A stretch of 64,000 nucleotides of DNA from Xanthocytophaga agilis. GTDB taxonomy: Bacteria; Bacteroidota; Bacteroidia; Cytophagales; 172606-1. The notes beneath the pieces are model-generated. The model was not told the DNA's origin and made no database searches. It saw only the letters and a program-made list of their open reading frames with translations. Both the position numbers and the translations under genes were made by a program. Below, in pieces: positions 1 to 64,000 of the stretch (positions are counted from its first letter, which is position 1; each line of letters begins with the position of its first letter). Location of the stretch: the NCBI RefSeq assembly GCF_030068605.1, contig NZ_JASJOU010000012.1, positions 248,001 to 312,000 of the forward strand, in the 5' to 3' direction.

Positions 1-1245
1 CCTTGGGAAATAAGTGCTGGTGATACTGCCTGGATGCTTACAGCCACAGCTTTCGTTTTGTTGATGACCCCTGGCCTAGCTTATTTCTATGGTGGTATGG
101 TAAATATGCGTAATGTTATTTCTACCATGCTTCAGAGCTTCGTATCTATGGGTGTAATCAGTGTTTTGTGGATTGTAGTTGGTTTTAGTTTGGCTTTTGG
201 AGACTCTATTGGAGGATTTATTGGCGATCCTACTACCTTTTTTATGTTTAAAGGTGTTTTGGATGCAAAAGCCCCTTGGTCTCTGGCACCTACTATCCCA
301 TTAGCATTGTTTGCTTTCTTCCAATTAAAATTTGCTATTATTACACCTGCGCTTATCACTGGATCATTTGCAGAACGTGTGAATTTCAAAGGATATGTGC
401 TTTTTATCGTATTATTTAGTTTGATTGTATATTCTCCACTTGCACATTGGACGTGGCACCCTGACGGTTTTTTATTTAAACTAGGTGTATTAGACTTTGC
501 TGGTGGAACAGTTGTACACATGTCTGCTGGTTGGGCTGCATTGGCTGCTGCTATTTTCCTGAAAAAACGCAAATCTATGGTTGAAAATGAAGTTCATCCT
601 CCTGCAAATATTCCATTTGTTCTCTTAGGTACTGGCTTACTTTGGTTTGGATGGTTTGGTTTTAACGCCGGATCTGCTGTAGGAGCAGGTACTTTAGCTG
701 TTAGTGCATTTGCAACTACAAATATTGCTGCTGCTGCTGCTGGACTGTCTTGGGTATTGTTTGATGTAGCTAAAGGTAAAAAATTATCAGCTCTTGGTTT
801 TTGTATTGGTGCTGTTGTTGGTCTGGTTGCAATCACCCCTGCTGCTGGTTTTGTAACAATTCCTACTAGTATCTTTATTGGTACTGCTGCTGGTATTATT
901 AGTAACATAATTGCACATTGGAAGGCTAAGTCAGGAAAAATTGATGATACGTTGGATGTGTTTCCTTGCCATGGTGTTGGTGGTATGGTTGGTATGGTTA
1001 TGACAGGTATTTTTGCAACTAGCGCAGTAAACTCTGCTGTTGTAGAAAATGGATTAGCATTTGGTGAAACAGCGCTATTCTTAAAACATATGCTGGCATT
1101 GGTAATTGTATCTGTTTTTGCATTTGTTGTATCTTATATATTGTTGGTTGTAACAAACGCAATCGTTCCACTACGAGTATCAGAAGAGGAAGAACGTTTA
1201 GGATTGGATGTAAGTCAACACGACGAAGTATTAATGGAAGCATAA
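1..1245 (+). CDS. amt: Ammonium transporter Amt, 5'-truncated by the window edge
   Basis: Polytopic inner-membrane channel of the Amt/Mep/Rh family that conducts ammonium or ammonia for nitrogen assimilation. The open frame runs from base 1 with codons reading PWEISAGDTAW before the first internal Met at 34, so the true start lies outside the window; the visible Met is not the start. The twin pore histidines are present: His in TVVHMSAG (residue 162 counted from base 34) and His in FPCHGVGG (313). The HPDGFL and AGGTVVH signatures and about ten hydrophobic helices fit the family. The C-terminal tail RVSEEEERLGLD is the usual cytosolic regulatory tail that contacts PII proteins. No glnK follows; a strong hairpin terminator does. 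Family assignment is secure. Confidence 0.96.
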   Translation, partial: PWEISAGDTAWMLTATAFVLLMTPGLAYFYGGMVNMRNVISTMLQSFVSMGVISVLWIVVGFSLAFGDSIGGFIGDPTTFFMFKGVLDAKAPWSLAPTIPLALFAFFQLKFAIITPALITGSFAERVNFKGYVLFIVLFSLIVYSPLAHWTWHPDGFLFKLGVLDFAGGTVVHMSAGWAALAAAIFLKKRKSMVENEVHPPANIPFVLLGTGLLWFGWFGFNAGSAVGAGTLAVSAFATTNIAAAAAGLSWVLFDVAKGKKLSALGFCIGAVVGLVAITPAAGFVTIPTSIFIGTAAGIISNIIAHWKAKSGKIDDTLDVFPCHGVGGMVGMVMTGIFATSAVNSAVVENGLAFGETALFLKHMLALVIVSVFAFVVSYILLVVTNAIVPLRVSEEEERLGLDVSQHDEVLMEA

Positions 1246-1262
1246 TCAATACTTGGTTATAT

Positions 1263-1302
1263 AAAACAAAAGACCTTTCCAAACGGGAAGGTCTTTTGTT
1301 TT
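1263..1302 (+). terminator. Intrinsic terminator after amt
   Basis: Inverted repeat with arms at 1263-1280 and 1285-1302 (18 pairs including one G-U) around the loop AAAC. The right arm ends in a T-rich stretch, and it lies 18 bases after the amt stop codon. Confidence 0.85.
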
Positions 1303-1363
1303 ATACTATATATAAGTTATCCTAAATGTAAGTATGCGTTTTTATGCAAGCGGATTTCCTGTC

Positions 1364-1601
1364 TGCGCATAGTGCAAAGTAAAAATCTTTTCAGAAAGAC
1401 AAGGAAGCCTCACTGACAGGTCTAGAGATTGAGTATTATTCATAGTAGTTTTGCTTTTGATCAAAATTCCGATCGCTTTGTGCAACTATTTGTGCAACTA
1501 TTCGAATAGTGTTCACTTTTGTGTTTGACCAGAATTCTATTCGCTATTTTGTCTTGCGTATAACTCAATACAAAAAAATCTGATCAGAACTCACCACAAA
1601 G
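1364..1601. repeat. Dispersed intergenic repeat, copy A
   Basis: It shares, in the same order, several words with 34992-35180: TGCGCATAG (1364), GTTCACT, TTTGACCAGAA (1524-1534), CTTGCG(T/C)ATAACTCA (1553) and GAACTCACCACAA (1587-1599). The intervening DNA is diverged with small indels. It encodes nothing recognisable in any frame. Confidence 0.6.
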
Positions 1602-1738
1602 TTTTTTTCATCTCGAAGCTATTACACATTCAAGAAAGATGAATCACTAGCTAAAATGGGAGATGACTTAAGATTTAATAATACGATAGGCATACACTTT
1701 TAGGGAAAAGAAGCATAACAATAAACCTTCCAGATTCT

Positions 1739-2476
1739 ATGGATTTTCGTTTTCTGATGCCTGCCAATAATTATCAGTCTGTAGTTGCTTTGTCTTTCTT
1801 TCAATTTCCAATTAATAAAAGGTGGTGGGCATTAGGACAAATGGGAAAATCCAGTTTGTTAACTTCAACTCCCAGAGGATTACTTTTCGGAAAAATGCTT
1901 GGTAGTGGTAAGGGAGGATTTAGCATGGTTCCGGATTTTACACGTTATGCTTTGCTCACAGTCTGGAGTACACTTGAAGATGCTACTTATTTTTTTCAAT
2001 CAGGTTTATCCAAAGAATATTTATTAAATACCAGTGAAATCTATAGTCTTCTGTTATTGCCAACTCGCTCTCATGGGTCTTGGGATCGTAAAAATCCATT
2101 TGTCGAAACCTACACTATCAAAGATACTACACTGCCAGTTGTAGTGCTTACCCGAGCTACCATCTGTTGGTATCGATTACCAGAATTCTGGTCTAATGTA
2201 CCCCGCGTACAGGCAATCATTCAAGACTCACCTGGCTTATTATTTTCCATTGGGGTAGGGGAGTTACCATTGATTCAACAAGCTACTATAAGTATTTGGG
2301 AGAATTCGGATGCTATAAAGGATTTTGCTTATCAGAAAACCTTTCACAAAGAAGTTGTACACAAGACCCGTACCCGAAACTGGTATAAAGAAGAGCTATT
2401 TGCAAGATTTCTCCCTTTAGCTACATATGGTACCTATCAGGGCAAAGATATTTTGGAATCATACTTTAAAAAGTGA
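1739..2476 (+). CDS. CrtA-like (spheroidene monooxygenase family) protein
   Basis: This 245-residue protein matches, from memory, the layout of the spheroidene monooxygenase CrtA family, heme-dependent enzymes that oxidise acyclic carotenoids. Recognisable stretches are the N-terminal RWWALGQMG, LLGSGKGGF-like (here KMLGSGKGGFSMVPDF), the middle VLTRATI, the segment LLFSIGVGELPLIQQATISIW, and the C-terminal ARFLPLATYGTY. There is no signal peptide or membrane segment. No other carotenoid gene lies nearby; the next gene starts 26 bases downstream (ATG at 2503) and encodes a cytochrome-like lipoprotein, so the two may be cotranscribed. The substrate is unknown, and a non-carotenoid monooxygenase of the same fold is possible. 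Confidence 0.7.
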   Translation: MDFRFLMPANNYQSVVALSFFQFPINKRWWALGQMGKSSLLTSTPRGLLFGKMLGSGKGGFSMVPDFTRYALLTVWSTLEDATYFFQSGLSKEYLLNTSEIYSLLLLPTRSHGSWDRKNPFVETYTIKDTTLPVVVLTRATICWYRLPEFWSNVPRVQAIIQDSPGLLFSIGVGELPLIQQATISIWENSDAIKDFAYQKTFHKEVVHKTRTRNWYKEELFARFLPLATYGTYQGKDILESYFKK

Positions 2477-2502
2477 TATTTTTACATAAAAAAGTCACTT
2501 TC

Positions 2503-4035
2503 ATGCGTTTTTTCTTTACACTCTCCCTTTATATCTTTCTACTAAGCAATAGTATCTTTTTTTATTCCTGTACTACACCTGAAACTTATCCAGGGGAGGC
2601 CGCGGATCGTGAATTAGCAGAAAAGTATTGCCAGTCATGTCACCAATTACCCACGCCTGATTTAGTAGATAAGAAGACATGGAAAGAGGCAGTCTTTCCC
2701 AAGATGGGGCCATTATTAGGTATTACGGGTTTTGAGGGAATACTTTATAAACAAGAGAAAGGTTTTCTCAACTCCTATTTATTTCCTGATAAACCTATTT
2801 TATCAGATGAGGAATGGCGGTCAGTAATGCGCTACTTCATTACATTGGCACCTGAAAAAATGCCTTCGCAGATTACACACACACCGATCCGGAAAACACT
2901 TTCACTTTTTCAGGTCCATACACCAAAATTTCCTTTTGAAAATCCAGTATTGTCATTGGTAAAGATAGATACTCTTCATAATAAACTATATTTTGGAGAT
3001 GGAGAAAAAGGTATATTGTTTCATACTGACAAGTCCTTGAAAACATTTGCATTTACAAGGTTGGGTACTGGTCCTGTACAAATGGATAGTAGAAAGGAGG
3101 GTGCTAGGATATTATTAATGGGATCTTTTCATCCTTCTGATTTTAGAAACGGCGAACTAACATATCTCCAATCAGACTCATCGGTTGCCGATGCCATTAT
3201 TACTGGTTTAAGCCGTCCAACACATGTTGCCTACCAGGATTTGAATGCAGATGGCAAAGAAGATATTGTCGTGTCTGGATTTGGCTATTATACAGGGTCT
3301 TTGAATTGGTATGAAAGAGTCAGACATCAATACATGGAACATATTTTAAATCCTTCTGCGGGAGCTATTCAATCTGCTATAAGCGACTTTAACAAAGATG
3401 GAAAACCAGACATAGTAGTACTTATGGCCCAGGGTAACGAGGGTTTTGACCTATATACAAACAAGGGAAATGGTGTTTTTTCACCTCCTGAGAGAATTAT
3501 TCAGTTTCATCCGTCCTTTGGGTCTAATTCGTTTTCCTTGGTTGATTTTAACAATGATGGAGAATTAGACATTATGGCTACCAATGGCGATAATGGTGAC
3601 TATAAGCAGATTCTAAAGCCTTATCATGGCCTAAGGATTTATTTAAATGATGGAGATAATCATTTTACCGAAAAGTATTTTTATCCTATTAATGGCATCA
3701 CAAAAGCTGTCCCGGTAGACTTTGATCAGGATGGAGATTTAGATATTGCTACAATTGCTTACTTTCCAGATTATGAAAAACATCCGGAAGAGAGCTTCGT
3801 ATACTTGGAGAATAAGGGAAACTTTCAGTTTGAGCCTTTCACTTTTCCTGAATTTGATTTCGGTCGCTGGCAAGTAATGGATACAGGTGATATAGATCAG
3901 GATGGAGATATAGACATTCTTTTAGGCTCTTGTGTACTCTCCATTTATCCTGTTCCAGAGAAATATACCCAAAAGTGGGATACTTTGAAGTATCCTGTGG
4001 TATGGCTGGAGAATAAAAAAATTTCAGGAAGATAA
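2503..4035 (+). CDS. Lipoprotein with cytochrome c motif and FG-GAP/VCBS repeats
   Basis: I place the start at the ATG at 2503; the frame is open to a GTG at 2473, but the signal peptide begins at 2503. Residues 1-22 form a lipoprotein signal with Cys23 in FYSC. A CQSCH heme-attachment motif follows at 43-47, with a possible axial Met in FPKMGPLLG, as in a short class I cytochrome c domain. The rest of the 510 residues is made of repeats with calcium-binding loops such as DLNADGKED, DFNKDGKPD, DFNNDGELD, DFDQDGDLD and DIDQDGDID, typical of FG-GAP/VCBS beta-propellers. Likely outer-membrane or periplasmic; the redox partner is unknown. The CrtA-like gene upstream may be functionally linked. 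Confidence 0.8.
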   Translation: MRFFFTLSLYIFLLSNSIFFYSCTTPETYPGEAADRELAEKYCQSCHQLPTPDLVDKKTWKEAVFPKMGPLLGITGFEGILYKQEKGFLNSYLFPDKPILSDEEWRSVMRYFITLAPEKMPSQITHTPIRKTLSLFQVHTPKFPFENPVLSLVKIDTLHNKLYFGDGEKGILFHTDKSLKTFAFTRLGTGPVQMDSRKEGARILLMGSFHPSDFRNGELTYLQSDSSVADAIITGLSRPTHVAYQDLNADGKEDIVVSGFGYYTGSLNWYERVRHQYMEHILNPSAGAIQSAISDFNKDGKPDIVVLMAQGNEGFDLYTNKGNGVFSPPERIIQFHPSFGSNSFSLVDFNNDGELDIMATNGDNGDYKQILKPYHGLRIYLNDGDNHFTEKYFYPINGITKAVPVDFDQDGDLDIATIAYFPDYEKHPEESFVYLENKGNFQFEPFTFPEFDFGRWQVMDTGDIDQDGDIDILLGSCVLSIYPVPEKYTQKWDTLKYPVVWLENKKISGR

Positions 4036-4096
4036 CTATATAAAGGACTTTTTAAAGAAAGAATGCTCTGGAATACTTCTCTTTCAGGGCTTTTCT

Positions 4097-4104
4097 TATT
4101 TTTG
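4097..4104 (+). promoter_or_regulatory. Putative -7 element upstream of the DedA gene
   Basis: TATTTTTG matches the Bacteroidota -7 consensus TAnnTTTG, 26 bases before the ATG at 4131. No clear -33 element was seen. Confidence 0.4.
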
Positions 4105-4130
4105 TGACATTCTTTTACAAAATTTCTCTT

Positions 4131-4784
4131 ATGGAAATCATAAAACAACTCATTGACTTTATTTTACATATAGATAAACACCTTGCTGAACTTATCTCTG
4201 ACTATGGTACTCTTACCTATATTATCCTCTTTGTTATCATCTTTGTAGAAACAGGATTAGTCGTAATGCCCTTTCTACCAGGTGATTCATTATTATTTGC
4301 AGCGGGTGCATTTGCTGCGTTTTCTAACAATAAGGACCTTAATATTTACTATCTGCTGCCCTTATTATTTGTCGCTGCATTTTTAGGCGACACAGTGAAC
4401 TACATAATAGGTAAATACATTGGTCCGAAAGCTTTTAGCGGGAAGATAAAATTCCTGAAGAAAGAATATCTGGATCAAACGCAGGCTTTTTTTGATAAGC
4501 ATGGTGGTAAATCTATTATTTATGCACGCTTCGTTCCCATTGTTCGTACGTTTGCTCCATTTGTTGCGGGTGTAGGTAGCATGAACTATGGTAAATTTAT
4601 TTCTTATAATATTATAGGCGGATTAATCTGGGTGATTGGTTTGACATTAGCAGGGTATTTCTTTGGTGGTATTTCTATTATTAAAGATAACTTCGAAAAG
4701 GTAATTATTCTGATTATTCTAATTTCAATCCTCCCTCCTGTAATAGAATATGTAAGACATCGATTTGTTAAAAAAGCTGCATAA
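4131..4784 (+). CDS. DedA family membrane protein
   Basis: 217 residues from the ATG at 4131; the frame stays open to a GTG at 4104, but that codon overlaps the putative promoter. Conserved DedA features are ETGLVVMPFLPGDSLLF near the N-terminus, the amphipathic stretch KSIIYARFVPIVRTFAPFVAG with the essential Arg, and GKFISYNIIGGLIW. About five membrane segments are visible. DedA proteins are proposed to flip polyprenyl-phosphate or phospholipid carriers and support membrane homeostasis. aroE begins 18 bases after the stop, so the two probably form an operon, though without an obvious functional link. Family is certain, substrate is not. Confidence 0.9.
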   Translation: MEIIKQLIDFILHIDKHLAELISDYGTLTYIILFVIIFVETGLVVMPFLPGDSLLFAAGAFAAFSNNKDLNIYYLLPLLFVAAFLGDTVNYIIGKYIGPKAFSGKIKFLKKEYLDQTQAFFDKHGGKSIIYARFVPIVRTFAPFVAGVGSMNYGKFISYNIIGGLIWVIGLTLAGYFFGGISIIKDNFEKVIILIILISILPPVIEYVRHRFVKKAA

Positions 4785-4802
4785 CTTCATAATTAAAGAT
4801 AC

Positions 4803-5567
4803 ATGCGTATTTTCGGACTTATTGGTTATCCGTTAGGCCACTCATTTTCTAAGAAATACTTTACAGAAAAGTTTGCTAAAGAGCATATTACAGATGCTTC
4901 TTATGAACTATTTCCTTTAGAAGATATTAAACTGTTGCCTGGCCTTATCTCTTCCCAGCCTAACTTACGAGGACTGAATGTCACTATACCTTATAAAGAG
5001 CAGGTAATTCCTTATCTAACATCTATAGATCCAGCTGCTAAGCGTATTGGGGCTGTAAATGTGATTAAAATCGCACCTGATGGATCAACTACAGGTTATA
5101 ATTCAGATTATTTTGGTTTTAAATTCACATTGGAAGGTTTTCTTAACGGAAATTATATTTCAGAAGGAAAGAGTCTCCGAAAATTAAAAGCACTTATTTT
5201 AGGAACGGGAGGGGCAAGCAAAGCTGTCAAGATCGCACTGGATGATATGGATATCGAAAATGTGTACATATCGAGACGGCCAGGTGAGAATATATTTGGT
5301 TATGATGATCTTACAGAAAAGATCGTGGGTAAGTATTTACTGATTATTAATACTACGCCTCTTGGAATGTATCCGGAAGTTGATGTCTTTCCTCCATTAC
5401 CCTATGAATGGCTAACAGGCGATCATCTTTTGTATGATCTGGTATATAATCCGGAACAAACTATTTTTTTACAAAAAGGGTCTAAGCAAGGAGCAAAGAC
5501 ATTTGGAGGGTTACCTATGTTGTATGCACAGGCAGAGAAGTCGTGGGATATATGGACAACTAAGTAG
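4803..5567 (+). CDS. aroE: Shikimate dehydrogenase
   Basis: Cytosolic NADPH-dependent reduction of 3-dehydroshikimate to shikimate, the fourth step of aromatic amino acid synthesis. The N-terminal substrate domain shows GYPLGHSFSKKYF and NVTIPYKEQV with catalytic Lys65; the paired Asp102 is in YNSDYFGF. The nucleotide-binding loop is LGTGGASKAV, followed by NTTPLGMYP and the closing GGLPMLYAQAEKSW. At 254 residues it is slightly short for the family, as in other Bacteroidota. It is 18 bases downstream of the DedA gene, and no other aro gene lies in the window. All key residues are present. Confidence 0.96.
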   Translation: MRIFGLIGYPLGHSFSKKYFTEKFAKEHITDASYELFPLEDIKLLPGLISSQPNLRGLNVTIPYKEQVIPYLTSIDPAAKRIGAVNVIKIAPDGSTTGYNSDYFGFKFTLEGFLNGNYISEGKSLRKLKALILGTGGASKAVKIALDDMDIENVYISRRPGENIFGYDDLTEKIVGKYLLIINTTPLGMYPEVDVFPPLPYEWLTGDHLLYDLVYNPEQTIFLQKGSKQGAKTFGGLPMLYAQAEKSWDIWTTK

Positions 5568-5696
5568 TCAATTAGTTTGTTAAATGCTTCATAAAGGATC
5601 GATTGCCTATGAAGCTAAGGAGTTTTAGCTCGTTTTCTGATATAATGCTTATTTTTAGGTTATCAAGATACTGTGAGATAATCTATTCTTTATAAA

Positions 5697-6605
5697 ATGG
5701 AAATTCACAACACTATTTTCTTCTCTATAATTATACCTACTTATAACCGTGCGAGTTTTTTACCCGCGACATTACAGTCATTACTGAAACAAACTTTTAA
5801 GGATTATGAAGTTATAGTAGTTGATGATGGCAGTACAGACAACACAGAAGAGGTGATGAAAGGGCTGACTGATGATCATATTCGTTATTATAAAAAAGAA
5901 AATGGAGAAAGAGCTGCCGCCAGAAATTTTGGAATTAAACAGGCGAGAGGACAGTATATAACATTTCTGGATTCTGATGATATCTTTTATGAGCAATGCC
6001 TTTCAAATGCATATGAAAGTATCTTAAAGTTTGAAAATCCTCCATTATTGCATGTTGCCTATGAAGTGACAGATAGGAATCTGAAATCTAAAGTGAAAGT
6101 AAATAATCTTGTCTCGGATGATATCTACGTATTGGTAAAAGGAAATCCTTTAAGTTGTATGGGGGTATTTCTTCGAAGAGATATTGCAAATACATACCAA
6201 TTCACAGAAGACCGGGCTTTAGCTGGTTCTGAAGATTGGGAATTATGGTTACGTGTAGTTGCTAATGTAGGTATTAAAGTAGATAATCGAGTTTCGGCTG
6301 CATTGATAGATCACGATTCCCGAAGTGTAAAGCACTTCGTAGAAGGCAATCTTGTTGAAAGAAAAGAGTTGGCTCTGCGGTATGCCTTTGAGGACGAGAC
6401 TGTTAAGAAGATATTTTCTCCGTATTGGAAAAAGATTAACTCATACTGTGATTCGTATATCGCATTGCATTTGGTGTTAGGACATCAGTACCGAAAAGGA
6501 TTATCATTTTGGTTTACTTCACTTCTGGAATATCCGCTATCCCTATTTGAAAGGCGTTCAATGGCTATTGTTAAGTATTCCATTCTTGGGCTTTTAAAGC
6601 GATAA
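5697..6605 (+). CDS. Glycosyltransferase family 2
   Basis: This 302-residue cytosolic GT-A enzyme has the opening SIIIPTYNRASFLPATLQS, the nucleotide-sugar site VVDDGSTDNTEEV and the metal-binding FLDSDD. A later GSEDWELWLRV resembles the acceptor-side ED motif of inverting GT2 enzymes. No membrane segment is obvious, although the last 40 residues are hydrophobic. It probably adds a sugar to a surface polysaccharide or glycolipid; donor and acceptor cannot be read from sequence. It stands alone and runs convergently into pgeF, with one base between the two stop codons. Confidence 0.9.
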   Translation: MEIHNTIFFSIIIPTYNRASFLPATLQSLLKQTFKDYEVIVVDDGSTDNTEEVMKGLTDDHIRYYKKENGERAAARNFGIKQARGQYITFLDSDDIFYEQCLSNAYESILKFENPPLLHVAYEVTDRNLKSKVKVNNLVSDDIYVLVKGNPLSCMGVFLRRDIANTYQFTEDRALAGSEDWELWLRVVANVGIKVDNRVSAALIDHDSRSVKHFVEGNLVERKELALRYAFEDETVKKIFSPYWKKINSYCDSYIALHLVLGHQYRKGLSFWFTSLLEYPLSLFERRSMAIVKYSILGLLKR

Positions 6606-6606
6606 C

Positions 6607-7374
6607 TTATCTATTAGTTCGCTGCCCAATCACAACAAACATTCTGCCTGATTTTTTACCTTCTTTACGATAAGAGAAATAATTATCATTATGTTCAACT
6701 GTACAGAAGGGAGAAACCTCAACTTGCTCTTTTGGAATACCTGCTTTTAGCAATTGAGAGAAATTTGCTTGTTTCAGATCTACAAAAAACTTATTTTTCT
6801 CAGAATCCCATCTTTTGTAATCAGATGTAAAATAATCTGCAACATCTGCATCGACTTCAAAGGCACATTCACTAATACAGGTACCAATATATGCAAAACA
6901 ATTCACCGGATTTGTTCCAAAGTGTTGTGTCATTGTTTGCAGTGTTTTTGACACTATTTGTTTCATAGTTCCTTTCCATCCTGCATGAATGGCTGCAACT
7001 GCATTACTACTAGAGTCGTAAATTAGGATAGGTGTGCAGTCAGCTATGGAGACACCAACAAATACACCTGGTGAGTTTGTCACAATGGCATCATAGCCTT
7101 CGTAATTGCCAGGTTGGGTCGCCACCAATACTTTGTCATCATGAACCTGATAGGATAAGGCTATGTCTTCGGGTTGGAAGCCCAGGTTATTGAAAAAACG
7201 ATTTCTGTTTTCAAGTACATTTTTCCTTTCATCACCTGAAGAAAGCCCTAAGTTAAGAGAAGTGAATGGTGCAGGACTGACACCTCCATGTCTTAGACTC
7301 TGAGCTGCAATAAGATGAGGAAATTTAGTAAATATCTCAGGTCGATAAGCTAGGGAGAGGGTTGGGACTGTCAT
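6607..7374 (-). CDS. pgeF: Polyphenol oxidase/purine nucleoside phosphorylase family protein (YfiH, PgeF)
   Basis: Member of the Cu-oxidase_4 (DUF152, LACC1/YfiH) family. Conserved parts are SLRHGGVS near residue 28, LNLGLSSGD, the His in YQVHDDKV, the Cys in GVSIADCTPIL and the His in AAIHAGWKGT, which together form the metal-dependent site, then a C-terminal NYFSYR. Members act as purine nucleoside phosphorylase/adenosine deaminase, and E. coli YfiH edits misincorporated serine in peptidoglycan precursors; which activity dominates here is unknown. 255 residues is normal length. A TATCTTTG element lies just upstream. The gene converges on the GT2 gene with only one base between their stops. 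Confidence 0.9.
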   Translation of the reverse strand: MTVPTLSLAYRPEIFTKFPHLIAAQSLRHGGVSPAPFTSLNLGLSSGDERKNVLENRNRFFNNLGFQPEDIALSYQVHDDKVLVATQPGNYEGYDAIVTNSPGVFVGVSIADCTPILIYDSSSNAVAAIHAGWKGTMKQIVSKTLQTMTQHFGTNPVNCFAYIGTCISECAFEVDADVADYFTSDYKRWDSEKNKFFVDLKQANFSQLLKAGIPKEQVEVSPFCTVEHNDNYFSYRKEGKKSGRMFVVIGQRTNR

Positions 7375-7394
7375 TGAGTAATACCTGTTTTTGT

Positions 7395-7402
7395 CAAAGA
7401 TA
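7395..7402 (-). promoter_or_regulatory. Putative -7 element for pgeF
   Basis: On the minus strand this reads TATCTTTG, matching TAnnTTTG, 20 bases before the pgeF ATG. Confidence 0.45.
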
Positions 7403-7444
7403 CTGCTTTTACGAATTTTGGAAAGGGTAGTTGTAGATTCACAA

Positions 7445-8167
7445 CTAAATTTGTGTTTTTAGAGCCTTTAAAATTTGATGACTATAAAGTCTGCCAATTG
7501 GTAACTCTTCAGAGCCTATAGTAATATGATTAGCTGTAAAGGCTTTGATTTTACTCAGAGATACAATAAACGAACGATGAATACGAAGAAAATTTGTTTC
7601 GGAAAGCATTTCTTCCAGTGCATTCATACTTTGTTTCACAACCAAAGGTTTGGAGTCATTGGTTGTAAAAATTTTGATATAATCCTTCAAGCTTTCTATA
7701 TAAAGAATATCCTCTGTGAGAACTTTAACCATTTTCCTGTCTACACGAAAATAGAGAAAGGCATCTTTATTGGGTTGATATTTCTTTTCTTCTGAAGAAA
7801 AATTATTTTCCACTTTAGTAACCTTAGCTATTGCTTTCAGAAATCGTTCTAGTGAAATAGGTTTCATCAAATAATCCACAGCATCCAGTTCAAAACCTTC
7901 TACAGCATAATCACGATATGCAGTAGTAAAAATAACCTTGGGTGGATTTCGCAGGGTACGTAGAAAGTCTGTACCTAATAACTTAGGCATTTTGATATCC
8001 AGAAACATCAAATCTATATTTTTTTCCTGCAATACACTAAATGCCTGAATTGCATTATGACATTTAGCGATAACTTCAAGACCATCTACATTTCCTATAT
8101 GTGATTCCAATACTTCCAGTGCTGGTGGTTCATCATCTACTAATAAACATTTTAGATTCATGCCCAT
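7445..8167 (-). CDS. LytTR-family response regulator
   Basis: This 240-residue transcription factor has a receiver domain at about 5-120, with acidic pocket DDEPP at 11-15, phospho-acceptor Asp57 in MFLDIKMPK and Lys102 in YLMKP, joined to a LytTR DNA-binding domain at about 135-240 (DILYIESLKDYIKIFT, FLRIHRSFIVSLSKI). The frame overlaps the upstream kinase gene by 10 bases, so the pair is translated together and forms a cognate two-component system. An internal ATG at 8161 is an alternative start. Target genes are not evident. Confidence 0.94.
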   Translation of the reverse strand: MGMNLKCLLVDDEPPALEVLESHIGNVDGLEVIAKCHNAIQAFSVLQEKNIDLMFLDIKMPKLLGTDFLRTLRNPPKVIFTTAYRDYAVEGFELDAVDYLMKPISLERFLKAIAKVTKVENNFSSEEKKYQPNKDAFLYFRVDRKMVKVLTEDILYIESLKDYIKIFTTNDSKPLVVKQSMNALEEMLSETNFLRIHRSFIVSLSKIKAFTANHITIGSEELPIGRLYSHQILKALKTQI

Positions 8168-9315
8168 TGGGTTTGTATCGTTTTGTACTGTTGACTGTTT
8201 TCTGTTTGTTTGGTTATATCATTTTGTAATTCCAGATTGAGTATCACCACAAAGATTTCATCCTGTTCTACTATTTTAAGGTCATATTGTTTAGGATAGA
8301 TCAGTTCCATCCTTTTTTTTACATTTTGTAATCCAATGCCTCCTGTATAGGAACTTACCTGATTTTCTTCACTCTTGCTATTAATTAATTTCAGCCGCAT
8401 TCGATTCTTATCAACAGATAAATCAAGACTAATCCATGCCTGATCTATTTGTTCACTGACGCCATGTTTGAATGCATTCTCTAGAAATGGCATAAGAAGT
8501 AAAGGCGCTATCATTTTACCTGTTATATCTCCAGTAAAGTTGAGAGATACATCTACATGTTCTCCATAACGCATTTGTTCCAGTTCAACATAATTTTGAA
8601 TAATCTGTATTTCTTTTTCCAGAGAGACTTCCGCAACATTACAATCATATAACATATATCGTAACAAGCCAGACAATTTTACTACTACTTCTGGAGCATA
8701 ATCTGACTTGGTAAGCGTAAGTGCATACAGATTATTTAATGTATTAAATAGAAAATGAGGATGCAACTGGGCTTTAAGTAGTTGGAGTTCTGCTGTTAGC
8801 TTTTCTTTTTCTACTTGTTGGAATGCGCTTTGTTTTAAATACCAATACTTGGAAAGCTTAATGGCCGCGGCAAATCCTGCTATCGTGATACCACCTCGTA
8901 ATCCTGCCATCAGGCCAATTGATAAAGGAAAACGATGGGTCGGCCATCCTAAAATCGCTAAGTAACCATTTACTATATAAGACGATAAAAAAAAAGAAAA
9001 GAAACCTGATCCCAATATACAAAGGCATAGTCCAATCGCCAGGTGTATATATTTTCCTTTTAGCAAATAGGAGGGGATAAGCCAGTAAATGATAGAATAG
9101 CTCAGAGCAATATGGTTAAATGTAAATATAATGGCATTGGTAAAGGCCATTAACACGATCTTCCAGTAAGAGACTCCTTCCGGAATAACAGGCCTGTAGC
9201 TATAGATCACTGTACAAAAAAGGATGAATGCTATCCAGAATAGAATATGACGAGCAAGCCGATATCTCCATTGATTAGAGAAAACGAAGTCATAATTAAA
9301 GATGTACATGGACAA
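8158..9315 (-). CDS. LytS/YehU-type sensor histidine kinase
   Basis: 385-residue inner-membrane kinase. About four hydrophobic helices occupy residues 20-160 with no large periplasmic domain, which suggests sensing within or near the membrane. The His_kinase domain has HPHFLFNTLNNL with phospho-acceptor His187, and the ATP-binding N-box MPFLENAFKHG has Asn280 with GGIGLQNVKKRM following. The LytTR regulator overlaps its stop codon and is the expected partner. The 255-base interval upstream to the divergent small exported gene may hold its promoter, but none matching TAnnTTTG was seen. The stimulus is unknown. Confidence 0.93.
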   Translation of the reverse strand: MSMYIFNYDFVFSNQWRYRLARHILFWIAFILFCTVIYSYRPVIPEGVSYWKIVLMAFTNAIIFTFNHIALSYSIIYWLIPSYLLKGKYIHLAIGLCLCILGSGFFSFFLSSYIVNGYLAILGWPTHRFPLSIGLMAGLRGGITIAGFAAAIKLSKYWYLKQSAFQQVEKEKLTAELQLLKAQLHPHFLFNTLNNLYALTLTKSDYAPEVVVKLSGLLRYMLYDCNVAEVSLEKEIQIIQNYVELEQMRYGEHVDVSLNFTGDITGKMIAPLLLMPFLENAFKHGVSEQIDQAWISLDLSVDKNRMRLKLINSKSEENQVSSYTGGIGLQNVKKRMELIYPKQYDLKIVEQDEIFVVILNLELQNDITKQTENSQQYKTIQTQWA

Positions 9316-9570
9316 GGAATTTAGTTCGCATTATTAAAATTACAATTTCTGGCTTTACTATGTCTCTATGTTAGCTATTAGTCGACAAACAGCATAAAAA
9401 CGTCTCTGAATGACATTTTTATGGATAAACGGTCTTGAAAGGTCTGTGGAAGTTATGTCTGTATGTAAGTCTGTTGTTGAGCGAATATTTCTGTTTCGTT
9501 TTTAGATAGAAAGTATCTTAGATCTATAAATCGGATGGAGATCATCTTTATATACTAAACAATTACAACT

Positions 9571-9885
9571 ATGAAAAAAATTATTGTAAGTATCAGCCTG
9601 CTAATTGGTATTGGAATAGTGGGAGTCGCACCTGCACTCGGGCAAAGTTCTGGATATTGGGTGACAGAGTCGGATATTCACACAAAACAATATACCATTG
9701 TTCATTTTTATAATGATGCTAATGTGCAGATATATGAAGAAAAGCTGGATGGTGTATTTCTTAATCTTAAGCGCAAGAAGACAGTCCAGCAGTTAAATGC
9801 TGCATTAAATAAAGTGATGCAGAATTGGATTTCAAATCGCGAACTATCCAAAGAGGATCATTGGGTAGCTGCGATGATGAAATAA
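9571..9885 (+). CDS. Small exported protein of unknown function
   Basis: 104 residues. The first 25 form a clear Sec signal peptide (MKKIIVSISLLIGIGIVGV, cleavage probably after ALG or APA), leaving a mature protein of about 80 residues with several Tyr and Trp (GYWVTESDIH, YTIVHFYNDANVQIYEE). I do not recognise a family. It is divergent from the kinase gene and is followed by a strong bidirectional terminator. Given its position next to the LytTR pair it could be a target of that regulator, but nothing in the sequence proves it. Confidence 0.75.
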   Translation: MKKIIVSISLLIGIGIVGVAPALGQSSGYWVTESDIHTKQYTIVHFYNDANVQIYEEKLDGVFLNLKRKKTVQQLNAALNKVMQNWISNRELSKEDHWVAAMMK

Positions 9886-9905
9886 TGATGAGAAACAATA
9901 AATAG

Positions 9906-9935
9906 AAAAGCACCTCTTATATGAGAGGTGCTTTT
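9906..9935. terminator. Bidirectional terminator between the small exported gene and gcvP
   Basis: Perfect 12-bp stem (9906-9917 with 9924-9935), loop of six, flanked by A-run and T-run, lying between two convergent genes. Confidence 0.85.
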
Positions 9936-9965
9936 TTGTTATAAAACTATATGTTGAGATTATGC

Positions 9966-12869
9966 TTATAAAGCAGCTTGCTTTTCTGTTTCATCCAGAT
10001 AGCTTTCAATAGGCTCACAGGCACAAACTAAATTCCGGTCGCCATAGGCACTATCAATACGGCTTACAGATGGCCAGAATTTGGCAGCTTTTACGTAAGG
10101 CAGAGGATATACAGCTTTTTCACGGCTATATGGACGATCCCAATTTTCTACCAATACAACACTTGCCGTGTGTGGAGCATGTTTCAGTACATTATTTTGC
10201 TTGTCTGCTTTTCCTTCTTCCACCTCTTTAATCTCTTCCCGAATGGCTATCATGGCATCACAGAAGCGGTCTAGTTCTTCTTTAGGCTCGCTTTCTGTAG
10301 GTTCAATCATCAGTGTTCCGGCAACAGGGAAAGAAACTGTAGGAGCATGGAAGCCATAATCCATCAATCGTTTGGCAATATCTTCCACCTCAATACCGAC
10401 ATTTTTGAAGGCTCTGCAATCAAGAATAAACTCATGGGCACAGCGTCCATTGATGTTGGTATATAAAATAGGATAATGCTTTTCCAGACGAGCTTTGATA
10501 TAATTAGCATTCAGAATGGCTGCACTTGTTGCGTCTGTAAGCCCTTTTCCTCCCATCATAGCAATATATGCATATGAAATAGGCAGAATGGACGCACTAC
10601 CCCATGGTGCTGCAGATACGGCATGAATGGCTTTTTCCCCACCAACAGGTACAACTGCATGTCCTGGAAGGAATGGAACCAAGTGAGCTGCAACTCCAAT
10701 AGGACCCATACCAGGACCACCACCACCATGTGGAATACAGAATGTTTTATGCAGATTCAGATGGCATACATCTGCACCAATAGTTGCCGGACTTGTCAGA
10801 CCTACCTGTGCATTCATATTCGCACCATCCATATAAACCTGTCCACCATATTGATGAATCAGATCGCAGATTTCACGAATGTTTTCTTCATACACCCCAT
10901 GAGTAGACGGGTACGTCACCATCAGAGTTGATAATGTGTCTTTGTATTGTTCTGCTTTGGCTTTAAGGTCTGCAAAATCAATATATCCTTTCTCATCAGT
11001 CTTCACTACCACTACCTTCATTCCTGCCATTACCGCACTTGCCGGGTTGGTTCCATGGGCAGATGCAGGGATTAGGGCTACATCTCTGTGATCATCCCCA
11101 CGGCTCAAGTGATAGGCACGAATAACCAATAAACCTGCGTATTCTCCCTGAGCACCAGAGTTTGGTTGCAAGGACATTGCTGTAAATCCTGTTACTGCAC
11201 ACAGCCAGTCATTAAGGTTTTTGAATAATTCCTGATATCCTTCTGTTTGATTAACAGGCGCAAATGGATGTAGATTTCCAAACTCAGGCCATGTTACAGG
11301 GATCATTTCTGTAGTAGCATTTAGTTTCATTGTGCAGCTACCCAGCGAAATCATGGAGTGAGTAAGAGATAAATCTTTATTCTCCAGATATTTCAAATAC
11401 CGTAACATCTCATGCTCAGAATGATGAGTATTGAAAACAGGATGTGTCAGATATGCCGATTTGCGGGTTAATTTCTCAGGATATTGCAAAACGATTGAAT
11501 CTGCAATAGGCGAGAGGTCAATATGGTTGGTTGCACCAGTACCTTCTGCCAGGACAGATATAAGTGTTTGCACATCAGAAACTGTGGTAGTTTCATCAAG
11601 AGATATAGAAATTTGATTGTTCGCACTGTAACGAAGGTTGATATGGTGTGCTTCTGCTACCTTACGTATGTTGCTTTGCTGAGGACTAGTGAAGGAAATA
11701 GTATCGAAGTAATGTTCATTAGTGATCGTGATACCGATTTTAGCAAGCCCTTTTGCTAACAATTGAGTTAAACCATGGGTACGTTCTGCAATTTGGCGAA
11801 GACCTTCAGATCCATGATAAACTGCATAACTACTTGCCATTACTGATAATAACACCTGAGCAGTACAGATATTGGAAGTTGCTTTTTCACGACGAATATG
11901 CTGTTCCCGTGTCTGCAGCGCCATCCGTAAGGCGCGATTTCCTTGGGCATCAACAGATACTCCAATAATCCGACCTGGAATTTGTCTTTTATATTCTTCA
12001 CGAGTTGCAAAGAATCCAGCATGAGGTCCTCCATAACCCATAGGGACGCCAAAGCGTTGTGCAGAGCCTACTACAACATCAGCTCCCATTTCTCCTGGAG
12101 GTGTTAACAATGTCAGCGAAAGCAAATCTGCCGCAACAGTAACAAAAATATCCAGTTCGTGAGCTGCTGCAATAAAGCTTGTGTAATCAGACACAGAACC
12201 ATTGGCTGCCGGATATTGTACTAATACGCCAAAAATATCAGGGTTAGACAGATCAATTGCTGTATAGTCTACTACCACTATTGAGATACCTAATGGTTCA
12301 GCTCTGGTAATCAACAGATCTATTGTTTGTGGAAAAACATCTGTCGATACTACAAATGTCTTTGCATTCTTACGGCTGCCTTTACGCATGCTGTATAACA
12401 TATGTAAGGATTCCGCTGCGGCTGTTGCCTCATCCAGAAGGGATGCATTAGCAATTTCCATGCCTGTAAGATCTACAACTACTGTCTGAAAGTTTAACAG
12501 TGCTTCCAGACGACCTTGTGCTATCTCTGCCTGATAAGGAGTATAGGCTGTATACCAGCCTGGATTCTCCAGAATATTACGAAGCACAACTGGAGGAGTG
12601 ATGGTATTGTAATAGCCTAAACCTATATAGGACTTATTAATCTGGTTCTTTTGTGCTAATTTTTTAAAGTCCTGCAAAAACTGATATTCAGATTGAGGGT
12701 CAGGTAGCTGGAGTGGTTTAGGCAGACGAATAGAGGCAGGAACGGTCTGTGAAATAAGTTCTTCTACGGAGCCTACTCCAATGGTTTTTAACATTTCTGC
12801 TTTTTGAACATCGTCTGGCCCGATGTGCCGGGAAGCAAAAGCTTCAGAATGGCGCAAATTGATTTTCAT
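9966..12869 (-). CDS. gcvP: Glycine dehydrogenase (decarboxylating), P-protein
   Basis: PLP enzyme of the glycine cleavage system that decarboxylates glycine and passes the aminomethyl group to lipoylated H-protein. At 967 residues it is the fused form holding both halves. Visible signatures are the N-terminal [44 protein letters not shown], the glycine-rich [15 protein letters not shown], and the PLP lysine in [13 protein letters not shown] (Lys708) of the C-terminal half. GcvT and GcvH are not in the window, so the system is scattered. A minus-strand TATCTTTG element sits about 94 bases upstream, and the gene ends at a shared terminator. Assignment is certain. Confidence 0.98.
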
Positions 12870-13261
12870 GGAATGTTGATGGGAAGTTTAATATAATACT
12901 TGCCGTTTTGTGTTTTTTTGAAGAACTGCTTTATATAAAATAAGGATGAGCGATTTGTGGCGCAAAGATACATAGAAAATAATTATACATATAACAGTTT
13001 CCTAATACTGAAGGGTTCAAGAAGTCATGTTTTTACGGACCTATTGAGAAAGTTGTAAAATGTATTTATAAAATACCATTATAAACTAACTGTAATTAAA
13101 GCCATTCTACTATTAATACTGTATGTAGAGAAGAAGTGATAGTTTTAAAGAATGATGAAGTCCTCAAATAGAAAAACTTTGAAATCCGTCAATTTAAACT
13201 GAACTTGCAGTTCTGATTTTAAGATTTTGGTAATTGAATATTTATCACTCAACAGTAACAA
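12870..13261. other. Divergent intergenic interval gcvP / M28 peptidase
   Basis: 392 bases, AT-rich, without ORF. Apart from the gcvP -7 element I see no repeat or structured RNA. The promoter for the M28 gene must lie here but was not recognised. Confidence 0.5.
12963..12970 (-). promoter_or_regulatory. Putative -7 element for gcvP
   Basis: The minus strand reads TATCTTTGCG, a good TAnnTTTG match 93 bases before the gcvP ATG, implying a leader of about 80-90 bases. Confidence 0.45.
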
Positions 13262-14848
13262 ATGAAGAAAATTATTATTCTAACAACTTTCTTCATGAGT
13301 ATCATGAAGCCAGTTGCTGCTCAAAAAAGTAATACAGATAAATCAGTAGAATACGCAAATACCATTACAGCTACTGATCTGGCTAAACACCTAAAGATTC
13401 TGGCTTCTGATAGTCTTCAGGGGCGCGAGACTGGAGAGCAAGGGCAAAAGATGGCAGCAGATTATATTGCAGAGCAATTTTTTAATGACCATTTGAAACC
13501 AGTAATGAAGCATGATGGTGAAGATAGTTATTTTCAGCATTTTGATCTGGTAAGAAAAAGTTGGGGTGAGGTATATATAGAAACAGGTACTAAGAGAAGA
13601 GAGTTTTTAAAAGATTTCTACTTACTTGGAGCATTATCTATTCCACAGGAAAAAAATGTAGAAGTAGTTTTTGGTGGTTATGGCATTGAATCTGAAAAAT
13701 ATTCGGATTACAAGAATATAAATGTCACAAATAAGGCCGTTCTAATCTTGAGTGGTGAACCTAAAAGTAAGAAAGGAAAGAGCTTAGTGACTGATAGCGA
13801 TAAACCATCAGAGTGGGCTAGTGACTGGAGAAAGAAAGTAACGCTGGCAAGACAAAAAGGTGCTGCATATGTACTGGTAATACAACCTGATGAAATGAAG
13901 GTAGGTACATTCATTGCGAACTACAGAGGTTATCTGACCAATCCCCGTTTAATTCTGAAATATAAAGATACTCCTACACAAGGTGACGGAACTATATTTG
14001 TATCCAAAGAGATGGCAGTAGAGATATTGGGAGTTTCTGAGAAAGCATTGGCAAAGTGGCAACGTAAGATAGCCAGAAAGAAAACCCCTAAGTCGTTCGC
14101 CATTGCTAATGTTGCCCTGAAGTTTGAAAATAAAGAGCAGATTGTTCAGTCAGAAAACGTATTGGGTTTAGTAGAAGGGACAGATAAGAAAGACGAAATT
14201 GTTATTGTCACCGCTCACTATGACCATGTGGGTATTATTAATGGCGAGATTCATAACGGCGCAGATGATGATGGTAGTGGTACTGTGGCGGTGCTGGAAA
14301 TAGCTCAGGCTTTTGCTGAGGCGAAGCGTAATGGAGATGGCCCTCGCCGGTCCATGTTATTTATGACTGTTGCCGGAGAAGAAAAAGGATTATTAGGTTC
14401 TGAGTACTATACAGATCATGCTGCACTTCCTTTGCAAAATACAGTGTGTGATTTGAATATAGACATGATTGGGCGAATTGATGAAGCACATACTGGAAAT
14501 CCTGATTATGTATATCTGATCGGTTCTGATAAGCTTTCAAGTAAACTTCATGCTATAAGTGAAGAGATGAACCAAAAATACAGCAAGCTTGCTCTTGATT
14601 ATAAGTACAATGATCCTTCTGATCCTAATCGATTTTACTATCGTTCAGACCATTATAACTTTGCTAGATACAAAGTCCCTGTAATTTTTTATTTCAATGG
14701 TACTCATGAAGATTACCATAGGCCAACAGATGACATTGAGAAAATTAATTTTGCAAAGATAGAAAAGATTGCCCGACTCGTTTTTCATACCGCATGGGAG
14801 GTTGCCAATCGTGAAGAGCGCATTAAAGTAGATAGTAACAAAAAATAA
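13262..14848 (+). CDS. Secreted M28 family zinc aminopeptidase
   Basis: 528 residues with a Sec signal peptide (residues 1-20, ending PVAAQ), so it acts in the periplasm or outside the cell. The dizinc ligands of the M28 fold are visible: HYDHVG with His319, NGADDDGSG at about 332-340, the catalytic GEEKGLLGSEYY, the Asp in NIDMIGRID, and a C-terminal His in NGTHEDYHRPTDD. Between about 100 and 270 an inserted region resembles a PA-type lid, as in other Bacteroidota members. Probably releases N-terminal residues from peptides for nutrition. A long hairpin terminator follows. Confidence 0.93.
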   Translation: MKKIIILTTFFMSIMKPVAAQKSNTDKSVEYANTITATDLAKHLKILASDSLQGRETGEQGQKMAADYIAEQFFNDHLKPVMKHDGEDSYFQHFDLVRKSWGEVYIETGTKRREFLKDFYLLGALSIPQEKNVEVVFGGYGIESEKYSDYKNINVTNKAVLILSGEPKSKKGKSLVTDSDKPSEWASDWRKKVTLARQKGAAYVLVIQPDEMKVGTFIANYRGYLTNPRLILKYKDTPTQGDGTIFVSKEMAVEILGVSEKALAKWQRKIARKKTPKSFAIANVALKFENKEQIVQSENVLGLVEGTDKKDEIVIVTAHYDHVGIINGEIHNGADDDGSGTVAVLEIAQAFAEAKRNGDGPRRSMLFMTVAGEEKGLLGSEYYTDHAALPLQNTVCDLNIDMIGRIDEAHTGNPDYVYLIGSDKLSSKLHAISEEMNQKYSKLALDYKYNDPSDPNRFYYRSDHYNFARYKVPVIFYFNGTHEDYHRPTDDIEKINFAKIEKIARLVFHTAWEVANREERIKVDSNKK

Positions 14849-14886
14849 ATGCAATAGTATAAAGAATAGGAAGCGTTCTCTTAAGG

Positions 14887-14928
14887 AAAAATAAAAGATC
14901 ATGTTATACTGCATGATCTTTTATTTTT
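14887..14928 (+). terminator. Terminator after the M28 peptidase gene
   Basis: Perfect 17-bp inverted repeat (14887-14903 with 14912-14928) with A-rich left and T-rich right flank. It lies 21 bases upstream of the next gene. Confidence 0.8.
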
Positions 14929-14949
14929 ATAACATATAGAAGTTGATAT

Positions 14950-15753
14950 ATGAAATATATTGTTTCCTTTCTAGCAATCTTATCATTCTTCTCTTGCAAT
15001 TCCACAAGAAAAGCTACTTCCCCTATTAACCAATATTATACGAATAATGTGGTTATAAATGAACAGAAGGATGTAACAATAAGTAAATCGTCAGGGGGCA
15101 AACTTATATTTGAAGGATCCAATAATCTGATTGAGGTAATTCAAAAAAATGTGACATTCTTTGATCAGTGCCATGATGTCATTATTATTCAAGGAAACAA
15201 TAATAGCATAAAGTTATATAATACCAATATAGTGGACCTCAGAGGAAAAGGATCTGACACATGCATCATTGTGGGCAATCATCAAAAGTATATTGTAGAC
15301 TTTGCTAATGCCATTCTTATTCAATCTAAACACATAAAGACAGATACTATAAAACTCAGTGAGCCGCTTTTTAAAATTGGAGAGTATAGTAATGACTTTC
15401 GGGAAAATGCAGACAGAGTTGTCACACTCAAGTATTTTAACGAACCTGTAAGCATTAAATACGCTTTTGACTACTTCACAGCTGAAATCAAATCGGGAAA
15501 TATTCAGTTTTATTATGAATTAGCAGAGCTTTATTTGTATGGAATTGGCACAGAGATATCTACTGCCAAAGCAATAAATCTATATGAATATGCAGCCGTA
15601 AAAAATCATGTTCTTTCCATCCGTCAGCTTGGAGATATATATGCGAATGGTACATTTGATTATCCCAAAAACTTAAAGCTAGCCGTTTATTATTATAAAG
15701 TTGGTAGTCAGCTTGGCGATACATATTGTAAGGATATGTTATCCAATAAATAA
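14950..15753 (+). CDS. Lipoprotein with DUF3060-like region and Sel1-like repeats
   Basis: 267 residues. A short lipoprotein signal ends at Cys16 (SFFSC). Residues about 30-110 consist of short beta strands with Asn-rich turns (FEGSNNLIEVIQ, IIIQGNNNSIKLYN, VDLRGKGSDTCIIVG), resembling DUF3060. The C-terminal third (about 180-265) shows Sel1-type helices: AELYLYGIGTEISTAKAINLYEYAA, then LGDIYANGTFDYPKNLKLAVYYYKVGSQLGD, where G-x-A/Y spacing fits a TPR-like solenoid. It probably mediates protein contacts in the periplasm. The combination of domains is unusual. Function unknown; exact domain borders were judged by eye. Confidence 0.7.
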   Translation: MKYIVSFLAILSFFSCNSTRKATSPINQYYTNNVVINEQKDVTISKSSGGKLIFEGSNNLIEVIQKNVTFFDQCHDVIIIQGNNNSIKLYNTNIVDLRGKGSDTCIIVGNHQKYIVDFANAILIQSKHIKTDTIKLSEPLFKIGEYSNDFRENADRVVTLKYFNEPVSIKYAFDYFTAEIKSGNIQFYYELAELYLYGIGTEISTAKAINLYEYAAVKNHVLSIRQLGDIYANGTFDYPKNLKLAVYYYKVGSQLGDTYCKDMLSNK

Positions 15754-15951
15754 TTGATTAGTTGTTAAGTGCATAAACATATATTCTTGTCAAAGATATA
15801 CCAGAACGGATTTTTGTTAAAAAACAAAATATTATTTTATTATAAGCAGAATAATAACTGTAAAATTCTAAAAACAAAATATTATTCGTTGCAAGCCTAA
15901 AGAACTTAAAAAATATACCGCGCTGAGTGAACAATTCCGCAGTGAAATCAG

Positions 15952-15959
15952 TATATTTG
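15952..15959 (+). promoter_or_regulatory. Putative -7 element for ilvE
   Basis: TATATTTG matches TAnnTTTG, 40 bases before the ilvE ATG. No good -33 element. Confidence 0.45.
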
Positions 15960-15999
15960 AAACATTCTCTATTTTTCATGTTTAAATAATAGACAGCGT

Positions 16000-17064
16000 A
16001 TGGTTGACACGCTCGCATTTCCTATAGAAAAGACAACACAATCCAGGTTGTCACAGGTAGATTTTACCAATCTTGGTTTTGGTAAGTACTATTCCGATCA
16101 TATGTTTATTGTGGAGTATGCAGAGGGAAAATGGCATAGCCCACGAATTATTCCTTATGGTGATCTAAGTCTTAGCCCTGCAACATCTGCTCTGCATTAT
16201 GGGCAAGCTGTCTTTGAAGGACTCAAAGCCTATAAAAATGCAGAGGGAGAAGTCCTTATTTTCCGTCCGGATGCTAATGCACAACGGTTAAATGCATCTG
16301 CAGAACGTCTGGCTATGCCAGCACTTCCTGAAGATATTTTTATCAATGGTCTGCAGCAACTGTTGACACTTGATAAAGATTGGGTTCCGGCAGCAGCAGG
16401 ACACTCTCTATATATTCGTCCATTTATGTTTGCTACTGACGCCTATACAGGTGTTCGTCCTTCTGAAACATATTACTTTATTATATTTACCTGCCCTGTA
16501 GGAGTATATTACAATAAGCCTGTTCGTGTAAAAGTAGAAACAGAATTTACCCGCGCAGCTAAGGGAGGTACAGGGGCAGCAAAAGCAGCGGGTAACTATG
16601 CAGCTTCTTTGCTACCGGCAACTCTGGCACAGAAAGCAGGCTATGATCAGCTTTTGTGGACAGATGCCAAAACGCACGAATACTTTGAAGAATCAGGAAC
16701 GATGAACGTTATGTTTGTGATTGATGGCAAACTGATCACTCCAGCAACGTCTGACTCTATTCTGAAAGGCATTACACGTGACAGCGTATTAAAGGTAGCT
16801 CAAAAGTTAGGTATCCCTACGGAAGAGCGGGCAGTAAGTGTGAAAGAAGTTATTGACGCCGCGAAAAACGGAACGCTACAAGAAGCATTTGGTGTAGGAA
16901 CAGCGGCAACTATCGCACCTATTGCAGTGATTGGGCATGAAGGAACTGACTATACGTTGCCAGCAGTAGAAAACAGAACAATTGCTCCTCGCATTCAAAC
17001 TGCATTGGATGATATTAAAACCGGAAAAGCAGCAGATCCATTCGGATGGATTCTGAAAGTCTGA
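16000..17064 (+). CDS. ilvE: Branched-chain amino acid aminotransferase
   Basis: Class IV PLP transaminase that makes or breaks down leucine, isoleucine and valine. At 354 residues it belongs to the longer type II subfamily. Visible motifs are LHYGQAVFEGLKAY, the Arg-rich YIRPFMFATD, the PLP-lysine segment GTGAAKAAGNYAASLLP, and YFEESGTMNVMFVIDG near the cofactor phosphate, then DSILKGITRDSVL. It stands alone, with its own putative promoter and a strong terminator shared with the convergent ABC cassette. Assignment is secure; a D-amino acid transaminase would be shorter. Confidence 0.95.
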   Translation: MVDTLAFPIEKTTQSRLSQVDFTNLGFGKYYSDHMFIVEYAEGKWHSPRIIPYGDLSLSPATSALHYGQAVFEGLKAYKNAEGEVLIFRPDANAQRLNASAERLAMPALPEDIFINGLQQLLTLDKDWVPAAAGHSLYIRPFMFATDAYTGVRPSETYYFIIFTCPVGVYYNKPVRVKVETEFTRAAKGGTGAAKAAGNYAASLLPATLAQKAGYDQLLWTDAKTHEYFEESGTMNVMFVIDGKLITPATSDSILKGITRDSVLKVAQKLGIPTEERAVSVKEVIDAAKNGTLQEAFGVGTAATIAPIAVIGHEGTDYTLPAVENRTIAPRIQTALDDIKTGKAADPFGWILKV

Positions 17065-17083
17065 TCCATTTGTTCTAATAAAT

Positions 17084-17121
17084 AAAAACGCCTCTGATTT
17101 ATTTAAGTCAGAGGCGTTTTT
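17084..17121. terminator. Bidirectional terminator between ilvE and the ABC ATPase gene
   Basis: Perfect 14-bp stem (17084-17097 with 17108-17121), loop of ten, A/T runs on both sides, between convergent genes. For the minus strand it marks the 3' end of the six-gene cassette. Confidence 0.85.
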
Positions 17122-17143
17122 ATTTACAAATATTGGATTAATT

Positions 17144-17962
17144 TTACAAATACAAGAAAAGATCTCTTACCTCATTAATTAAATCATTAAAGGCAGGTAT
17201 TTTCTTGATATCAGGCTGCCATGCCAGTCCACGTTCAATCAAGTCAAATGTATGTTTGATCTTTGCTCCGGGAATAATGTTATTCTGGGCATCTCTGTCT
17301 CTCCCCATAATCCAGAGTGTATCAGATATAGCAGCGGTTGAAACAATGTCATGTGATACAATAATAATGGTATTATGCTCATGTGCGTTGGATATCTCAC
17401 AAATCATCTCACTCACTTCATCCACCATATTGATGTCCAATCCTGAGAATGGCTCATCCATCAGTAAGAAGTTATCTGAGCACAACAATTGCTGAGCAAT
17501 AGCTATACGTTGCTTCTGTCCACCTGATAACTGAGCCGGATACATATTTGTATGCTGTCTGAGATGAAACCGATCCAGCATCTCAAAAATCTTATCTTTT
17601 CGTTTTTGTGGATCTGAAATAGTTTTCTTTGCGGCAATCTCCAGATTGCCCATCACTGTTCTGTGATGAAAGAGAGGATAGTTTTGCTGCACAACTCCCA
17701 TCCGGCCAGGAGCTACCAGCTTTTGAGCTTCCCCAACATATACTTCGCCAGAAGTAGGTTTCAGCAAACCTGCCATAATTTCAAACAATTTTGTCTTTCC
17801 TACACCTGAAGGTCCTAGAAAGCCTACTACTTGTCCCTGTGTCATACCGGGACGAACAATGTTTTTAATTTCAGCATTTACATTCTGGAGAATTATTTTA
17901 TTATCCAGTGTAAGACTTACATTATCTATTTTTAAAATGCATTCATTCTTAGAGTATTCCAT
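17144..17962 (-). CDS. ABC transporter ATP-binding protein (last gene of the six-gene cassette)
   Basis: 272-residue ABC ATPase of the nitrate/taurine/sulfonate class. All catalytic parts are intact: Walker A GPSGVGKT (50-57), Q-loop VVQQNYP (Gln92), signature LSGGQKQR (145-152), Walker B FLLMDEP (Asp169, Glu170) and switch His204 in IVSHD. It starts 43 bases after the permease gene, its obvious partner. The cassette has no ordinary free or lipoprotein binding protein; the only candidate is the OmpA-fused protein encoded at 18917-20704. A working pump energised by this protein is therefore likely, with substrate unknown. Confidence 0.93.
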   Translation of the reverse strand: MEYSKNECILKIDNVSLTLDNKIILQNVNAEIKNIVRPGMTQGQVVGFLGPSGVGKTKLFEIMAGLLKPTSGEVYVGEAQKLVAPGRMGVVQQNYPLFHHRTVMGNLEIAAKKTISDPQKRKDKIFEMLDRFHLRQHTNMYPAQLSGGQKQRIAIAQQLLCSDNFLLMDEPFSGLDINMVDEVSEMICEISNAHEHNTIIIVSHDIVSTAAISDTLWIMGRDRDAQNNIIPGAKIKHTFDLIERGLAWQPDIKKIPAFNDLINEVRDLFLYL

Positions 17963-18005
17963 TTCCTGTCTGTCAAATATTTGTATGTAATCACGAGCAG
18001 AGTAC

Positions 18006-18794
18006 TTATTTCTCTACAGTAAGTGAACTATAAGGCAAGAAAAATTCTTTCATTTGTCCAATTCCCCAATCCAGTAAAATACCTATCAGCAAGATGACAA
18101 ACTGAATAGCAAAAACAGCATCCAGGTGTAAGTACTTTTGTTGATTGAGTAATAAAGGTCCAATCCCGCCCTCAGAACGAGAGATTCCTTCTACTAATGT
18201 TAGCATAGTCCAGCTAATGGCAAAAGTCTGGCGGATTACTTCAAAAACCTGATCCAGCCGTCCTAAAACTATTATCTCCCATACCACTTGCCACTCATTC
18301 ATGCGCAATGTACGTGCATGATAAAATTCATACTTGGGCACTGATTGGATAATGGATACCATTGCAGTGACAAAAAATACAGTGATACCAAACACCATTA
18401 AAGATGTTTTCAGACTGCTGCTTCCACTCGTCATTTGGGTAAAAACAAACGACAAACCCACCAGTGTTAAGAAACGACCTTTTGAAATAAGGAAACCAAT
18501 AGGTTTGAAAAATGGAATTACAGTAGCATAGGCAATCAGAAGCGAGATAACAATAGCAATACCCATAGCCTTGATACATAACCATGTACTCGTCCACAAC
18601 TCATACGCCAGATTTTGTTCCTGAAATAAGCGTCCCAAGGCTTTTATAATCTCTACAGGAGTTGGAAAAATAGTTGACTTACTGGCAAACCAAATTACCA
18701 GGAATACAACCACTTGTAGTACAATCATTAGGGTAATAACAGACCTGTTATTCCTGGAATTAGGAATAAACAAAGGTTTTATTTGAGTAAGCAT
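18006..18794 (-). CDS. ABC transporter permease (BPD_transp_1 family)
   Basis: 262 residues from the ATG at 18794 (the frame extends upstream to 18839, but the product there would begin with an unlikely Cys-rich lead). About six membrane helices. The cytoplasmic coupling loop is recognisable as WQVVWEIIVLGRLDQVFEVIRQTFAISWTML-like sequence, ending in EGISRSEGGIGPLL, the usual position of the EAA motif of TauC/SsuC/NrtB-type permeases. Gene lies between the OmpA-fusion gene and the ATPase. A 14-bp hairpin lies in the gap upstream. Import is inferred from family; the substrate cannot be read. Confidence 0.88.
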   Translation of the reverse strand: MLTQIKPLFIPNSRNNRSVITLMIVLQVVVFLVIWFASKSTIFPTPVEIIKALGRLFQEQNLAYELWTSTWLCIKAMGIAIVISLLIAYATVIPFFKPIGFLISKGRFLTLVGLSFVFTQMTSGSSSLKTSLMVFGITVFFVTAMVSIIQSVPKYEFYHARTLRMNEWQVVWEIIVLGRLDQVFEVIRQTFAISWTMLTLVEGISRSEGGIGPLLLNQQKYLHLDAVFAIQFVILLIGILLDWGIGQMKEFFLPYSSLTVEK

Positions 18795-18867
18795 ATTTTC
18801 AGATTTGTAATAGTGTATAACACAACACTGAAAGAGCAAAGAAGGAAGTATAGCTAGGAGGTTTAAT

Positions 18868-18909
18868 GTATCCTATCTGAGAATAGAAGAATTTACTCAG
18901 ATAGGATAC
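18868..18909 (-). other. Hairpin between the OmpA-fusion and permease genes
   Basis: Perfect 14-bp inverted repeat (18868-18881 with 18896-18909) with a 14-base loop, directly after the stop codon of the OmpA-fusion gene. No T-run follows on the minus strand, so it is more likely an RNA-stability or processing element than a terminator. Confidence 0.6.
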
Positions 18910-18916
18910 TGAAATT

Positions 18917-20704
18917 TTATTTACCCATGACAATAGTCACACGGCGGTTTTTGGCTTTGTTCTCAGGCGAGTTGTTGGGTACTATGGGTTGAGTCTGCCC
19001 ATGTGCAAAAACCTGTACACGTCCTTGTGGGAAGTTATTAGGAGATTTTTGTTCCATCCACTGTTTTACAGCAAAGGCACGTTCTTCAGACAGATTCATA
19101 TTCTTACTAGGATCGCCAGTGTTATCTGTATGCCCATGAATTTCTACCCGCAAATTGTTAGCTACAACCAGATCATTAAACAATTCATTTAATGTTTTTT
19201 CAGTCTGAGGAGTAAAGGAGGCCTTTCCACTCTCAAACTCAATACTCCATGACTTCTCTGATACTTTCTCTTTAATATTTGCATCATTCGTGAATGCCAC
19301 TGTTTCAGCAGCAGAAACATTGCTTCCAGCTTTAGCAATAACATCTTTCAGATAGCTTACTTCTATTACATCATCAGATTTAGGATAAGAAGGCATTAAC
19401 TTTGGATAAAGTTTAGATGCTACCCCTCCAAACAAATCATATACAATCTTCACCACATTGGTACTTCCAGGGTTTAATCCGAAGATTTCTGCATTATCAC
19501 CCAGGTTATGTACTGCAGATCCACCCAGGTCTACCACCAAACCCTGCTTATCTGCAGACTGTGTACCTTTATAATATTTTACCCAATACGCCTTATCGGC
19601 TTCATTATATACCTTAGCAGATAGTTCCCCCGCTTTATCCAATGCCGCAGAGTAAGACTTTACCTGATCTCCACCTTCTGCAATCCCTTCGATCATTTTT
19701 TCTACTGTTGGGCGATTATCTTCCATATATTTCTTAATACCAATCAATACACAAGGCATTTGGCTACGATACTCTTTAGTAGATACAATCGAAACCAGAC
19801 CACCTTTTTTCTCAGCAATATTTACATCACCAGGAGTCCAGGTTGCTACCCCATTGACAGATACACGTTTCTTTTCTCCGGTGCGTTTGCCATTCTGGAC
19901 TACTTCACGATCTTCTGAGTAGCCTGCAATGTATTTTTCAGCGGCATCCAAGTAGTTATCGGCTGCCACAAAGTTCATAGCGTCCGGATCATAAGTAGTT
20001 TCATCCGGATTGACACGAATGCCATTGTCCCCACACCATTTTACTACAATATTCCAGTCACCATCACGAAGTACAGCAGCCGTTAATCCGCCTTTAGCAG
20101 ATTGAGGATTATCTCTCCAGGAAGGAAGACCCATAAACTTGTCTTCACCCAGCGATTTTCCACAAGTATATATAATCTGGGCACGGTAATCAGGACCTAT
20201 CTTTTCCAGCTCGGGATTCACTCCGGACAAGAACGCCGCTGCCCCATCCCCCATAATAGTTACAAAGTGTGCTCCTTCTGGAGTACTCGGATTGCTTTTA
20301 TATTCATTGGCAAATTTGATCAACGACGCCTGCATTTGGGGAACATCATCCTGACGAGTAATTTTCAGGTTTACTCCTTTTTTAGCCATAATAGACCCTT
20401 CTGTGGTCTCAGAACCTCCATTTGCCAGAATAGCTCCCATCTGTGCATTCCATGCCCACATGAGCCAGCGTACTTGTGGTGAGTTTAGATTAGCAGGTTT
20501 TTCTCCGGGTAGAGACATTGCTTGCACAGTACTGGAGGCGTTTTTAGGAGCCGTTGGCAAATCAACTTTACCAACATCCTGAGAGGTTGTTAGTTGTTTT
20601 GTCATTACATAGCCACTATCCATGATAAGCCATTTAAGGCCCCAAAGACCAGCCAGAATTAGGGCAACAATGGTAATTCTACCTAGAGGTGTTAAGCGTT
20701 TCAT
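18917..20704 (-). CDS. Membrane-anchored substrate-binding-like protein fused to OmpA domain
   Basis: 595 residues. A single N-terminal membrane helix (about 8-29; LTPLGRITIVALILAG) anchors it; there is no lipobox. Residues about 75-450 resemble periplasmic type 2 binding proteins of the PstS/taurine group by general pattern (VRWLMWAWNAQMGAILANGG, IMGDGAAAFLSGV, LVSIVSTKEYRSQMPCVLIGIK). Residues about 485-595 are an OmpA C-terminal domain: EIHGHTDNTGD, NLSEERAFAVKQWME and PENKAKNRRVTIV, which hold the Asp and Arg that bind peptidoglycan diaminopimelate. It thus seems to tie ABC substrate capture to the cell wall. The same anchor motif occurs in the gene upstream. It lies in the cassette before the permease gene. 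Confidence 0.8.
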   Translation of the reverse strand: MKRLTPLGRITIVALILAGLWGLKWLIMDSGYVMTKQLTTSQDVGKVDLPTAPKNASSTVQAMSLPGEKPANLNSPQVRWLMWAWNAQMGAILANGGSETTEGSIMAKKGVNLKITRQDDVPQMQASLIKFANEYKSNPSTPEGAHFVTIMGDGAAAFLSGVNPELEKIGPDYRAQIIYTCGKSLGEDKFMGLPSWRDNPQSAKGGLTAAVLRDGDWNIVVKWCGDNGIRVNPDETTYDPDAMNFVAADNYLDAAEKYIAGYSEDREVVQNGKRTGEKKRVSVNGVATWTPGDVNIAEKKGGLVSIVSTKEYRSQMPCVLIGIKKYMEDNRPTVEKMIEGIAEGGDQVKSYSAALDKAGELSAKVYNEADKAYWVKYYKGTQSADKQGLVVDLGGSAVHNLGDNAEIFGLNPGSTNVVKIVYDLFGGVASKLYPKLMPSYPKSDDVIEVSYLKDVIAKAGSNVSAAETVAFTNDANIKEKVSEKSWSIEFESGKASFTPQTEKTLNELFNDLVVANNLRVEIHGHTDNTGDPSKNMNLSEERAFAVKQWMEQKSPNNFPQGRVQVFAHGQTQPIVPNNSPENKAKNRRVTIVMGK

Positions 20705-20775
20705 CTTGTATGAAAAGAGTTAAACAGTATAGATTATGTATAGGCAATAGATTTTTAAAATTCATCCGGTAAAAA

Positions 20776-20814
20776 ACCCCAAACTTTTCAAAAAGAATGT
20801 GAAAAATTTGGGGT
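20776..20814 (-). terminator. Intrinsic terminator or attenuator inside the cassette
   Basis: Arms ACCCCAAACTTTTCA (20776-20790) and TGAAAAATTTGGGGT (20800-20814) pair with one mismatch. Read on the minus strand it is followed by a run of six T, directly downstream of the Ppx-like gene, so it may reduce expression of the genes that follow. Confidence 0.65.
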
Positions 20815-20838
20815 GAGGTTGTCATTTGTAATGATTTA

Positions 20839-21870
20839 TTATTTGGTATTTGATAAAAGGAAACCTATAGTAAAGTTAGCATCCCAGTCAAATACAAATT
20901 GCTTGCATTCAGTGGCATCCGCAATAGCTTTATAGATATTTACACCAGCTTTATCTTTAGCTTCGCTAGGATTATAATCGCCAGGAGCCTTCAATACGGT
21001 ATATCTTTCTTTTCCATTTCGTACTTCTTTGGCCAGTTTAAAAGGAGCACCTCCAATAATAAAGCATGTTTTTCGGTATCCTTCTGGCACTTGTTTCGCT
21101 TTTGCGACTATTTCATCATATACTTTCTGGTCATCAACGCCATTCTGAAAATATTTGGCACCATAGCTTTCCAGCGATTTAATTTTTCCGTTTTCTTTCC
21201 ATGAGATTTTTGTATTGCCAGACCCGATATCTACTACAAAAGCTCTGTCTTCATATACTGGAGGCAGTACAGCCTGCAAACCCATAGTTCCTTCTTCTTC
21301 TGCTGTCACTACATTCACATAATAATTCAGACTTTTCAATTCCTTTGTGATCTTTTGGGTTACCTCTGCTTTAGCAGCTCCGGAACTTACCACAAAGTGA
21401 ATATCTTTAGGACTTACCCCATAATCCAACATTGTACCAATGTATTTCTTTAAGCCACTTCGTATATCTTCCTGAGAAGCCATATTCTCAGTAACTAAAC
21501 TATTCCCAAATTCAGCTTTCTCCAATTTCCAATTTTTGTCTGCATCTGCTTTCACAATAAAAGAATTAAATCCGCTTGCACCCATTTCTACGACACCTTT
21601 CAGCTTACCATTGGTAGGAGCAGGAGGCTCATAAGAAAACGAAGAAGCCCCAGAAGAAGCAGACGTTGCTTCAGTACTACCAGAAGATTCCGGCTCTTTT
21701 TCTGTTGCTGTTCCATCTGCAGGATTAGCATCAGAAGAAGTTTCTACCTGTTCTGTTTTTGTTCCACCTCCAATAATTCCTTTATTTTTTAATGCTATGT
21801 AGCCACCAGCAATAGCTGCAATGATGATAGCCACGATTGTAAATCTTCCAAAAGAAGTTAATTGAGCCAT
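20839..21870 (-). CDS. Membrane-anchored Ppx/GppA-like actin-fold protein
   Basis: 343 residues. An N-terminal membrane helix (about 8-26, LTSFGRFTIVAIIIAA) is followed by a low-complexity Ser/Thr/Glu/Pro linker (38-85). The rest follows the order of exopolyphosphatase/GppA enzymes: MGASGFNSFIV (96-106, phosphate-1 like), VVSSGAAKAEV (160-170, like TSALR.A), TAEEEGTMGLQ (189-199, like the SGEEEA glutamate motif), DIGSGNTKISW (214-224, in place of DIGGGSTE), and IIGGAPF (271-277). The domain is shorter than true Ppx and lacks the C-terminal region. It may be a phosphatase or only a nucleotide or polyphosphate sensor. Whether the body faces the periplasm is unknown. It stands second to third in the cassette. 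Confidence 0.65.
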   Translation of the reverse strand: MAQLTSFGRFTIVAIIIAAIAGGYIALKNKGIIGGGTKTEQVETSSDANPADGTATEKEPESSGSTEATSASSGASSFSYEPPAPTNGKLKGVVEMGASGFNSFIVKADADKNWKLEKAEFGNSLVTENMASQEDIRSGLKKYIGTMLDYGVSPKDIHFVVSSGAAKAEVTQKITKELKSLNYYVNVVTAEEEGTMGLQAVLPPVYEDRAFVVDIGSGNTKISWKENGKIKSLESYGAKYFQNGVDDQKVYDEIVAKAKQVPEGYRKTCFIIGGAPFKLAKEVRNGKERYTVLKAPGDYNPSEAKDKAGVNIYKAIADATECKQFVFDWDANFTIGFLLSNTK

Positions 21871-21934
21871 GTTAGGTTAAATTAGGTTTGCAATAGGATA
21901 CTCAGAAATATAATAGTCTATTAATTTCTCTTTT

Positions 21935-21976
21935 AAAGAAAAGCCCTGCCCAAAACAAGACAGGGACGTTTTCTTT
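21935..21976 (-). other. Hairpin between the PspA-like and Ppx-like genes
   Basis: Imperfect inverted repeat: AAAGAAAA...CCCTG on the left (about 21937-21950) and CAGGGACGTTTTCTTT on the right (about 21961-21976), with a small bulge. It lies right after the stop of the PspA-like gene and may be a weak terminator. Confidence 0.45.
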
Positions 21977-21989
21977 AAATTTCATTATC

Positions 21990-23009
21990 TTAATCAAATA
22001 ATTTGTTATACTGATTGGTGTTATGAGGAGGACGGTTAACGGGTGCATCCAGATCAATATACTTGTTTGGATTGTTTCCTTCTGCAATAAGAACTTGCTT
22101 CTGGTCACCCAACAGGAAGGAAATACCTTCTTTTTCCCATTGATCCAACATTTCCAGACCTTTCTCTTCATATACACCATTTTGTAAGTCGATAGATTCC
22201 ATGAAGTTGGCAGACAGTTCCATAAAACGTTCCATCTCCCCTACCTTACGGCTCACATCATCTGCAATAGCCTCCATTGCCTGATCAAACATTAATCGCT
22301 TATCTTTATCTCCAGAGATAATGTTAAGAGCAGATTTCATGGCAGAGTGACTATTTCGAATGGCTTCACGCTCTATTTTCTTTACCTGTACCTGATCTTC
22401 AATATCTTCCAACAGAATACCTGAGTTTTCAAACATTTTTGTTAAAACTCTGTACAGGATCTCCATCTTCTTATACAAATCCCCAAGCTTCATATTAGAC
22501 TCCTGTAAACGACCTGCTTTACGGGTTTTCAGAATCATCTGAGCTTGACTACCTTTCTGTTTAGCTTTATTGGCAAGTGCCAGACTATCATTCATGGTTC
22601 GCTCATTCTGAGTCATCAGATCTTTCAGTTTCCGCATTTGCCCACGTAGACTCTGAATCTGACGATCCATTTTGCTCAGGTTTCCTCTCAGGCTATCAAT
22701 ATATGATTCCAGGATTCCAATAGGATCTATTTGAACAAACAAACCTGTAATAAACCGCATAATACTTTTGTATAAGTACCATACTAATGTCCGGAACTTC
22801 GGATCAAAAAGAATGTATAGCACTATCGCTAAGCCTGCTAACAGGAAAATAGTATACAATGTATTCTCAAGCAGTGTAATGATATAAGGAAGTGCTTTGT
22901 ATAACAGATATCCTCCTCCTCCTATTATGGCTGCCATGAATAACTTTCCGGTTGTACCTTCTGGTTTTTCCCAAAATGATTTGGGTTTCATTGAGTCTAA
23001 TGAGTTCAT
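21990..23009 (-). CDS. Membrane-anchored coiled-coil protein, PspA/Vipp1-like
   Basis: 339 residues. Two hydrophobic helices (about 22-48 and 50-68) precede a long, charged helical region (95-300). The segment IDPIGILESYIDSLRGNLSKM (94-114) resembles the DPxxxLxxYIxxLExNL start of PspA/IM30 proteins, and the spaced A-x-G-x-A-x-x-L-x-x-R pattern at 145-165 also fits. PspA proteins are ESCRT-III relatives that shape and protect membranes; unlike them this one has membrane anchors. The C-terminus is Asn/Pro-rich and probably disordered. It is the second gene of the cassette. Confidence in the coiled coil and anchors is high, in the PspA kinship moderate. Confidence 0.6.
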   Translation of the reverse strand: MNSLDSMKPKSFWEKPEGTTGKLFMAAIIGGGGYLLYKALPYIITLLENTLYTIFLLAGLAIVLYILFDPKFRTLVWYLYKSIMRFITGLFVQIDPIGILESYIDSLRGNLSKMDRQIQSLRGQMRKLKDLMTQNERTMNDSLALANKAKQKGSQAQMILKTRKAGRLQESNMKLGDLYKKMEILYRVLTKMFENSGILLEDIEDQVQVKKIEREAIRNSHSAMKSALNIISGDKDKRLMFDQAMEAIADDVSRKVGEMERFMELSANFMESIDLQNGVYEEKGLEMLDQWEKEGISFLLGDQKQVLIAEGNNPNKYIDLDAPVNRPPHNTNQYNKLFD

Positions 23010-23146
23010 CGTTGAATGTGCTATTTTTACTATTAATGGATAAAATCCTGTCAGGTAACCTTATATACAGATAAAACTTGTTATTATCCAACTACCATCT
23101 CCAGATTGCAGATAATCAATACTTGAGATTATTACATTTCACTTTG

Positions 23147-23818
23147 TCATTTCAGGAATCGCTCAATATTGGCAATATCATTCTGAATTTGTCCCATTAC
23201 AGCCTCAAGAGTAACATAGAAGTTGTTTTTGGTTGTTTCAATTTTGGTAGCAGCTTCAGTTATTACACTTTGGGCTTTATTCATTTCTTCCTGATGAGCA
23301 GTAATTTCTTCTGTTAGCTTCTTTATCTGCTCTGCTTTCTGTTGAATAAGAGTTTGCAAACGCTCTGCTTCCTTTTGCTTTGCAGTTACATTCAAATCTA
23401 CCTGTTGTACAACAGCTTTATCAAAATTATCTTTTTCCCTCGATAATATTCCCTGATAAAATTTTGCACTATCTACCAGCTTTTCAACTGTTAATCCCAT
23501 AGTCGCAGCGGTAGCATAGGCAGATTTATATCGTGTAGATTCATCAGGAATTATAGTAGCCAAAGTTTGTAATGAATTCTTAAACTCCAGAAAATCAAAT
23601 CCTGGTTGATTATTATCTTCCAATGCTTTCAGCAAAGAGTCAAAGATTCGCTGATCAACTCCTCCGGGTATTGTTGGTGTATTCTGTGGTACTGGTGGAG
23701 GTGTTTGATTGGAAGTTGTTTTTTGTTGTGTCGCCTGTGGTTGCTGCTGAACAGACTGATTGTCTGTACTGGTTTCATCTACAATAAAAAGCGACTTAAT
23801 ATTCTTGAATACACTCAT
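23147..23818 (-). CDS. Coiled-coil protein with Gln/Pro-rich N-terminus (first gene of the cassette)
   Basis: 223 residues, no signal peptide or membrane segment. Residues 20-52 are rich in Gln, Thr and Pro (QQQPQATQQKTTSNQTPPP), residues 55-130 look globular (IFDSLLKALEDNNQPGFDFLEFKNSL), and 130-220 form a long coiled coil (AKQKEAERLQTLIQQKAEQ, KLTEEITAHQEEMNKAQSV). It is probably cytosolic. It precedes the membrane-anchored coiled-coil gene by 137 bases and would be the natural cytosolic partner. No family was recognised with confidence. The start ATG at 23818 is the first in the frame. Confidence 0.7.
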   Translation of the reverse strand: MSVFKNIKSLFIVDETSTDNQSVQQQPQATQQKTTSNQTPPPVPQNTPTIPGGVDQRIFDSLLKALEDNNQPGFDFLEFKNSLQTLATIIPDESTRYKSAYATAATMGLTVEKLVDSAKFYQGILSREKDNFDKAVVQQVDLNVTAKQKEAERLQTLIQQKAEQIKKLTEEITAHQEEMNKAQSVITEAATKIETTKNNFYVTLEAVMGQIQNDIANIERFLK

Positions 23819-24128
23819 ACAATTTTTTCGCGTTTATAGGAATAGCTCTTATCCTTTCGGAATCTACTTGGTAAATATAAAGAAATGCTATTGAATGCAT
23901 TTACAACGTTTTTCTTAAATACCTGACATTAAGGTAAATATTCTTTATTTGAAAAACAAAGGTGGGGAAAGTTATACTATTTATACTACAAATAAAGCAT
24001 TTAGACTTTGCCAATTTGTAAAATTTGTCTTATAGCGGATGTAAGTTCAGAGTTAATCAGGATAAAACAACCCTATAATCAGCCTAATGTATGTGATTGC
24101 TTTTATGAATAGTATTTACACAAAAAAT
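23819..24128. other. Interval upstream of the six-gene cassette
   Basis: 310 bases, AT-rich, between the minus-strand thioesterase gene and the cassette's first gene. It must hold the cassette promoter, but I find no TAnnTTTG match, repeat or hairpin. Confidence 0.4.
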
Positions 24129-24569
24129 TTACAGACTTGTTTTGATTGAAGTAGCGACAAAATTAGAGGTTCCTTTTGCAAGTAATTTATTCTGCTCATT
24201 AGTCAGTTGGCATTCTACATTAATTAATGTTTTCCCATTGCGTACAACTCTGGTCTTTGCATAAATGGTTTCTCCTTCTTTAGCATTATCCAGAAAATCG
24301 ACAGTAAGACTAACCGTTACATACACAAATTCCTTTCCTAATGCATAGACTGTCATACCCATTACATCATCAATAATAGCAGAGGCGGCCCCACCATGCA
24401 ATATTCCCAAAGGATTGGTCATATCTTTACGTACCACAAACGAGACTGTCATTTCACCTTCCTTTACATCCACAAAAGTTCCATTAAGCCAGTTTCCTAA
24501 ACTGGCAGAAGATTTTTCGACAGACTTTCCTATCTGAGACTGAAAGTATTCGAGGATAGAATCAGGCAT
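24129..24569 (-). CDS. PaaI-type hotdog thioesterase
   Basis: 146-residue single hotdog domain of the PaaI/YbgC type that hydrolyses acyl-CoA thioesters in the cytosol. The conserved NPLGILHGGAASAIIDDVMG (HGG with the following Asp) forms the active-site helix, and the following VTVSLTVDFLDNAKEGETI and ARTKVVRNGKTL-like strands complete the fold. The acyl substrate cannot be told; phenylacetate genes are absent. The next gene (GNAT) ends 38 bases upstream on the same strand, so the two may be cotranscribed. Family is secure. Confidence 0.9.
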   Translation of the reverse strand: MPDSILEYFQSQIGKSVEKSSASLGNWLNGTFVDVKEGEMTVSFVVRKDMTNPLGILHGGAASAIIDDVMGMTVYALGKEFVYVTVSLTVDFLDNAKEGETIYAKTRVVRNGKTLINVECQLTNEQNKLLAKGTSNFVATSIKTSL

Positions 24570-24607
24570 AAAGTATTGATTAAAATCCGGAGTTTATAGA
24601 TTGGAAT

Positions 24608-25168
24608 TTATTTACGTATATTCCACACAACAACAGCCCAGTTTTCATCATTGGGAGCTGTATATTCATGAATGGATTCAAAACCCACTCTACGATGAGC
24701 ATTCATAGAACGTTGATTACGGGTAGCCACCTCTGTAACGCATAGTTCATAGCGATCTTTTAATTGTTCTTTCTGTCCCAGATAAAGCTGGTCAAAAAGT
24801 CCCTGCCCACGATATTGTTCATCAATACAGATTTGTCCCATTACATAATAGTGGTAATCTGATAATACCTTATTCGAAAGATATATCTGAGACAACATGG
24901 CAAACATAGGCTCCAGCACAGGAATAGATTGTCTAAACTCTTTGAGCATAACCAGGGCATAGCCAACGATCTTTTCTCCATCTCTGGCTACAATCTGTGG
25001 TTCTGCCTGATTCATCTGTTTTAGCAGATCAAATGTATGTTCTACCGTTACGAAGCCCTGACTTTCGATGGTCTGAGGAGAGTTATTCCGGGCAAGATTT
25101 TTATGTTGAAGCTTTAGTAATTGCTCAATTTCATCATCTGTGCTTAACGTGGTGATGATAACAGACAT
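24608..25168 (-). CDS. GNAT family N-acetyltransferase
   Basis: 186 residues. The GNAT motif A is seen in ICIDEQYRGQGLFDQLYLG with the acetyl-CoA pyrophosphate loop RGQGL, preceded by IVGYALVMLKEF and followed by ATRNQRSMNAHRRVGFESI, the typical Asn/His-xx-VGF end. The acceptor is unknown. It lies between the exported small membrane protein gene (upstream) and the thioesterase gene (downstream) on the same strand, with short gaps of 29 and 38 bases, suggesting a small operon. Confidence 0.9.
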   Translation of the reverse strand: MSVIITTLSTDDEIEQLLKLQHKNLARNNSPQTIESQGFVTVEHTFDLLKQMNQAEPQIVARDGEKIVGYALVMLKEFRQSIPVLEPMFAMLSQIYLSNKVLSDYHYYVMGQICIDEQYRGQGLFDQLYLGQKEQLKDRYELCVTEVATRNQRSMNAHRRVGFESIHEYTAPNDENWAVVVWNIRK

Positions 25169-25197
25169 AAGGTTAACTATGTATTGGTTTTGATGGT

Positions 25198-25719
25198 TTA
25201 TTTTTCATCCTCTACTTCATCTTCTGGCTCTTTCTCAAGTTGCTTGGCATCAAATCGCCATTTGCCTCTTACATTGTATCTGTTATGCATCAACAGCCGT
25301 GTCCCATAAATACCTGCCTGAACCAAGCCAGAACCAAAAAATGCAGCACCCAAAGGGAAGACCCATGCACCCTGAAAGATTCCCGCAAATAAAATCACTC
25401 CACCCACTGTAGCAGAAATCATCCCCAACGCAAACTTCAGGCCTCTCCCATTCTCACTAACAACAGCCAGACTGTCTATGATTACAGAATGCCCATTGGT
25501 AAGGAAAGTATTTTTGGTAATCTGCGTTATAACACCCGTTTCAAAGAATGAAGAATTGTTCAATCGAAAAGTTATGCGATCTCCTACAAAAAAATATTTT
25601 TCCAATCGTTTGTTCTTGCGTTTAGTCAGTACTAATGCATCCTGTGCATCTGCAATCTGAGCAAATGCACATACACAAAAGAGACTAAATGTAATTATGT
25701 ATCTGGGATGTAAAGGCAT
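25198..25719 (-). CDS. Exported small membrane protein of unknown function
   Basis: 173 residues. An N-terminal signal peptide (cleavage likely after ADA at 24-26) is followed by a basic stretch, a beta-rich region (FFVGDRITFRLNNSSFFET, IDSLAVVSENG), two hydrophobic helices at about 95-140 and an acidic C-terminus (KEPEDEVEDEK). I recognise no family. Related envelope proteins with this layout are common in Cytophagales. It may form an operon with the following GNAT and thioesterase genes. Confidence 0.7.
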   Translation of the reverse strand: MPLHPRYIITFSLFCVCAFAQIADAQDALVLTKRKNKRLEKYFFVGDRITFRLNNSSFFETGVITQITKNTFLTNGHSVIIDSLAVVSENGRGLKFALGMISATVGGVILFAGIFQGAWVFPLGAAFFGSGLVQAGIYGTRLLMHNRYNVRGKWRFDAKQLEKEPEDEVEDEK

Positions 25720-25915
25720 AATTGTATAGGAAAGAATATGGTGTTTCTAGAGTAAAGCGAATTCTATAGTTTTACAAGTTGGCTTGATTCCTTGAATTTA
25801 TATGTGAGTTTTATGAAACAGAACTCAATTATACAAATTTTCAGGATTAACCGAGTTTTTAGGCAAGATTTATAAATGAAATCTATATACAAAGTTTGTA
25901 ATGTACAATAACAAA

Positions 25916-25972
25916 CCATATCACAATAATAGCCAATCAGAAATCTTCTAATTAGCTATTATTGTGATATGG
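25916..25972 (-). terminator. Strong hairpin downstream of the TIM-barrel gene
   Basis: Perfect 18-bp inverted repeat (25916-25933 with 25955-25972), loop of 21, and on the minus strand followed by TTTGTTATT. It lies 56 bases after the stop of the TIM-barrel gene. It is one of the longest stems here. Confidence 0.75.
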
Positions 25973-26027
25973 TAAGATTTTAATAAGAATTAACCCGGCA
26001 GATTAAACTTCTTATTTGTGATTGCTC

Positions 26028-26990
26028 TCATTTCTTTCCTTTTGTCTTCCCACTTGTAGCTGCTGCTGGTTTAGGTAAGAAGCTATCTGTTTCAACATAC
26101 GCATTAAATAAAGCGATTTCACCTTCTTTTCCAGGTTTTGCATTACCATGTTCCATACCTAATATTCCCTGCCAGCCTTTTTCGTGAATATGTTTAAAAA
26201 TATTCTTATAGTTCATCTCGCCAGATGTAGGCTCTTTACGTCCTGGATTGTCACCAATCTGCAAATAGCCTATCTCTGACCATGTACGATCTAAGTTTGT
26301 AATAACATCACCTTCATTACGCTGCATATGATACATATCAAACAATATCTTGCAGGCTGGACTATTTACTGCACGACAAATCATATAGGTCTGATCAGAG
26401 TTTCTTAGAAATAATTCAGGCGTATCACTCAATGGTTCTAATACCATAGTTAATCCATGAGGTGCCAATATTTCAGATCCCTGGCGTAGTGCATCAATCA
26501 CATTGCCGGTCTGAATACCTATTGGGATATGTCTTTCAAAAAATCCAGGTACTACAGTCATCCACTTGGCATTACATCTTTTGGCTACTTCTACTGCTGT
26601 CCGGCAAGTTTTTAGAAATGTATCTTTAAATTCCTGTTTGCCTGTTGTCAAAGAGATTTTCCAGTTATCACCTCCATCTATTACAAACACCCCCATAGTC
26701 ATCCCATATTTCGCTAATGTCTCACCAATCTTTGTCTGTATCTCTGGTGTACGTCCCATCATGCCGTTATCCTCTATGGCAGTGAATCCAAGTTCTGACA
26801 TTACCTTAAGCTGATCAAACAAATCTTTGCCTGCCAGGTTTTCAAACATACCAAAATGAGGAGCATATTTTAGATTGAATTTATTTTTAGCTGGAAGAGG
26901 ATTGTCATCACCGGCAACTTGTGCAGGAATATTTATTCCGGCTACTCCCGCAACAGCCAGACTTTTTTTAACAAAATCACGACGAATCAT
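26028..26990 (-). CDS. Tat-exported sugar phosphate isomerase/epimerase-like TIM-barrel protein
   Basis: 320 residues. The N-terminus has a Tat-type signal (RRDFVKKSLAVAGVAGI), so it is probably exported folded. The rest is an AP_endonuc_2/xylose isomerase-like TIM barrel: FTAIEDNGMMGR, MTVVPGFFERHIPIGIQTG, VLEPLSDTPELF, ILFDMYHMQRNEGD and GMEHGNAKPG, with Glu, Asp, His and Glu expected as metal ligands. It is closest in pattern to hydroxypyruvate isomerase-like proteins common in Bacteroidota. The C-terminal tail is Lys-rich. The substrate is unknown; the gene stands alone with a strong hairpin downstream. Confidence 0.85.
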   Translation of the reverse strand: MIRRDFVKKSLAVAGVAGINIPAQVAGDDNPLPAKNKFNLKYAPHFGMFENLAGKDLFDQLKVMSELGFTAIEDNGMMGRTPEIQTKIGETLAKYGMTMGVFVIDGGDNWKISLTTGKQEFKDTFLKTCRTAVEVAKRCNAKWMTVVPGFFERHIPIGIQTGNVIDALRQGSEILAPHGLTMVLEPLSDTPELFLRNSDQTYMICRAVNSPACKILFDMYHMQRNEGDVITNLDRTWSEIGYLQIGDNPGRKEPTSGEMNYKNIFKHIHEKGWQGILGMEHGNAKPGKEGEIALFNAYVETDSFLPKPAAATSGKTKGKK

Positions 26991-27287
26991 AAGTGAAAGA
27001 AAAATAAGTGGTGTGTAATTTTTGTGAGTAAAAATAGTATGTTTTTGATAAATGCCATGAGTAGAACAAAAGATTTGAGTAATAGAGTGAAGTAATTATG
27101 TTTCCTCTTTATGCTATTTTGTGCAAATCTTCCAATTACTAGCCTGAACAAAACAGTCTTTATGTCTGTTCATATAAATGTCAGTTGAAAATAAATAACG
27201 ATTTCTGTATTTTTACAGACCAACCCAAATTAATACCATTTTATAAGCTAATATTCATTTTTCATTCACTCAAAGTACTAGAAGCGT

Positions 27288-28241
27288 TTGGTAGAAAAAG
27301 TAATCACATTAGAAGATGTTTCCCTGATTGATTTTTTAGGGGTAGAAAATTCAAATATCAAAGAAGTAGCTGCGGCATTTCCCAATAGCCGTATTATTTC
27401 AAGAGGTAATGAAATTCGCATCAAGGGTACTACACCCGAAATCATTAAGATCAGCGATATTCTGAATGCTTTACTTGAGCACTATCATAAATTTGGTAAT
27501 ATTACTCAGGAAAGCATCCAAAACTATATTCGTCAGGAAGAAGATGTAGTTGTTCCTAGTCTGGCTCTTGATAATGATATTCTGGTGTATGGTACCAAAG
27601 GACTGATCATCAAGGCCAAGACTGCCAATCAAAAGAAATTGGTAGCAACTGTAATGGAACATGATCTGGTTTTTGCATTGGGACCGGCAGGGACTGGTAA
27701 GACATATATATCAGTAGCTATGGCTGTCAGGGCTTTGAAAAATAAAGAGGTAAGAAAAATTATCATTACCCGGCCAGCAGTAGAAGCAGGTGAAAATTTA
27801 GGTTTTTTGCCCGGAGATCTCAAAGAAAAAATAGATCCGTATCTCCGACCTATTTATGACGCACTCGATGATATGATACCACCAGAGAAATTGAAACAAT
27901 ATCTGGAGAATCGTGTGATTGAGATTGCACCATTAGCTTATATGCGTGGACGTACACTGCATGATGCCTTTATCCTACTTGACGAAGCTCAGAATACAAC
28001 ACCTATGCAGATCAAAATGTTTTTGACACGTATGGGACCTAATTCGAAAGTGATTATCACAGGAGATCAATCACAGGTAGACTTGCCTAATCGTCAGAAG
28101 TCTGGATTAAGCGAGGCATTACATATATTGCGCAATGTATCTGGAATTGGATTTGTAGAACTCGATACACGGGATGTGGTTCGTCATAGACTGGTAAAAG
28201 CCATTATTGATGCCTATGATAAGGCTGAAAAGTCTATTTAA
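27288..28241 (+). CDS. phoH: PhoH family ATPase
   Basis: 317-residue cytosolic P-loop ATPase of the PhoH group. Walker A is GPAGTGKT (132-139), ITRPAVEAGENLGFLPGDL follows, then FILLDEAQNTT (Walker B) and sensor ITGDQSQVDLP; a KH-like N-terminal region precedes the ATPase domain. PhoH proteins are linked to RNA metabolism and stress. The start is a TTG at 27288: an in-frame stop (TAG at 27279) lies just upstream, and MVEKVITLEDVSLIDFLG is the normal family N-terminus, so a TTG start is the only reasonable choice. A hairpin follows the gene. Confidence 0.94.
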   Translation: MVEKVITLEDVSLIDFLGVENSNIKEVAAAFPNSRIISRGNEIRIKGTTPEIIKISDILNALLEHYHKFGNITQESIQNYIRQEEDVVVPSLALDNDILVYGTKGLIIKAKTANQKKLVATVMEHDLVFALGPAGTGKTYISVAMAVRALKNKEVRKIIITRPAVEAGENLGFLPGDLKEKIDPYLRPIYDALDDMIPPEKLKQYLENRVIEIAPLAYMRGRTLHDAFILLDEAQNTTPMQIKMFLTRMGPNSKVIITGDQSQVDLPNRQKSGLSEALHILRNVSGIGFVELDTRDVVRHRLVKAIIDAYDKAEKSI

Positions 28242-28286
28242 TTACACTATCTTATACTTTTGAAGTAGTTACACTGTTGTTTAGTT

Positions 28287-28322
28287 CTTCCAGAATGATT
28301 AACATGGTAAATCATTCTGGAA
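28287..28322 (+). terminator. Terminator after phoH
   Basis: Perfect 14-bp inverted repeat (28287-28300 with 28309-28322), loop of eight, 45 bases after the stop. Confidence 0.65.
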
Positions 28323-28368
28323 GTATATTTATGTCCCGAATTTACTATATACTCTTATCCTATTTTTT

Positions 28369-29691
28369 ATGAGACCATGGGGTTGGTTTTCCATTGCTTT
28401 CTGTATAGTATTTTATTTATCAGAAAAATCAATTGCTCAGACTACTATACAGAGATGTGCTACCACCTCATATGATTCATTATTAAAAGCAAAAAATCCT
28501 GTTTATCGTAAAAGCAGAGAGCGGTTTGAAGAAATACTTCGACAATACCAGACATCTGGGAGATCTTCTCGTATTAGTGCGAATACACTTACTATACCTG
28601 TGGTTGTCCATGTGGTACATAACAATCAGAATGGCATTATTGGTGGGATAAATAACTCTAATATTTCTGATGATCAGATCCATGAGCAAATCAGAGTATT
28701 GAATGAAGATTATCGAAAAAAGGAAAATACAAATGGATTCAATACAAATCCCGTAGGAGCAGATGTTAATATCCAATTTGTACTCGCCAGTGCTGACCCG
28801 AATGGTATGGTAACTAATGGTATTATTCGCACTTATTCTTCGAAGCCAGGTTTTAATCCTGAAAGTGAAGAGGACCGACATGTATTAGCTACAATCTCTG
28901 GTTGGCCTACAGATCGGTATCTCAACATTTGGGTTACTACACTTTCTGGTAATACAATTGGATATGCTCAATTTCCCGATGGTACAGGATTAGCTGGTCT
29001 GGATGCAGAAAATGGCTATGAAGATAGTGATGGTGTATTTATTCATTATGGAGCCTTTGGGGTAGGGCCTTATGTCTCTAGTTCTATATATGATCTTGGT
29101 AGAACTACAACCCATGAAATTGGTCATTGGCTAGGGTTATTACATACATGGGGCGATACGTATTGTGGTACAGATTATATTGATGATACTCCTGTTGCTG
29201 CCAGCGCCAATAACAGTTCCTCATTGAACTGTGTCAGCGTCTATTCTAATTGTACTGGCACTCAAACCCGAAATATGACTGAAAACTACATGGATTATTC
29301 TCCAGATCTGTGTATGAATATATTTACGCAAGGGCAGAAAGACCGTATCTGGCTGACACTGGATCTTAGTCCCCGTAGAAAGAAACTTGTTGAGTATGTA
29401 CAAACAGAGAACCAACTCCCTGAATCTGACAAACTCACTATACGCAACAGTTATCCCAACCCTCTTAGTCACGATAACCGGAATTTGCGTTTAGAAGTTT
29501 TACTAAAAGGAACGCAAGATATAACAGTGGACATACTAAATCGTTTGGGTGGTATTGTAAAAACATCTCAGTATCCTCAAATAGCTAGTAGCAATATAGG
29601 CATTGATCTTACTACTATGGCGCAGGGAATTTATCTGGTGCGTGTACGTACTGCAAATGAAGAGAAGGCAACAAAGGTAGTTGTGTATTAA
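28369..29691 (+). CDS. Secreted M43 (pappalysin-type) metalloprotease with T9SS sorting tail
   Basis: 440 residues. Signal peptide at 1-24 (ends SIAQ). The zinc site HEIGHWLGLLH has ligands His249, His253 and His259, and the downstream Met-turn is NYMDYSPD, so it is a metzincin of family M43. The last 80 residues form a type A T9SS sorting domain: SYPNPLS, then beta strands ending in GIYLVRVRTANEEKATKVVV. It is therefore exported across the outer membrane and probably surface-anchored. Substrate unknown, likely extracellular protein degradation. No prosequence was recognised beyond the region 25-80. Confidence 0.94.
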   Translation: MRPWGWFSIAFCIVFYLSEKSIAQTTIQRCATTSYDSLLKAKNPVYRKSRERFEEILRQYQTSGRSSRISANTLTIPVVVHVVHNNQNGIIGGINNSNISDDQIHEQIRVLNEDYRKKENTNGFNTNPVGADVNIQFVLASADPNGMVTNGIIRTYSSKPGFNPESEEDRHVLATISGWPTDRYLNIWVTTLSGNTIGYAQFPDGTGLAGLDAENGYEDSDGVFIHYGAFGVGPYVSSSIYDLGRTTTHEIGHWLGLLHTWGDTYCGTDYIDDTPVAASANNSSSLNCVSVYSNCTGTQTRNMTENYMDYSPDLCMNIFTQGQKDRIWLTLDLSPRRKKLVEYVQTENQLPESDKLTIRNSYPNPLSHDNRNLRLEVLLKGTQDITVDILNRLGGIVKTSQYPQIASSNIGIDLTTMAQGIYLVRVRTANEEKATKVVVY

Positions 29692-29953
29692 CGACCTTTT
29701 TACTTTGTTATTGATACAATCTACTATTGCTATAAACTTTTCTGTACCAATCTGAGTTATTCCTTTACTCACTCACTATAGATTAAAGATTTTTTACATC
29801 CAAACTGAAAGCTGACAGGCCTTTTCTCTACAAGGTCTCACAATAGCTTATTTTCATAAGACAGGTTATCAAAAAACATAAAAAAACAGTATCTTTCTAA
29901 AAGACAGTCTATTGTCTAATATTTCTACTAAACTTTCAACCAATATATAAGCT

Positions 29954-31054
29954 ATGCTTGGCTACCGCTTTTCTAAATATACACCTCCACCAAATGAGGG
30001 AAAACCAAGTTTTGAAAATCTTTTAAAAATGTTTATGCAATTACTAACTATTACAGCTGGTGATGTGCAGGAAGCATTGGATTGGATGAACAGTCTTGAT
30101 CGACAATATGGGATTACTGATGATGACTATGGCATGGGAAATTTTATTCAGGACTTGAAAGACAAAGGATACATCACAGATGAAACACCCGATGGTCAAT
30201 TTGTCATTACAGCTAAAAGTGAACAATCCATCCGGCAAAGTGCATTAGAGGAAATATTTGGTAAACTCAAAAAGAATAAAACAGGTAATCATCATACTCC
30301 CTTTCAGGGAACTGGAGATGAACTTGGTTCTGATATTCGCGATTATGAGTTTGGTGATTCTGTTGAACAGATATCCATGCTGGAATCTATCAAAAATGCC
30401 CAAATCAATCATGGATATACAGAAGACTTCTTTCTTACAGAGAGAGATCTCGAAGTTGTAGATACAGAATTTAAATCACAGACTTCTACTGTGCTGATGA
30501 TCGATATCTCCCATTCTATGATTTTATATGGGGAGGATCGTATTACACCTGCCAAGAAAGTAGCGATGGCTTTGGCAGAACTAATTACAACCAAGTATCC
30601 TAAAGACACACTGGATATTATTGTATTTGGAAACGACGCATGGCAAGTAACGATTAAAGATCTTCCTTACCTGCAAGTAGGCCCATATCATACAAATACT
30701 GTGGCTGGTCTGGAACTCGCGATGGACTTACTGCGTCGTCGAAAAAACAAGAATAAACAAATCTTCATGATAACAGATGGTAAACCCACTTGTTTAAAGG
30801 AAGGCATTCGTTATTATAAAAATAGCTTCGGTTTGGATAAAAAAATTCTCAATAAAACATTAACACTTGCTGCACAATGTCGTAGACTGAAAATTCCGAT
30901 TACCACCTTTATGGTAGCATCAGATCCATATCTGCAACAGTTTGTTCGTGAGTTTACTCAGGTAAATCAGGGACGCGCTTATTATAGTAGTCTCAAGGGG
31001 TTAGGAAATATGCTATTTGAAGATTTTCAACGCAATAGAAGAAAGACATTTTAA
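29954..31054 (+). CDS. VWA domain protein (CoxE-like) paired with AAA+ ATPase
   Basis: 366 residues. N-terminal helical region (1-160) followed by a von Willebrand A domain at about 175-366. The MIDAS metal site is intact: DISHS (Asp184, Ser186, Ser188) with Thr249 region HTNTVAG and the TDGKP at 274-278. There is no signal or membrane segment, so it is cytosolic. The next gene (94 bases downstream) encodes a MoxR-like AAA+ ATPase, the usual partner, by analogy with chelatase subunits or metallochaperone complexes; the pair probably remodels or metallates an unknown client. No client is encoded nearby. Confidence 0.85.
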   Translation: MLGYRFSKYTPPPNEGKPSFENLLKMFMQLLTITAGDVQEALDWMNSLDRQYGITDDDYGMGNFIQDLKDKGYITDETPDGQFVITAKSEQSIRQSALEEIFGKLKKNKTGNHHTPFQGTGDELGSDIRDYEFGDSVEQISMLESIKNAQINHGYTEDFFLTERDLEVVDTEFKSQTSTVLMIDISHSMILYGEDRITPAKKVAMALAELITTKYPKDTLDIIVFGNDAWQVTIKDLPYLQVGPYHTNTVAGLELAMDLLRRRKNKNKQIFMITDGKPTCLKEGIRYYKNSFGLDKKILNKTLTLAAQCRRLKIPITTFMVASDPYLQQFVREFTQVNQGRAYYSSLKGLGNMLFEDFQRNRRKTF

Positions 31055-31148
31055 ACAAACACTTTCTGATGTATATGGAATCACTACTTTGTCTCCATTT
31101 TACTTTTTTTCCGGAAAGAGTTCTAAACCGTAAAACAACGACAGCTAA

Positions 31149-32705
31149 ATGAACTACAATCAACTAACATCCGACCAGAAACTAAAAATTAAAAACATAG
31201 CAGAATTAAAAGCTGCTGGATATGAACCGAAATCAATCAAACAGGAGCTGAGAGATAATCTAATACAGAGACTACGGAAAAAAGAAGAAGTGTTTTCAGG
31301 AATATGGGGATATGAAGAAACAGTTATTCCTGATATTGAGCGGGCAATTCTTTCCATGCATCATATCAATTTATTGGGTTTACGAGGACAGGCCAAAACA
31401 CGTATAGCCCGACTGATGGTAAATTTGTTGGACGAATACATTCCTGTTGTCAAAGGGTCTGAATTGAATGATGATCCTTTACAACCTCTCTCACGGTTTG
31501 CCAAAGATCTGGTTGCTGAACACGGAGACAACACTCCTGTAGAATGGCTGCATCGAAATGATCGATATACAGAAAAGTTAGCTACACCTGATGTATCTGT
31601 AGCAGATTTAATTGGAGATGCCGATCCTATCAAAGCAGCAACATTGAAGCTACCCTATTCAGACGAACGTGTAATTCACTTTGGTCTAATACCTCGTTCT
31701 CATCGCGGAATTTTTGTTATAAACGAGTTGCCTGACCTTCAGGCTCGTATTCAGGTATCTCTGTTTAATATTTTACAAGAAGGCGATATTCAGATCAGAG
31801 GTTTTAAGATACGGTTGCCCTTGGATATTCAATTTGTCTTTACTGCAAATCCTGAAGATTATACCAACAGGGGAAGTATAGTCACACCATTAAAAGACCG
31901 TATTGACAGCCAGATCATCACTCACTATCCTAAAAATAGTGAAATAGGTAAACGAATCACGAAACAGGAGGCGGTTGTTAAAAAGGGACAGGATTCTTTG
32001 GTGAAAATGCACGAGATCATGGCAGATCTGATAGAGCAGGTAGCAATTGAAGCTCGCAGTAGTGAATATGTTGATGCGAAGAGTGGGGTTTCTGCACGTC
32101 TCACTATTTCTGCCTATGAAAATTTATTAAGTGCTGCTGAACGTCGGGCATTAGTAAATGGAGAAAAGCAAACACTTGTTCGGATTGGTGATTTGTGGGG
32201 AGTAGTTCCTGCCATTACAGGTAAGGTAGAATTGGTATATGAAGGCGAACAAGAAGGACCACAAATTGTAGCCCAGAACCTTATAGGCAAAGCTATTCGT
32301 ACTTTATTCCTAAATTATTTTCCAGATCCTGAAAAAACAAAGAAACAAAAAAGCAATGGCTCAAATCCGTATCGTAGTATTACAGATTGGTTTGGAGAAG
32401 GAAATACCATTGATCTGATGAATGATATGTCAAATCAGGAATACCGTAATTCTCTACTTGGTGTAAAAGGATTACGTGAACTGGTAAAAGAACGTCATAG
32501 TGGTCTTGAAGAAACTGAACAATTGTTTATGATGGAGTTTGCTTTACATGGTCTAGCCGAATACTCTCAGATTAGCAAAAATGGCTTAACTGCTGGCTTA
32601 CAGTTTAAGGATCTCTTAAGTAGTATGTTTAGCGGATCCAACTTTGGGAAAGACGATTTTGACGACGATGACGAAGATTATGGCGGTAAAAAAAGAAGGT
32701 TTTAA
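31149..32705 (+). CDS. AAA+ ATPase of MoxR/Mg-chelatase ChlI-like type
   Basis: 518 residues. The P-loop reads GLRGQAKT (77-84) instead of the usual GxxGxGKT, but keeps the Lys-Thr. Walker B is IFVINELP (188-195), with Asn in place of Asp and the catalytic Glu193 kept. Sensor 1 is FVFTANPEDYTNRG. The C-terminal region is helical with an acidic stretch (GKDDFDDDDEDYGG) at the end. It forms an operon with the VWA gene upstream. The role of such pairs in Bacteroidota is not settled; chlorophyll synthesis is not expected here. Confidence 0.85.
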   Translation: MNYNQLTSDQKLKIKNIAELKAAGYEPKSIKQELRDNLIQRLRKKEEVFSGIWGYEETVIPDIERAILSMHHINLLGLRGQAKTRIARLMVNLLDEYIPVVKGSELNDDPLQPLSRFAKDLVAEHGDNTPVEWLHRNDRYTEKLATPDVSVADLIGDADPIKAATLKLPYSDERVIHFGLIPRSHRGIFVINELPDLQARIQVSLFNILQEGDIQIRGFKIRLPLDIQFVFTANPEDYTNRGSIVTPLKDRIDSQIITHYPKNSEIGKRITKQEAVVKKGQDSLVKMHEIMADLIEQVAIEARSSEYVDAKSGVSARLTISAYENLLSAAERRALVNGEKQTLVRIGDLWGVVPAITGKVELVYEGEQEGPQIVAQNLIGKAIRTLFLNYFPDPEKTKKQKSNGSNPYRSITDWFGEGNTIDLMNDMSNQEYRNSLLGVKGLRELVKERHSGLEETEQLFMMEFALHGLAEYSQISKNGLTAGLQFKDLLSSMFSGSNFGKDDFDDDDEDYGGKKRRF

Positions 32706-32740
32706 AAAAAAGAGCTCACGTCAAACGTGAGCTCTTTTTT
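32706..32740. terminator. Bidirectional terminator after the VWA/AAA pair
   Basis: Perfect 15-bp stem (32706-32720 with 32726-32740), loop TCAAA, A- and T-runs, between convergent genes. Confidence 0.9.
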
Positions 32741-32766
32741 ATGTTTATAATCTTTATTTCAATTTT

Positions 32767-33387
32767 TCAAGGCATTGTTCCAAAGATATAGTCCCATAAT
32801 GGTGAAGATACTCCAAATGCCTTATGGCCATCTTTGTAATGATGCATGCTATGATGAATCCACAACTGACGAAACATGTTTTTAGGAGGTGCATACGCAT
32901 GAGTAATATAGTGCACAAATAAATAACCAGCGTAGCCCATTACAAAACCAGGTAAAAAGGCAAATGCATACTTATTCATAATTAAATATGTAATACCCAA
33001 TAGAAGTGTTGCAATGGTAATACTAATAATGGGAGGCATTGCCAAACGTTCTTTATCTTTTGGATATTCATGATGTACACCATGCATAGTATACTGAAGT
33101 TTAGCTCTTGTTGCAGTATGTGTACTCATATGGAATACATATCGATGCATCAAATACTCGACCAGGGTAAAAAGAATGAGGCCACTAAAAAACAAAACCC
33201 CAATTACAAGATAAGGTAATTGAGCCATTGTAAATGCGTACATAAGCAATCCTATTGAAAATAGAACAAAAATCGAAATAGGGATTGAAATATGTGTGCG
33301 GGTTAAACGCTCTAGAACTGGGTTTTCAAAAAGTTGTTTTCTACCTGAATTTTTGGGTTTAGGAGTAGTTTGTTGGTTTGTTTCCAT
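32767..33387 (-). CDS. Sterol desaturase/fatty acid hydroxylase superfamily protein
   Basis: 206 residues from the ATG at 33387; upstream in-frame codons reach 33438, but this ATG begins the soluble, Lys-rich N-terminus METNQQT. Four hydrophobic segments and the His clusters of the di-iron superfamily are clear: HRYVFHMSTH, MHGVHHEYPKD, HYITHAY and HHSMHHYKDGH. It is an integral membrane oxygenase that probably hydroxylates a fatty acyl chain of a sphingolipid or other lipid. Substrate not shown. It is upstream of nothing on its strand; BshA lies next. Confidence 0.9.
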   Translation of the reverse strand: METNQQTTPKPKNSGRKQLFENPVLERLTRTHISIPISIFVLFSIGLLMYAFTMAQLPYLVIGVLFFSGLILFTLVEYLMHRYVFHMSTHTATRAKLQYTMHGVHHEYPKDKERLAMPPIISITIATLLLGITYLIMNKYAFAFLPGFVMGYAGYLFVHYITHAYAPPKNMFRQLWIHHSMHHYKDGHKAFGVSSPLWDYIFGTMP

Positions 33388-33525
33388 ATGCTCAGTGGTT
33401 AAAGGGATGTTAATAATAAAAATAGATACTAACACCAAAAAAATAATGCCTCATTACTAAGGACAACTAGGTCTTCAATAATGATTTATTATTTTCTGGC
33501 AAAATATTTAATTATTACGAATAAA

Positions 33526-34680
33526 TTATTTACTGATAGTAAGAAGGTTAGCCGACTTACTTTCTTCCACAATACGTTGGTAATAAGATTCATATTTTGG
33601 CAAAATTGTCGAGATATCAAATTCTGCTGCTCTTTCTTTCGCTTGTTTTTTAAAAGTGGGAAGGTTCTCATCTTTTAAAACAAACAATGCATTTTTAACC
33701 ATATCATCTATATCACCGACTGGACTCAGAAACCCGGAAACCCCATTTACATTTAGTTCAGGCAAGCCTCCTGCATTGGATGAAATTACAGGTATTTCAC
33801 AGGCCATTGCTTCTAGTGCTGCCAATCCAAAGCTCTCTTTTTCAGATGGCATAATAAACAGATCAGAAACAGAAAGAACTTCTTCTACTGCATCAAGTTT
33901 ACCCAGAAAGCGCACTGCATCTGCGATATCCAGTTGGCGACACATTCTTTCGATTCCAGCACGTTCCGGACCATCACCTACCAGTAATAGTTTACTGGGT
34001 ATTTGTTTATGTACTTCGGCAAACACTTTTACAACATCTTCAATACGCTTTACTTTCCGAAAATTAGAAGTATGAATCAGGATTTTTTCATTATTGGGAG
34101 CAATTGCCATTTTAAAATGCTCTTTCTTCTGTTTCTTAAAACGTTCCAAGTCAATAAAGTTTGGAATTACTTCGATCTCACGCGTGATTTCAAACTGTTG
34201 GTAGGTTGATTTCTTAAGGTCATCCGACACTGCGGTTACTCCATCTGACTGATTGATACTAAATGTAACAACAGGTTCAAAGGACGCGTCTTTCCCAACA
34301 AGTGTAATATCCGTTCCATGCAATGTAGTAACTACCGGTATATGAATGCCATATGTTTTCAGGATTTGCTTAGCCATATAAGCAGCAGAAGCATGTGGAA
34401 TAGCATAGTGAACATGTAAAAGATCCAGTTGCTCATAACGCACTACATTTACCATTTTACTGGCCAATGCTAACTCATAAGGTGCATACTGAAATAATGG
34501 ATAGGTAGGAATCGATACCTCATGATAAAAAACATTCTCATTAAAGAAGTCCAGCCTGGCAGGCTGAGTATAGGTAATAAAGTGTACTTGATGACCTTCT
34601 TTGGCTAATGCTTTGCCTAGTTCTGTAGCAACGACACCACTTCCTCCGAAGGTAGGATAACAGACGATTCCGATTTTCAT
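33526..34680 (-). CDS. bshA: N-acetyl-alpha-D-glucosaminyl L-malate synthase BshA
   Basis: 384-residue GT4 glycosyltransferase that joins UDP-GlcNAc to L-malate in the first step of bacillithiol synthesis. The N-terminus KIGIVCYPTFGGSGVVATEL and HFITYTQPARLDFF are BshA-specific in my experience; LHVHYAIPHASAAYMAKQIL, LHGTDITLVGKDASFEP, TSNFRKVKR and the GT4 motif MPSEKESFGLAALEAMACE support it. BshB and BshC are not in the window. Presence implies bacillithiol as thiol redox buffer. Highly likely; a different GT4 is the only alternative. Confidence 0.92.
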   Translation of the reverse strand: MKIGIVCYPTFGGSGVVATELGKALAKEGHQVHFITYTQPARLDFFNENVFYHEVSIPTYPLFQYAPYELALASKMVNVVRYEQLDLLHVHYAIPHASAAYMAKQILKTYGIHIPVVTTLHGTDITLVGKDASFEPVVTFSINQSDGVTAVSDDLKKSTYQQFEITREIEVIPNFIDLERFKKQKKEHFKMAIAPNNEKILIHTSNFRKVKRIEDVVKVFAEVHKQIPSKLLLVGDGPERAGIERMCRQLDIADAVRFLGKLDAVEEVLSVSDLFIMPSEKESFGLAALEAMACEIPVISSNAGGLPELNVNGVSGFLSPVGDIDDMVKNALFVLKDENLPTFKKQAKERAAEFDISTILPKYESYYQRIVEESKSANLLTISK

Positions 34681-34991
34681 TTGAAAAAAATAGAAAATAT
34701 ACTTAAAAGGACAACGATTAAAGAAAAAAAAAGTTCGATTAGTTATATTATGTTTTATTAATCTTGTGAATTTGAGTCTATTGCCTACTGTTTATGATAG
34801 TAAATACCTCTACAGAAGTAAAAGCTATATACCTTTAGTGAAGATAAGTGAATAGAGATTAATAGCAAGTTTCTATTTATTGGTTTGCCTAGCATGAACA
34901 TCTACAGAATAAAGCCCCATTTATATCACTCAGAGATTTCTAGAAAAAGTTAGAAAAAGAATGTAACTACCTTCAGTGAAGGTCTCTGCTT

Positions 34992-35180
34992 TGCGCATAG
35001 TTCATGGCTAAAGATTCTTTGATAGTGGCAAGGCATCCCTACCTATCATTTAACAGTTTGCGTTTTGTTCACTGTATTTTCTCTTTTGACCAGAACGCCG
35101 GTCATTTTTATCGGTGCGCATAGTTCACTGCACAGAAGTTCTTGCGCATAACTCACGGCAAGACTGGAACTCACCACAAG
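34992..35180. repeat. Dispersed intergenic repeat, copy B
   Basis: Diverged partner of 1364-1601: TGCGCATAG (34992-35000), GTTCACT, TTTGACCAGAA (35085-35095), CTTGCGCATAACTCA (35141) and GAACTCACCACAA (35167-35179) occur in the same order. It also holds TGCGCATAGTTCA twice (34992 and about 35116) and a related CTTGCGCATAACTCA, so it may consist of internal direct repeats. Confidence 0.6.
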
Positions 35181-35200
35181 CAACTACAAGTATAGAGGTA

Positions 35201-35221
35201 TATCCCGCTTATGGCGGGATA
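35201..35221. repeat. REP-like palindrome 1
   Basis: TATCCCGC - TTATG - GCGGGATA, 8-bp stem. One of four similar palindromes in the window. Confidence 0.55.
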
Positions 35222-35297
35222 TACGCAACGTGTTGCCCTTATCTTTTTCATTTCTGAAAGTTTTAGGGAAAATCTTTTTTTCCTATTGAAAAGATCT

Positions 35298-35314
35298 TCC
35301 CGCCATTGTCGGGA
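35298..35314. repeat. REP-like palindrome 2 (degenerate)
   Basis: TCCCG - CCATTGT - CGGGA. Confidence 0.5.
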
Positions 35315-35398
35315 CAGGCATGACAAGATTGGCGACCTTTAGAGTTTAGAATATATTTTTATCTCAGAAAGCAAGCATGGCTCTATTTGCCACATCTG

Positions 35399-35414
35399 TC
35401 CCGCCCTGGCGGGA
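35399..35414. repeat. REP-like palindrome 3
   Basis: TCCCGCC - CT - GGCGGGA, 7-bp stem. Confidence 0.55.
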
Positions 35415-35613
35415 AGTTTCTTTCAGAAGGACAGAGAAGAGGGATCCTTTTAGAAGAATAGGGATGATGTTTTTTCTTTATTAAGACATTTTATTTCCAG
35501 AAAAGTTATGGGACAAGATAAGTGTTTCGTTTGCCGTTAACTAACCACAAAAAAGAAAGTAAAACAGAGCGCCGGAATAGCACCTATTTACAATTGGAGA
35601 TGAGTCAAATAAA

Positions 35614-35643
35614 AAATACCATGCATAAATATACATGGTATTT
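35614..35643 (-). terminator. Terminator of the GH3/Rdx operon
   Basis: Perfect 10-bp stem (35614-35623 with 35634-35643), with a run of T on the minus strand, 33 bases after the Rdx-family stop. Confidence 0.75.
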
Positions 35644-35676
35644 AATACTATAATAATACTATAAATATGATCAAAA

Positions 35677-35967
35677 TTATGGTTTGATACTTTTGGAATC
35701 TGAGTGTCCAAGAGATTTCTCAGGAAATGCTTTGTCGCGAATGAGTTGTTTAAGTTCTTTAGGCTCAGGAAAATGACCAGCTTGTTTTCTGTCAAAGATC
35801 ACTTCATCATTCAAAAAAACAAGATATCTTCCTGCTATTTCTCCTGGACGTAATGTTACCTGTCCAAGATCTTCTGAGAAAGTTGTAAGTAATTCCTGTG
35901 CCATCCAGGCTGCACGTAACAGCCAACCACATTTAGGACAATATTCTATTGTTACAGATGGTTTCAT
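35677..35967 (-). CDS. SelT/SelW/Rdx family thioredoxin-like protein
   Basis: 96 residues from the ATG at 35967 (a TTG at 35976 would extend it by three codons). The Rdx fold is short: VTIEYCPKCGWLLRAAWMAQEL carries the redox motif CPKC, which in SelW is CxxU; no selenocysteine is needed here. GQVTLRPGEIAGRYLVFLNDEVIFDRK completes the beta sheet. It starts 11 bases after the GH3 fusion gene stop, so the two form an operon; a link between them is not obvious. Redox role inferred from family. Confidence 0.85.
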   Translation of the reverse strand: MKPSVTIEYCPKCGWLLRAAWMAQELLTTFSEDLGQVTLRPGEIAGRYLVFLNDEVIFDRKQAGHFPEPKELKQLIRDKAFPEKSLGHSDSKSIKP

Positions 35968-35978
35968 AAAGAACAATT

Positions 35979-38900
35979 CTATTGTTTAATACTGGCTGTC
36001 TGAATCTGGTAATTGGAAATAGATTTATATATCCAATCCTGAATTCGTTTCCGAATACCATATCTAGCCAGTTTATTATTATCTGGATTAGGATATACAC
36101 GATTAGAAAGAAATATGTATACCAGATTTTCATCAGGATCAACCCACACAATTGTACCTGTAAAGCCTGTATGACCAAAAGAATTTTTAGAAGCAAATTC
36201 TGATACACTGCCTCCACCATCATTTCTGGGTCTATCCCATCCTAATCCTCTTCGATTGCCTTTGTTATAAGATCTGGTGAAAGTAGGTAATGTGTTATCC
36301 TGGAAATACCGCCTTCCTCCATAATAACCCTTTTGAAGATTCATCTGCATAAGTATGGCCAAATCATTTGCAGTACCAAATAACCCTGCATGGCCAGCCA
36401 CTCCTCCCATCATAGCAGCCCCTTGATCATGAACAGTTCCCCGAATTAGACTACGACGAAAATATACATCTCTTTCTGTTGGTGCTATACATTCCTGTCC
36501 ATAAGTACAGAGAGGGTTAAACAACAACTCATCCGCTCCCAATGGATCATAGAAGTTTTGCTTTAAAAACTGATCAATAGGCTGATTTAGTAACCGTTCT
36601 GCTATTTTATGCAGAATATAGAAACTCACATCACTATACTCAAAATTATATTTTTCCTGAAAAGCTGGCTTATGCAGCAAACGTGATCCAATAGTCCATT
36701 TCCAAATGGAGTCTCTCATAGACGTTGTTCCATACATTCCAGGTGTAACCTCTACATTAAACTTATCCGATTTCTCAGGGCTATAGTATTCTGGTAACCA
36801 CCCCTGGCGGGTAATTGTACGATCCCAGTGTGACTGAAAAGCGACCAAACCTGCCTGATGCATTAATACATCTCTAACCAGAATATTTTCTTTGTTTGTC
36901 CCAGCCAACTCTGGCAGATAAGCAGATACTTTCTGATTAACATCTAATATTCCTCTTTCATGTAAAAACATGATAGCCTGTAAAGTTGCGGATACTTTTG
37001 TGACAGAAGCAAGGTCATAGATAGTATGCTTACTTACAGGCTCCAAGGTATCATAGGTCATATACCCGTAAGCCTTATCAAAAATCACCTTTCCATCTTT
37101 GGCTACTAATACCTGGCATCCGGGCATTGTATGATCTTCAATGGCACGTAAACATATTTTGTCTATTATTTCTAAAGTTTCGCCTTTCATGCCAACCCGT
37201 TCAGGGACTGAATATCCCAGTCTGGCAATGGAGGTTGTAATAACCCCTGTTCCAACCTTCAACGCCTCACTTGCAGTTACAGGTAAACGACCATTAGCAC
37301 CCAATGCACCAAATAAAACCTGAGGGACCAGACGTCTGGTAATCTCATTATCTTCATATGCACAAAGCAGTGTATTTACTTTCTCAAAGTATTTAAGACT
37401 ATAGGGTGTTCCAAAAACCGCTAATACTACATTGGTTTTTGTCCGAAGCCGTTCTATCAGACTTCGAGAAGAGGCACGTATACCGTAAGCTTGTCCTGGC
37501 AGATTATTCAGATCATGCAAACTGATAATAACAACTTTGTATTGGCTTAGTCGTTTAATCATCTTTTGTAGTGCAACTTCAGAGGTATCTTTATCTGCAA
37601 TAGCATAATTGGCAACAGTAGTATAATTGCCAATTATTTCCTGGAAAGTATTTCCTTTTGGCAAACCAATGGATACACACGCAAACGTTGTTGTATCCAG
37701 ATGGACTAAAGGCACCAGTATATTCGTATTTTTAACAACTGTAATTGCCTGTTCATATAATTCTTCATTAATTGCCTGAATCTCTGGCTTATTTAAATCG
37801 CTATTCAGTGATTCGGTTTCTATGGGTTTACGAGCATGTAATCCTGTCCAGTATTTAGTAGCAAGTATCTTTTTTACGCGGACGTCTACATCGTTCTGCA
37901 ATGAATTTTTTCCCTTTAATGCTTTCTTTACTCTGGCAACCGCTTCCGGCACGTTTTCAGGAAATAATAAGACGTCATTTCCTGCCTGAATTGCCATTGC
38001 TTCAATATCCCCAGGCTTGTAAAGCTTAGTTACAGCTTTCATATTCAAGGCATCGGTAAACACCAATCCAGGAAATCCAATCTGTTCTTTTAATAAGTCA
38101 GTCACTACTGATTTAGACAAAGTGGAAGGAATAATCTTTCCCTTTTCAAAAGATGGAACAGCCAAATGCCCCACCATTAAACCGCGTAGTGTATCCTGAA
38201 TAAGACGTCTGAAGGGAAATAGTTCCTGTTGCTCCAGTTGATCTAATGTCTTATTTAAAATAGGCAGCGACTGATGAGAGTCTGCATCAGTGTCTCCATG
38301 TCCGGGAAAATGCTTTGCTACAGCTAAAACACTATTACTCTGAAATCCTCGCATATACGCAACCCCTTTAGCAGCAACATTCAGTTTATCTTCTCCAAAA
38401 GACCGATAACCAATAACAGGATTGCGTGGATTACTATTGATATCTACAACAGGTGCAAAATTAATCTGTACTCCTAGTCTTTTACATTGGCGAGCCACTT
38501 CAGCACTCATACGAAGAATTGCTTCGTTGCTGCGTATCGCACCCAACGTCATAGCATATGGAAACCTTACTGTACTATCTAAGCGCATGGAAAGTCCCCA
38601 CTCAGCATCCATCCCTATGAGAAGGGGTACTTTTGCTAAAGATTGATAGTGGTTAGTAAGTTGAGCTTGTTCCAAGGGGGTTCCCTGAAAAAAGATAATC
38701 CCACCTATGTGATAGGTATTAATCAGTGTCTCAATGCCTTTGATATCAGCTTTTGCACTATCTGAATAAGCTGCTACCATGAACAATTGTCCTAAACGTT
38801 CATCAGGCGTGAGTGCATTAAATACGCTATCTACCCATTGGCGTTCTTTCTCGCTATAGGGAATCTGTGGCTTTATAGTTTCTTTCCGAACTGTTGTTGC

Positions 38901-39026
38901 AGAGAACAAGATCAGTGAAGAAAACAATATGGCGACTAAGATCTTTTTCAGGAAAACAGGCTTTAATGCCTTCACTTTAAGGAAATTCAAATCCAATGAT
39001 GCGGTTCTTGGTAATGTAATCAGCAC
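35979..39026 (-). CDS. GH3 beta-N-acetylhexosaminidase-like protein fused to serine beta-lactamase domain
   Basis: 1015 residues. An N-terminal hydrophobic stretch (about 28-45) acts as signal or anchor. Residues about 60-600 form a glycoside hydrolase family 3 region with KHFPGHGDTDADSH, characteristic of NagZ-like hexosaminidases, and nucleophile Asp325 in GLVFTDALN, plus a C-terminal GH3 domain. Residues about 640-1010 form a class C beta-lactamase-like domain with SxxK at Ser674-Lys677 (DLASVTKVS), YSD (FEYSDVSFY) and HTG (FGHTGFTG). The combination fits peptidoglycan recycling or muropeptide processing in the periplasm. The fusion is known in Bacteroidota. Rdx gene follows. Confidence 0.92.
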   Translation of the reverse strand: MLITLPRTASLDLNFLKVKALKPVFLKKILVAILFSSLILFSATTVRKETIKPQIPYSEKERQWVDSVFNALTPDERLGQLFMVAAYSDSAKADIKGIETLINTYHIGGIIFFQGTPLEQAQLTNHYQSLAKVPLLIGMDAEWGLSMRLDSTVRFPYAMTLGAIRSNEAILRMSAEVARQCKRLGVQINFAPVVDINSNPRNPVIGYRSFGEDKLNVAAKGVAYMRGFQSNSVLAVAKHFPGHGDTDADSHQSLPILNKTLDQLEQQELFPFRRLIQDTLRGLMVGHLAVPSFEKGKIIPSTLSKSVVTDLLKEQIGFPGLVFTDALNMKAVTKLYKPGDIEAMAIQAGNDVLLFPENVPEAVARVKKALKGKNSLQNDVDVRVKKILATKYWTGLHARKPIETESLNSDLNKPEIQAINEELYEQAITVVKNTNILVPLVHLDTTTFACVSIGLPKGNTFQEIIGNYTTVANYAIADKDTSEVALQKMIKRLSQYKVVIISLHDLNNLPGQAYGIRASSRSLIERLRTKTNVVLAVFGTPYSLKYFEKVNTLLCAYEDNEITRRLVPQVLFGALGANGRLPVTASEALKVGTGVITTSIARLGYSVPERVGMKGETLEIIDKICLRAIEDHTMPGCQVLVAKDGKVIFDKAYGYMTYDTLEPVSKHTIYDLASVTKVSATLQAIMFLHERGILDVNQKVSAYLPELAGTNKENILVRDVLMHQAGLVAFQSHWDRTITRQGWLPEYYSPEKSDKFNVEVTPGMYGTTSMRDSIWKWTIGSRLLHKPAFQEKYNFEYSDVSFYILHKIAERLLNQPIDQFLKQNFYDPLGADELLFNPLCTYGQECIAPTERDVYFRRSLIRGTVHDQGAAMMGGVAGHAGLFGTANDLAILMQMNLQKGYYGGRRYFQDNTLPTFTRSYNKGNRRGLGWDRPRNDGGGSVSEFASKNSFGHTGFTGTIVWVDPDENLVYIFLSNRVYPNPDNNKLARYGIRKRIQDWIYKSISNYQIQTASIKQ

Positions 39027-39577
39027 GACAGTTCTGAAATTGTAAACGGTGAATGGATAAGAAAGTTTCGGCTGAAAGCAGTATTCTTATGATTTATGAA
39101 AAAGTTGTATAAGTGAATCCTCATTTTATATCCTTTCTGCAGTTATGTGTCTGGCATTCAGATTAGCGATAAACAAGAGGATATTCTACAAAGTTTTTAT
39201 AAAATCTTTGAATTATTAACGCAAAAGTAGCGTTTTTCAGTGAAAACTCTATACGCTTCGTATAGGTATGTATGTAAAATGTCAATAAAACAAGTAAATC
39301 TTCACTAGTTGAGCGCTTTTTTCTAGAGAAACTCATTTTCAACAGATAGTCAGATACATACATATAGCTGTGCACTGAACTTTTAACTTCTTTTTTTACT
39401 CCCGAAAAATATGCGCATTTTTGCATTATAGTTATGAAATAGCAGATGACAATAAAATGTATGAGCTATTTTAAAAGATAAATGTATTGAAGATCTGTAG
39501 AATAAGTGCCATCAGGTCAGACAGTTTGTCAATCGAAAAAATGTGATTCTGCCACGTCTTTTTTATGTACTATCTTT
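39027..39577. other. Divergent interval GH3 fusion / mutL
   Basis: 551 bases, AT-rich. ORFs here are short and low-complexity. Apart from the possible -7 element at 39222-39229 I see no repeat or structured element. Confidence 0.45.
39222..39229 (-). promoter_or_regulatory. Possible -7 element upstream of the GH3 fusion gene
   Basis: The minus strand reads TACTTTTG, matching TAnnTTTG, about 200 bases before the ATG at 39026; a long leader makes this uncertain. Confidence 0.3.
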
Positions 39578-41494
39578 ATGAATGATATCATTAAACTGCT
39601 ACCCGACTCTATTGCTAATCAAATAGCTGCCGGAGAAGTAGTACAACGCCCTGCATCAGTAGTAAAAGAATTATTGGAGAATGCGATTGATGCGCAGGCA
39701 AAACATATCCAGCTAATTGTAAAAGATGCAGGGAGAACTTCGATTCAAGTTATCGATGATGGGATTGGCATGACTGAGACAGACGCCCGCATGTGTTTTG
39801 AGCGTCACGCTACCTCTAAGATCCGGCAAGCCAATGATCTGTTTGCAATCCGAACTATGGGGTTTCGCGGAGAAGCAATGGCGTCTATTGCTGCAGTAGC
39901 ACAAGTTGAATTGCGTACCCGGCAAGCTCAGGCAGAGATTGGAACCATGATACGTATTGAAGCCTCCGAACTAAAAGCTCAGGAGCCGGTTAGTACACCT
40001 GTAGGCACTCATATTCTTGTAAAAAATCTGTTTTTCAATGTTCCTGCCCGTCGTAATTTCCTTCGGTCAAATGCAGTTGAAATGCGGCATATTCTGGATG
40101 AATTTCAACATGTAGCTTTGGCACACCCTGAAATTTCTTTTACAATGTATCAGAATGATCTTGAGACATACAACTTACCTTCAGGCAAATTAAGTCAGCG
40201 AATTGTTAATCTATTTGGAAAATCATACAGAGATCAGCTGATTTCCTGTCAGGAAGGTACAGACTATGTAACTATTACAGGATACATAGGAAAGCCTGAG
40301 TTTTCCAAAAAGACTCGAGGAGAACAGTTCTTTTTTGTTAATAAACGTTTTATCAAGCATAACTATCTTCATCATGCTATAATGACCGCATATGAAGGCT
40401 TATTACCAGATGAGAGTTATCCATTCTACACACTATTTATCGAAATAGATCCTGCTCATATTGATATTAACGTACATCCCACCAAAACAGAAATCAAATT
40501 TGATGATGAAAGAGCTATTTATGCAGTAGTTCAATCTACCATACGCAAAGCATTGGGAATGCATCATCTCTCTCCAACTCTGGACTTTGATCAAAGTACC
40601 AGCTTTATGTTTTCTACACCTGCCACTGAAACTAAAAACGGAAATAGTCAGTCTTCTTCAACTAATCTCTTTTCTACTCCTCCTAAAACAAGTGGGAGTA
40701 CTCATAGCAGTCCTGAAAAACAGAATGCCAACTTCATTACTATTGAAAGTGATCTTCGCAGACAAAATAACCAGAAAAACTGGTCAGTGTTGTACAAAGA
40801 TTTTCAGGAAGCATTTCCTAAAGAGCAGGTAAAACAAGAAGAACCAGAACAAATTGTACTTACTCTTGAGAGTAAAGTTAACCGATTGCCAGGAGATACA
40901 ATATCTTCGTCATCTGAACGTCTTGAGAACGAGGGGTTGGCATATCAGATGCACAACAGCTATATTGTATCACAAGTATCCAATGGCATGATGTTGATAG
41001 ATCAGAGAGCGGCACATGAACGTATTTTGTATGAGAAGTTCCTGAATACACTTAGTAAACGGAATGGGACTAGTCAGCAACTGTTATTTCCTAAAGTTGT
41101 TGAACTTAGCTTACCAGATTTTGAGCTTGTTATGGAAATAACGGACGAAATAAAACATTTGGGTTTTGAGATTGGAATTCTGGGACGAAATACTGTTGCC
41201 ATACAAGGTATTCCTGCTGATATCCCTGATGGACAGGAGAAAGAGGTGCTGGAAGGATTGATTGAGCAGTTCAAATGGCACCAATCAGAATTAAATTTGG
41301 GACGTAGGGAAAATATTGCACGTTCACTTGCCAAAAGATCTGCGATAAAACATGGCCACAGACTTACAGGTATTGAGATGCAAAATCTGATAACGCAATT
41401 GTTTGCTTCTTCTAATCCTAATTATGCACCTGATGGAACACCAACACTAATAATCTTAACGTTAGATAAAATAGGAAGTTTCTTTACTAAATAA
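39578..41494 (+). CDS. mutL: DNA mismatch repair protein MutL
   Basis: 638 residues from the ATG at 39578; the frame is open further to a GTG at 39506, but NDIIKLLPDSIANQIAAGEV is the standard family N-terminus. The GHKL ATPase parts are clear: KELLENAIDA (Asn/Glu), DDGIGM, and TMGFRGEAMASI. Residues about 330-445 form a poorly conserved Ser/Gln-rich linker. The C-terminal dimerisation domain has DQRAAHERILYE at 475-486, where the usual DQHA metal-site His is Arg477. The stop codon lies inside a 22-bp terminator stem. Works with MutS in mismatch repair; endonuclease activity is uncertain. Confidence 0.97.
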   Translation: MNDIIKLLPDSIANQIAAGEVVQRPASVVKELLENAIDAQAKHIQLIVKDAGRTSIQVIDDGIGMTETDARMCFERHATSKIRQANDLFAIRTMGFRGEAMASIAAVAQVELRTRQAQAEIGTMIRIEASELKAQEPVSTPVGTHILVKNLFFNVPARRNFLRSNAVEMRHILDEFQHVALAHPEISFTMYQNDLETYNLPSGKLSQRIVNLFGKSYRDQLISCQEGTDYVTITGYIGKPEFSKKTRGEQFFFVNKRFIKHNYLHHAIMTAYEGLLPDESYPFYTLFIEIDPAHIDINVHPTKTEIKFDDERAIYAVVQSTIRKALGMHHLSPTLDFDQSTSFMFSTPATETKNGNSQSSSTNLFSTPPKTSGSTHSSPEKQNANFITIESDLRRQNNQKNWSVLYKDFQEAFPKEQVKQEEPEQIVLTLESKVNRLPGDTISSSSERLENEGLAYQMHNSYIVSQVSNGMMLIDQRAAHERILYEKFLNTLSKRNGTSQQLLFPKVVELSLPDFELVMEITDEIKHLGFEIGILGRNTVAIQGIPADIPDGQEKEVLEGLIEQFKWHQSELNLGRRENIARSLAKRSAIKHGHRLTGIEMQNLITQLFASSNPNYAPDGTPTLIILTLDKIGSFFTK

Positions 41495-41543
41495 TAGAAA
41501 AACAAACAGGTACCTATACAAGTACCTGTTTGTTTTTCTATTA
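41492..41543 (+). terminator. Terminator overlapping the mutL stop codon
   Basis: Perfect 22-bp inverted repeat (41492-41513 with 41522-41543), loop of eight. The left arm begins with the TAA stop codon, and the right arm runs into T-rich sequence. Confidence 0.85.
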
Positions 41544-41604
41544 TTATTTTTTTGGCGATTATTGTATTTGAACATTTCTAATACTACAACCTTGATTATA
41601 TACG

Positions 41605-42402
41605 ATGGGCTTTTCTCTCACACCAATGGTAAGAAATCTCTTACTGATAACTATAGTAATATTTTTCCTTCAGGGACCTTTTAACCTGATTCCTAGATTT
41701 GCACTTTATCCTTTCTTATCCAACTACTTTATTCCATTTCAGCTTGTAACATATATATTTTTGCATGGGGGGCTAGGACACATATTCAGCAATATGTTTG
41801 GATTAGTCATGTTTGGACCAATGCTGGAACGTGTATGGGGACCATCCAGATTTCTGGTGTTCTATCTTATTACAGGAATAGGGGCGGGATTGATTCATAA
41901 TGGGATAAACTATTATGAAGTAATGAAGATGGAGAAAGCTGCCAATGTTTACCTAATGGACCCAACTGCTTCAAACCTTTCTACATTTACAAGTGAAAAT
42001 GAACACTTGCTCTCTCAAAGGTTTACTATGGAGTTTCTGGATAAGTTTGATAAAGATCCCAATAATCCAGACTATATTCAGTTAGGAAAAAAGTTTGTTC
42101 GTGATCAAATTGATCAATACCTGAATAATCCAAATCTTGGCACAGTAGGGGCATCAGGAGCATTATTTGGTATTATGGCTGCGTTTGCCTTGCTTTTTCC
42201 TAATACCGAATTATTATTTTTGTTTTTTCCCATTCCCATCAAAGCAAAGTATTTTGTACTTTTGTATGGCATCTATGAATATTATTCAGGTATACATCGT
42301 ACAGAAGGTGATAATGTAGCTCACTTTGCTCATTTGGGTGGCATGTTATTTGGATTTATTCTTGTAAAACTTTGGGGAACAAACCGACAACGCTTTTATT
42401 AA
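41605..42402 (+). CDS. Rhomboid family intramembrane serine protease (first of two)
   Basis: 265 residues, six predicted membrane helices. The catalytic pair is present: Ser184 in GASGALFGI and His243 in HFAHLGGMLFGF. HGGLGHIFSNMFGL and the following FGPMLERVWGPSRF are the typical L1 loop/TM2 region with the Arg. A charged soluble insertion of about 75 residues (about 105-180) splits the membrane region. It probably cleaves membrane proteins; targets unknown. A second rhomboid follows after 107 bases. Confidence 0.92.
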   Translation: MGFSLTPMVRNLLLITIVIFFLQGPFNLIPRFALYPFLSNYFIPFQLVTYIFLHGGLGHIFSNMFGLVMFGPMLERVWGPSRFLVFYLITGIGAGLIHNGINYYEVMKMEKAANVYLMDPTASNLSTFTSENEHLLSQRFTMEFLDKFDKDPNNPDYIQLGKKFVRDQIDQYLNNPNLGTVGASGALFGIMAAFALLFPNTELLFLFFPIPIKAKYFVLLYGIYEYYSGIHRTEGDNVAHFAHLGGMLFGFILVKLWGTNRQRFY

Positions 42403-42443
42403 ATAGGATTCATTGCTTTTAGCAATTTTTGATTTTAAAATTC

Positions 42444-42451
42444 TATTTTTG
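42444..42451 (+). promoter_or_regulatory. Putative -7 element for the second rhomboid gene
   Basis: TATTTTTG, a match to TAnnTTTG, 58 bases before the ATG at 42510. Confidence 0.4.
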
Positions 42452-42509
42452 TTCAGAGAATTAAGCAATAACTTGTATCTGTGCGTCATGGCACATTGAC
42501 ACAACGACT

Positions 42510-43412
42510 ATGACCGGCATTGTTGATGATTTTAAAAATGCGTTTCGTAAGCAAAATAATGGATTGGTGCAGATTATTCTCATCAATGTCGTTATTTTCT
42601 TGGTGATGATTACTCTTTTCTGGATTTTCAAGGCGGCAGATAAACGTGAGTATTTCATGTCATTGGAAGAAAACCTATATCTGCCAGGAGATATCAAAAA
42701 ATTTCTTTTTCATCCCTGGACTTTAATAACATACTTTTTTGTCCATAGTTTGGAAGGACCTTTCCATATTTTATTTAATATGCTATTCCTTTACTGGTTT
42801 GGGAAGCTAATAGATGAATATCTGGGAAGTCGCAGGTTAGTTAACTTATATATATTGGGAGGCATTGCTGGAGGTATCTCCTACCTGATTCTGGCAAATC
42901 TCATTCCTGGTTTTTCAAATAGCCGGTTGTTAGGGGCATCGGGAGCTGTTTATGCTGTTGTAGTTGGTGCAGCAACCTTAATGCCTAATTATACATTCTT
43001 TCTTTTTCTTCTAGGCCCTGTCAAAATCAAATACATAGCTGGCTTTTATGTAATTACATCTTATATAAGTCTTGCCGTTAATGGTGAAAACATGGGTGGT
43101 AATATTGCTCACCTGGGTGGAGCGCTGATGGGGTTTTTGTTTATTACCCAGTTAAACAATGGGAATGATTTGGGACGTCCTATTAGTCGCTTTTTAGAAT
43201 GGGTAAAAGGTTTATTCCAAAGTAAACCTAAAATGAAGGTTACTTATCGTAGTACCACTACTGTTACAACTAAAGCAACTTCTCCTACTTACAGTGGTAC
43301 TCCTGATGACGATGAGATTGATGCTATTCTGGATAAAATTAATCGCTCAGGTTACGAGAGTTTAACTAAGGAAGAAAAACAAAAGCTATTCCGCGCAAGT
43401 CAGAAGAATTAA
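42510..43412 (+). CDS. Rhomboid family intramembrane serine protease with DUF6576-like tail
   Basis: 300 residues. Membrane domain about 20-225 with Ser144 in GASGAVYAVV and His201 in NIAHLGGALMGF. HILFNMLFLYWFGKLIDEYLG is the conserved TM2 region. Unlike its neighbour it has a soluble C-terminal tail of about 70 residues; the end DDDEIDAILDKINRSGYES, followed by LTKEEKQKLF, is a conserved tail in many Bacteroidota rhomboids (recalled as DUF6576). The first rhomboid is upstream and an AlbA_2 gene follows 71 bases later. Confidence 0.92.
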   Translation: MTGIVDDFKNAFRKQNNGLVQIILINVVIFLVMITLFWIFKAADKREYFMSLEENLYLPGDIKKFLFHPWTLITYFFVHSLEGPFHILFNMLFLYWFGKLIDEYLGSRRLVNLYILGGIAGGISYLILANLIPGFSNSRLLGASGAVYAVVVGAATLMPNYTFFLFLLGPVKIKYIAGFYVITSYISLAVNGENMGGNIAHLGGALMGFLFITQLNNGNDLGRPISRFLEWVKGLFQSKPKMKVTYRSTTTVTTKATSPTYSGTPDDDEIDAILDKINRSGYESLTKEEKQKLFRASQKN

Positions 43413-43483
43413 TAAATCTCAGGTTTACGCCTGAAAATAGGCGCTTATTACTGGTCTTTTCCTTTTATTTTAGTTGAAAGACA

Positions 43484-44128
43484 ATGGACTTCGCCACTAT
43501 GAAAGCCTTGGTCAAGCAGGGCGAAGGTATAAATATTGAATTTAAGCTTAAAGCTGCTCATCCGGATAAAATTGTTCGGGAAATTGTAGCTTTTGCAAAC
43601 TCAGAGGGAGGAAATTTATTGGTTGGGATCAGTGATGATCAGCAAATCAAAGGAGTAAAGTTTGTTGATGAGGAAGAATATATTCTGACAAGAACCATTG
43701 AAAAATATTGTAATCCTCCTATACATTATCAAACATACCGTATCCCTGTAGGAGAAGAACGACATGTATTGGTATTAACTATCCCACCGAGCAGTGAAAA
43801 ACCTCATTATGTGCTGCATGATCTGGATAACAACATTGGTAAAGCGTATGTGCGGCTAGCAGATAAAAGTATTCAGGCAAGCAAAGAAATGCGTGAAGTT
43901 TTGAAGGGAGAGAGAAAACAACGTAATATTCGTTTTCAATATGGAGACAAAGAAAAAATACTTATGCAATATCTGGGTGCAAACCAATCTATTACAGTAA
44001 GTCAATTTATGTCCGCTGCAAACATTTCCCGCACTATTGCTTCCAGAACCTTAGTGCTTTTGGTGTTGGCGCATGTATTGAAAATATCACCTCATGAAAC
44101 AGAAGACTTTTTTACAGTACGAGAATAA
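43484..44128 (+). CDS. AlbA_2 domain protein (ATP-binding/Schlafen-like)
   Basis: 214 residues, cytosolic. The AlbA_2 domain (about 5-120) shows GEGINIEFKLKAAHPDKIV and EIVAFANSEGGNLLVGISD, then IPPSSEKPHYV and YVRLADKS, all typical. The C-terminal part (about 150-214) is a helical, probably winged-helix DNA-binding region (ILMQYLGANQSITVSQFM, ANISRTIASRTL). Members act as transcription regulators or, in animals, as Schlafen helicase/RNase relatives. Function here unknown; it lies after the rhomboid pair, with no defence genes around. Confidence 0.85.
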   Translation: MDFATMKALVKQGEGINIEFKLKAAHPDKIVREIVAFANSEGGNLLVGISDDQQIKGVKFVDEEEYILTRTIEKYCNPPIHYQTYRIPVGEERHVLVLTIPPSSEKPHYVLHDLDNNIGKAYVRLADKSIQASKEMREVLKGERKQRNIRFQYGDKEKILMQYLGANQSITVSQFMSAANISRTIASRTLVLLVLAHVLKISPHETEDFFTVRE

Positions 44129-44499
44129 ATTAAGTTCCATTTAATAAGACTATTTTACCATCTTTCTTACATCAGTGAATATCCTCTGTTTTAGAAAAAA
44201 ATATTTTCTTCTAAAAAAGTAGCAGACATTTTTACAGAAAAACAGGTATAGCTTTATTTCCTTTCTTCTACTTTTTATTCAAAAGATGTATATAGATACA
44301 TTTTTTCCTTCCATGTTTTTTATAATCATTTCCTTTCTTACTCTTTACTTTTCAGAGATCTTTGGAAAAGGCAGAATGATGCAGGAACTTTGTATTGCAT
44401 TACTACTTGGATTATAAGCTCTTAGCTTTTAATCAGGAACTATGACTTGGGTTAATTTTTTTACCTTTCTACACTGTTATATTTTAACCAGAAAAACAA
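44129..44499. other. Interval between AlbA_2 and the M1 peptidase gene
   Basis: 371 bases, AT-rich, no supported ORF or repeat seen. The M1 promoter should lie here. Confidence 0.4.
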
Positions 44500-46272
44500 T
44501 TGCTTATGCAGTTAAATTTACGAGTTTTTGGTCTGCTGTTTTTTTGTTTTGTAGTTGGATATTACGGACAAGCGCAGAATTCCGGGCGACCTGCTAAGGG
44601 ACAAACTAAACCTAAGGCAAAACCAAAGCCAGTAAACACATCTCCCTGGCATTTTACGCGCTATGATAGCTTACGAGGTAATCTAAGTCCTCGCAGAAGC
44701 TGTTATGATGTATTCTTTTATCACTTGAATTTACGCGTAAACCCTAAAGATAGTACTGTTGGCGGATATAATATTCTTGCCTATCGGGCAGAGTCAGACT
44801 TCAAAACTATTCAGGTTGATCTATATAAGAATATGCATATCAGTGCTATTACTTATCATGGAAAGCCTCTTTCTTTTAAGCGGGATAGCAATGCTGTTTT
44901 TGTAACCTTTACTGAAACACAACGGAAAGGCACACTGGATTCGATTGTTATTCATTATGGAGGTAAGCCTCGTATTGCCAAAAACCCACCATGGGATGGG
45001 GGATTTATCTGGGTAAAGGATAAAGTTGGCAAGCCCTGGGTTACAGTAGCATGCGAGGGTGCTGGTGCCAGTCTGTGGTGGCCTTGTAAAGATCACTTGT
45101 CTGATGAACCAGATAGTATGTATATCAGTATAGAAGCTCCGTCTGATTTACAATGTATCAGTAATGGAAATCTAAAACAGATGGCTTATCTACGTGGCGG
45201 CTATGCCCGGTTTGACTGGCGTGTTCATTATCCAATAGACACATACAATGTAACAGTAAATATTGGAAATTATGAACACATGACAGATACCTATCAGTCT
45301 AAAGATGGCAAAACTCTTGCGTTGGATTACTATGTAATGCCTTATAACAGAGGAAAAGCTGAAAAACAGTTTAAACAGGTTAAACCTATGCTTGCTGCCT
45401 ATGAAAAGTATTTTGGTAAATATCCTTTTTGGAATGATGGGTATGCGCTTGTTGAAACTCCTTATCTTGGAATGGAACACCAGAGTGCAATTGCCTATGG
45501 CAATGATTATTTACCAGGTTACAAAGGCAAAGATCTTTCCGGTGTTGGCCTTAACTTTGACTATATTATTATTCACGAAACGGGACATGAATATTGGGGC
45601 AATAATGTGAGTATGGCCGATCATGGCGAAATGTGGATCAATGAATCCTTTTGTACATATGCAGAAGCTTTATTTGTAGAAGAAATATATGGTAAAGAGA
45701 CTGCTTTTAAGTATGTAAAAGGACAATCCGCGCTGATACAGAATACAGAGCCGATGCTAGGGCCTTTAAATGTAAATTTTGAAGATTATAAGACAACAGA
45801 TATCTATTTTAAGGGAGCAAATATGCTTCATACATTACGAAATGTAATTGACAATGATTCCTTGTGGGTTGATATTTTACATGGTATACAGCAGGACATG
45901 AGATTAAAACAGGTACATACGCAGGATATTGTTAATTATATAAATCAAAAAACAGGCAAAAACTTCAACGCCTTCTTTAATCAGTATCTTAAATATCTAT
46001 CTCCTCCTACACTGAATTGTGTGCTTACTCAAACAAGCCGGAAAGAAATAGAGCTTCGCGTAAAATGGACTGCAGATGTAGCAGATTTTGCAATGCCTGT
46101 GAAGATAGCTTGTACAAAGGATAAAGACGAAAAGTTGATCTTCCAGACTATACAGCCTACTAAAGAATGGCAGACTCTCACTTTCGAAGGAAAAATTGAG
46201 GATTTTCAGATTGCTAACAATCTATATTATATCCTAACAGATATTCAGGCCAAAAGTGCAGATCCAAAATAA
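44500..46272 (+). CDS. Secreted M1 family aminopeptidase
   Basis: 590 residues with a signal peptide (1-26, ends GQAQ). Zinc motif HETGHEYW with His359 and His363, third ligand Glu382 (WINESFCTY), and the M1 exopeptidase motif in variant form (YLGMEHQSA for GAMEN). Catalytic Glu is Glu360. A short N-terminal Pro/Lys-rich region (KAKPKPVNTSP) follows the signal peptide. At 590 residues it lacks the C-terminal helical domain of longer M1 enzymes. It acts in the periplasm or outside on peptides. Alone in its transcription unit. Confidence 0.93.
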   Translation: MLMQLNLRVFGLLFFCFVVGYYGQAQNSGRPAKGQTKPKAKPKPVNTSPWHFTRYDSLRGNLSPRRSCYDVFFYHLNLRVNPKDSTVGGYNILAYRAESDFKTIQVDLYKNMHISAITYHGKPLSFKRDSNAVFVTFTETQRKGTLDSIVIHYGGKPRIAKNPPWDGGFIWVKDKVGKPWVTVACEGAGASLWWPCKDHLSDEPDSMYISIEAPSDLQCISNGNLKQMAYLRGGYARFDWRVHYPIDTYNVTVNIGNYEHMTDTYQSKDGKTLALDYYVMPYNRGKAEKQFKQVKPMLAAYEKYFGKYPFWNDGYALVETPYLGMEHQSAIAYGNDYLPGYKGKDLSGVGLNFDYIIIHETGHEYWGNNVSMADHGEMWINESFCTYAEALFVEEIYGKETAFKYVKGQSALIQNTEPMLGPLNVNFEDYKTTDIYFKGANMLHTLRNVIDNDSLWVDILHGIQQDMRLKQVHTQDIVNYINQKTGKNFNAFFNQYLKYLSPPTLNCVLTQTSRKEIELRVKWTADVADFAMPVKIACTKDKDEKLIFQTIQPTKEWQTLTFEGKIEDFQIANNLYYILTDIQAKSADPK

Positions 46273-46312
46273 AATAAATACGATAAAAATAAGTAGTAAT
46301 TAATTTTATTAC

Positions 46313-46320
46313 TATATTTG
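46313..46320 (+). promoter_or_regulatory. Putative -7 element for rpmE2
   Basis: TATATTTG, matching TAnnTTTG, 105 bases before the L31 ATG; the long leader could carry regulation but I see no clear structure. Confidence 0.4.
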
Positions 46321-46425
46321 CAGCCCGTTTTTGGGGACTTATCTGACCTGATTACGTTTAGTTTAAGAATAAAAGCCAGATAACTTTCAAAAGCATTTGC
46401 AAATAAGTAATCCAACAATAAAATT

Positions 46426-46668
46426 ATGAAACAAGATATTCATCCTGATTATCATCCGGTTGTATTCTGGGATCAGCAAGCAGATTATAAATTTCTGACC
46501 CGTTCAACCATGACTTCCAAAGAAACTATTCAGTGGGAAGATGGCAATACGTATCCTGTAATTAAAATCGAGGTAAGCTCACAGTCTCATCCTTTCTATA
46601 CAGGTAAAAATGTATTGGTGGATACTGCTGGTCGTATCGAGAAATTCAACAAACGTTACGGAAAGTAA
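46426..46668 (+). CDS. rpmE2: 50S ribosomal protein L31 type B
   Basis: 80 residues, a small ribosomal protein of the large subunit. The opening [18 protein letters not shown] and the end [20 protein letters not shown] are the type B pattern. There are no cysteines at all, so this is the zinc-independent form that replaces zinc-containing L31 under zinc limitation where both exist; the other copy is not in the window. It is a single-gene unit with promoter and terminator. Confidence 0.96.
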
Positions 46669-46690
46669 TAATAATCTCATCCTCATTTGG

Positions 46691-46730
46691 AAAAAACAAA
46701 ACCTCGGCTGCCAGTCGAGGTTTGTTTTTT
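46691..46730. terminator. Bidirectional terminator after rpmE2
   Basis: Stem 46691-46706 with 46716-46730, one bulged A, flanked by A- and T-runs, between convergent genes. Confidence 0.8.
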
Positions 46731-46749
46731 AGTATTAGTAAGCAAAATG

Positions 46750-47532
46750 CTATAGAGTTATTTCTGATGACTTCATAAATGGAATTCCAGCCTTTCTGGC
46801 CTCTGCATAAATAGGATCTCCCAGATAACCAAATCCTGTTACATCAGACATAATATCATCAATAATAACAAACTTTTTAGCTAGTTCTGGAGCAGATTGC
46901 AGTACTTGTTTCAGACTGGTGGCAACACAGTGTGATTTTGCCTCACCACAAAGAAATATCTGGTCATACGCCAGCAATTCATCAATAAGTTTGGTATTGA
47001 GTTGTGTTTCCGGGGCATCATCAATTGGGATCTGCGCTTTGAAGATACCAAAATGCTCTGTCATTGGATTTGTACCCTTTTCTATGGTATGATACTCCTT
47101 ACCTGTGTGTGCAAAATAGCGCAATGCTTCTAAAAGAGAGTCTTCCAACGCTGCTCCTCGTGAGCCATGCAAACAATGTTCTGGCCAGATACAGTGGATA
47201 AACTCGCCTTGTAGTTCTAACTTTTCGAGATAGTTTAAAACTTGTTCCGAATTAAAACGTGGCTTCCATTTCCCTGACTTCACATCTTCGGCTTTAATTA
47301 ATGTAAAGGGTGCTGGTTCCTGACCTTCTGAGCTTATCCAGAAAGAAGGATGGGAAATATCATTAACTGGATGTGTATCCAGTGTTGCATAAATGGCGTC
47401 TATCTTATCAGAATGAGTAGTAATAAGGTGACTCAGGCGTTGTATATCCTCTTCTGCACCTGGAACATATAATGCGCCATTAGGGTTACAGAAGTCGTAT
47501 TGTGCATCAATGATGAGAAAAGCCGTTTTCAT
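46750..47532 (-). CDS. Isochorismatase/nicotinamidase-like cysteine hydrolase
   Basis: 260 residues, cytosolic. The catalytic Asp is in DAQYDFCNPNGALYVPGAEED, the metal-like DTHPVNDISHPSFW resembles nicotinamidase, and the nucleophile Cys is in GEAKSHCVATSLKQVL. The spacing fits the cysteine hydrolase superfamily. It is longer than typical PncA, with an extra segment around CIWPEHCLHGSRGAAL. A nicotinamidase in NAD salvage is the best guess, but another amidohydrolase is possible. It stands alone. Confidence 0.82.
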   Translation of the reverse strand: MKTAFLIIDAQYDFCNPNGALYVPGAEEDIQRLSHLITTHSDKIDAIYATLDTHPVNDISHPSFWISSEGQEPAPFTLIKAEDVKSGKWKPRFNSEQVLNYLEKLELQGEFIHCIWPEHCLHGSRGAALEDSLLEALRYFAHTGKEYHTIEKGTNPMTEHFGIFKAQIPIDDAPETQLNTKLIDELLAYDQIFLCGEAKSHCVATSLKQVLQSAPELAKKFVIIDDIMSDVTGFGYLGDPIYAEARKAGIPFMKSSEITL

Positions 47533-47732
47533 AGGAATATAGAACTAAAATAATAGTGTAAAAGTAAAATAGAATAATGCAACAAATAAAGTGTATTATA
47601 TACAATAAGTAAAGTTTTATGAGAATATTTTTATTGCTCTCCAACAAACGTTGAGTTCAGTAATTTTTTGAGGAAGAGAGGTGACTTATGTATATTCTAA
47701 AGTAAATAGCCTATTTCTCTTAAAAAAGATAC

Positions 47733-47740
47733 TAATTTTG
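47733..47740 (+). promoter_or_regulatory. Putative -7 element for smpB
   Basis: TAATTTTG, matching TAnnTTTG, 42 bases before the smpB ATG. Confidence 0.45.
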
Positions 47741-47782
47741 CAAAAGATAGTAGATACTATCTTTAAAATTGAAAAGTAAACT

Positions 47783-48241
47783 ATGGCAAAAGAAAAAATC
47801 GAGAAGATTGTTAATATAAAAAATAAACGGGCTTCATTTGAATATCAGTTCCTGGATACGTATGTAACAGGAATTATGCTGACAGGTACAGAAATAAAAT
47901 CAATCCGTCAGCAGAAGGTAAACTTACAGGATGCGTATTGTTATTTTCACGAGAATGAATTGTTCATTAAGAATATGAATATCTCAAAATACAGTGAAGG
48001 TACCTATTACAATCATGATCCTCTTAGAGAACGAAAGTTGTTAATGAAAAAGAATGAACTGCGCAAACTCGAAAATAAACTGGACGACGGACTAACAATC
48101 GTTCCTCTGCGCTTATTCATAAACGATAGAGGGTTAGCTAAGATGGAGATTGCTCTGGCAAGAGGCAAGAAGCTATATGACAAACGGGAGGATATTAAAT
48201 CCCGGGATGTATCAAGAGAGATGGCTAGAGAACGTTACTAA
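47783..48241 (+). CDS. smpB: SsrA-binding protein SmpB
   Basis: 152 residues, RNA-binding partner of tmRNA in rescue of stalled ribosomes. Standard features: [50 protein letters not shown], and the C-terminal helix [19 protein letters not shown]. tmRNA itself is not in the window. A SGNH hydrolase starts 12 bases downstream and is probably cotranscribed. Confidence 0.97.
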
Positions 48242-48253
48242 ACTTACCTCAGT

Positions 48254-48976
48254 ATGAGCAGTTGTAAAAGTATGTGTTACATGCTTACCGTAGTAAGCAC
48301 TTTTGTAGCCTGTTTGTCTTGTCAGCAACCACCTAATTCTCAATCATCCATTATGCAGCAACCTCCTTCTTCTATACAAATATCATTTCTTTCATTAGGT
48401 GATTCCTATACTATTGGAGAAAGTGTTGCAGAGAAAGAACGATGGAGTGTACAACTGTCAGAGATGCTTCGTCAAAAAGGGGTACTAGTCAGCAAGCCGG
48501 ATATCATAGCAAAAACTGGTTGGACAACAGAAGAACTGGCAGATGCTATTGCAAAAAGTGGAAATACAAAGACCTATGATCTTGTCTCACTTTTAATTGG
48601 CGTAAACAATCAATATCGTGGGCAAAGTACTGAACGCTATCGGAAAGAATTGAGCGAGTTATTAAAAACATCAATTCATTATGCAAAGGGAAATCCGAAG
48701 CATGTTTTTGTTCTTTCTATACCCGATTGGGGAGTAACACCTGCAGGTGAAAGTCGGGATAGACAACAAGTGGCTAAAGAGATAAATGCATTCAATGCAG
48801 TTTGTCAGGAAGAGTGTAAGAAGGCAGGTATTGTCTTTTTTGATATCACACCTTTATCACGCACAGCTGCCACAGATAAAAATCTGATTGCCAGTGATCA
48901 GCTACATTTTTCAGGAAAGATGTATCAGCAATGGGCTACTCATGTACTGGAGGGTGTTATTGAACTGATAAAATAG
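48254..48976 (+). CDS. SGNH/GDSL hydrolase lipoprotein
   Basis: 240 residues. An N-terminal lipoprotein signal (MSSCKSMCYMLTVVSTFVA, Cys27 in ACLSC) makes it a membrane-bound periplasmic or surface esterase. Block I is SLGDSYTIGES, the Asn block is IGVNNQYRG, and the catalytic Asp-His is SDQLHFSG. Substrate unknown, possibly acyl or O-acetyl groups of polysaccharide or lipid. Begins 12 bases after smpB; the 5' end has several ATGs, and I accept the first because the lipobox follows at normal distance. Confidence 0.88.
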   Translation: MSSCKSMCYMLTVVSTFVACLSCQQPPNSQSSIMQQPPSSIQISFLSLGDSYTIGESVAEKERWSVQLSEMLRQKGVLVSKPDIIAKTGWTTEELADAIAKSGNTKTYDLVSLLIGVNNQYRGQSTERYRKELSELLKTSIHYAKGNPKHVFVLSIPDWGVTPAGESRDRQQVAKEINAFNAVCQEECKKAGIVFFDITPLSRTAATDKNLIASDQLHFSGKMYQQWATHVLEGVIELIK

Positions 48977-48999
48977 CTATAGACTATTATTTACCCAAT

Positions 49000-49029
49000 G
49001 AGAGGCGCTTTTCTTCGAAAGCGCCTCTC
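49000..49029 (+). terminator. Terminator after the SGNH hydrolase gene
   Basis: 12-bp stem (49000-49011 with 49018-49029), loop of six, T-rich tail, 24 bases after the stop. Confidence 0.75.
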
Positions 49030-49087
49030 GCTTTTATGGATAAATTACTATATTCACTCCCTCTCAGACCTAACCATCAACATAAAC

Positions 49088-51658
49088 ATGAAGAAAATTC
49101 TATTTCTTGTATCTTCGCTTCTTACATTTCTCGATGCACATTCACAGGAAAAGCTGTCATTGTCCTATTACCTCCCTCAGAATGTTTCTTATAGTTCAGA
49201 AATCCCTACACCTGAATCCTTTTTCAGTTGGCAAGTAGGTGAATGGCATGTATCACATGATCAATTAGTAAGCTATATACGTGAAGTAGACCGAATTTCG
49301 GATCGGATGACAATGGAAATCTATGCCCGCTCCTATGAAGGACGCCCATCTATCTTACTTACTGTAACCGGGGCTTCTAACAGAACAAATCTGGATAAAA
49401 TAAAATCAGATCATCTCAAGCTTTCAGATGCGTCTCAGTCAGGCTCATTGGATGTAAGTAGAATGCCTGCAGTAGTTTGGATTGGAGCTAGTGTACATGG
49501 AAATGAACCTAGCGGTTCCAATGCCATGCTATTGCTTACTTATTATCTGGCAGCGGCCCAAGGACCTTCAATAGATTCTCTGCTAAACGAAACTGTAATC
49601 CTAGTCGATCCGGCATTTAATCCGGATGGCCTTCAACGGTTCTCACATTGGGCTAATACAAATAAAAGTAAAACACTAATGACAGATCCTAGTAGCCGAG
49701 AATTTAATGAGACATGGCCAGGAGGCCGATTCAATCATTATTGGTTTGATCTCAATCGGGACTGGTTGTATGTCCAACACCCGGAAAGTAAGGGGCGTGC
49801 TACAAAATTTCAGGAGTGGAAACCTAATATTTTGACGGATCACCATGAGATGGGAGCAAACAGTACATTTTTCTTTCAGCCAGGGGTTCAAAGCAGAGTC
49901 CATCCTCTTACACCTAAGCTTAATCAGGAGCTAACTCAAAAGATAGGGACTTTTCATGCAAAGGCACTGGATAAATTGGGTTCTCTCTATTTTACAGAAG
50001 AAAACTATGACGACTTTTATTATGGTAAAGGGTCTACTTATCCAGATGTACAAGGATGTGTGGGTATTCTTTTTGAGCAGGCAAGTTCACGTGGTCATGC
50101 ACAGGAAACTGTAAATGGTGTATTATCTTTTCCTTTTACTATTCGCAATCAGTTCACCACTATGCAGTCTACTTTAGCAGCAGCACGTTCTTTGCGTACT
50201 GACTTGCTGAACTTTCAACGGGATCTTTATCGGAGTGTAGCCAATGAAAGCAAAGGTGCTTCAGGATATATATTTGGAAGTCAATATGACAAAGCCAGAA
50301 ATTATGAAATGCTGCGTATTTTGTTACAGCAGAAAGTAGAGGTATATCCCCTAAAAAATACAGTAAGTATAGAGGGTAAAACCTTTGCCTCAGAAACTTC
50401 TTATTTTATTCCTGCTAATCAACCGCAATACCGTTTGATAAAGGCAATGTTTGAAAAACGGACTACTTTCGAGGACAGTTTATTCTATGATATCTCTGCA
50501 TTCTCGCTCCCTCTCGCATTCAACATGCCCTATGCGGAAGCAAAAACAGCTAGTGTGGGTGAAAAGCTAACAAGTATCAGTTTTCCCGAAGGGAACGTAA
50601 TAGGTGATAAAACTGTGTATGGATATGCATTTGCTTGGGATAATTACTATGCACCCCGTACTATCAATGAACTTCTAAAGAAAGGATATCAGATACGTGT
50701 AGCAACTAAACCTTTTACAAGTGTTATAGAAGGAAAAACGGAGACATTTGATTATGGTACGATCCTAATTCCTGTAGGCCTACAAAATCAATCACAGGAA
50801 GCTATTCTGGCAGATATGCAAGCTTTCGCGAAAAGAGATGGCTTGAATATAACAGGTATTTCAACTGGCCTGACGCCAACGGGTATTGACTTTGGAAGTA
50901 GTAACTTTGCAGTTGTCACTGATCCAAAGGCTATGTTGTTGGTTGGTATAGGGGTCACTGCTACAGATGCAGGTGAGGTATGGCATCTGCTTGATCAACG
51001 CTATAATATGCCTCCTGCCATTGTTGATCTGAGTTATAGTAACCGAGTAGATTTTGATAAGTACAATACCATTATACTATCTGGTGGAAATTACAATGGA
51101 TTAACAGGAAATGCTCTCTCAAATCTTAAGCGGTGGGTACAAAACGGAGGAACTCTGGTTGCTATGTCTGAGGCTATTCCCTGGGCAGTATCCAATGGAC
51201 TAGCCAATGTAAAATTAAAGAAAATACCTAGCGACTCTACAGGTAACAAACCCTATGTTTTTCTGGATGAATACACACGAGCACAGGAAATTGTGGGTAG
51301 CATTTTTCAGATCCGTCTGGATCGTAGCCATCCGCTAGCATTTGGGTACAAAGAAGAAACAATCCCTGTATTCAAGGACAATACCGTATTTATGGAAAAG
51401 GCAAAGAACCCTTATGCCACTCCAGGACAATATACTGTTAATCCATTGCTGAGTGGATATATTTCCAAACAAAATCTGAAACAATTTAGTAATGCAGGCT
51501 CTATAGTGGTTAATTCTTCTGGTAGTGGTAAAATTATTTTATTTGATGATAATCCTAATTTCCGCGCATTTTGGTTTGGAACAAATAAACTGTTTATGAA
51601 TGCTCTTTTCTTTGGCAGAATCATTAACAATACAGCAACAGTGAGAACTGAAGAGTAG
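49088..51658 (+). CDS. Secreted M14 family zinc carboxypeptidase-like protein
   Basis: 856 residues from the ATG at 49088 (the open frame reaches 48998, but this would place a terminator inside the gene). Signal peptide 1-20 (ends DAHSQ). M14 zinc ligands: His and Glu in ASVHGNEPSGSNAM, and later His in LTDHHEMGANS; NPDGLQRF and LNRDWLYVQHPES carry substrate residues, and the catalytic Glu is likely in GILFEQASSRGH. The C-terminal half (about 420-856) is predicted as a second alpha/beta region of type-1 glutamine-amidotransferase-like shape, with no Cys catalytic site seen. Common in Cytophagales. Exported peptide hydrolysis. Confidence 0.9.
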   Translation: MKKILFLVSSLLTFLDAHSQEKLSLSYYLPQNVSYSSEIPTPESFFSWQVGEWHVSHDQLVSYIREVDRISDRMTMEIYARSYEGRPSILLTVTGASNRTNLDKIKSDHLKLSDASQSGSLDVSRMPAVVWIGASVHGNEPSGSNAMLLLTYYLAAAQGPSIDSLLNETVILVDPAFNPDGLQRFSHWANTNKSKTLMTDPSSREFNETWPGGRFNHYWFDLNRDWLYVQHPESKGRATKFQEWKPNILTDHHEMGANSTFFFQPGVQSRVHPLTPKLNQELTQKIGTFHAKALDKLGSLYFTEENYDDFYYGKGSTYPDVQGCVGILFEQASSRGHAQETVNGVLSFPFTIRNQFTTMQSTLAAARSLRTDLLNFQRDLYRSVANESKGASGYIFGSQYDKARNYEMLRILLQQKVEVYPLKNTVSIEGKTFASETSYFIPANQPQYRLIKAMFEKRTTFEDSLFYDISAFSLPLAFNMPYAEAKTASVGEKLTSISFPEGNVIGDKTVYGYAFAWDNYYAPRTINELLKKGYQIRVATKPFTSVIEGKTETFDYGTILIPVGLQNQSQEAILADMQAFAKRDGLNITGISTGLTPTGIDFGSSNFAVVTDPKAMLLVGIGVTATDAGEVWHLLDQRYNMPPAIVDLSYSNRVDFDKYNTIILSGGNYNGLTGNALSNLKRWVQNGGTLVAMSEAIPWAVSNGLANVKLKKIPSDSTGNKPYVFLDEYTRAQEIVGSIFQIRLDRSHPLAFGYKEETIPVFKDNTVFMEKAKNPYATPGQYTVNPLLSGYISKQNLKQFSNAGSIVVNSSGSGKIILFDDNPNFRAFWFGTNKLFMNALFFGRIINNTATVRTEE

Positions 51659-51668
51659 GAGAGAGGTA

Positions 51669-51709
51669 AATCGGGAAGATACTTATATTTTTCAAGTATC
51701 TTCCCGATT
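51669..51709. terminator. Bidirectional terminator after the M14 gene
   Basis: Perfect 16-bp stem (51669-51684 with 51694-51709), loop of nine, between convergent genes. Confidence 0.8.
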
Positions 51710-51722
51710 GAAAACATGATTA

Positions 51723-52631
51723 TTATATATGTATTTTCTGATTTCTACGGCTGGCAACAATACTTTTAAGTTTCATTAGTATTGATAAACCTATTACCAT
51801 AGGTTTCCAGAGAGTGTTATATTGAATAGAAAACTTAGCCAACAGGATAAAATAGGTAGTTATCTGTACCCACAATGGCTTATTAATATTTTTTAATACA
51901 GCCAGAAGGTTTCCTTGCAACTTATATTTGTCACTTTGCTTCCAGATAGACTTACCCACGTTTTGTGCTGAAGGATAAGGACGGGCATGACAAATGGTAG
52001 CGTCAGGTGTAACACCAATTCTGATATTATGATACTGGCAACGTTGACAATAATCCAGATCTTCACCATACATAAAAAACAGAGGGTCAAATGTACCCAC
52101 AATTTTTATGCAATCACGTGTTAGTAACCATGCCGCAGCATTTACAAACGATAATGGGTAAATCTCTTTTGTTTGCTTAAGATATATATCTGAAATGATA
52201 TTAGGGCATTTGTCTGTTTCCAGATATTTTGAAAAGCCATACTCCAAGGCAGAGCCTGTTGTATTGAGATGGAATGGACTGATAATCCCAAAATCTGGTT
52301 TATTTAAACTTACTGATAGTAATCTTTCAATAGTATTATTTTCAATCCATGCATCCTGATTAAGCAGAAATACATAATCAGCCTGGTGAGCCATTGCAAG
52401 GTCAATACCTATATTATTAGCTTTACCAAAGCCAATATTTTCTTTACTGTGGATAAACGTAATATGTGGGAACTCATTTTGTATAATTTGAATGCCTGTT
52501 TGGGTGGTAGAATTGTTATCTACAACCACAATATGTAATGGTAGTACACTTTCTGTTAAACTTTGTAAACATTTGTGTATCCATTCTTCTCCGTTATAAT
52601 GAACAATTACTGCCCAGACATTTGGAACCAT
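51723..52631 (-). CDS. Glycosyltransferase family 2 (rhamnosyltransferase-like)
   Basis: 302 residues. VIVHYNGEEWIHKCLQSL, VVDNNSTTQT and VFLLNQDAWIE (metal motif) open the GT-A fold; FFMYGEDLDYCQRC is the acceptor-side ED motif of WbbL-type enzymes. The last 50 residues are hydrophobic, with one likely membrane segment. A FkbM methyltransferase gene lies 61 bases upstream on the same strand, so they probably act on the same surface glycan. Donor sugar unknown. Confidence 0.9.
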   Translation of the reverse strand: MVPNVWAVIVHYNGEEWIHKCLQSLTESVLPLHIVVVDNNSTTQTGIQIIQNEFPHITFIHSKENIGFGKANNIGIDLAMAHQADYVFLLNQDAWIENNTIERLLSVSLNKPDFGIISPFHLNTTGSALEYGFSKYLETDKCPNIISDIYLKQTKEIYPLSFVNAAAWLLTRDCIKIVGTFDPLFFMYGEDLDYCQRCQYHNIRIGVTPDATICHARPYPSAQNVGKSIWKQSDKYKLQGNLLAVLKNINKPLWVQITTYFILLAKFSIQYNTLWKPMVIGLSILMKLKSIVASRRNQKIHI

Positions 52632-52692
52632 TTGATATAGATAACTAACCGTAAGATGTTTTAAAGAAAAGTGAGAAAGACAGGTGCCTCTT

Positions 52693-53598
52693 TTAGATCA
52701 AAGCTAATTTCTTAGCTACATCTTCTCTACAGATCAGATAATTAGACTCATTAGCTGCAAAAATTTTATCTGTTTTATGAATCTCTCCTTCTTCATTGAT
52801 AACAAAATATAAGTAGTTACACCCTTTTAACGATGCTTCGATTCGGGTAGCAATAGAGTCATTCATTACTTCAATCAACAAGGTGGGATGGAATTTCACG
52901 AGATATTCTCCAATGCCATTTAACACCTCAGGTTCATGTAACTCTACATCTATCTTCATCAGATCTACTCGCTGAATATTATTTTTTTCTATGTAATCCT
53001 TTACAGTAGTACATGGAACCTTTGTCTCCAGGCGAGAGTCTAGTAATGGAGCATGTCGCACATCGGAAAAATTCTTATTAATAGTGGCGCTGTAATTGTT
53101 TACTATAGGAAGGTCATATATAACTACTTCTCCGGTAGTATCAGATACCGCCATCCATTCACAGTGAATATCAAAGTTATTTAGTTGACAATTAGCCTTA
53201 TATTTTTCATAAATTCTGCGGGTTGGTTCAAATCCATAGACTTTACTTTGAGAATTGACTGCTTTGGACAACAAAGAATACATACCTGTGTTTGCTCCAA
53301 TGTCAAAGATAACCTCAGATTGTTCTGATAACTTCTGCCAGAGCCTTAAAGAGAATCCTTCTCTGCCAACTCCCAAACCCTGCCAGAATAAACCATCCTC
53401 AATAACAAATCCGTGTGTATTGTAATGGTTCATATAAAAGAATTTTTTGCCAACCTGAACTTTGAATTTTCCTCCAAAGAATAAATGCCTGAATACTGAC
53501 CTTGGAGGCACATACACAGATCTGACAATCTCAAAAAATTGTCTTTTAAAGGGAATGGCTTGATAAATTCGTTTTACCAGACTTGTCTTTGTCTTCAT
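52693..53598 (-). CDS. FkbM family methyltransferase
   Basis: 301 residues. The Rossmann SAM site is VIFDIGANTGMYSLLSKAV; FEPTRRIYEKYKANCQL follows, then VDLMKIDVELHEPEVLNGI, the typical FkbM end with the acidic Asp. Members methylate hydroxyls of sugars or polyketides; here a surface glycan is likely. A minus-strand TAAATTTG lies 35 bases upstream and is a good promoter. Forms an operon with the GT2 gene. Confidence 0.9.
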   Translation of the reverse strand: MKTKTSLVKRIYQAIPFKRQFFEIVRSVYVPPRSVFRHLFFGGKFKVQVGKKFFYMNHYNTHGFVIEDGLFWQGLGVGREGFSLRLWQKLSEQSEVIFDIGANTGMYSLLSKAVNSQSKVYGFEPTRRIYEKYKANCQLNNFDIHCEWMAVSDTTGEVVIYDLPIVNNYSATINKNFSDVRHAPLLDSRLETKVPCTTVKDYIEKNNIQRVDLMKIDVELHEPEVLNGIGEYLVKFHPTLLIEVMNDSIATRIEASLKGCNYLYFVINEEGEIHKTDKIFAANESNYLICREDVAKKLALI

Positions 53599-53632
53599 TG
53601 TATAGAATATGAGTATAGCTTTAAATCGAAAG

Positions 53633-53640
53633 CAAATTTA
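53633..53640 (-). promoter_or_regulatory. Putative -7 element for the FkbM/GT2 operon
   Basis: The minus strand reads TAAATTTG, matching TAnnTTTG, 34 bases before the ATG. Confidence 0.45.
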
Positions 53641-53790
53641 TACTTTAAGTTTAAATCAACTATCATTCCTTATATCTTTGCCAGGGATATTACTCAAGAG
53701 GATAAATTTTCTTTCGATTTCCTTCTACATAAACTATCTCTAAAACAGACTCATTACTAAAATATTATCAGCATTTATTGTTGAAACTAC

Positions 53791-55302
53791 ATGGGCGTTA
53801 TTATCAGGCAGAGTGTTAAAAATTCAATTGTATCCTATGCAGGTGCGGCAATAGGCATGTTCAATGTACTTTGGCTTACACCAAAGTATTTAACGAAGGA
53901 GGAGATAGGGCTGACCCGCTTTATGCTGGATATGGCTTTGCTTCTTGCCCAGTTTGCACAATTAGGAACCTCTCATCTCGCTGTTCGTTTTTTTACATAT
54001 TTTCAAGATGAGACTCAAAAATATAAAGGTTTTCTTGGTTTTTTGCTTCTATTGCCTTTCATCGGGTTATCTATTCTGATACCTCTGTATATTTTTTTTC
54101 AACCAGTTTTTTCAGACATCTATACCAAAGAGTCCCCTGAGCTCCTACAGTATTATTTCTATTTCCTTCCTCTTATTATTTTTCTGGTATATATCGGAGT
54201 TCTGGAAGCGTATACACGTGTGCATCTTCGTATTGTCGTACCTGCACTGATACGAGAAGTTTTTCTTAAGCTTGCCAATGTTTTGCTAATACTTCTTTAT
54301 GGGTTATGTATCATAGATTTTCACTGGCTTGTCATTTTATTTATAGCATCATATGGTATTGCTGTTATTTTATTAACCATTTATGTCAAAAAGCTAGGAC
54401 GTCTCTATCTGGTATGGGACTTCGGATTTATAAGAACTCCTTTATTTAAACAAATGATCATCTATAGCTTTTTTGTATTATTAGGTGGAGCAGGCACTCT
54501 TTTGGCAAGTAAAATTGACACACTTATGGTAGCGGCTTACAAAGGAGGCCTTAATCTTACAGGTGTATATGCTTTAGCTTTTAATATTGCTATGGTGATT
54601 GAAATTCCACGCAGAGCGATAACACAGATTAGTACACCACTGGTAGCAGATGCATGGCGTAGAAATGATCTTTTACAGATAGCTTCTTTGTATAAGAAGT
54701 CTTCCATTAACCAGCTTATCGCAGGTGCATTTCTGTTTCTAGGTGTTTGGTGCAATATTGACTCAATCTTTGACCTTATTCCTAATGGGGATACATTCCG
54801 AATTGGAAAGTGGGTTGTTTTTGTTATCGCAATGAGTCGTGTAACAGATATGGCGAATGGTATAAACAGTGAGATCGTAGTAAATTCCAAGTATTACAGA
54901 TTTGATCTTTTTACAATGGTATTACTTGCCTTCCTTACTATATTTTTAAACAGCATTCTTATTCCTCGTTATCAGATTGTAGGCGCGGCAATGGGAACAT
55001 TTATTTCTGTGGCATCTTATAATATCATCCGCACAGTCTTCTTATGGATTACTTTTCGTATGCAGCCCTTTACAGTTAAAACAGCCATCACAATAGGGAT
55101 TAGTCTATTGACCTTCTGGATAGTATCTTTTCTACCCAGGTATTCAAATAGCTTTGGGGCGATAGTATTAACAATTGCAGTACGTTCTATTATTATTACT
55201 ATTTTATATCTGAGCTTGATTTATATAACAGGAGTAAGTGAAGAATTAAATAGTCTCGCCCAACAACTAACAAAACGTATAGGATGGTCAGGAAATAAGT
55301 AA
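53791..55302 (+). CDS. Oligosaccharide flippase/polysaccharide export (MATE-like MOP superfamily)
   Basis: 503 residues with about 14 membrane helices and no soluble domain. The opening KNSIVSYAGAAIGMFNVLWLTPKYL followed by LGTSHLAVRFFTYF fits Wzx/RfbX-type flippases of the MOP superfamily that move undecaprenyl-linked sugar units. The divergent GT2/FkbM pair supports a role in surface polysaccharide. It ends at a strong terminator shared with mdh. Substrate not determinable. Confidence 0.88.
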   Translation: MGVIIRQSVKNSIVSYAGAAIGMFNVLWLTPKYLTKEEIGLTRFMLDMALLLAQFAQLGTSHLAVRFFTYFQDETQKYKGFLGFLLLLPFIGLSILIPLYIFFQPVFSDIYTKESPELLQYYFYFLPLIIFLVYIGVLEAYTRVHLRIVVPALIREVFLKLANVLLILLYGLCIIDFHWLVILFIASYGIAVILLTIYVKKLGRLYLVWDFGFIRTPLFKQMIIYSFFVLLGGAGTLLASKIDTLMVAAYKGGLNLTGVYALAFNIAMVIEIPRRAITQISTPLVADAWRRNDLLQIASLYKKSSINQLIAGAFLFLGVWCNIDSIFDLIPNGDTFRIGKWVVFVIAMSRVTDMANGINSEIVVNSKYYRFDLFTMVLLAFLTIFLNSILIPRYQIVGAAMGTFISVASYNIIRTVFLWITFRMQPFTVKTAITIGISLLTFWIVSFLPRYSNSFGAIVLTIAVRSIIITILYLSLIYITGVSEELNSLAQQLTKRIGWSGNK

Positions 55303-55311
55303 TATTTAAAA

Positions 55312-55357
55312 GCAACTATCCCCATTCATTCTATTTAGAATGGATGGGGATAGTTGC
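55312..55357. terminator. Bidirectional terminator between the flippase and mdh genes
   Basis: 21-bp stem (55312-55332 with 55337-55357) with one G-U pair and a four-base loop, between convergent genes. Confidence 0.85.
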
Positions 55358-55369
55358 AAGATATTAATT

Positions 55370-56305
55370 TTATAAAGATAACGTAGCCAAAACGTTATTC
55401 ATATTACGTACTGCATCAGCTGACTTACTAAATGTATCTTGCTCTTCCGGATTTAATTTATAGTCTATAATCCTTTCCCATCCTGTACGCCCAATCACAA
55501 CCGGAACTCCCAGACAAATATCATTTTGACCATATTCACCATCCAGATAAACACAACAAGGGAACACACGTTTCTGGTCTCTAACAATGCTTTCTACTAG
55601 TAGAGCACTAGAGGCCCCAGGCGCATACCAAGCAGATGTACCAATGAGTTTAGTCAATGTTGCTCCTCCCACCATTGTATCTGCTGCAACTTGTTTTAAT
55701 TGATCTGCTGATAAGAATTGGCTTACAGGAACTCCATTATATGTTGCCAGCCGGGTTAATGGAATCATGGTTGTATCACCATGGCCACCAATTACAGTTG
55801 CATGCAGATCGTTAGGCTGGCATCCGATAGCCAACGACAGATAGGTTTTAAAGCGTGAACTATCCAGAATACCTCCCATACCAATAATTCGGTTTTTGGG
55901 TAGTCCAGATTCTTTCAATGCAAGATAAGTCATAGTATCCATGGGATTAGAGACTATGACAAATATGGCATCTGGTGAATATTTTAAGGCATTATCTACT
56001 ACTGATTTTACAATTCCGGCATTGGTTCCAATCAACTCTTCCCTGGTCATTCCTGGCTTGCGTGGAATACCTGATGTAATTACCACTACATCTGATCCGG
56101 CAGTTTTACTGTAATCGTTTGTTGAACCTGTGATTTTGGTATCAAATTCAAGCAGCGTGGCTGTCTGAAACATGTCCAATGCTTTTCCTTCACTTAATCC
56201 TTCTTTGATATCTACTAATACAACTTCTTCTGCCAGCTCGCGACGAACAATATTATCAGCGGTGGTAGCTCCGACAGCTCCTGCACCTACAACTGTTATT
56301 TTCAT
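55370..56305 (-). CDS. mdh: Malate dehydrogenase (LDH-like type)
   Basis: 311 residues, cytosolic, NAD-dependent interconversion of malate and oxaloacetate in the TCA cycle. N-terminal VVGAGAVGATTADNI is the NAD loop, VVITSGIPRKPGMTREEL carries the substrate arginines, VSNPMDTMTYL follows, and the catalytic His is in IGGHGDTTMIPLTR. The Arg in PRKPG (as in malate rather than lactate enzymes) supports MDH. It stands alone and convergent with the flippase. Confidence 0.96.
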   Translation of the reverse strand: MKITVVGAGAVGATTADNIVRRELAEEVVLVDIKEGLSEGKALDMFQTATLLEFDTKITGSTNDYSKTAGSDVVVITSGIPRKPGMTREELIGTNAGIVKSVVDNALKYSPDAIFVIVSNPMDTMTYLALKESGLPKNRIIGMGGILDSSRFKTYLSLAIGCQPNDLHATVIGGHGDTTMIPLTRLATYNGVPVSQFLSADQLKQVAADTMVGGATLTKLIGTSAWYAPGASSALLVESIVRDQKRVFPCCVYLDGEYGQNDICLGVPVVIGRTGWERIIDYKLNPEEQDTFSKSADAVRNMNNVLATLSL

Positions 56306-56961
56306 AAAAATGACCTGGTTTGGGTTAAAGAGATAGTACTTTCTTATACTTGAAATTAGGCGAGAAAATAATTATAAAGCAAACTTTAATTGGAAAATTA
56401 ATATTTCTCTTTTGAAACCATATATACTTTCCTATTTGGAAAATTGAGAGTATATGTATTTATCCATTATATGTGATATCTACATTACTTATCTTTTACT
56501 TCCATACGAATCTCAAATACCTCTGTCTTCACATTACCCGATACAAAGTTAGTTTCTCAGAGATTACTACTATCTACTAAAGTTTTTTTGGCAGTATTCT
56601 TTTAACCGTATACCTTATACAGTGTAGTTCTAATAACTGTATATGAGACCTTTTTAGTAAGCATAACAGAGTTAATCCTTGCATAATACAGGGGAATTAC
56701 TTACTACTATTCAATCTTCTCGTTATTTTTAATAGGTTTCTTTCTCCTGTGTTGTTATTTCAATTTGGATAATAGATACTTAGAAGGAGAAACAACATAA
56801 AAAATGTGACTATAATTTTTGTCACACTTGGATTAGGGAATTAAATAAAAAGTGTTGCTATTCGTTCTTTCTATAAAACAAAATTAAAAACCTGTTTTTT
56901 CGCAAAAAACCATACGCGAAATTTCACTACCTTTGCGCCAATCAAATAACCCTTACGAACC
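56306..56961. other. Divergent interval mdh / murC
   Basis: 656 bases, AT-rich, no ORF. It holds a good -7 element for murC at 56928-56935; the mdh promoter was not recognised. I see no repeat, riboswitch or tRNA. Confidence 0.55.
56928..56935 (+). promoter_or_regulatory. Putative -7 element for murC-ftsQAZ
   Basis: TACCTTTG, a perfect TAnnTTTG match followed by CGCC, 26 bases before the murC start. This would make murC the first gene of its transcript. Confidence 0.55.
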
Positions 56962-58353
56962 TTGTACTTAAAAGATATTTCCAGAGTTTATTTTATCGGT
57001 ATTGGAGGCATAGGTATGAGTGCTTTGGCTCGCTGGTTCCGTCATTATGGCTGTGAAGTGGCTGGCTATGATCGCACACGTACTACCCTTACAGAACAAT
57101 TGGAAAAAGAAGGTATTGCTGTTCATTATGTTGATGATGTAAATCTTATTCCAGAATCATTCCGAACCCCTCAGAGCTGTCTCATTGTATATACTCCTGC
57201 AGTTCCATCCGATCATAAAGAATTGATTTTCTTTCGAACTAATGGATTTTCTGAATTAAAACGGTCACAGATTCTAGGGCGAATCACACAGGATTTATTT
57301 ACCATTGGAATTTCTGGTACCCATGGTAAGACTACAACTTCTTCCATGACTGCTCATCTTTTGACAGCGGCAGGAAAAAACTGTACAGCTTTTTTGGGAG
57401 GAATTACCCAAAATTATGGCACAAATTTATTATTGGGCAAGGCAGATAGTAATGAAGATCCATTAGTTGTAGCAGAAGCTGATGAATTTGACAGATCTTT
57501 TCTGACCCTATTTCCAAATGTGGCAGTAGTTACCTCTATAGATGCTGATCATTTGGACATTTATGGCACTCATGATGAAATAAAAAAATCCTTTCATGAG
57601 TTTGTCGCACAGATCAAAAATGATGGAGTTGTTATTGTAAAAAAAGGACTGGAATTAGGAATTCCTGAGCATGTTCACGGATACACATATGCTTGTGGGC
57701 AACCAGCAGATTTTTCGGCAATAAACATCCGTATAGAGGCTCCTTATTTTACTTTTGACCTGGACACACCCAATGGTAAGATCAAAGATCTACAGATCCA
57801 GGTTCCTGGATTTCATAATGTAGAAAATGCTACAGCAGCAGCAGCAGTAGCTTTATTGCTGGGTGTATCTGAAACTAATGTGCGGGAAGGATTACGAACG
57901 TATTTAGGAGTGAAACGCAGGTTTGAATATATTTATCGGAGTGAGTCAACAATTTATATTGATGACTATGCTCATCATCCGGCAGAAACAGAAGCTTTTA
58001 TTAAATCAGCAAAGGCTTTATATCCGGATCGTAAAGTAACTGTGATCTTTCAACCACACTTGTATAGTCGTACCCGTGATTTCGCATCAGAATTTGCGAA
58101 AAGTCTAAGTTTAGCAGATGAAGTTATACTTTTGGATATTTATCCTGCCAGGGAACAACCCATAGAAGGAGTAACATCAGAAATAATTTTTAACGAAATT
58201 AAGTCACCCGAGAAGCGACTTTGCCGTAAAAGTGATTTGATGCAGGTATTAACAGAAAAAAGACGAGATGTTCTGGTAACGATGGGCGCAGGAGATATTG
58301 ATACATTCATTATTCCAATCCGGGACTGGCTAACAGAAACAGAAAAAAAATAG
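56962..58353 (+). CDS. murC: UDP-N-acetylmuramate--L-alanine ligase MurC
   Basis: 463 residues, cytosolic ATP-dependent addition of L-alanine to UDP-MurNAc, first peptide step of peptidoglycan synthesis. N-terminal FIGIGGIGMSALARWF binds UDP-MurNAc, the P-loop is GTHGKT (119-124), then EADEFDRSF, YAHHPAETEAFI and QPHLYSRTRDF. The start is a TTG at 56962 (reading MYLKDISRVYFIGIGG), with no in-frame ATG upstream that would fit better. First gene of a murC-ftsQ-ftsA-ftsZ cluster. Confidence 0.96.
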   Translation: MYLKDISRVYFIGIGGIGMSALARWFRHYGCEVAGYDRTRTTLTEQLEKEGIAVHYVDDVNLIPESFRTPQSCLIVYTPAVPSDHKELIFFRTNGFSELKRSQILGRITQDLFTIGISGTHGKTTTSSMTAHLLTAAGKNCTAFLGGITQNYGTNLLLGKADSNEDPLVVAEADEFDRSFLTLFPNVAVVTSIDADHLDIYGTHDEIKKSFHEFVAQIKNDGVVIVKKGLELGIPEHVHGYTYACGQPADFSAINIRIEAPYFTFDLDTPNGKIKDLQIQVPGFHNVENATAAAAVALLLGVSETNVREGLRTYLGVKRRFEYIYRSESTIYIDDYAHHPAETEAFIKSAKALYPDRKVTVIFQPHLYSRTRDFASEFAKSLSLADEVILLDIYPAREQPIEGVTSEIIFNEIKSPEKRLCRKSDLMQVLTEKRRDVLVTMGAGDIDTFIIPIRDWLTETEKK

Positions 58354-58427
58354 AGATCCTTAATACTGTAAAGAGATACTATCAATAAGACCTGATTAAA
58401 ATTTTTCATTTAAGATACAAGCTTTCT

Positions 58428-59201
58428 ATGTTTGGTAGTTTAGGGAAGATCAAGCTAAGAACTCCTGTAAAGATAGTAGCAGGAGCATTGTGCTTTTTTA
58501 TTCTGATTGGATTTGTAGAAAATAAACAACATAATAAAGTTTGTTCGGGAATTAATATTCACATTGAGGATGCATATGACACCTATTTCATTAATGATAT
58601 TGATGTTTTAGCCCTATTAACAAATAATGGGACAGAACGGATTGATGGTCAGTCTTTTAAGGAAATAAATCTGAAAAATCTGGAATTAAGGCTTAAAACC
58701 AATAAATTCGTTAAAAGTTGCCAGGTATATGTAGATCTTATGGGGAAACTGAATGTTATAATCCAGCAGAATCGACCTATTGCCCGAGTAATTGATAGCC
58801 ATGTTCCAGATGCATACATTAGCGAAGATGGAGAGATATTACCTCTCTCTGAAAGATTTACGGCAAGGGTTGTACTAGTAGAGGGAAGAGGTCTGAGGAA
58901 GCTGCTCGACAAAAATTTACAAGCAGACAGTACAGCAAAGGAATATTTTGAATTATTACAGTATATTGATAATGAGCGTTTTTTTAAAGCGTTAATAACA
59001 CAAGTAGTAATCTTAGAGGACGGTACAATTCAGATGTATCCTCAACTTGGCCGACAAATTATTGAGTTTGGTACTCCAACTGATATTAAACGGAAATTTG
59101 AAAAGATTCGGATTTTTTACCAGAAAGTGATGCCTGCTCAGGGATGGAACCGGTACGGAAGAGTAAATGTTGCGTATCAGAATCAGATTGTCTGTGAATA
59201 A
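58428..59201 (+). CDS. ftsQ: FtsQ-like cell division protein
   Basis: 257 residues. A short cytosolic N-terminus, one membrane helix (about 15-33, VKIVAGALCFFILIGF), then a periplasmic region. SGINIHIEDAYDTYFINDIDVLALL resembles the POTRA domain, and KNLELRLKTNKFVKSCQVYVDLMGKLNVIIQQNRPIARVI the FtsQ beta domain. The position between murC and ftsA confirms it. It tethers the divisome to the inner membrane. 74 bases after murC. Confidence 0.9.
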   Translation: MFGSLGKIKLRTPVKIVAGALCFFILIGFVENKQHNKVCSGINIHIEDAYDTYFINDIDVLALLTNNGTERIDGQSFKEINLKNLELRLKTNKFVKSCQVYVDLMGKLNVIIQQNRPIARVIDSHVPDAYISEDGEILPLSERFTARVVLVEGRGLRKLLDKNLQADSTAKEYFELLQYIDNERFFKALITQVVILEDGTIQMYPQLGRQIIEFGTPTDIKRKFEKIRIFYQKVMPAQGWNRYGRVNVAYQNQIVCE

Positions 59202-59313
59202 TCTGGCAGAGTTTACAAAAGCAGACTTTTTGCATTAAAAAATACTATTTAGGTCATTCAAAAAAGTTTCTGAAACAGGAGGGTAACTGACTAGTCTTAC
59301 AGAAATAACACTC

Positions 59314-59332
59314 ATCCCGACAAAGGCGGGAT
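59314..59332. repeat. REP-like palindrome 4, upstream of ftsA
   Basis: ATCCCG - ACAAAGG - CGGGAT, 6-bp stem, 12 bases before the ftsA ATG. It matches the family at 35201, 35298 and 35399. Confidence 0.5.
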
Positions 59333-59344
59333 AAGAGCAGCAAC

Positions 59345-60652
59345 ATGGACGATAAAATTGTAGTGGGTCTCGATATTGGCACCACCAAGGTGTGTGTTAT
59401 TGCAGGCCGTAAAAACGAGTATGGAAAAATAGAGGTTCTGGGGTTTGGTAAAGCACCTCTGGAAGAGGGAGTGGTTCGTTCAGGCATTGTTACAAAAATT
59501 GATCGTACATCAGAAGCGATTCATCAGGCAATACACCAACTACAAACCAGTGTTGAAGGCCACATTAGTGTGGGAGAGGTAAATGTTAATATTGACAGCA
59601 TACATATCAAGGGTATACAACATCGGCTGGGATTAACCCGACGGAATACACAGGAAGAGATTAGTATTCAGGATGTAGCTCAGCTTAATGAAGATATGCA
59701 ACGCGTCACACCTCCATTAGGTAGCCAAAATATTCATGTGCTTCCACAAAAATATCGTGTGGATGGAGAGAGTGGTGTGATAGATCCTGTTGGGATGCTG
59801 GGAGTACGGCTTGATGCTGACTTTTATGTGATTAGTGTACAGTCGACTGTGATGCAAAATCTGGGTATTTGTATGCGTCGTGCAGGTCTTGAGGTAAATA
59901 AAGTATTTTTCTCCCCATTGGCTTCAGGTCTTGCTGTATTGAGTGAAGATGAAAAAGAACAAGGTGTTGTACTGGTTGATATTGGAGGAGGAACCACAGA
60001 TGTGGTAATCTATCACGAGGGAATTGTTCGACATGTTGCTGTATTACCTTTTGGAGGAGATGTAATTACCAGAGATATTTCTCATGGGTGTGGGGTAACC
60101 CGTAATCAGGCAGAAGTCATGAAGGTTAAATACGGAATGGCAACACCTGAGTTCACAAGCCACAAAGATCGGATTGTTGTTCCCGGTTTACGTGATCGCC
60201 AACCTACGCTGGTCTCTATGAAAAATGTGGCTCAGATTATAGAGGCCCGTCTCAGTGAAATAATTGAGATGGTCTATATGGAGATTGAAAAGTCAGGTTA
60301 CAAAAGCCGGATTCGGAATGTAGGTATTGTATTGACAGGAGGTACGGCATTACTCCAGAATATAGATAAGTTATTTGAAGAACTAACAGACATGCCAACA
60401 CGTATTGGTAATGCAGGAGAGCATTTGGGGTTAAGTCCTGTTAGTTTTATCAAAGAACCTTGTTATGCAACAGCTGTTGGGATGGTCTTAGTTGGGTTTC
60501 ATGCACTGGATGCGAGAGAGAACCGCTATCAACAAATTAAACCAACCGTTACACCACGTAATGATCCTCCTAAAACAAACAATGGAGGTGGGTTATTTGG
60601 AAAGATTCGGACATGGCTATCTGAAGACCTCGAAGATAAGAATGATTATTAA
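59345..60652 (+). CDS. ftsA: Cell division protein FtsA
   Basis: 435 residues, actin-fold membrane tether of FtsZ. Phosphate-1 VVGLDIGTTKVCVIAG, phosphate-2 VVLVDIGGGTTDVVIYH and the adenosine motif IVLTGGTALLQNI are intact. The C-terminus GGGLFGKIRTWLSEDL is the amphipathic membrane-binding helix. ftsZ begins 68 bases later, and ftsQ ends 143 bases before. Certain. Confidence 0.97.
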   Translation: MDDKIVVGLDIGTTKVCVIAGRKNEYGKIEVLGFGKAPLEEGVVRSGIVTKIDRTSEAIHQAIHQLQTSVEGHISVGEVNVNIDSIHIKGIQHRLGLTRRNTQEEISIQDVAQLNEDMQRVTPPLGSQNIHVLPQKYRVDGESGVIDPVGMLGVRLDADFYVISVQSTVMQNLGICMRRAGLEVNKVFFSPLASGLAVLSEDEKEQGVVLVDIGGGTTDVVIYHEGIVRHVAVLPFGGDVITRDISHGCGVTRNQAEVMKVKYGMATPEFTSHKDRIVVPGLRDRQPTLVSMKNVAQIIEARLSEIIEMVYMEIEKSGYKSRIRNVGIVLTGGTALLQNIDKLFEELTDMPTRIGNAGEHLGLSPVSFIKEPCYATAVGMVLVGFHALDARENRYQQIKPTVTPRNDPPKTNNGGGLFGKIRTWLSEDLEDKNDY

Positions 60653-60720
60653 AAGTTATTGATTCTAACGGTTTTAGTTAAAATTTAGAAAGATATTATT
60701 TAAGAGCCCATACAACCAAT

Positions 60721-62124
60721 ATGTTTAATATAGGCAACATAAAATTTGACTTACCTATCAATAACCAATCTATTATCAAAGTGATTGGCGTTGGGGGTGG
60801 TGGTGGAAATGCAGTAAACCACATGTTTCGTCAGGGAATCCGGGATGTTGAGTTTGTCGTTTGTAATACAGATGCTCAGGCTTTAACATCTAGTCCTGTA
60901 CCATATAAGATTCAGTTAGGGGCAAGTCTTACAGAAGGTTTAGGGGCAGGCGCTAACCCAGATCAAGGTAGAGCTGCCGCATTGGAAAGTGAAGAGGATA
61001 TCAAGGCGTTATTTACTCCTAATGTAAAGATGGTTTTCATCACCGCAGGTATGGGTGGTGGAACAGGTACGGGAGCAGCACCTGTTATCTCACGAATTGC
61101 GAAGGAGATGGGTGTTCTGACTGTTGCTATTGTAACGGCTCCATTTAGCTTTGAAGGTCGGATTAAGATTCAGAATGCATTCAAAGGTATTGACGAATTA
61201 AAACAATATTGTGATACGGTTCTGCTTATTTCCAATGATAAACTTCTGGAGATATTTGGAGACCTGCCAAAGAGTAAAGCCTTTGCAGAAGCTGATAATA
61301 TCCTGACTAATGCAGCAAAAAGTATAGCGGAAATCATTACCGTTCCTGGTTATGTAAACGTCGACTTTGAAGATGTAAAGAAGGTAATGAAAAATGCAGG
61401 TCAGGCGGTAATCGGATCTGCAACAGCTCAGGGCGAAAGTCGTGCAAGAAAGGTTATTGAAGCAGCCTTAAACTCTCCATTATTGAATAGTCGCGATATT
61501 CGTGGTGCGAAAAAGATCCTGGTTACTATGTTTTATAGTCAGGAAGCTGAGATGACCATGGGTGAGACTAAGGAGATCATGAAATATATTGAGGAGAAGA
61601 CAGGCATTCTGGTAGATGAATTGATTCATGGTGATATTATTGATGATTCTTTAGGACAACATATCCGGGTAACCATTATTGCTACCGGCTTTGATGCACC
61701 TGAAAATACTGCAGTAAAAGCAATTATAGAATCGGAGCCTGCACAACCTGTCAAAGTAGAAGTAATACCTGTTCCTCAGCCAGAAGTTGTTGTGAATGTA
61801 CCACAAGTAAATAAGTCTTTACCTTTTGAGTTTTCGCTGGAAGATAAATCTACAGTAGGTGGTCCTACACCTGTGGTATTAGAATCTTCATCAGTAGTTG
61901 AAGAAAAGCCAATTACTCCAATATCCCAGCCATCAGAAGAAGTTGAACTCTTTTTACAACGTAAAAAGTTAGGAGATCGAAAAGACTTACGACAATTAAA
62001 CAGTACGCTTACACTGGAAGACATAAGGGAAAAAACAGAAACTCCAGCCTACGTTCGTCGGGGTATTCATATCTTCGAACCACCCTCTGAGCCGAATATC
62101 ACAAAGCATAATCTGGATGATTAA
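60721..62124 (+). CDS. ftsZ: Cell division protein FtsZ
   Basis: 467 residues, tubulin-like GTPase that forms the division ring. [12 protein letters not shown] opens the fold, the tubulin signature GGGTGTG is at 112-118, and [13 protein letters not shown] and [13 protein letters not shown] follow. A Pro/Val-rich linker (about 330-400) leads to a conserved C-terminal tail, [13 protein letters not shown], that binds FtsA in Bacteroidota. A strong terminator ends the cluster. Certain. Confidence 0.98.
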
Positions 62125-62137
62125 CCCGAAAGTCCAT

Positions 62138-62180
62138 AAAACTAGAAAACCCTGACCTTATGCCAGGGTTTTCTAGTTTT
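62138..62180 (+). terminator. Terminator after ftsZ
   Basis: Perfect 17-bp stem (62138-62154 with 62164-62180), loop of nine, with A/T flanks, 13 bases after the stop. Confidence 0.9.
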
Positions 62181-62222
62181 TAGGGTATCCAAGTATGTTT
62201 GAAACACATCCTTTCAATTCTT

Positions 62223-62849
62223 ATGATGCATTATGAAGATTTCTTTAAGCTATTTATAGCATTGCTAGCAGGGTCACTAATTGGAGCAGAACGGGAATAT
62301 CGAAGTAAATCTGCTGGGTTACGAACAATCGCTCTTATTTGTGTTGGAGCCACTTTGTTTACAATCATGTCAAACTATCTGGGAAATGATAATGAACGCA
62401 TTGCTTCAAACATTGTAGTTGGTATTGGCTTTCTGGGCGCAGGTATTATTTTCAGAGAAGAAAATCATGTTCGTGGCTTAACCACCTCTGCTACTGTATG
62501 GGTGACAGCAGCCTTGGGAATGTGTATAGGGGGTGGTTATTACAGCCTTGCAACAGTTGGAGTGATTCTGGTGCTAATTATTCTGTTCCTATTGGTATAT
62601 GTCCAAAAACTTATTGGCCATAAGCAACAAATTCGAAATTATAGGATTGTTTTTAATCAAGGACAGGGTAGTATAAAACACTATGAAAAGGAGCTTAAAA
62701 GATTTGACTTAAAAATTAAACAATCTAAACACAACCGTATAGGAAACCTGGTAACTGCTACCTGGACAGTTACCGGTTCAGAAAAGAATCACAAGGAGTT
62801 TTCTCAGGAGATATTTGATAGCCCAGAAATACACGAATTTGATTTCTAG
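62223..62849 (+). CDS. MgtC/SapB family membrane protein
   Basis: 208 residues from the ATG at 62223 (another ATG at 62226; a TTG at 62199 is possible). Four or five membrane helices. The MgtC signature is clear: GSLIGAEREYRSKSAGLRT, then GIGFLGAGIIF and HVRGLTTSATVWVTAALGM. A soluble C-terminal region of about 70 residues (LKRFDLKIKQSKHNRIGN) resembles an ACT-like domain. MgtC proteins support growth in low Mg2+ and modulate ATP synthase; the role here is not shown. Confidence 0.9.
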   Translation: MMHYEDFFKLFIALLAGSLIGAEREYRSKSAGLRTIALICVGATLFTIMSNYLGNDNERIASNIVVGIGFLGAGIIFREENHVRGLTTSATVWVTAALGMCIGGGYYSLATVGVILVLIILFLLVYVQKLIGHKQQIRNYRIVFNQGQGSIKHYEKELKRFDLKIKQSKHNRIGNLVTATWTVTGSEKNHKEFSQEIFDSPEIHEFDF

Positions 62850-62860
62850 GTTGCCTGAGG

Positions 62861-63919
62861 TTAGTTAGATAACAATTTATCAAGCAGTTTCTCTAGTTCT
62901 CCATCTTTCAAATCTACTCCAACAATCTTCTTATCTTTATCCAGCAATATGTTGTAAGGGATACTGGTAAGATTAACCTGTTTGGCAACTACACCATTCC
63001 AGGCATTAAAATCACATAACTGAAGCCAGGTAAGTCCGTCTTTGTGGATTGCGTTAATCCATGGCGTTTTTGTTTGATCCATTGATATACTTACAATCTC
63101 AAGCCCTTTACTTTTGTACTTTGTATAAATCGTTGTCAATAATTTATTCTCTGCACGACAAGGGCCACACCAGGAAGACCAGAAATCTAATAAAGTATAG
63201 GTTGAGTGTATATCTTTCAATGAAACTGGCTTACCTGTTGTATCTGGCAACTCAAAATCAGCCATTTTAAAACCTACCTGATTCGTTGCGTCTCGCTTTA
63301 TCTTGCGTAGTAAATCTTTTCCAGGTTCGGAATTAAACAGACTCTGGTCTAAATAACTCATGTATTTCTTTCCCCAGGCTTCACCCAGAGATCGTTCATC
63401 CATAAAATCTTTTACTAACATTAAGGATAAATAGGAAGAAGGATATTTTTCAATATGAGGCTCTATATCCTTTTGTAATTCTTTGTAAATAGTAGCACCA
63501 GTAAGTTTATCTTTTTGGCTTAGTACTTTAAGATGATTATATAATTGGGTATAAAATTCAGTATCGACAGTTCCTGTAGAAGAGATAGTAGCCAGGTAAG
63601 GTCTATTCATTGATGGGTGATTATAGATTTCAAAGGTTGCATCAATTGTACCATCATCCAGCCAGATTCCAAATTCCTGAGATGCCCCAGTCGCTTTTAC
63701 CAAAGCGAGACAAGGATGAGACAATACACCTTTTAATTCAAAACGCCCATTCTTAACTAAAACATCGAAATCGCCTTTTCCAGAGATAGTACCATAAAAA
63801 AGTGTAATTGCGACTTTATCAGGAACTCTTCCTTTCAAAAACTGTCCCTTCAATACGATTTCCTTCGCAACACATAGTGTACTAATATTTAAAATAAATA
63901 AGATAGTAAGTATTCTCAT
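62861..63919 (-). CDS. TlpA-like thioredoxin family protein with DUF4369
   Basis: 352 residues. Signal peptide 1-17 (ends CVAKE). Residues about 20-120 match the DUF4369 beta domain of Bacteroidota redox proteins, 125-205 are helical, and 210-350 form the AhpC/TSA-thioredoxin fold with SSWCGPCRAENKLL (CxxC) and a cis-Pro in SIPYNILLDKD. It acts as a periplasmic disulfide reductase, as in cytochrome maturation or oxidative stress. It converges on mgtC with 11 bases between stops. Confidence 0.92.
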   Translation of the reverse strand: MRILTILFILNISTLCVAKEIVLKGQFLKGRVPDKVAITLFYGTISGKGDFDVLVKNGRFELKGVLSHPCLALVKATGASQEFGIWLDDGTIDATFEIYNHPSMNRPYLATISSTGTVDTEFYTQLYNHLKVLSQKDKLTGATIYKELQKDIEPHIEKYPSSYLSLMLVKDFMDERSLGEAWGKKYMSYLDQSLFNSEPGKDLLRKIKRDATNQVGFKMADFELPDTTGKPVSLKDIHSTYTLLDFWSSWCGPCRAENKLLTTIYTKYKSKGLEIVSISMDQTKTPWINAIHKDGLTWLQLCDFNAWNGVVAKQVNLTSIPYNILLDKDKKIVGVDLKDGELEKLLDKLLSN

Positions 63920-64000
63920 AAGAGTTAGTAGATATAGGTTAAGTGGTGTTTATTTGTAGTTAAACGGGAATGTATTTAAATTATTTTGCAAATAGTAACA

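Follow-up and report, generated by a model that had tools for sequence, protein, structure and literature searches.

The closest described systems are the gene neighbourhoods reported by Ravi et al. 2024 (PMC11237479), in which PspA/TM-Snf7 homologues are accompanied by an AAA+ protein, an ABC ATPase, a permease and a PBPB-OmpA protein. The main text of that work already proposes for these neighbourhoods a link between membrane remodelling and solute transport, and states that the way in which assembly is controlled in PspA homologues without an AAA+ partner is unknown. For the exopolyphosphatases, residues E121, D143 and E150 of E. coli are named in the text of PMC5417653, E150 being the Glu needed by active exopolyphosphatases.

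The locus studied here lies in a 64,000-nucleotide stretch of the Xanthocytophaga agilis genome, hereafter the window. Open reading frame calling and translation gave six genes, A to F, all on the minus strand between positions 17144 and 23818, separated by 137 (A-B), 119 (B-C), 134 (C-D), 77 (D-E) and 43 (E-F) bases as called. An earlier note on this DNA had described six co-directional minus-strand genes with gaps under 140 bases, and this was confirmed. As in the neighbourhoods of Ravi et al. (main text of PMC11237479), an ABC ATPase, a permease, a binding-protein/OmpA fusion and a TM-bearing PspA/Snf7-type protein are found together; in contrast with them, the six genes and the ten that flank them include no AAA+ gene of that kind, protein C is added, and the two halves of the set are often at two loci. 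The statement in the same note that its author knew of no described system with this set leads partly astray, since the set is partly described in PMC11237479, the only description found in a literature search outside which lay preprints and most subscription papers. Protein C, the anchor that it shares with D, the form without AAA+ and the split halves go beyond the main text of PMC11237479, in which the terms GppA, Ppx and ASKHA occur 0 times; C might be listed in its Table S3, Text S2 or web application, all outside that count. The phosphatase-like C appears to be a new member of a partly reported system.

A scan of the six genes and of the ten that flank them (13262-31054) gave neither an AAA+ gene, the P-loop matches of a flanking PhoH gene aside, nor a match to PspB, PspC or PspF. 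In three flavobacterial loci (L104-L106), where the arrangement of Ravi et al. is also seen, an AAA+ gene follows F. In the window's own genome, where the window is part of contig C12, the best AAA+ match lies on contig C1: an 877-codon frame with two AAA+ stretches. We did not assign this frame to the system, as it is not near the cassette and as 29 of 59 relatives have AAA+ matches at E ≤1e-10, of which the weakest probably belong to other AAA+ families.

Gene A (23147-23818) encodes a coiled-coil protein of 223 residues without hydrophobic segment, with a conserved start FKxLKSLFIV, a low-complexity linker and a helical domain. Its one Pfam match above cut-off, PDS5 (29.5 against 27 bits), runs across the linker and the coiled coil; as PDS5 is not among the families listed as common to at least two A relatives, we take it as coiled-coil similarity. 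A adjoins B, its putative partner, in 11 of 12 genomes, and in the twelfth a contig end lies 176 bases from B. Gene B (21990-23009) encodes a PspA/ESCRT-III-like protein of 339 residues, whose N-terminal membrane region fits two passes: two hydrophobic segments at KD of at least 1.4 are present in 18 of 19 B relatives, the first segment of the window's B being weaker (1.32). B itself gave no passing Pfam match, and PF04012 (PspA_IM30) was not found for it at E up to 1. Of the Pfam families, this is the one that the largest number of its relatives match, namely 8 of 19 with E values of 1 or below, the best being 4.2e-8. The AlphaFold2 model of B is of middling confidence (pLDDT 67); with it, Foldseek ranked VIPP1 (7o3w) first, at a probability of 1.00 but an E value of 0.011, and the next ranks include ESCRT-III and BAR-domain proteins. 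A sequence search of the PDB with the B profile found nothing beyond coiled coils and further weak matches (best E 0.0065), and with P0003 alone nothing at all. The relatives and the weak fold match tentatively indicate a PspA/ESCRT-III-like fold. B is near the phage shock proteins (PspA/IM30, Vipp1) on the same grounds, and differs from them by its N-terminal membrane region. The helical domain is probably cytoplasmic, and B probably polymerises into a membrane-shaping coat.

Gene C (20839-21870) encodes 343 residues made of an N-terminal anchor and a Ppx/GppA-like ASKHA domain. It matches PF02541 at 29.1 bits, above the cut-off of 27, and its family profile matches Aquifex Ppx (1t6d) at E 5e-4. 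The equivalents of the three E. coli residues were placed through the Aquifex alignment and the motifs. On this basis the equivalents of E121 and D143 are kept, and that of E150 is K in all ten sequences. C resembles the Ppx/GppA phosphatases by its family match and these two residues, and differs by the K at E150, by its membrane or lipoprotein-type anchor (four relatives have, by eye, a lipoprotein-type start) and by its length, too short for the C-terminal domains of those phosphatases. The anchor is common to C and D: in a test that covered six TM-anchored C sequences, all six had better E values against a profile of the D anchor (1e-12 to 5e-4) than the best of 170 controls (0.009). C is probably periplasmic, on the wall side. 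Its active site is altered, and a role as ligand sensor is likelier for C than one as an ordinary exopolyphosphatase.

Gene D (18917-20704) encodes an anchor, a disordered linker, a type-2 binding-protein domain (about residues 70-470) and an OmpA peptidoglycan-binding domain (about 480-595; PF00691, 70.4 bits). In its AlphaFold2 model (pLDDT 88, with linker residues 27-58 below 50) the binding domain has the TauA/SsuA/NrtA/CmpA fold, superposing on TauA (6ssy) with a Z score of 26.2 and an rmsd of 3.6 over 290 residues. D527 and R542 of the OmpA domain, the Asp and Arg by which such domains bind peptidoglycan, are present in 16 of 16 sequences. Gene F (17144-17962) encodes an ABC ATPase (ABC_tran, 92.4 bits) with Walker A, LSGGQ and an SHD H-loop; an AAA_21 match of F is its ABC domain. 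Gene E, an ABC permease with five hydrophobic segments, matches BPD_transp_1 at E 4e-5 (23.8 bits, below the cut-off of 26.4), and also the SaoP and TauC models, both below their cut-offs. It was called from TTG 18839 (18006-18839), but the true start is more likely ATG 18794, where homologues begin by eye; E would then cover 18006-18794, with 262 residues and a D-E gap of 122 bases. By the fold of D and the relatives of E and F, the three genes are close to importers of the NitT/TauT class (TauABC, SsuABC, NrtABCD, CmpABCD), from which they differ in that D is membrane-anchored and fused to OmpA. The domain calls made in the earlier note for D, F and C are borne out by the scores given above. 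Its suggestion of a response to phosphate or polyphosphate is weak and finds no support: D has the TauA/SsuA/NrtA/CmpA fold, which lends none to a reading as phosphate transporter, and C has K in place of the needed Glu in all ten sequences.

Whether A-F can be called an operon calls for caution, because the gap between B and C contains a hairpin and its T-rich tail (21943-21965, minus strand; −13.4 kcal/mol, z −3.7). This possible terminator may split the transcript. Its sequence is identical in locus L031, whose proteins are 97-100% identical to those of the window. The region has as many terminator-like sites as chance would give, and the same holds for two other A-B-C loci that were scanned. 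Rfam (at gathering cut-offs) and tRNA scans of the window gave no match, and the motif TAnnTTTG was found upstream of none of the six genes.

Gene order was surveyed in the Bacteroidota, one locus (L042) coming from an unclassified MAG. Loci L040, L041 and L043, which end inside D, were left out of the gene-order count, and L044 (G005), where D is interrupted by stops, is described only. G456 and G005 share their B and C coordinates and seem to be one and the same assembly, and G446/G447 and G444/G445 are close pairs; these rows were dropped or merged. All six genes were seen adjacent in Xanthocytophaga only, in the window genome and in X. flavus. All 20 related loci that were read through D, E and F keep the order D-E-F, and A-B stand beside D in 11 of these 20, A or B being placed in some of the 11 mainly by position, with weak similarity (A: E 0.001 in L045, 6e-4 in L046, 2e-4 in L104, 0.002 in L105 and not significant in L047; B: 0.008 in L104, 0.003 in L105 and not significant in L106). 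Thirteen further genomes (L032-L044) were found to have B in 13 cases and C in 12. Twelve of them have neither A nor B beside D, and both B and C were present elsewhere in all twelve; L042 has A-B beside D, without C. In samples drawn from the phylum (395 genomes, B in 12, C in 8) and from the order (59 genomes), B co-occurs with D (p 5e-7 and 1.4e-6) and with C (p 5e-7 and 2.6e-5) far beyond chance, with p values that presuppose independent genomes, an assumption that does not hold; B was present in 8 of 8 D genomes of the order sample, one with a variant D.

An association of C with D was not found in these unbiased samples, where the two occur together in one genome of 395 (p 0.15) and in three of 59 (p 0.2). 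A search for C in D-bearing lineages left six without a clear C: G018/G035/G050; G055; G304; three flavobacteria; G052, with its variant D; and L042. The flavobacterium G254 gave one C match, at 27% (E 1.7e-6). B and C without D were found in many genomes, including the family members G003 and G007, so that A-B-C can do without D-E-F. G052 carries an A with 46-48% and a B with 66-69% identity to those of the window, whereas its D is of a different type (PF09084) and its E-F are another ABC pair: A-B beside a different SBP-OmpA transporter indicate that the pairing survives exchange of the transporter. In a search for this NMT1-type D in 22 genomes, the only full-length match among the matches listed was G052's own copy.

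We propose, with the chances slightly below even, that A-F form one envelope system of three linked parts, A-B, D-E-F and C. In the first, B would sit in the inner membrane through its N-terminal region, with A as its partner. The second would be a nitrate/taurine-class ABC unit in which D is fixed at both ends, by its membrane anchor and by OmpA on peptidoglycan, and the third a Ppx/GppA-like domain on a D-type anchor. Ligand binding to D, and perhaps to C, held between membrane and wall, would set the cycle of the ABC ATPase, and this cycle would control whether the B coat assembles or comes apart; the added AAA+ ATPase of the flavobacteria may share this control. The earlier note had also suggested one complex here. 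The genes indeed belong together, and they connect a PspA-like protein and an ABC ATPase with the inner membrane and with peptidoglycan; the phosphate role is not supported, and the system is already described in part. A more specific form, in which an ESCRT-III-like coat is driven to assemble by a wall-tethered ABC transporter instead of a Vps4-type AAA+, with a catalytically altered Ppx/GppA as periplasmic sensor on the shared anchor, is in our estimate unlikely. If true, it would answer the question raised in PMC11237479 of how PspA homologues without AAA+ regulate their assembly. The three-part system would expand a bioinformatic association of one paragraph to a defined system and a list of its parts, offer a testable route by which cell-wall or solute state could be coupled to ESCRT-III-like remodelling without a dedicated AAA+ ATPase, and bring up a family of probably periplasmic Ppx/GppA-like proteins. 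Genomes with A-B, A-B-C or A-B-D-E-F only provide natural knock-outs, and G052 a natural transporter swap.

In 12 genomes A-B(-C) and D-E-F occupy separate loci, A-B and A-B-C exist without D, and C and D are not associated in unbiased samples. This would also fit two separate sets, D-E-F being an ordinary importer of a small solute, its binding protein tethered for speed, and A-B(-C) serving envelope maintenance and tending to persist in the same genomes. The fold of D, the relatives of E and the motifs of F agree with such an importer. We hold this reading to be rather doubtful. Against it, every genome found to have D also has B (in the phylum sample 8 of 8, three of them with a divergent B recognised by position, besides the order sample and L032-L044 above), and A-B of G052 adjoin a different SBP-OmpA transporter. 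Transport may also be absent altogether: D and C would then sense mechanical state or a ligand in the space from membrane to peptidoglycan, and the PspA-like coat would have the ABC pair as its signalling ATPase. The tethering of D at both ends, its disordered linker, the constancy of D527 and R542 and the changed active site of C are in line with this, but E resembles a transporter permease by sequence, and the invariant residues of D do not decide between transport and sensing, as 61 of 83 fall within the binding domain, hardly more than the length of that domain would give; we consider this reading quite improbable.

Chance clustering of unrelated modules in Xanthocytophaga would explain why the six genes were seen adjacent only there, why in the D and B trees the window's parts group with different loci, and why G002, of the same genus and 72% complete, has A, B and C with no D found. 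It is contradicted by the presence of B and C in the genomes L032-L044 and by the sample p values, as well as by the recurrence of the A-B-C and A-B-D-E-F arrangements in several families, and we regard it as highly improbable. The earlier note had taken homologues lying mostly apart as the mark of such clustering. The outcome is mixed, A-B(-C) being apart from D-E-F in 12 genomes, yet with both halves in all twelve. We conclude that the cluster is real, its genes belonging together rather than by chance, and that in Xanthocytophaga the A-B-C and D-E-F halves stand side by side.

Spread by plasmids was considered and rejected: a tblastn search with D matched 362 plasmid records, none covering 80% of the protein, the best 40 of the 362 covering residues 414-594 only, and B had no match among plasmid records. 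A reading as phage defence was likewise rejected, as the PADLOC matches fall on the OmpA domain of D (ZorB), on F, on the coiled coil of A and, weakly, on C. The signature and ATP-binding parts of F match mad3 (E 1.8e-22) and others, and C matches mad4 at E 0.03. A comparison with PHROGs gave matches for D alone, and these lie in the OmpA part.

The six minus-strand genes at 17144-23818, which the earlier note had delimited as a cassette, are a real, recurring system. They encode a coiled coil (A), a PspA/ESCRT-III-like membrane protein (B), an anchored Ppx/GppA-like protein (C), an anchored binding protein fused to OmpA (D), an ABC permease (E) and an ABC ATPase (F). The open reading frames and gaps described in that note were confirmed, except for the start of E, which is probably at 18794. 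The genome of the window is Xanthocytophaga-like (Cytophagales, Bacteroidota). In Xanthocytophaga flavus all six genes are present in the window's order, with protein identities of 97-100%. A thioesterase gene (24129-24569) lies upstream of A, and a class IV aminotransferase gene on the opposite strand (16000-17064) lies beyond F; no PspA-, PspB-, PspC-, PspF-type or AAA+ ATPase gene was present among the ten flanking genes scanned (13262-31054). Between B and C, a strong hairpin with a T-rich tail (21943-21965), identical in X. flavus, is a possible terminator within the presumed operon.

The order D-E-F was kept in all 20 related loci whose contigs span the three genes, counting the variant of genome G052. 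A-B adjoin D in 11 of the 20 (X. flavus, L042, L045-L049, L094 and the flavobacterial loci L104-L106), with A or B, or both, assigned mainly by position in L045-L047 and L104-L106; in X. flavus, C is placed between A-B and D. A-B-C without D-E-F was found in two genomes (G034, G049), A-C in one (G016), and A-B alone in several. A 155-aa open reading frame with a lipoprotein-like start separates A and B in genome G002 (L159, 5028-5495). In genome G004 (L165, 2637-8254), a C-A pair directly follows VWA, PP2C and protein-kinase genes, an arrangement which we take to resemble the TerY-P stress triad. In a metagenome-assembled relative of the same family (L044, 5989-9741; G005/G456), D, E, F and also B are in pieces, due to sequencing error or decay. 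The flavobacterial loci carry an AAA+ gene downstream of F: it adjoins F in L105 and L106, and in L104 a single inserted gene separates the two. AAA and AAA_lid_6 are matched by the L105 product, to which the other two products show 95% and 56% identity. This is the arrangement described by Ravi et al. 2024 (PMC11237479).

Searches in the genomes of 13 related loci (L032-L044; the 14th related locus is that of X. flavus, with all six genes together) gave B in 13 of 13 and C in 12 of 13, compared to a phylum background of 12 (B), 8 (C) and 8 (D) among 395 genomes (Fisher tests, B 2e-18, C 2e-17, the genomes being related, with G446/G447 and two Emticicia as near pairs). L042 has A-B beside D, and C was not found in its genome. 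In the other 12, neither A nor B adjoins D, yet both B and C are encoded elsewhere in each; A adjoins B in 11, a contig end cutting the 12th, and 5 of the 12 have A-B-C in one unbroken block (two Emticicia, Fibrella, a Cytophagales MAG and a Rudanella MAG). Over the 395 phylum genomes and the 59 genomes of an order-level sample, B was associated with D (p 5e-7 and 1.4e-6) and with C (p 5e-7 and 2.6e-5). No association of C with D was detected in these unbiased samples (1 genome of 395, p 0.15; 3 of 59, p 0.2). C thus accompanies A-B and the D branch to which the window belongs, rather than D at large.

Quick trees, which had no bootstrap and in which long branches were flagged, group the window's D with Emticicia (SH-aLRT 99). 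They place the window's B near genomes with A-B only and G052, apart from the other A-B-D-E-F loci. In G002, also a Xanthocytophaga genome, A, B and C adjoin the thioesterase gene that is seen in the window as well, with different genes beyond C; D was not found in this genome, which is 72% complete. B and C, without D, are also present in the family members G003 and G007. These data are most simply read as an arrival of D-E-F next to A-B-C within Xanthocytophaga; alternatively, G002 may have reached its present state through loss of D-E-F.

B consists of an N-terminal membrane region, in which 18 of 19 relatives show two hydrophobic segments, and a helical body. B itself gave no passing Pfam match; among its relatives, the family most often matched was PspA_IM30 (8 of 19, best E 4.2e-8). 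A structure search with the B model (pLDDT 67) returned VIPP1 first, followed by arfaptin BAR domains and ESCRT-III proteins, with PspA at rank 36, and no match reached E < 0.01. A is a coiled coil devoid of hydrophobic segment, and its single above-cut-off Pfam match, PDS5, we take as coiled-coil similarity.

As for the transporter half, F has the ABC ATPase motifs. E matches the binding-protein-dependent permeases of Pfam below threshold, and its only NCBIfam matches, SaoP and TauC, are far under cut-offs. In the model of D (pLDDT 88), the N-terminal anchor is followed by a disordered linker (27-58), then by the binding-protein domain and last by the OmpA domain, whose residues D527 and R542 are conserved in 16 of 16 sequences. 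TauA (Z 26.2, rmsd 3.6 over 290 residues), CmpA, SsuA and NrtA can all be superposed on the binding domain; by build, D-E-F is thus a nitrate/taurine-class ABC unit, its binding protein tethered twice.

C passes the Ppx-GppA Pfam cut-off (29.1 bits versus 27), and its family profile matched the Aquifex exopolyphosphatase at E 5e-4. According to PMC5417653, the E. coli enzyme keeps only residual activity after mutation at E121, D143 or E150, and in yeast Rtg2p, a signalling protein, the E150 position is occupied by Q165; PMC11234463 assigns D7, E114, D136 and E143 of a Deinococcus enzyme to the catalytic core. All 10 C sequences retain the first two E. coli residues, as E193 and D214, and have K221 at the third; the counterpart of the Mg-binding Asp, positioned by motif only, appears to be E95 in all 10. 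Judged by eye, four C relatives from two genomes have at their N-terminus a lipoprotein-type signal whose last residue is Cys, which argues that the C domain faces the periplasm. These genomes, G363 (L083, 6386-7342 and 12116-13024) and G143 (L084, 6535-7476 and 12204-13166), have two such copies each; A gave no match in them, nor did B in the phylum search. In the TM-anchored C proteins, the first 40 residues matched the D-anchor profile in 6 of 6 tested (E 1e-12 to 5e-4); the best E among 170 control proteins with hydrophobic N-termini was 0.009. In two further genomes, blastp itself aligned C to D along roughly one tenth of the length of D. The common anchor suggests that C and D have a common membrane partner.

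With its coat protein seated in the inner membrane, its ABC unit gripping the wall and another periplasmic domain sharing the anchor, the system may sense solute or wall state outside and translate it into an ATP-driven change of the membrane coat inside. It is largely foreshadowed in print: Ravi et al. 2024 (PMC11237479) proposed a link between membrane remodelling and solute transport, and describe as unknown how AAA+-less PspA homologues regulate assembly. The loci without an AAA+ gene point to the ABC ATPase as a candidate regulator. A search of the main text of published, mostly open-access papers gave no description of the gene set including C, and none was found of C, the shared anchor, the split arrangement or the transporter exchange. 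In L049 (478-5449), A and B are close to those of the window and the transporter half differs, consisting of an NMT1/THI5-type binding protein-OmpA fusion with another permease and ATPase.
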